Of a stretch of DNA of 17,353 bases, positions 1 through 17,353 are shown in pieces. This stretch comes from Ruminococcus sp. AM22-13 (GTDB lineage: Bacteria > Bacillota > Clostridia > Lachnospirales > Lachnospiraceae). Positions within the stretch are counted from its first letter, which is position 1, and each line of letters starts with the position of its first letter. Under the pieces are notes generated by a model that did no database searches, was not told the DNA's origin, and saw only the letters and a list, made by a program, of their open reading frames with translations. The position numbers and the translations under genes were made by a program. Where the stretch lies: contig NZ_QRIL01000046.1 in assembly GCF_003471165.1 (NCBI RefSeq), positions 1-17,353 on the forward strand, in the 5' to 3' direction.

Positions 1-2
1 GG

Positions 3-287
3 TATTTTCAATTTTCAACATCCACGATTTTTATTATACAGGAAGCTACTTATTTTGGAACATCTTTACCGGAGGTCGTTGAAATAAGAGATAGCGGAGA
101 GGGAAACAGTGTGTTGGTTGTTGATGCTGTATGTGATACATTTATATGTAATGATGCCGTTATTACAAGTGAGCTGACTGTTAAGTTCAACGATGATAAG
201 AGTTTTAAATATATGGGGAATAAAATTCTGAATAATGGTACGAAAGAAGTTCCCAAATATCAATATAGAATAAAAAGAAAGAACTGA
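3..287 (+). CDS. Partial gene, C-terminal 94 residues of an unrecognised protein
   Basis: The frame is open from the left edge to a TGA at 285-287, so only the C-terminus is present. The visible part is rich in beta-forming residues, with TSLPEVVEIRD, NSVLVVDAVCDTF and SELTVKFNDDKSFKYMGNKI, and ends in a basic KRKN tail. No membrane segment is visible. The stop codon lies in a hairpin shared with the convergent blaR1-like gene. From memory it resembles small Lachnospiraceae exported or lipoprotein families such as DUF6070, which I could not verify and do not assert. An overlapping antisense reading is less convincing because this frame runs without a break to a stop placed at a terminator. 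Confidence 0.6.
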   Translation, partial: YFQFSTSTIFIIQEATYFGTSLPEVVEIRDSGEGNSVLVVDAVCDTFICNDAVITSELTVKFNDDKSFKYMGNKILNNGTKEVPKYQYRIKRKN

Positions 288-306
288 TAACAACTATCAG
301 CCCTTT
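276..306. terminator. Bidirectional terminator between convergent genes
   Basis: CTGATA (284-289) and TATCAG (295-300) form a 6-bp stem around a five-base loop. On the minus strand the stem is followed by TTCTTTCTTTTTATTC, a good U-tract for ending blaR1 transcripts. On the plus strand it is followed by CCCTTTCATATTT, which is weaker. It overlaps the stop of the left partial gene. Confidence 0.55.
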
Positions 307-314
307 CATATTTG

Positions 315-2111
315 TTAATTCCATATATGTAATTTTTTTAAGATATCAGAAGTGATTTCAAATGCTTTTTTGCCAGTTGCATTAGAATCACTTTGGATAT
401 TGGTTGCAAAATAATAGCTGTTATCGGAAGTTTCTACATATCCGATAAACCAGCCGTTGATATCCTGTCCGTTGACACGACCGGTTCCAGTTTTTCCGTA
501 GAAATTACCATTAGGTGTACTGGCAATTTTTATAGCATTTTTAACAGAAAATACATTTTGGAAATTTAGATGGAATTCATTTGTGTTAAATTTTTTTAAT
601 AATGTTACTTGCTCTAAAGGCGAGATTTTTAATGAAAAATCGGACCAGTATAAATCCAGATTTGAACTGGTTGTTTGGTTTCCATATTCTATTTTATTCA
701 AAAATTCCTGGACTCTGTTAATTCCGAGCTGCGAATCAATTGCCTGGAAATACCAGTTAACGGAATTTTGCATAGCAGAGTTTAAATCCTGATCAGCTTC
801 CCAGGATGGAAAAGGAAAGGCATCACCATTCCATGTCATGGAAGAGTGTTCTGGTGTGATGATTCCGGATTCCAACCCTAATAATGCATCGTATATTTTG
901 TAGGTAGACTCTGGCGGAATACGTTTGGTGGCTTCTTCAAGATCGTATATTTTCCAGGAATCCAAATTATTGTCATACAAAACAAATGATCCATCATATG
1001 TTCCAAATGTTTCGGATATATCTAACAGGGAGATATTTTTGTCTGTATCACTAAAATGATATACGCTTTGAGTAGAGGCATCAATGGATAAAATGGGTGT
1101 ACATCCAATAAAAACAGCACTAATGACCAGATAAATTATCAATGCTCTCATTTTTTGATAAAGAGTTTCTTTCCTAAAAACGGCGATGTTGAGAATACGT
1201 CGTTTCATCTGCCTGAAATTTCCGGACATTCCAACTGCCAGTGGAGAGGAAAAAGAGGATATTTTTTCTGCAAAATTAATCAGTGTAGTTCCATAAGCTT
1301 GGTATTCATCAGCAGAAATCATCTGCAATACAGCAGAATCACAGGCTATTTCACGGTCACAGAGAATTTCTTTTAAAGTGTACCAAACAAAAGGGTTAAA
1401 CCAGTAGAGTATATTACTTATGACCATGAGGAAGCCAATAAATGTATCTTTGTGACGGTAATGCTGTAATTCGTGTAGCAGCATAAAACGCATATCATCA
1501 GGATTCAGTTCGGAAATTAAATGGATGGGAATGTAAATTCTGGGATGTATTATTCCGATTAAAACTGGTGATTTTAAAAATGCAGTACTGTAGACTGATA
1601 CTGGGTGAGAGATTTTAAGTTCCTTTAAACAATTGTAATAAATAGTTTTTACCTGCTGATTTTGAAGCGGGAGAGCAGATCTTTTTATGGAACGTACATA
1701 GTTTAATGAATGAAGGGTGAGGACTGACATAATCATAACACCCGTTATCCATATTAGAAAGAGTATGGTATTCAAGCCTCCAGAAAATTGACTACTGATG
1801 GAAACTGAAAAATCATTCACCTGGTTTAACAAAATATTTTGTGTATTACTGGTAAGTTCGGATAGCGTGTCGGTACCAGAGTTAAGTCCTGAGTCAGTTT
1901 GAAAAAAATGTAACCATGAAAAAAGTTGTGAGCCATGAATCTGTACAGGAAAAAATGGCACGGCAAGTAATAAAAATAAAAGAAAACAGAGATGGTACTG
2001 TGTAGTCGCAGATAAATATTTTTTCAGAAGTTTTTTTGTTCCGATTATTACAAGTGTAAAAATACATATGAAGATATTACTGATTAAAAAGTGGATGATC
2101 CAGTTGCTCAT
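315..2111 (-). CDS. blaR1: BlaR1/MecR1-family beta-lactam sensor-transducer (M56 protease plus penicillin-binding sensor domain)
   Basis: Integral membrane receptor of 598 residues, close to staphylococcal BlaR1 in length. Hydrophobic segments lie near residues 5-24, 39-56, 114-134 and 222-240, with another at 322-340 before the extracellular sensor. The cytoplasmic zinc protease has HELQH at 213-217 and a downstream REIACD with E254. The sensor domain has the serine-acylation motif STYK (402-405), SVN (450-452) and KTG (540-542), the class D-like penicillin-recognition set, so it should be acylated by beta-lactams. The start has AGGAGG six bases upstream. The gene begins 10 bases after the blaI-like stop, so the two form an operon. 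In this family acylation activates the protease and leads to loss of the BlaI repressor. No beta-lactamase gene is visible in the window, so the output gene is unknown. Confidence 0.93.
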   Translation of the reverse strand: MSNWIIHFLISNIFICIFTLVIIGTKKLLKKYLSATTQYHLCFLLFLLLAVPFFPVQIHGSQLFSWLHFFQTDSGLNSGTDTLSELTSNTQNILLNQVNDFSVSISSQFSGGLNTILFLIWITGVMIMSVLTLHSLNYVRSIKRSALPLQNQQVKTIYYNCLKELKISHPVSVYSTAFLKSPVLIGIIHPRIYIPIHLISELNPDDMRFMLLHELQHYRHKDTFIGFLMVISNILYWFNPFVWYTLKEILCDREIACDSAVLQMISADEYQAYGTTLINFAEKISSFSSPLAVGMSGNFRQMKRRILNIAVFRKETLYQKMRALIIYLVISAVFIGCTPILSIDASTQSVYHFSDTDKNISLLDISETFGTYDGSFVLYDNNLDSWKIYDLEEATKRIPPESTYKIYDALLGLESGIITPEHSSMTWNGDAFPFPSWEADQDLNSAMQNSVNWYFQAIDSQLGINRVQEFLNKIEYGNQTTSSNLDLYWSDFSLKISPLEQVTLLKKFNTNEFHLNFQNVFSVKNAIKIASTPNGNFYGKTGTGRVNGQDINGWFIGYVETSDNSYYFATNIQSDSNATGKKAFEITSDILKKLHIWN

Positions 2112-2121
2112 TCAAAACCTC

Positions 2122-2493
2122 CTATTTCTGATGTTTTGATAATAAATGGCGTAAGTTATCAATTTCTGTTGAAGAGAGCTTATCGTCTTCAAGGTAAGAA
2201 GCCAGCATAGAAGAAAGATTTCCATTATAATATCGCTTTAAAAAAGAATTGCTTTCCTGGCGTATATATTCATCTTCTTGGACTAATGGAGTATAGACAA
2301 ATACCCGGCTTTGTTTTTCGTAGGAAAGAGCTTTTTTGGAAACAAGTCTCTTGATAAGAGTTTGAATTGTTTTTGGACTCCAGCTGGTAGTTAGAGTAAG
2401 TTTTTCTGTAATTTCATTTGTATTGATGGGAGCATATTTCCATACAATTTTCATAACTTCAAATTCGGCTTCTGAAATCTGGGGTAGTGACAT
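2122..2493 (-). CDS. blaI: BlaI/MecI-family winged-helix repressor
   Basis: A 123-residue protein of normal BlaI/MecI length. An N-terminal winged helix covers about residues 5-70, starting SEAEFEVMKIVWKY and including SPKTIQTLIKRLVSKKAL. A C-terminal dimerisation helix follows (about 76-120). The RBS AGGAGG is eight bases from the ATG. In the family the dimer blocks transcription at TACA..TGTA dyads, and such dyads overlap this gene's own promoter. Staphylococcal BlaI is cut at an Asn-Phe pair late in the protein; by my eye alignment the equivalent here is S99-Y100, so cleavage specificity may differ. It is co-transcribed with the downstream blaR1-like gene. Confidence 0.92.
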   Translation of the reverse strand: MSLPQISEAEFEVMKIVWKYAPINTNEITEKLTLTTSWSPKTIQTLIKRLVSKKALSYEKQSRVFVYTPLVQEDEYIRQESNSFLKRYYNGNLSSMLASYLEDDKLSSTEIDNLRHLLSKHQK

Positions 2494-2515
2494 AATAAAA
2501 TCCTCCTGCTAAATC

Positions 2516-2564
2516 CTACATATGTAATAAATATATTATATTACTTGTAGAAGAAAAAAGTCAA
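2516..2564 (-). promoter_or_regulatory. Promoter and two BlaI-type operators for blaI-blaR1
   Basis: Read on the minus strand there is TTGACT (2559-2564), an 18-base spacer and TATAAT (2535-2540). A perfect palindrome TACATATGTA (2517-2526) lies just downstream of the -10. A second, shorter dyad TACTTGTA (2542-2549) lies between -35 and -10. The first matches the staphylococcal bla/mec operator core as I remember it. This arrangement fits autorepression by BlaI. Confidence 0.8.
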
Positions 2565-2614
2565 ATGGCAGATGATATATAGAATATAAAATTAATAATG
2601 TAGAGGCAATAAAG

Positions 2615-3028
2615 GTGAAAAAGATAGAAATTATTGAGAGAATCACAGATGCTAATGGAAGCATAAGTGAAAACATATTGACTAGCTGGGAACATAAAAA
2701 CCAATTCATACCGGAAATTATAAGGTTTGGAGAATTAAAAATATATCTACAGGAACGAATTGTTAAAAAGAATGATAGTGATGTTCATCTTTCAAAATAT
2801 GAATATGATATTTTACTTCTTTTAGCGAAAAGTCCAGGTAGAATATTTGGAAAAGAAATGGTTTATGATCTGGTATGGAATGAACCTTATTCCGGTGATT
2901 ATAATGTGGTTATGCGACATATCTGCAATATCAGAGAAAAAATAGAAGATGATCCTGGACAACCATTATATATACAAACAGTACGAGGTGTAGGATATCG
3001 GTTTAACGGAAATTTAGGCAGCGAGTGA
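2615..3028 (+). CDS. Stand-alone OmpR/PhoB-type winged-helix protein without a receiver domain
   Basis: 137 residues. The region from about 36 to 131 is a typical OmpR-family effector domain: FGELKIYLQERIV, LSKYEYDILLLLAKSPGRIFGKEMVYDLVW, a recognition helix around DYNVVMRHICNIREKIED, and the closing IQTVRGVGYRF. The first 35 residues are not a receiver domain and contain no phosphoacceptor region, so DNA binding is probably not controlled by a partner kinase in the usual way. The start is GTG with AGAGG eight bases upstream. It is divergent from blaI and shares the 120-base region holding the BlaI-type operators, so BlaI might also affect it (inference). The stop overlaps a terminator hairpin. 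It could be a remnant or a dedicated small regulator; the intact domain favours the latter. Confidence 0.8.
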   Translation: MKKIEIIERITDANGSISENILTSWEHKNQFIPEIIRFGELKIYLQERIVKKNDSDVHLSKYEYDILLLLAKSPGRIFGKEMVYDLVWNEPYSGDYNVVMRHICNIREKIEDDPGQPLYIQTVRGVGYRFNGNLGSE

Positions 3029-3047
3029 AATCGCTGCCTATTATTAT
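3015..3047 (+). terminator. Rho-independent terminator after the winged-helix gene
   Basis: A perfect 10-bp stem pairs TAGGCAGCGA (3015-3024) with TCGCTGCCTA (3031-3040) around GTGAAA, followed by TTATTAT. The stop codon of the upstream gene is in the loop. It may also slow transcription from the convergent relaxase gene. Confidence 0.75.
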
Positions 3048-3051
3048 GGTT

Positions 3052-4431
3052 TTACAAAGAAGGAAGTTTGTTATGAGAAGATCTTTGTATTTCAGGAGCA
3101 TCCTGTTTGAGATATTTGGACAGGTTTTGATGTATCAATTCCAACTCTTTTATTTCTTGCTTAAAAGAAACGTATTGAGTATTTAGTGATTCCTTTCTGG
3201 AAATAAGATCTGAAAGTTGCTCTTGTAACTTATTGGAATTAAGATGCTTTAGATCCATGCCATTTTCCTGTAAAATATGTTCAGCACCCGCGAAAAGAAT
3301 AATTTGAGATTCATATTTACGGAAATAACGATCTGGATCTTTGGAGCTTTTATAATGGTCGTCGTAAATTTTATTTTTCTGATATTGTTCGGCATATTTT
3401 AGCATTTCTCGAAGATGGCGTATCTGAGACTCGAGAGAAACAACAGAGGTATTTACCTCTTTTTGCTGCATATGTAACAAGGCTATGCGGTCTTCAAGTT
3501 CTGAAAAATTATGTAGATTATGTGTGAACATCTTGTTATATTCAGCAGAGACAATTTTTAAATTTTCCTTATTTGCCCATTTCTGAAGTCCAATGTTTCC
3601 TGCTATATTGGGAGTGTTGGTGTCTATTAACTTATTACGAACAGAAGGAACAGTAGTTCTGTGAAGCTTATTATTAATGCGTTCTTTGATACGTTCCTTA
3701 GTAAAGTTCTTTCCTAAAGATTTAGCACTTCCACGCACTGGACGGGACATATCGGGAGAACGAAAGGTAATGTATTTTCTGCTGTTTTCGCCAAATTCTG
3801 CGTTTTTTATTTCATATCCTTTAGCTTCCATAAATGTAAGAAATTCTGAATAAGTGGAAACGATTCGGATTGTCTGGTTGATATCTTTTCGCAGCTGCGC
3901 TTTTTTACTGGATTCAGATTTATTTGCAGCCCATTCATTGTATTTCATTCCCTTTTTACCATTTGGCATAATTGTGGACAGGTTATGTTCCTGGCATAAA
4001 GTGTCGCTGAGATTTCGTATTTTCCAGTAATTCTTTTTACAGTCATGGTAATGAGAAAAAGTGATGTTATCTGCAGAACAGAAAATTAAATGGTTATGTA
4101 CATGACCTTTATCAGTGTGTGTTGTCAGAACATAGGAGTATTTTCCCTCCAGTAAGCGATCCGCAAGTTCTCTGCCGATTTGATGGGCTTCTTCATAGGA
4201 AACTTCACCAGGGGAAAATGCCTGAATCAGATGAAATGCCTTATTTGTATTGTGCGGATCTCTGCAGTCATGTGTATGATCCAAAGTGTATTTAAAGTCA
4301 AGAACGGCTGTTTCGGGAGAGCAGGCAAAGGAAGAAATATATAGATTCTGGTCAGTTTTATCTGGATTGCAGATGTATTCTATTGCTTTATCAACGGTTG
4401 TTTTGATACCATGGATTTTTGTAACTGCCAT
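3052..4431 (-). CDS. Relaxase/mobilisation nuclease (PF03432, MOBP-like)
   Basis: 459 residues. Relaxases nick one strand at oriT and carry it into the recipient through a conjugation channel. The N-terminus MAVTKIHGIKTTVDKAIEYI fits the family, with Y19 the likely catalytic tyrosine. The metal-binding histidine motif is HTDKGHVHNH at 105-114. From about residue 290 the protein is charged and helical, with heptad-like stretches suggesting a coiled coil. The ATG lies inside the 3' end of mobC (52-base overlap), so the two are translationally linked; AAGGAG lies 14 bases upstream, which is rather far and may reflect coupling. No type IV secretion genes accompany it, so transfer would need a helper element. 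The family is clear; the subfamily assignment is tentative. Confidence 0.9.
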   Translation of the reverse strand: MAVTKIHGIKTTVDKAIEYICNPDKTDQNLYISSFACSPETAVLDFKYTLDHTHDCRDPHNTNKAFHLIQAFSPGEVSYEEAHQIGRELADRLLEGKYSYVLTTHTDKGHVHNHLIFCSADNITFSHYHDCKKNYWKIRNLSDTLCQEHNLSTIMPNGKKGMKYNEWAANKSESSKKAQLRKDINQTIRIVSTYSEFLTFMEAKGYEIKNAEFGENSRKYITFRSPDMSRPVRGSAKSLGKNFTKERIKERINNKLHRTTVPSVRNKLIDTNTPNIAGNIGLQKWANKENLKIVSAEYNKMFTHNLHNFSELEDRIALLHMQQKEVNTSVVSLESQIRHLREMLKYAEQYQKNKIYDDHYKSSKDPDRYFRKYESQIILFAGAEHILQENGMDLKHLNSNKLQEQLSDLISRKESLNTQYVSFKQEIKELELIHQNLSKYLKQDAPEIQRSSHNKLPSL

Positions 4432-4721
4432 ATTTTTTCCATTAACTCCTTTATATCGTCCAGGTCCTTTGGGTAAACTGTATTGGTACTGTTTATACGA
4501 TGGGTGATCTGATTCAAATTGCTGCTGATATTGCCCAGCAGGGTATTCATTTTTCGGATATGAGAGTAGTCTACTTCATATACAAATCCATATAAGATCA
4601 TTTTCCGTAGAAAGGCAGATTTGCTTTTCATCCTGGAAAGACGATATTTTTCTTCTAAAATGTATTGTTCGTCATCATTCAAATAAAATTGTACGGGATG
4701 AATTCTGGTACGTTTGCTCAT
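4380..4721 (-). CDS. mobC: MobC-like relaxosome accessory protein
   Basis: 113 residues. It begins MSKRTRIHPVQFYLNDDEQYILEEKYRLSRMKSK, similar to a ribbon-helix-helix DNA-binding start, and contains NTLLGNISSNLNQITHRINS near residues 59-78, the Asn-rich segment typical of plasmid MobC proteins (PF05713). Such proteins help the relaxase open and bind oriT. The start has GGAGG six bases upstream. It is the first gene of the mobC-relaxase pair and is transcribed away from the structured candidate oriT at 4921-5030. Confidence 0.85.
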   Translation of the reverse strand: MSKRTRIHPVQFYLNDDEQYILEEKYRLSRMKSKSAFLRKMILYGFVYEVDYSHIRKMNTLLGNISSNLNQITHRINSTNTVYPKDLDDIKELMEKIWQLQKSMVSKQPLIKQ

Positions 4722-4766
4722 TGAAATCCTCCAATTCGTTTTTTTCTATAAAAAAGAGTACAAAAA

Positions 4767-4796
4767 AACTGTCTAACCAGTTCGGCTATGACAGTT
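4767..4796. repeat. Inverted repeat upstream of mobC
   Basis: AACTGTC (4767-4773) and GACAGTT (4790-4796) are perfect 7-base inverted arms about 50 bases before the mobC start. This could be a MobC or relaxase autoregulatory site, or part of oriT. Only the symmetry is seen. Confidence 0.45.
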
Positions 4797-4899
4797 ATAT
4801 TACTTGGCTGTATGATGTTTTGGACAGATGTGTCTACAGTTTATTTTAACAGGAGTAGGCGGAAGCGTCAAATTAAGAAATTATAAAATATGAGAGGGC

Positions 4900-5030
4900 C
4901 AGGGATACTCCCTGATACATTTTTACAAAATAAACCGAAGGGGAAATTTTGTAAAATGAGCCAGGTGTCATGACACTGGCAGTGCTTGCTTCTTTTGGGG
5001 TGTAGCCTGCAAAGCAGGCTATGCAAAAGC
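4900..5030. other. oriT: Candidate oriT of the PF03432 relaxase (cluster of four hairpins)
   Basis: Four dyads sit close together in non-coding DNA beside mobC. They are CAGGGA/TCCCTG (4900-4914); TTTTACAAAAT with ATTTTGTAAAA (4921-4931 and 4946-4956, perfect 11-base arms); the palindrome GTGTCATGACAC (4965-4976), flanked by GCCA and TGGC; and TAGCCTGC-AAA-GCAGGCTA (5003-5021), enclosed by CTTTTG (4992-4997) and CAAAAG (5024-5029). Position and density of inverted repeats are what an oriT for the adjacent relaxase would show. The GGGGTGTAGCC motif (4997-5007) is familiar to me from similar Firmicutes elements, but I cannot fix a nick site. Confidence 0.6.
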
Positions 5031-5060
5031 TATAAACATAAATAGAACTGTGAGAAGTGG

Positions 5061-5089
5061 TTGAGAATATAATCCTGATAGCGTATAAT
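5061..5089 (+). promoter_or_regulatory. SigA-type promoter for the YjbR-family gene
   Basis: TTGAGA (5061-5066), a 17-base spacer and TATAAT (5084-5089) point toward the gene starting at 5121. CTGAT and ATCAG flank the -10 region and could be a small operator. Confidence 0.65.
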
Positions 5090-5120
5090 CAGAGCAAGAA
5101 ATCGTAAGTGAGGGATAAAT

Positions 5121-5480
5121 TTGGAACGTGAAGAAATTTTTCAATATGTGAAAGAGCAATATGGAACGGAACCGGAATATTTATGGAAAAAAGATCCTGA
5201 TTCTGCGGTGCTTCGACATAAAAATGGAAAATGGTATGCTATAATTATGGCAGTGAAAAAGAAAACACTGGGATTAGAAGAAGATGGAAAAATTAATATC
5301 CTGGATGTAAAATGTGACCCTGATCTGGTTGGGATGTTAATTCAAACGTATGGATTTTTACCGGGGTATCATATGAATAAGCGACACTGGATTACGATTC
5401 TTTTGGATGAATCTGTCAGTGAAGCTAAGACGCTAGATTTTCTGGATATGAGTTATGATTTAATTGACAGTGGGAAGTAA
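5121..5480 (+). CDS. MmcQ/YjbR family protein
   Basis: 119 residues, the usual length for this family (PF04237), which has a CyaY-like alpha/beta fold and a supposed double-stranded DNA-binding role. Diagnostic stretches are YGTEPEYLWKKDPDSAVLRHKNGKWYAIIM near residues 14-43, the aspartate-rich NILDVKCDPDLVGML, and PGYHMNKRHWITILLDESV. The start is TTG with GAGGGA six bases upstream and no earlier in-frame alternative; a matching promoter lies 30 bases further up. It is divergent from mobC across the candidate oriT. Its role in a mobile element is unknown; it is often cargo in such elements. Confidence 0.85.
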   Translation: MEREEIFQYVKEQYGTEPEYLWKKDPDSAVLRHKNGKWYAIIMAVKKKTLGLEEDGKINILDVKCDPDLVGMLIQTYGFLPGYHMNKRHWITILLDESVSEAKTLDFLDMSYDLIDSGK

Positions 5481-5533
5481 TTAAAATTAAAAAGGAAGCC
5501 TTTCAGAAAAATTTCTGATCGGCTCCCAGGTAT

Positions 5534-5872
5534 TCATTCTGGATATGTATAAGTTGATCTTTGCAACAGGATATTTTCCCAATCTCGTTCATGGCGCAGC
5601 ACTCGGAGAATATGAATCTCTTTTGTTTCTTCCATTATAATATAAAAAATAATAGATGGCGGAAAAGATCTTTTATGTATGGAATATCCTCTGTACAGAA
5701 TTTGAGTTCGGGGAAAGGCAGTACTGAACTGGCCTAAATTCTGCATTTGTTCTTTCAGATCAGATTGAAAACGGTCAGCACGTTGCTGGCCGAATTCTTC
5801 TTCAATATAATCTGCAATGTCTGTGACATCGTAAATTGCTTCCCAGGTTAAAATAATTTTATATTCTTGCAT
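5534..5872 (-). CDS. RelE/ParE-family toxin of a toxin-antitoxin pair
   Basis: 112 residues from the chosen ATG. The start MQEYKIILTWEAIYDVTDIADYIEEEFG is the classic ParE/RelE opening of a beta strand followed by helices, and FPRTQILYRGYSIHKRSFPPSIIFYIIMEETKEIHILRVLRHERDW is the family's central sheet ending in the conserved H-x-R-D/NW-like motif. ParE toxins target gyrase and RelE toxins cut mRNA; which applies here cannot be told. A start four codons earlier (5884) is possible, but its Shine-Dalgarno would abut the ATG, whereas for 5872 AAGGG lies 12 bases away. The gene overlaps the antitoxin by 14 bases, as expected for a coupled pair that stabilises the element. Confidence 0.85.
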   Translation of the reverse strand: MQEYKIILTWEAIYDVTDIADYIEEEFGQQRADRFQSDLKEQMQNLGQFSTAFPRTQILYRGYSIHKRSFPPSIIFYIIMEETKEIHILRVLRHERDWENILLQRSTYTYPE

Positions 5873-6032
5873 TTCTTCGTGCATCCCTTAATTCTGTGAT
5901 TTTGCGAAAAGCATCTTCCAGTGGCAATTCACGACCAGCTTCCATATCATCAATTCCCCGGTCTAACATGCGGAGAAGATGATTGTTTTCCTGGTTTTTA
6001 TCGGTTGTAGGGACTTTTTTTGTTAATTCCAT
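5859..6032 (-). CDS. Short antitoxin partner of the ParE/RelE toxin (57 residues)
   Basis: A small reading frame directly upstream of the toxin and overlapping its start. It begins MELTKKVPTTDKNQENNHLL and continues with DRGIDDMEAGRELPLEDAFRK and a basic ITELRDARRNARI tail. The E.GRxLPLEDAF-like segment resembles the toxin-binding part of many short Firmicutes antitoxins. GGAG lies seven bases before the ATG, and a promoter candidate lies 60-90 bases upstream. No DNA-binding domain is obvious in so short a protein. Position, overlap and RBS make it a real gene; it is easily missed because of its size. Confidence 0.8.
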   Translation of the reverse strand: MELTKKVPTTDKNQENNHLLRMLDRGIDDMEAGRELPLEDAFRKITELRDARRNARI

Positions 6033-6092
6033 GAAATCACTCCAATCATACGGTTTATAAATAGTGTATGTTGTTCAGAAGTATCTATCCAT

Positions 6093-6121
6093 AGTTTAGC
6101 ATAGAATAGGCAGCAATACAA
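6093..6121 (-). promoter_or_regulatory. Promoter candidate for the toxin-antitoxin operon
   Basis: On the minus strand, TTGTAT (6116-6121), a 17-base spacer and TAAACT (6093-6098) precede the antitoxin by about 60 bases. The spacing is ideal and the hexamers are moderate matches. Confidence 0.4.
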
Positions 6122-6126
6122 TTGAA

Positions 6127-6390
6127 TTATTTTGCAGGAGCGTCCGTCAGACCAAGAAGATATTCGCAGGAAACATTAAATACTTCGGCCAGTGCGACAA
6201 CTTCGTAGTCGGGAACGAAACGTGTGCCTTGTTCAATTCGCAGGATTGCCAGATCATTAAAATCATATCCTGCAAGTTGTAATTTGGCAGCGAGTGTTTT
6301 CTGAGTAAGATTATGAGCCTTTCGTAATTCTTTTACCCGTTGTCCTATTCTGTTTTTATTGTTCGTTTTTTTATCCCAATAAATAATCAT
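6127..6390 (-). CDS. Small XRE-family transcriptional regulator (87 residues)
   Basis: Most of the protein is one Cro/C1-type helix-turn-helix domain (about residues 14-80): IGQRVKELRKAHNLTQKTLAAKLQLAGYD, then NDLAILRIEQGTRFVPDYEVVALAEVFNVSCEYLLGL. The insert between helices 2 and 3 (LQLAGYDFND) is the variant common in small Lachnospiraceae XRE proteins. I chose ATG at 6390 because GAGG lies six bases upstream; a TTG four codons earlier has no suitable site. It is divergent from the gene at 6562, and the space between holds two copies of a 15-base repeat that may be its operators. Confidence 0.85.
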   Translation of the reverse strand: MIIYWDKKTNNKNRIGQRVKELRKAHNLTQKTLAAKLQLAGYDFNDLAILRIEQGTRFVPDYEVVALAEVFNVSCEYLLGLTDAPAK

Positions 6391-6406
6391 TCTGATCCTC
6401 AAAAGT

Positions 6407-6474
6407 TTCTAAAGATGAAGTATTATTATTGATTTTAAGGAAAAATATTGTTACTATACTTCTAAAGATGAAGT
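6407..6474. repeat. Paired 15-base repeats, candidate operators
   Basis: TTCTAAAGATGAAGT occurs at 6407-6421 and 6460-6474, 53 bases apart, about five helical turns. The second copy extends to ACTTC-TAAAGAT-GAAGT (6458-6474), an imperfect dyad. The pair lies between the divergent XRE gene and the 6562 gene and overlaps a likely plus-strand -10 (TATACT, 6455-6460). Confidence 0.6.
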
Positions 6475-6561
6475 TTTTGGAAAGTTTATTTGATTTTTGA
6501 AATAAGAAAATGATAATGCTGCCTGTAATGAGAAATAATTCTAATGAGAGGTGGAAAGAAG

Positions 6562-6897
6562 ATGAATGAATTTTATGAAGCAGTATCGAATTTATTTGAG
6601 GAATTGCGCTGTGACTCCGGAGAAAGAGAATATACAGTACAGCCGGAAGAATGGAAAGAAGCAGAGAAGAATTTGAAACAAATACAAAAGAAGCTGCCAC
6701 TACATCTGGAAAAAATCCCAGAGCGTGAGCAGAATTTCTGGAATAAATATCTGGATCAGTTAGAACATTTCCATTATGAAGAGGAGCAGCGGGCTTATTA
6801 CCAGGGAATGATGGATGTAGTTGAGTTTCTTATTAATATAGGGGCAATAAAGAAATCCACGAATGTTAAGAGAATGATAGAAAAATATGCACGTTAA
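6562..6897 (+). CDS. Small acidic helical protein of unknown function (111 residues)
   Basis: I do not recognise a named family. The protein is almost all predicted helix and strongly charged: MNEFYEAVSNLFEELRCDSGEREYTVQPEEW, a lysine/glutamate middle, and a C-terminal HYEEEQRAYYQGMMDVVEFLINIGAIK. There is no signal peptide or membrane segment. ATG at 6562 is preferred over the in-frame ATG six codons earlier because AGAGGTGG lies between them at good spacing. The gene is followed by a strong terminator, so it is a monocistronic unit, and it is divergent from an XRE regulator that may control it. Proteins of this kind often accompany mobilisable elements in gut Clostridia (memory, unverified). 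Confidence 0.7.
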   Translation: MNEFYEAVSNLFEELRCDSGEREYTVQPEEWKEAEKNLKQIQKKLPLHLEKIPEREQNFWNKYLDQLEHFHYEEEQRAYYQGMMDVVEFLINIGAIKKSTNVKRMIEKYAR

Positions 6898-6902
6898 GAG
6901 TG

Positions 6903-6930
6903 GCGGTATGGGAAACCATACCGCTTCTTC
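6903..6930 (+). terminator. Rho-independent terminator
   Basis: A perfect 9-bp stem GCGGTATGG/CCATACCGC (6903-6911 and 6916-6924) with a GAAA tetraloop, followed by TTCTTC, ends the 6562-6897 transcript. Confidence 0.8.
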
Positions 6931-6960
6931 AGAATAATTCAGATAGAATTCAAATGAATT

Positions 6961-7320
6961 TCAGGGATCTTGTTTATCGTGGTCTGTAGGAATTTTATAT
7001 GTACGCAGATATGCTTCTACGATAGCAAGAATAGCGGTAATTTGCTCATCGTTGCATTTTGACAGGTACATGAGCAGGCGTTGATAATCAAGATCATCTG
7101 TATGATTGTTTGGATAAAACAATGGTTCAGGAGGAACATTTAAAGCGCGTACCAGTTTTCTGATTTTATGAAAACTGGGAACTCGGCCCCCATTTTCAAT
7201 TTCCTTTAAATATCGGCTGGACATTTCTGCTTTTTCAGCTAATTCTTCATAAGTCAATTTTTGCTCGTGTCGGGCGTTCTTAAAAAACAATCCCAGTTCT
7301 TTATCTGTTTGTTTTGGCAT
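6961..7320 (-). CDS. XRE-family transcriptional regulator (119 residues)
   Basis: A Cro/C1-type helix-turn-helix covers residues 8-67: LGLFFKNARHEQKLTYEELAEKAEMSSRYLKEIENGGRVPSFHKIRKLVRALNV. The C-terminal 50 residues form helices (QRLLMYLSKCNDEQITAILAIVEAYLRTY), probably for dimerisation. ATG at 7320 is preferred to one five codons earlier because GGAGGTG lies seven bases upstream of it. It is divergent from the sigma-factor/excisionase/integrase module, at the position where Tn916-like and Tn1549-like elements commonly carry a repressor. A role in controlling excision genes is inference. Two ATATTTCACT repeats lie just upstream of it. Confidence 0.85.
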   Translation of the reverse strand: MPKQTDKELGLFFKNARHEQKLTYEELAEKAEMSSRYLKEIENGGRVPSFHKIRKLVRALNVPPEPLFYPNNHTDDLDYQRLLMYLSKCNDEQITAILAIVEAYLRTYKIPTDHDKQDP

Positions 7321-7375
7321 ATGATACACCTCCATGTTTAGTGTATAGTTCCCTTTCTTGAAAGAAAATGAACTA

Positions 7376-7408
7376 ATATTTCACTAAAAAAGAGGGTGAT
7401 ATTTCACT
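7376..7408. repeat. Direct repeat ATATTTCACT x2, candidate operators
   Basis: Exact 10-base copies at 7376-7385 and 7399-7408, 23 bases apart, lie 55-90 bases upstream of the XRE start at 7320. The spacing of about two helical turns fits cooperative regulator binding. Confidence 0.5.
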
Positions 7409-7620
7409 TTTTAAAAGACATATAAAATTCTGAATTTCCGTAAAACAGATCCGGAGGTATTGGAAAGATTAAGAATTTTATTGTCTGGTATCACATCCGT
7501 CATTACGTGACGGATGAAATAGATAAATAGTTCAAAAAAGCAAATAAATTTCTTTACCTCAAAAAGTGAATTATATGCCACAAGAAATGATGGCAAAATA
7601 TTATCTTTTGATATAAATAG
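7409..7620. other. AT-rich intergenic stretch with a strong isolated hairpin
   Basis: No convincing gene. The main structure is a perfect 9-bp stem CATCCGTCA/TGACGGATG (7494-7502 and 7508-7516) around TTACG, without a U-tract on either side. Short frames such as one ending HIRHYVTDEIDK have no RBS and no recognisable family, though they may be a decayed gene. Confidence 0.5.
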
Positions 7621-7659
7621 CGTCCGATGGGTTAAAAACTACCCATTAGGACGTTTTTT
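7621..7659 (+). terminator. Rho-independent terminator with no gene upstream
   Basis: CGTCC-g-ATGGGT pairs with ACCCAT-ta-GGACG around a TAAAAACT loop and is followed by TTTTTT. It would end a plus-strand transcript arising in the gene-less 7409-7620 stretch. Confidence 0.7.
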
Positions 7660-7702
7660 ATATACCTCAAAATACAGGAAAAACAATTTTCTCGTATTTA
7701 TT

Positions 7703-7768
7703 AAGAAATTTTTTAAAAATTTCTTCCCACACCCCGACAAATGCACTCATCCGTTTGGGATATGTGTG
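7703..7768 (+). promoter_or_regulatory. Structured leader of the sigma-factor operon
   Basis: Two structures lie before the sigma-factor gene. One is a perfect AT-rich palindrome of 23 bases (7703-7725, arms AAGAAATTTTT/AAAAATTTCTT, one-base centre). The other is a hairpin made of CACAC/GTGTG (7728-7732, 7764-7768) enclosing CCC..CAAA and TTTGGG. I recall a CACACCCCGACAAATGCACT-type leader at this place in Tn916/Tn1549-like elements. Its function (attenuation or RNA stability) is not evident here. Confidence 0.5.
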
Positions 7769-7824
7769 AAGGGGAAGCAAGAACTTTGCTTATTGCCTAC
7801 CGGCGGGGAAGGAGGTGAACTCTT

Positions 7825-8262
7825 ATGGAGCAATCCTCTTTTCAAGATGAGCAGACAGTCAGACATCAGTTTGATTCTCTGTGCAAGTTGGCATTGAAAA
7901 GTGAAGTTATTAATTATGAAAAGCATATGGCATATCGCCAGAAGTATGAAGTGATGTTGTCAGAATTATCAGAAAAGGAGTTGAGCAGACTTTTTATAAT
8001 GGATGAGCATGAAATGGAAACACATCGTTTTCAGGTCCTGGGTTACGACATAGAAGTCAAAGATGCATTGATTGCTGAAGCACTGCAGACACTTACTGAA
8101 AAGAAAAGGAATGTTGTGTTATTATCATATTTTATGGATATGAGTGATGCAGACATTGCCAGAGAAATGAATCTTGTACGCAGCACAATTAATGAGCATC
8201 GTAGACGATCACTGGAACTGATGAGAAAAAATATGGAGGAATCTGCAAATGAAAAAAAGTAA
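7825..8262 (+). CDS. Sigma-70 region 4-like factor (Tn916 Orf7-type)
   Basis: 145 residues. The C-terminal half (84-134) is a sigma region 4 helix-turn-helix: AEALQTLTEKKRNVVLLSYFMDMSDADIAREMNLVRSTINEHRRRSLELM. The YFMDMSD stretch and the N-terminal QF..LCK pattern match Tn916 Orf7 closely. AGGAGGTG lies seven bases before the ATG. It overlaps the next gene by 14 bases. In Tn916, Orf7/Orf8 lie upstream of xis-int and take part in the transcription cascade that activates excision and transfer; the gene order here suggests the same role. Confidence 0.88.
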   Translation: MEQSSFQDEQTVRHQFDSLCKLALKSEVINYEKHMAYRQKYEVMLSELSEKELSRLFIMDEHEMETHRFQVLGYDIEVKDALIAEALQTLTEKKRNVVLLSYFMDMSDADIAREMNLVRSTINEHRRRSLELMRKNMEESANEKK

Positions 8263-8521
8263 AAAACAGAAATGCGCATTTGATTTGCTGCCATTCCATG
8301 TTATTGAGGCAGCATCAACTGGTGATACTGAGGCAATCCAGGCAGTGTTGAAGCATTATGAAGGGTACATAACAGTTTTAGCTACCAGAAAAATGTTTGA
8401 CGAATTTGGACAGGTGCATTACTGTGTAGATGAAACTCTGCGTCAACGCCTGGAAACAAAACTGATTACTAAGACCTTGGGATTTGATACGAAATCATAT
8501 GTAAGGAAAAGTAATCAGTAA
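8249..8521 (+). CDS. Helix-turn-helix domain protein (Tn916 Orf8-type)
   Basis: 90 residues with a basic start (MKKSKKQKCAFDLLPFHVIEAA) followed by STGDTEAIQAVLKHYEGYITVLATRKMFDEFG, the conserved HYEGYI signature of the small HTH proteins (HTH_16-like) encoded after the Orf7-type sigma factor. A C-terminal ETLRQRLETKLITKTLGFD helix follows. It overlaps the sigma gene and uses a GGAGG-like site within it, indicating translational coupling. It resembles the N-terminal part of sigma factors and probably assists or modulates the upstream protein; the exact role is not established. Confidence 0.85.
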   Translation: MKKSKKQKCAFDLLPFHVIEAASTGDTEAIQAVLKHYEGYITVLATRKMFDEFGQVHYCVDETLRQRLETKLITKTLGFDTKSYVRKSNQ

Positions 8522-8675
8522 AGGGAGTATTTAATATAGATTCCTTTTCCCCTTCAGGAATTTTTGTACCTTGAAAATTGTATATTGTTTTACATACAGG
8601 ACGTGAAGATATGTAGAGCCACTAGGTAAATCCGCCATGATATATCTGCTCTGTTAATGGAGTAAATACGAGGAA

Positions 8676-8768
8676 ATGCTGAAATATAACATTGAAGTAA
8701 AGGTATGGAGCGAGAAGAATTTGACAAAATGTGCAGCAGCTGCACAGGGCGACGAAGCATATCTGTGA
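8676..8768 (+). CDS. Possible 30-residue peptide
   Basis: The frame ATG..TGA encodes MLKYNIEVKVWSEKNLTKCA followed by AAAQGDEAYL. CGAGGA lies only two to three bases before the ATG, closer than ideal. Codon use looks coding-like and the peptide has no low-complexity bias, so it may be a true small peptide or the remnant of a longer gene. It contains the 15-base palindrome at 8731-8745. Low confidence. Confidence 0.25.
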   Translation: MLKYNIEVKVWSEKNLTKCAAAAQGDEAYL

Positions 8769-8857
8769 TAATGATACTTCCAGAAAAAAGCTGGTCATAT
8801 TTAATGACGGTGCAAAACCGATGTGGGCAGAGTACTGAACTGCCACCTGTATTGTAA

Positions 8858-8911
8858 TTTTATCTGCCGATGACAGTGTATAAAATTGTAAATTGTCATG
8901 GGCAGATAAAA
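8858..8911 (+). promoter_or_regulatory. Long hairpin upstream of xis
   Basis: TTTTATCTGCC-G-ATGACA (8858-8875) pairs with TGTCAT-G-GGCAGATAAAA (8894-8911): 17 base pairs broken by one G-G mismatch, with an 18-base AT-rich loop. It ends 34 bases before the xis start. It could act as an attenuator or terminator, or as a dyad for protein binding. Confidence 0.6.
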
Positions 8912-8945
8912 ATGTTTTGTCCAAAGAGAAAAGGAGGAGAGAAGA

Positions 8946-9167
8946 GTGGCGATTAAAATTGAAAAAGGTAAGATTCCAATTTGGGAAAAATATATGCTTA
9001 CGGTGGATGAAGCAGTGCAATATTTTGGAATAGGTGAAAAGAAAATAAGGATGCTTATTTCGGAACATCTAAATTCAGAATGTTGCTTTACAGTCCAGGT
9101 GGGGTGTAAGTCATTGATTAACCGTAAGAAATTTGAGGCCTTTCTGGATCAGACTACGTCTTTGTAA
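8946..9167 (+). CDS. xis: Excisionase, Tn916 Xis-type
   Basis: 73 residues. IPIWEKYMLTVDEAVQYFGIGEKKIRMLISEH (10-41) matches the winged-helix core of Tn916 Xis (IPIWERYTLT...YFRIGENKLR, from memory), and the closing INRKKFEAFLDQTTSL is the family C-terminus. Xis bends DNA at the element ends and directs the integrase to excision. The start is GTG with AGGAGG eight bases upstream. It lies 104 bases before the integrase start, the usual xis-int order. Confidence 0.9.
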   Translation: MAIKIEKGKIPIWEKYMLTVDEAVQYFGIGEKKIRMLISEHLNSECCFTVQVGCKSLINRKKFEAFLDQTTSL

Positions 9168-9187
9168 AAAATATACGAACAATTTAG

Positions 9188-9226
9188 CACTTTAAAGTGG
9201 AAATGCTAGCCCTGGTATGATATAAT
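9188..9226 (+). promoter_or_regulatory. Integrase promoter (extended -10) with flanking palindrome
   Basis: TGA-TATAAT (9218-9226) is a good extended -10; there is no strong -35. A perfect palindrome CACTTTAAAGTG (9188-9199) lies where a -35 or operator would be. AGCCCT (9208-9213) and AGGGCT (9241-9246) bracket the -10. Transcription would begin near 9233, so int can be expressed apart from xis. Confidence 0.55.
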
Positions 9227-9271
9227 ACCTATATCGTGCTAGGGCTTCTTCGTAGAAAGGGGCGAAGACGT

Positions 9272-10486
9272 TTGGGTAAAACAAAACGTGACCAAAAACG
9301 ACGGGATAAAAAAGGTCGAATTTTACGAAACGGAGAAAGTCAGAGAAAAGATGGAAGATATGCGTTTGTATATACAGATTGTTATGGAAAGCAGAAGTTT
9401 TTGTATAGTTGGAAATTAGAGCCAACAGATTCTCTGCCAACTGGATGCAGACCATGCTTAGCTCTAAGGGAAAAAGAAAAGAATATCCAAAGAGATTTAC
9501 ATGATGGTATAGTACCTTACGGAGGAAATTTAACAGTTTTGGATTTGGTTCAAAAATACATTGGACAAAAAAAGGGGGTTCGTCATAACACTCAGGCGAA
9601 CTATGATTTTGTGATCAATATAATAAAAAAAGAAGAATTCGGAACCAGAAGAATAGATAAAATAAAATTGTCGGATGCAAAAGCATGGTTTATTAAACTG
9701 CAAGCAGATGGAAGAGGATACAGTTCCATTCACAGTGTGCGTGGAATTGTAAGACCTGCATTTCAGATGGCAGTTGAAGATGATTTACTGCGCAAGAATC
9801 CTTTTGAATTTCAATTATGTACAGTTGTCGTAAATGACAGTGTTACAAGACAGGCAATTACAAAAGAACAGGAAGAGTTATTTCTGGAGTTTATCCGAAA
9901 TGATGACCATTACTCAAAATACTATAATGGAATGTTTATTTTGTTTAAGACTGGACTTCGTATTTCTGAGTTTTGTGGATTGACAGTGAAAGATATTGAT
10001 CTTCAGGAGAGAAAAATCAATGTGAATCATCAGCTTCAGAGAACCAGAGGAATGCAGTACGTCATTGAAGATACCAAAACTTCAAGTGGAACACGAATGT
10101 TACCGATGACAGATGAAGTTTATGAATGTTTTGAACAGATTGTGAAAAACCGTAAAAAAGTAAGGGTTGAGCCGATTATAGATGGATATAGTCGATTCTT
10201 ATTTCTGGATAAAAAAGATATGCCTGAAGTAGCACTTCATTGGGAAAAACATTTTCAGTGGGCGTTAGGAAAGTATAATCGTACTCATGAGGAACAAATG
10301 CCAAAGATCACGCCTCATGTATGCAGGCATACATATTGTTCCAATATGGCGAAAGCTGGAATGAATCCGAAAGCACTCCAATATTTAATGGGACATTCTG
10401 ATATAGGGGTTACGTTAAATGTATATACGCATCTGGGATTAATTGATGCAAAAGAAGAGATGAATAGGATTGCAAAACTGGCATAG
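9272..10486 (+). CDS. int: Tyrosine integrase, Tn916 Int family
   Basis: 404 residues from the chosen TTG, nearly the length of Tn916 Int (405). The N-terminal arm-binding domain reads RRDKKGRILRNGESQRKDGR (10-29), followed by the TDCYGKQKFLYSWKL strand set. The core-binding domain is about 85-190. The catalytic set is R230 (KTGLRISE), K269 (TKTSSG), H349-x-x-R352 (TPHVCRHTY), H375 (MGHSD) and Y385 (NVYTHLG). An in-frame GTG at 9236 would nearly coincide with the predicted transcription start, whereas AGGGG lies nine bases before TTG 9272; I therefore prefer TTG. It catalyses integration and, with Xis, excision. The target may be the phosphatase-like sequence downstream (see 10702-10752). Confidence 0.92.
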   Translation: MGKTKRDQKRRDKKGRILRNGESQRKDGRYAFVYTDCYGKQKFLYSWKLEPTDSLPTGCRPCLALREKEKNIQRDLHDGIVPYGGNLTVLDLVQKYIGQKKGVRHNTQANYDFVINIIKKEEFGTRRIDKIKLSDAKAWFIKLQADGRGYSSIHSVRGIVRPAFQMAVEDDLLRKNPFEFQLCTVVVNDSVTRQAITKEQEELFLEFIRNDDHYSKYYNGMFILFKTGLRISEFCGLTVKDIDLQERKINVNHQLQRTRGMQYVIEDTKTSSGTRMLPMTDEVYECFEQIVKNRKKVRVEPIIDGYSRFLFLDKKDMPEVALHWEKHFQWALGKYNRTHEEQMPKITPHVCRHTYCSNMAKAGMNPKALQYLMGHSDIGVTLNVYTHLGLIDAKEEMNRIAKLA

Positions 10487-10543
10487 TATGATAAAATAAT
10501 AGAAAAAAGAATTAAGAATAATCTGATTATAAGGTTCTTAGAA

Positions 10544-10567
10544 AGCCTGTTTTCCAGGCTGATTATT
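10544..10567 (+). terminator. Terminator-like hairpin after int
   Basis: AGCCTG (10544-10549) pairs with CAGGCT (10555-10560) and is followed by GATTATT. Outer CTTAG/CTAAG arms (from 10537 and to 10572) extend the symmetry. It probably ends int transcripts. Confidence 0.45.
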
Positions 10568-10585
10568 ACTAAGAAGTTACTAAAT

Positions 10586-10614
10586 TTGGATAAGAAAATA
10601 TACGAATTTATGCT
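10586..10614 (+). promoter_or_regulatory. Outward-reading promoter candidate near the element 1 end
   Basis: TTGGAT (10586-10591), a 17-base spacer and TATGCT (10609-10614) point out of the element toward the phosphatase-like start at 10702. Elements that insert into the 5' end of a gene often supply a replacement promoter, which would fit. Confidence 0.35.
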
Positions 10615-10701
10615 GTGATATACAGGAAAATGACAGGATTGAAGATTATCGGAAAATGCCTGCAAACAGCGTAAATACAGCATTTCAAGGAGTTTTAAGC
10701 A

Positions 10702-10752
10702 ATGATAAGTGTGTTATTTGTCTGCCACGGCAGGATTTTCTGTTCAGAATGA
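10702..10752 (+). pseudogene. 5' fragment of a low-molecular-weight protein tyrosine phosphatase gene
   Basis: ATG with AAGGAG nine bases upstream opens MISVLFVCHGRIFCSE and then a stop. VLFVCHG is the canonical first strand and start of the C-x5-R-S/T phosphate loop of LMW tyrosine phosphatases (usual form VLFVCHGNICRSPMAE). After the glycine the match collapses and the frame ends six codons later. The break coincides with a CTGCC-AC-GGCAG palindrome. The simplest reading is a gene start separated from its body by an integration event. The fragment is short and chance resemblance is possible, but the RBS, ATG and seven-residue exact motif together make that unlikely. Confidence 0.6.
10722..10733. 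other. att: Candidate attachment core between the two elements
   Basis: CTGCC-AC-GGCAG is a short inverted repeat at the exact place where phosphatase homology stops, about 235 bases past the int stop. Tyrosine recombinases act on core sites with inverted-repeat arms. No second copy of the core is present in this window, so this is inference. Confidence 0.45.
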
Positions 10753-10812
10753 AAAGTCTCAAATCGTCTTAAATACTTCTATAAATAGCATTTCTTGTGT
10801 TCCATTCTCAAT

Positions 10813-10832
10813 TTTACCAATGATTTACCAAT
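10813..10832. repeat. TTTACCAAT x2, candidate integrase arm-type sites
   Basis: TTTACCAAT occurs at 10813-10821 and 10824-10832, 11 bases apart (one helical turn), about 80 bases right of the candidate core. On the other strand each reads ATTGGTAAA. Short direct repeats on the same helix face near an element end fit arm sites for the N-terminal domain of a Tn916-type integrase. Confidence 0.4.
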
Positions 10833-10880
10833 ATTTCTGGAGAGTCAGACTTGCAAAACCAGAATGAGGAGATTAAAAAT

Positions 10881-11258
10881 ATGAGCAAATTGAAACCAAG
10901 AATAACGGAAAACGGAATTGATTATATCCTTGTCGGAGATTACTACATCCCGGATTTGAAACTGCCGGAGGAACACCGCCCCATTGGGAAGTATGGACGG
11001 CTACATCAGGAATATTTAAGAGAAGTCCACCCAGCCAGATTGAACACATTGATATTGACCGGGGAGTTATGGACATATCTTGCAGACCTGAACGAACAGG
11101 CACAGGAACGGTTAGACATCATCATGGAACAGATGAAAACTGCCGAGGGCGTAACCGAGGAATTGAAGCGTACCCATCAAATGGAATGGGTGCAGCGTTG
11201 CAATAACATTCACAACCGGGCAGAAGAAATTGTTTTGCATGAGATGATTTATTCGTAA
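10881..11258 (+). CDS. tnpV: TnpV family protein
   Basis: 125 residues. ITENGIDYILVGDYYIPDLKLPEEHRPIGKYGRLHQEYLREVHPARLNTLILTGELWTYLADLNEQAQERLD is the standard core of TnpV proteins (PF14198), first described in the clostridial transposon Tn4451, with a helical, charged C-terminus. The family has no proven biochemical role. ATG at 10881 is chosen because GAGGAG lies upstream of it; an earlier in-frame start at 10851 has no site. It is the first intact gene right of the candidate attachment core. Confidence 0.88.
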   Translation: MSKLKPRITENGIDYILVGDYYIPDLKLPEEHRPIGKYGRLHQEYLREVHPARLNTLILTGELWTYLADLNEQAQERLDIIMEQMKTAEGVTEELKRTHQMEWVQRCNNIHNRAEEIVLHEMIYS

Positions 11259-11363
11259 TGATATGTTAAGAGTTAAGCAAATATGAAGTTGTCAAGTTTT
11301 TTCAAACAGCCTCATTGCATAGAAATGACAAACAGATTATTCTTAAAGCAGGAGGTGGCAGAA

Positions 11364-11843
11364 ATGGCAAACGAAGATAAGAAAGATTTTAATGCTATGT
11401 TGCACGACAATAAGGATATGCCAAAATTTCAAATCATTACAGACCAGAAAAGTATTGAAAAATATGGTGGCAGTAAAATGTATTTTGCACCGCCAATCGA
11501 CTATGACAAAGTAATGAAAAAAATTCCGTATGGTAAAGTGATTACCGTCGGGAAAATACGAGAATACTTTGCGGAGTTAAGTAGTGCAGATTTTACAGAA
11601 CCGATTACAGCAGGAATTTTTGTTTCTATTGTGGCATGGGCGAGTTATCAGCGTTCAGAAGATGAAACGCCTTATTGGAGAACATTGAAAGCAAACGGAG
11701 AACTAAATGCTAAATACCCAAATGGTATTGAAGCACAAAAAGAAAAATTAGAAGCAGAAGGACACACCATCATTCAAAAAGGGCGTAAAAATGTACGATA
11801 CTATGTAAAGGACTATGAAAACTCCCTCTTTGATTTGAAATAG
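11364..11843 (+). CDS. MGMT-like (alkyltransferase-like) protein lacking the catalytic cysteine
   Basis: 159 residues. The C-terminal domain from about residue 46 resembles the DNA-binding half of O6-alkylguanine-DNA alkyltransferases (PF01035): VMKKIPYGKVITVGKIREYF, FVSIVAWASYQ, TPYWRTLKANGELN and GIEAQKEKLEAEGHTI. The active-site PCHR is replaced by PYWR (103-106), so it cannot take an alkyl group in the usual way. It may act like ATL proteins, which bind lesions and pass them to excision repair, or have another DNA-binding role. Start ATG 11364 has AGGAGGTG six bases upstream; an in-frame ATG 27 codons earlier adds an unrelated tail and has no RBS. Confidence 0.82.
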   Translation: MANEDKKDFNAMLHDNKDMPKFQIITDQKSIEKYGGSKMYFAPPIDYDKVMKKIPYGKVITVGKIREYFAELSSADFTEPITAGIFVSIVAWASYQRSEDETPYWRTLKANGELNAKYPNGIEAQKEKLEAEGHTIIQKGRKNVRYYVKDYENSLFDLK

Positions 11844-11874
11844 GTAAATTTGAATTTGGCAGATGTAAAAGGAT

Positions 11875-11936
11875 TTTGACACTCATAATAAGTGATGTCA
11901 AAGCTATTTTGTAGACAATAGTGGGTGTTTTTCCTA
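11875..11936. repeat. Two inverted repeats upstream of the membrane XRE gene
   Basis: TTTGACA/TGTCAAA (11875-11881, 11896-11902), with inner TCA/TGA, is followed by TTGTAG and CTACAA arms (about 11910-11936). They lie just before the XRE gene at 11965 and are candidate operators; the first could also end the upstream MGMT-like transcript. Confidence 0.45.
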
Positions 11937-11964
11937 CAATAAAAGTGCAAGGAGGTATAGTGGC

Positions 11965-12615
11965 ATGGAGCATGATATTGGATGCAAAATCAAGGCAGCC
12001 CGAATTGAAAAAAAGCTGACGCAAGAACAGGTTGCCGAATTGTTGGGTGTGAGTCGTCAGACCATCTCAAATTGGGAAAATGAAAAATCCTATCCAGATA
12101 TTATCAGCGTCATTAAAATGAGCGAATGCTACGATGTCTCTCTTGACTATCTATTGAAAGGAGAACAAAAAATGAAAAGCTATTATGATTATCTTGAAGA
12201 AAGTACGAATGTTGTGAAAAGCAATGCCAACAGAAACAAGATTATTACGATTCTCTCCTATCTCTTGATTTGGGCGTTTGCAATGATAGTGTTCTGGTTT
12301 TTTGCAAGTGGAAGTGACGCTATGGGTTACAGTTTGATGTTTCTTTGGTTTATTCTTCCTATATCCACATTTATTGTATCTATTGTTATTGGTAAAAATA
12401 ACTTTTGGGGAAAAGGAAAATGGGCATTCACTCTTTTCTTTGGCGTAATGTATATGCTTGCTGAATATGGCACATTCAAAATGGCAAACAACATTGCTTT
12501 TAACAAACTGAATGCCCCTGACTTGGGAATGATTGTAGCCGGAGCAATAATCTCTGCAATCGGTATGTTGGTAGGTTCACTGTGGAATAAGAAACGCCAC
12601 AATCAAAAAAAATAA
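11965..12615 (+). CDS. Membrane-anchored XRE-family regulator
   Basis: 216 residues. An N-terminal Cro/C1 helix-turn-helix (6-64: IGCKIKAARIEKKLTQEQVAELLGVSRQTISNWENEKSYPD) is joined by a charged linker (68-92) to four hydrophobic helices near 93-113, 121-143, 153-168 and 186-207, ending in a basic tail. Proteins of this plan are common in Firmicutes and are thought to sense membrane or cell-surface state, but the signal is unknown here. AGGAGG lies upstream of the ATG. It lies after the MGMT-like gene in the same direction and is followed by a strong terminator. Confidence 0.85.
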   Translation: MEHDIGCKIKAARIEKKLTQEQVAELLGVSRQTISNWENEKSYPDIISVIKMSECYDVSLDYLLKGEQKMKSYYDYLEESTNVVKSNANRNKIITILSYLLIWAFAMIVFWFFASGSDAMGYSLMFLWFILPISTFIVSIVIGKNNFWGKGKWAFTLFFGVMYMLAEYGTFKMANNIAFNKLNAPDLGMIVAGAIISAIGMLVGSLWNKKRHNQKK

Positions 12616-12672
12616 GTAACAAGAAAAATCCCAACTTGTTATTCTGAAAATTTAACTGAATAACCACAGCAC

Positions 12673-12722
12673 AAACCGCTGCTACATGGAAGCTAACAAA
12701 CCATGCAACAGCGGTTTTTCTT
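12673..12722 (+). terminator. Strong rho-independent terminator
   Basis: AAACCGCTG..CATGG pairs with CCATG..CAGCGGTTT around AAGCTAACAAA and is followed by TTTCTTT. It separates the convergent XRE genes and ends the membrane-XRE transcript. Confidence 0.8.
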
Positions 12723-13528
12723 TACCGTTTTTTCCTCTGACTGATAGGCGTTCCCATTTTCTTTGATTTTTTGAGAATCCGAATCAGCCAGCGAAATTCT
12801 TCGTCTGACAGATTTTTATAGTTGATACCAAGCTGCTTGCAGTAAAGAACAACCAGCTTTTCATCCCGACTGCCCTTGAAATTTTCGACTGCTTCCAGAT
12901 TTTCTTTCAGTTCATCGGCAACGGTAGTTTGGGGTGCGCTCTCGCTGTCCTTTTTGTGGGCTTCCCGAATATCCCGGATAATGAGATTGAGGTCATCCCG
13001 TACCATGTGGCTGAAATACTCATCATCACTGATATGGGCAGCTTGCAGCACCTTTAAATGCGGGTCATCTTCGCCGGGGCGATACCGTTCAATGATTTCA
13101 TGTCGGACGGTATCGACAAGGGCATTGAGGTTCTGAATCTGCATGGTGGCAATCCCATCCACATAAATCTCAATGTCCGCAAGAAACTTGATAAAGTCCT
13201 TATGGGTGGCAAGTTCGCAGAGCAGGCGGTTGTTAATCCGACCGCTTTTCAGGAGTGCCACCATTTCATCACTCAAATGCAGCTCCCTTAATGGCGTGTT
13301 GATCTCTGTCCTGTTCTCTGACCGGCAAAAGAGATAATCGAGGGACACCCCATAAAAATCTGCCAGCAGGATAAGGTTGCCATGATTGATTTCCTTATAG
13401 TCATCTTTTTCATAACTGCCAAGAGCCGATTTTGAAATACCCGTTTGCTCTGCCAGTTCTTCCAGTTTTAATCCTTTGTTTAATCGTAAATCTTTTAGCC
13501 GTTCCTGTATTGTAGTAGCTCCGTTCAT
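12722..13528 (-). CDS. XRE-family regulator with long C-terminal domain (268 residues)
   Basis: Helix-turn-helix at about 7-66: IQERLKDLRLNKGLKLEELAEQTGISKSALGSYEKDDYKEINHGNL and LADFYGVSLDYLF. The remaining 200 residues are helical, with TPLRELHLSDEMVALLKSG, a middle section with IEIYVDGIATMQIQNLN, and a basic C-terminus. It matches the regulator usually found divergent from the Cys-rich VLP/RepA/DUF3847/MobL cluster. I prefer ATG 13528 (GGGGGAG about eight bases upstream) over one 20 codons earlier, whose codons would cover the promoter. A perfect dyad over its -10 suggests autorepression. Base composition is clearly more GC-rich than genes to the left. Confidence 0.88.
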   Translation of the reverse strand: MNGATTIQERLKDLRLNKGLKLEELAEQTGISKSALGSYEKDDYKEINHGNLILLADFYGVSLDYLFCRSENRTEINTPLRELHLSDEMVALLKSGRINNRLLCELATHKDFIKFLADIEIYVDGIATMQIQNLNALVDTVRHEIIERYRPGEDDPHLKVLQAAHISDDEYFSHMVRDDLNLIIRDIREAHKKDSESAPQTTVADELKENLEAVENFKGSRDEKLVVLYCKQLGINYKNLSDEEFRWLIRILKKSKKMGTPISQRKKR

Positions 13529-13567
13529 TGAAGCAGCTCCCCCTTTTTGACAACATATATAACCGTT

Positions 13568-13591
13568 GAATTGATTATACCATATCAATTC
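13568..13591 (-). promoter_or_regulatory. Promoter with overlapping operator for the 268-residue XRE gene
   Basis: On the minus strand TGG-TATAAT forms an extended -10 (TATAAT at 13574-13579). It is enclosed by perfect 8-base arms GAATTGAT (13568-13575) and ATCAATTC (13584-13591). A regulator bound here would block its own promoter. Confidence 0.65.
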
Positions 13592-14012
13592 CGCAATCGT
13601 GGAAATTTCTGATTTTTACCCCTGATTCCTACTTTGTGGACATACGGCACAGGGCACAAAAATGTTCTATGATACAGGTAGTTCATCGATGGATTATTCC
13701 AATCGAATGACCAGCCTGTGTGGGATATGCTTCCCTGGCGATGTAGCGCCATGACTTTTGGCAGGGATATGGAGGAACCCTGACCGAAACGAGCGTACCA
13801 AAGGGAGCGATACGCCGCTGTGAGATTCAGGGGAGGAACGACACCGGGGAGAACTGGCGAACTGACACCGAAATGATACCGAAACACGACAATCTGATAG
13901 GGGGACAGTCTACCCTATCGCTGATACTTCGGGAGATTTTAAGCGGCTCTATGGCTGTAATTTTGCCGAAAATCGCCCCGAAACCATACACTAAAACGGG
14001 AGAAAACACAAT
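13592..14012. other. 421-base GC-rich structured leader with no gene
   Basis: No convincing coding frame; antisense frames here lack RBS and family features. Structures seen are TGGCG/CGCCA around ATGTAG (about 13737-13752), GATAGGG/CCCTATC (13896-13902, 13913-13919), and a larger stem TTCGGG-a-GATTTT with AAAATC-gc-CCCGAA (13928-13940, 13969-13982). GACACCG and GATACCG motifs recur near 13840-13885. It lies directly before the mobilisation operon and may be a long 5' leader or a replication/transfer site. Confidence 0.5.
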
Positions 14013-14201
14013 ATGCCGAGAATGAGCAAAAAAAGGAAGCATGAGCTTTCCTTTTACCTCAATGACCGGGGGCGTGTCACTTACAACGAATTATGCCGGA
14101 AATGCCAGCATGGGTGCAGGCAGAGCTTCCGGGCGGTTGTGATTGACTGCCCTCATTATTTATCCAAACGAGCCAAGAAAAAGGAGGAACACACAGAATG
14201 A
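14013..14201 (+). CDS. Cysteine-rich VLP domain protein
   Basis: 62 residues, matching the small Cys_rich_VLP family (PF14194). Cysteines at 28, 31, 35 and 46 (C-x2-C-x3-C-x10-C) suggest a small metal-binding fold, followed by a lysine-rich tail (SKRAKKKEEH). The RBS GGGAG lies about eleven bases before the ATG. The last bases overlap the next start (ATGA), so the genes are coupled. The function is unknown; it is regularly the first gene of the MobL-type mobilisation cluster. Confidence 0.82.
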   Translation: MPRMSKKRKHELSFYLNDRGRVTYNELCRKCQHGCRQSFRAVVIDCPHYLSKRAKKKEEHTE

Positions 14202-14539
14202 ATTTTGAATTTATGACGATAGACACACCACTGCCGCCTTGTATGCCATTTCCCAGAGCATTGACAGGGTTTCCAGTCAGCAGCACCGCAAAGGTCATGT
14301 ACTGCCGGATGTTAGACGCTATACTATCCAAAGGGCAGGAGGACGAGAACGGAATCCTGTTTGTCTGCTTCCCTGTCACAGCCATTGCCGCAGTCCTGTC
14401 CCGCAGCCCCATGACGGTCAAGCGTTCTCTGAATGAACTGGAAACTGCCGGACTTATCATGCGGGTGCGTCAGGGCATTGGAGAACCAAACAGGATTTAT
14501 GTGCTGATACCGGGAAAGGAGGATACTGCCCTTGCCTGA
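14198..14539 (+). CDS. RepA-like winged-helix protein (replication initiator A N-terminal type)
   Basis: 113 residues. It opens MNFEFMTIDTPLPPCMPFPR, with SSTAKVMYCRMLDAILS and a winged helix at about 56-92 (FPVTAIAAVLSRSPMTVKRSLNELETAGLI), closing GEPNRIYVLIPGK. It corresponds to the N-terminal DNA-binding domain of RepA_N replication initiators (PF06970) but lacks the rest of a full initiator, so it may be an auxiliary or regulatory protein rather than a working Rep. It overlaps the VLP gene by four bases and the DUF3847 gene by eight. Confidence 0.8.
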   Translation: MNFEFMTIDTPLPPCMPFPRALTGFPVSSTAKVMYCRMLDAILSKGQEDENGILFVCFPVTAIAAVLSRSPMTVKRSLNELETAGLIMRVRQGIGEPNRIYVLIPGKEDTALA

Positions 14540-14828
14540 TACCTCAAAGCTGGAAAAGCTCAACCGGGAGTTGGAGAAAAGCGAAAAGAAACTGCGGAAA
14601 GCAATCAATGATGAAAAGGCATTGCAGCACCAGCTAAAGCAGCTTACCCGAAAGGAACGGAGGCATCGGCTCTGTACCCGTGGCGGTATGCTGGAAAGTT
14701 TTCTGCAAGAGCCGGAACGCCTGACAGATGATGATGTCATGCTGCTGTTGAAACTCATTTTTCACAGGCAGGACACGCAGGAACTGTTGAAAAAACTGCT
14801 GGAACGGGAGAAGCCGGAAAACCCTTAG
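14532..14828 (+). CDS. DUF3847 family protein
   Basis: 98 residues. A coiled-coil N-terminus (SKLEKLNRELEKSEKKLRKAINDEKALQHQLKQLTRKERRHR) is followed by LCTRGGMLESFLQEPERLTDDDVMLLLKLIFHRQDTQELLKKLL. This is the standard small protein (PF12958) encoded just before MobL-type relaxases, and a relaxosome accessory role is plausible but unproven. The start is TTG with AAGGAGGA eight bases upstream, inside the preceding gene. Its stop codon lies within the CCCTTAG/CTAAGGG hairpin that adjoins the proposed nick site. Confidence 0.85.
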   Translation: MPDTSKLEKLNRELEKSEKKLRKAINDEKALQHQLKQLTRKERRHRLCTRGGMLESFLQEPERLTDDDVMLLLKLIFHRQDTQELLKKLLEREKPENP

Positions 14829-14875
14829 TTTACTAAGGGCGCAATTATACACCACCCAGAGGTTGGTGCATTGCG
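14822..14875 (-). other. oriT: MOBQ-type oriT with nick region
   Basis: On the minus strand the sequence TTGCG/CCCTTAG (14844-14833) matches the RSF1010-type nick consensus TAAGTGCG/CCCT as I recall it, placing the cut between 14840 and 14839. Directly 5' of it on that strand is an inverted repeat: CGCAAT (14840-14845) with ATTGCG (14870-14875), and inside it CACCA (14850-14854) with TGGTG (14864-14868). CCCTTAG-TTTA-CTAAGGG (14822-14839) forms a further perfect hairpin. An inverted repeat abutting the nick is the standard MOBQ oriT plan, and a MobA/MobL relaxase is encoded 0.9 kb downstream. Confidence 0.75.
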
Positions 14876-15058
14876 TTCTCCGAAGGCTCCTCGCCGGAGG
14901 GCTGTGATTTTCCGCAGTCATGGTCTGCTCCAAATCAAACAGGGGACGCTACGCTTCCCCTGCGCTGGCTGCCGCCAGCTACCCTTTTGTGGACTTGCCA
15001 TCTGGGGACACCTTGCGTTGTAAGCTGTTCCCAGCCGACAAGTTTTACAAAAGCTCTC
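14876..15058. other. Non-coding region after oriT with two hairpins
   Basis: No gene seen. AGGGGA (14941-14946) pairs with TCCCCT (14956-14961) around CGCTACGCT, and GCTGGC-TGCC-GCCAGC (14964-14979) is a perfect 6-bp stem. CTCCG/CGGAG arms lie near 14879-14899. It is GC-rich and probably part of the extended transfer origin or its leader. Confidence 0.45.
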
Positions 15059-15087
15059 TGTACTTTGAGGGTCGAATAAAGTATAAT
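15059..15087 (+). promoter_or_regulatory. Promoter candidate for the lipoprotein gene
   Basis: TATAAT (15082-15087) with a weak TGTACT (15059-15064) 17 bases upstream, 38 bases before the ATG. The -10 is exact and the -35 is poor. Confidence 0.45.
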
Positions 15088-15124
15088 GAAGTCAATGAGA
15101 AATCGGGAGTTGGAGGTATTCACT

Positions 15125-15553
15125 ATGAAAAAGATTATAACCGTAACGCTTTGCATTGTGCTGGTTCTTCTCTTTGCCGGATGCGGAAAGAACGGCGATA
15201 CATCAAAAGTGGAAATTGATTATGGAGCATCTTCCGTTTATTCAAAAGAAGAAATAGATTCTGCCATTGAGATTATAAAAAAGCAGTTCGCTTCGTTTGA
15301 GGGCTGTGAATTGCATAGCCTTTCTTATATGCCAGATGAAGAATGCAACAATGCAGATAACATTGAATGGATGAATGATTTAAGAACGGAAGATAATAAA
15401 GAAGCCTTTACGCAATGTATTGCATTTAAAAGTAGTTTCCGTTCGCCAAAAAACGGCGGCGGTGCATGGGAGGCGAACGAAGAATACACTTGGTCATGGT
15501 GGCTTGCACGGTGTGAAGGTGGAGAATGGAAGTTAATGACGTGGGGGTATTGA
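15125..15553 (+). CDS. Small lipoprotein of unknown function
   Basis: 142 residues. The N-terminus MKKIITVTLCIVLVLLFAGC is a lipoprotein signal peptide with lipobox FAGC and lipidated cysteine C20. The mature part has DSAIEIIKKQFASFEGCELHSLSY, then DNIEWMNDLRTEDNKEAFTQCIAFKSSFRSP, and a tryptophan-rich end (YTWSWWLARCEGGEWKLMTWGY). It resembles small secreted alpha/beta folds such as the DUF4829/NTF2-like group, which I cannot confirm. GGAGGT lies seven bases before the ATG. It lies between oriT/DUF3847 and mobL, more AT-rich than both neighbours and with its own promoter and terminator, so it is probably an inserted cargo gene. Confidence 0.82.
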   Translation: MKKIITVTLCIVLVLLFAGCGKNGDTSKVEIDYGASSVYSKEEIDSAIEIIKKQFASFEGCELHSLSYMPDEECNNADNIEWMNDLRTEDNKEAFTQCIAFKSSFRSPKNGGGAWEANEEYTWSWWLARCEGGEWKLMTWGY

Positions 15554-15647
15554 TAAGCGTAAGAACTTCCAGTTTGCCACTCACACATCGGGTCAACTTG
15601 TCCCGAACTTTTACAACTTAATACCCGCCGCCCACACAGCGGCACAC

Positions 15648-15681
15648 CAAGCAGGAAATCTGAAAAAGGTTGCCTGCTTTT
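15648..15681 (+). terminator. Rho-independent terminator before mobL
   Basis: AAGCAGG and CCTGCTT form a 7-bp stem around AAATCTGAAAAAGGTTG, followed by TTTTTTC. It ends about 67 bases before the mobL start, so mobL must rely on read-through or a promoter I do not see. GCCGC/GCGGC (about 15627-15643) and GGTGG/CCACC (about 15700-15716) hairpins flank it. Confidence 0.65.
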
Positions 15682-15747
15682 TTTCTGCCCGAAATGAGGT
15701 GGTAAAACGCCACCCCATCCACCAATTACCGAAAGGAGGGACACGAA

Positions 15748-17328
15748 ATGTCCTGCCCACACAACGAAATCACGATTGTTCAGCGCAGCCAGCGGCAGTC
15801 TGCGGTTGCCGCCGCTGCTTACCAAAGCGGCGAAAAGCTGTTCTGTGAATACGACCAGCAAGTGAAGCACTACCCGGAAAAGCGTGGTATTGTCCACAAT
15901 GAAATTCTGCTCCCGGCAAACGCCCCACGGTCGTATGCAGACCGCAATACTTTATGGAACGCCGCCGAAGCGGTGGAAAAGCAATGGAACTCCCAGCTTG
16001 CAAGGCGGTGGGTGCTTACCATCCCAAGAGAGATACCACCCGACCAGTATGCTGTCCTTGTCCGGGAGTTTTGTGAGCAGCAGTTTGTTTCCAAAGGCAT
16101 GATTGCTGATTTTGCAATCCATGACCCCCATCCGCCGGGACACAATCCCCACGCCCATGTCATGCTCACTATGAGGGCAATGGACGAACATGGAAAATGG
16201 CTTCCCAAGAGCCGCAAGGTTTATGACCTTGACGAAAACGGGGAACGGATAAAACTTCCGTCCGGCAGATGGAAAAGCCACAAGGAGGATACGGTGGATT
16301 GGAACGACCAGAAGTATTGCGAAATCTGGCGGCATGAATGGGAGGTCATCCAGAACCGCTATCTGGAAGCCAATGACCGTCCGGAGCGTGTGGACTTGCG
16401 TTCCTATGCCAGACAGGGGCTTGATATTGTCCCCACTGTCCATGAGGGGGCTGCTGTCCGGCAGATGGAAAAGCGTGGTATCCAGACGAATATCGGAAAC
16501 CTGAACCGGGAAATCAGAGCCGCCAACAGTCTGATGAAGTCCATCCGGCAGCTTATCCAAAACCTCAAAGGCTGGATTACCGAGCTGGGAGAAAAACGGA
16601 AAGAGCTGCTTGCACAAAAAGCGGCGGAGGAAGCGACACTTCTTCCCAATCTGCTGATGAAGTACATGGAGATACGAAAGGAAGAACGGAAGGACTGGAC
16701 GAGGGCTGGACAGAACCGGGGGACTTCACAGGACTTAAAGGCAGTCAGCGAAGCCTTGTCCTATCTCCGGCAAAAGGGGCTTTCCACTGTGGAGGACTTA
16801 GAAGCGTTTCTGGAATCTTCCGGGAAATCAGCCGCAGATTACCGCAGTCAGATGAAGCCAAAGGAAGCCCGCAGCAAAGTGATTGACGGGATTCTTGCCA
16901 GCCGGACAGACTGCAAGGAATGTAAGCCTGTCTATGAGAAGTACCAGAAGATATTTTTCAAGAAAACAAAGGAGAAATTCAAACAGGAACACCCGGAGGT
17001 TGCCCGGTATGAGAAAGCCGCTGACTACCTTGCCAAGCACACGGACGATAAGGACAGTACCCAAAAGGAGCTGCAAGAGGAGCAGGAAACGCTTCTGGAA
17101 GAAATTGCAGCCCTTAAAACACCGCTGACCGAGGTGCAGGAGGATTTGAAGAAGCTGCGGGACATCCGCTACTGGGTACGGAAAGCCACCCCCGGCACAG
17201 AAGAAAGCAAAGAGCCGCCCAAGAAACAGCCTATCAAAGAAGTCTTGCAGGATAAGGCTGACGAGAAAAAAGCACAAAGAACTGTCCCGGCACAGACGAA
17301 ACACAAACAACAGGATATGGAACTTTAA
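15748..17328 (+). CDS. mobL: MobA/MobL-family relaxase (MOBQ)
   Basis: 526 residues (PF03389). The N-terminal relaxase domain starts HNEITIVQRSQRQSAVAAAAYQSGEKL, with Y25 the likely nicking tyrosine. EILLPANAP and HDPHPPGHNPHAH (125-137, with H128, H132, H135 and H137) supply the metal-binding histidines. The remainder, from about 250, is a long charged coiled-coil region (NREIRAANSLMKSIRQLIQNLK, KELQEEQETLLEEIAALK), and the protein ends in a lysine-rich tail. AAAGGAGGG lies seven bases before the ATG. The cognate oriT is proposed at 14822-14875. It nicks and pilots the element strand into the recipient using a helper conjugation system. The length is usual for the Firmicutes members and the gene looks complete. 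Confidence 0.93.
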   Translation: MSCPHNEITIVQRSQRQSAVAAAAYQSGEKLFCEYDQQVKHYPEKRGIVHNEILLPANAPRSYADRNTLWNAAEAVEKQWNSQLARRWVLTIPREIPPDQYAVLVREFCEQQFVSKGMIADFAIHDPHPPGHNPHAHVMLTMRAMDEHGKWLPKSRKVYDLDENGERIKLPSGRWKSHKEDTVDWNDQKYCEIWRHEWEVIQNRYLEANDRPERVDLRSYARQGLDIVPTVHEGAAVRQMEKRGIQTNIGNLNREIRAANSLMKSIRQLIQNLKGWITELGEKRKELLAQKAAEEATLLPNLLMKYMEIRKEERKDWTRAGQNRGTSQDLKAVSEALSYLRQKGLSTVEDLEAFLESSGKSAADYRSQMKPKEARSKVIDGILASRTDCKECKPVYEKYQKIFFKKTKEKFKQEHPEVARYEKAADYLAKHTDDKDSTQKELQEEQETLLEEIAALKTPLTEVQEDLKKLRDIRYWVRKATPGTEESKEPPKKQPIKEVLQDKADEKKAQRTVPAQTKHKQQDMEL

Positions 17329-17353
17329 CAGGCACTTGCCATTTTCAATCAGA

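Follow-up and report, generated by a model that had tools for sequence, protein, structure and literature searches.

In the 17,353-nt stretch of Ruminococcus sp. AM22-13 analysed here in full (the window), the region downstream of a Tn916-type integrase gene (int) is, with high confidence, the junction at which two integrated mobile elements meet, both stacked at a single attachment site within the 5′-end of a low-molecular-weight tyrosine phosphatase (LMW-PTP) gene, as judged from sequence comparison with related genomes. The right end of such an element carries, in order, int, a ribosome-binding site, an ATG and ten initial phosphatase codons that close with CACGGCA; insertion thereby replaces the 5′-end of the gene with the copy on the element. 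In relatives, further elements occupy the regenerated start and form tandem arrays, the intact gene coming last. In the window, element 1 would have inserted first and element 2 would have entered the restored start, with the gene body pushed beyond element 2. The features of the window are as follows.

3055..4431, minus strand: MobA/VirD2-type relaxase of element 1 (PF03432, 7.6e-34)
8946..9167, plus strand: Tn916-type excisionase of element 1 (PF09035, 6.6e-19)
9269..10486, plus strand: Tn916-family tyrosine integrase of element 1 (PF02920, 6.7e-33; PF00589, 3e-30)
10544..10560, plus strand: terminator-like hairpin just 3′ of int (fold z −2.3)
10566..10583, plus strand: TTACTAA pair with 11 bp spacing, possible right-end arm sites of element 1 (read from sequence)
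10687..10692, plus strand: ribosome-binding site AAGGAG ahead of the phosphatase start (same stretch before the intact gene in genome G001)
10702..10752, plus strand: orphan phosphatase start MISVLFVCHG, then out-of-frame RIFCSE and a stop (G001 counterpart intact)
10726..10732, plus strand: core block CACGGCA, in or next to which exchange occurs, and right boundary of element 1 (fully inside the stretch of identity in 11 of 13 units)
10733..17353, plus strand: left part of element 2, extending past the window edge (98% identity with a Eubacterium ramulus copy)
10813..10832, plus strand: left-end pair of arm-type repeats, TTTACCAAT, spaced 11 bp (copies start at 10813 and 10824)
10881..11258, plus strand: TnpV-like gene of element 2 (PF14198, 6.8e-43)
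15748..17328, plus strand: MobQ-family relaxase of element 2 (PF03389, 3.7e-89; NCBIfam MobQ, 242 bits, cut-off 200)

The original prediction had placed a ribosome-binding site, an ATG and the peptide MISVLFVCHG behind int, and all three were found where it had put them, with the int stop codon at 10486, the ATG at 10702 and only ten phosphatase codons present in the window. G001, the nearest genome compared, matched window positions 46–10732 at 98.8%; over 9236–10732 the match was 99% and ended at 10732, from where G001 continues into an intact LMW-PTP gene opening MIRVLFVCHGNICRST... (PF01451, E 1.1e-33; 117.8 bits, cut-off 23.2) with the CX5R loop CHGNICR. Likewise, G052 matched window positions 54–10732 and runs into an intact LMW-PTP gene, and in G016 a similar right end (10313–10732, 98.6%) precedes the intact gene. 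In all three genomes the counterpart of 10702–10732 opens an intact LMW-PTP gene, which shows that this segment is a genuine phosphatase start and that element 1 ends at 10732. Homology had been predicted to stop at the palindrome CTGCC-AC-GGCAG; the palindrome does lie at 10722–10733, and the boundary falls at 10732, its final G already being the first base of element 2. With the start pattern, 55 exact matches were obtained versus one with a reversed control, in 20 genomes picked for carrying such starts. In G023, the gene is preceded by an element-1-type right end (98%) whose integrase is split over two reading frames. The same genome also has two phosphatase starts separated by only 392 bp (L196, 3064–3456), an interval that lacks any ORF of 70 aa.

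Pairwise identity over the 200 bp on either side was determined for 24 junctions, representing 21 distinct loci, and the 32 pairs ranking highest in upstream similarity were inspected. Three of these were a locus against itself, two were G001 against G052 (98% on both sides), and three had 82% identity downstream; the other 24, some of which set a gene body against the next element, showed 94–100% identity upstream and 50–69% downstream. In the eight gene-to-gene pairs with unlike bodies, the right ends were 96–98% identical and the gene bodies 59–69%; for G151 versus G041 the values were 97% upstream and 59% downstream. That right ends are alike while gene bodies diverge indicates that the 5′-end of the gene comes from the element. 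The distance from int to the ribosome-binding site was mostly 160–390 bp at element right ends. This comparison leaves virtually no probability to a simple duplication or decay remnant of a phosphatase gene, produced without site-specific integration: just ten residues followed by a stop remain, as such a piece would have, yet the same core is the break point in many distinct loci, ahead of an element left end, and the upstream part tracks the element, not the gene body. A duplicated gene fragment was therefore rejected.

Insertion of element 1 into the 5′-end of the gene, as originally proposed, thus stands for the first codons, which are restored in the eight pairs and in G001, G052 and G016, and is weak for the promoter. 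The outward promoter predicted at 10586–10614 was absent from the consensus sites detected (3 sites versus a shuffled mean of 2.2), and across 33 right ends the best scores were no better than in shuffles (8.5 versus 8.7). These unfavourable consensus and shuffle comparisons removed the candidate from the evidence, and a promoter supplied by the element would be deduced solely from the restored gene.

The integrase of element 1 belongs to the Tn916 family by both domains (PF02920, 112.9 bits, cut-off 27; PF00589, 105.7 bits, cut-off 27.1), and its matches among PDB integrase chains include 6emy (1.8e-91), which we take to be the Tn1549 integrase, and 1bb8 (5.2e-24). Homologues of the element 1 relaxase at 96–98% identity were found in G001, G052 and G038. 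Two terminator-like sites were counted in the junction region versus 0.1 in shuffles, the second being the core palindrome itself. The left end of element 1 was not found, the nearest start further upstream in G001 being 115 kb off. Window positions 1–45 are unlike G001 and the match starts at 46, though the remaining element 1 is 98.8% identical. Element 1 also encodes a BlaR1-type sensor (NCBIfam blaR1_generic, 621 bits) with a penicillinase-repressor-type regulator at 318–2493, and a ParE-type toxin gene at 5537–5884 (PF05016, 3.9e-13); a few kb to the left of the blaR1-type genes, G001 has a 700-aa ORF that by eye may be penicillin-binding protein-like.

Element 2 encodes regulators between TnpV and the MobQ relaxase, and the window edge falls ahead of its integrase. 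A marginal match to an alkylguanine methyltransferase DNA-binding domain (27.6 bits, cut-off 27) was observed at 11367–11843. In E. ramulus strain 21 (NZ_JRFU01000174.1, G146:C84), which matched window positions 10697–17353 at 98%, the copy of element 2 continues with an excisionase and with a Tn916-type integrase that shares 63% identity with that of element 1, then with a phosphatase start at 17262, followed by another element of 9.1 kb and then an intact phosphatase gene at 26339. With a MobQ relaxase and, in this copy, an integrase, element 2 is a candidate IME. Each intact element thus has its own integrase of the same specificity, element 1 in the window and element 2 in its 98% relative.

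The window itself holds one junction only, and the gene-end part of the array is known from relatives. The predicted phosphatase body beyond element 2 was located there, after one further element in E. ramulus and directly in G072, G151 and G148, in which an element with an element-2 left end abuts the intact gene (that of G148 being the most divergent of the three, 76–81% where it matches the window). Same-orientation elements with a shared core between them and the gene at the end were found in E. ramulus, G038 and G072. G038 has four starts in succession with the intact gene last, and five starts each were counted in the stretches read of G029 and E. ramulus. In Blautia wexlerae MSK.20.46 (L059/L119; window 10313–11268 at 90%), an element-1-type right end independently adjoins an element-2-type left end. 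This second junction and the arrays of the single-contig genome G038 both argue against an assembly chimera, in which the source assembly would have wrongly joined two elements that share the core; assemblies do break at repeated cores and several LMW-PTP genes start at a contig edge, and we still regard a chimera as very improbable. That elements 1 and 2 form one composite, moved jointly by the integrase of either, is somewhat less remote and still improbable: the shared core would permit joint movement, and composite transfer is described for other accretions in parts of PMC5704250, yet element 1 stands alone before the gene in G001, and in E. ramulus, G038 and G072 element 2 is preceded by other elements. 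Occasional joint movement is compatible with these arrangements of two stacked, separately integrated elements.

Sequence comparison of the relatives found a common near-palindromic core, TGCCACGGCA. The identical run around the core was narrowest in G072, being exactly the 7 bp of CACGGCA, and a mismatch inside CACGGCA was found in two of the 13 two-ended units (the last unit of G038, and G044a). The intact CACGGCA in the other 11 identical runs indicates that exchange occurs in or beside it, among the codons of the catalytic loop, CACGGCA being at most a candidate for the strict overlap sequence. Tn916 is tolerant of mismatched overlaps. The integrase would act on TGCCACGGCA, whose codons form part of the catalytic loop CHGNICR, and would recognise its own element via lineage-specific paired arm repeats, located 62–80 bp inside the left end and, at the right end, about 143–168 bp upstream of the start.

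The TTTACCAAT repeats had been predicted to be arm sites, which agrees with the distribution of the pair: of 27 left ends of element-2 type, 26 had it, at 87 or 68 bp from where CACGGCA begins (the 27 comprise 21 distinct sequences and remain from 34 rows, six of the others being too close to a contig end and one missed by the pattern), and a corresponding TTTACCA pair was found at right ends in E. ramulus, G072, G038, G148 and G151. Pairs in other lineages are TACACCT, TACTACT, TTTACAA, TTTACAG, TACTACA and TAACCCA. Matching arm pairs at both ends were found in 13 of 15 integrase-bearing units versus 3 of 11 without an integrase; in the stretch searched, the remaining two integrase-bearing units had no matching pair. 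Among the 13, the copies were spaced 11 bp at the left and 12 bp at the right end in 12, and 11 bp at both ends in G045. Randomly swapped ends matched in 37% and shuffled sequences in 0.8%, the former rate being high in part because several units share one lineage.

To evaluate target specificity, the element-2 left-end pattern was searched in named species genomes and gave 31 stretches, 29 of which had an in-frame phosphatase-like start directly before the left end (that of L121 being degenerate); the remaining two, both from archaeal Methanolobus, were unrelated to phosphatase. These 29, together with the arrays in relatives, bear out the proposal that a second element of the same specificity occupies the regenerated site, and do not match the low target specificity of Tn916. 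From sequence, the integrases of these elements are Tn916-type, yet the elements are not Tn916-like scatterers. In viral contigs the left-end pattern gave no stretch, and three viral stretches, inspected at their start contexts, carry a phosphatase start. There were 56 start contexts without a gene body, at least three of which (L083, L090, L086) look chance-like by peptide.

Frequency was evaluated on the 56 best-scoring LMW-PTP loci from the genus and family of G001 (eight loci beginning at a contig edge, and those of lower score, were left out), of which the 50 with at least 400 bp upstream were counted. A same-strand Tn916-type integrase ended within 600 bp upstream in 32 of these 50 best-scoring genes, one further gene had an integrase at 2.1 kb, and none was found for 17. 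An adjacent integrase accompanied 31 of 40 CHG-codon genes versus 1 of 10 others (Fisher p 1.6e-4), an association to be taken with caution because the genomes are related and the insertion itself brings CHG. Several LMW-PTP genes were also seen to start no more than about 150 bases from the end of a contig (G049:C75, G024:C146, G076:C34, G031:C67, G058:C106 and G015:C151), as expected if repeated upstream elements break assemblies.

In a tree of 51 integrases, each of at least 330 aa, one branch comprised 31, of which 26 lie beside phosphatase starts and five elsewhere in arrays (support 94/99, the former below the 95 mark). This branch was separate from nine Tn916-type integrases located at other places in these genomes, and eight other integrases from elsewhere were more distant. 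Three start-adjacent integrases, those of G009, G028 and L171 of G022, fell outside the main branch in two lineages, which indicates that the phosphatase site was reached more than once.

No Tn916-type integrase was detected in 11 of 26 units by tblastn with the element 1 integrase, a search covering this recombinase type. Ten proteins from eight integrase-less units, chosen by eye, were scanned and gave AbiH, TIR, Fic, ImmA/IrrE peptidase (two) and SLFN/AlbA_2 types, a helicase matching the PADLOC candidate PDC-S53, and a methylase with specificity subunit; one of the ten had no match. Defence-type genes are thus present in these units, with no enrichment claimed. A 1.59-kb SLFN/AlbA_2 unit lacking a Tn916-type integrase, located between two phosphatase starts, is 98% identical core to core in G029 and G061 (L183, 3218–4832; L197, 6858–8472), with unlike flanks over the 1.5 kb compared. 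It fits a CIME-type leftover or a mobile cassette; a matching right-end repeat pair was not found for it, which favours a leftover, and its unlike neighbours do not prove mobility, because neighbours may be gained and lost. In E. ramulus, a 1.46-kb unit (L188, 5188–6651), also between two phosphatase starts, contains little beyond an AbiH-like ORF (PF14253, 1.8e-24; profile positions 80–254 of 260, perhaps incomplete). More speculatively, the LMW-PTP start of gut Bacillota could be an integron-like platform, in which several integrase lineages with private arm repeats use one core, neighbouring elements mobilise in trans small integrase-less units of one or a few genes, many of them defence-type (AbiH, TIR, Fic, ImmA/IrrE, SLFN/AlbA_2, restriction-modification and a candidate defence helicase), and each unit is read into from the outward phosphatase promoter of the one before it; we consider this extension unlikely.

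In Lachnospiraceae and relatives, mobile elements make frequent use of the LMW-PTP gene as a docking site, which accounts for stray phosphatase-like peptides in these bacteria, and the attachment core could be used for delimiting ICEs and IMEs. Since the core is common and the repeat pairs are lineage-specific, the site offers a natural test of target-choosing versus partner-choosing integrase contacts.

Accretion and 5′-end targeting are already known, while LMW-PTP as a target was not found named in the literature searched: the best-matching titles and abstracts of the open-access literature, without supplements, do not name it as an ICE or IME target, PMC5704250, PMC4701971 and PMC12904643 do not contain the word phosphatase, and PMC10763512 mentions a phosphatase for an EPS locus only. 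The FirmiData files behind PMC9092696 may list such a target. Tandem accretion of ICEs, IMEs and CIMEs at one gene-end attachment site is described in parts of PMC5704250, and the arrays here resemble those accretions, as far as these parts describe them, in that distantly related integrases of one specificity are stacked at one gene end and integrase-less leftovers retain attachment sites; they differ in the target, the 5′-end of LMW-PTP, in the up to five starts, and in the gut Bacillota hosts. According to portions of PMC4701971, streptococcal ICEs insert in the 5′-end of ftsK, rbgA or ebfC with the N-terminus of the protein kept, as here, and two rbgA ICEs and one ebfC ICE replace the upstream sequence including the promoter. 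Compared with what is given there, the gene is another one, the core lies in catalytic-loop codons, and most of the examined relatives have the site occupied. Low insertion specificity is reported in the same portions for Tn916 itself. Unlike Tn916, the present elements have one target, and like Tn916 and Tn1549 (chains 1bb8, 1b69 and 6emy), they have a two-domain integrase with the Tn916 arm-binding domain, a Tn916-type excisionase and paired end repeats. The SXT ICE sits in the 5′-end of prfC, replacing the promoter and first codons; replacement of a 5′-end is thus common to SXT and the present elements, while element, host and target are unrelated.
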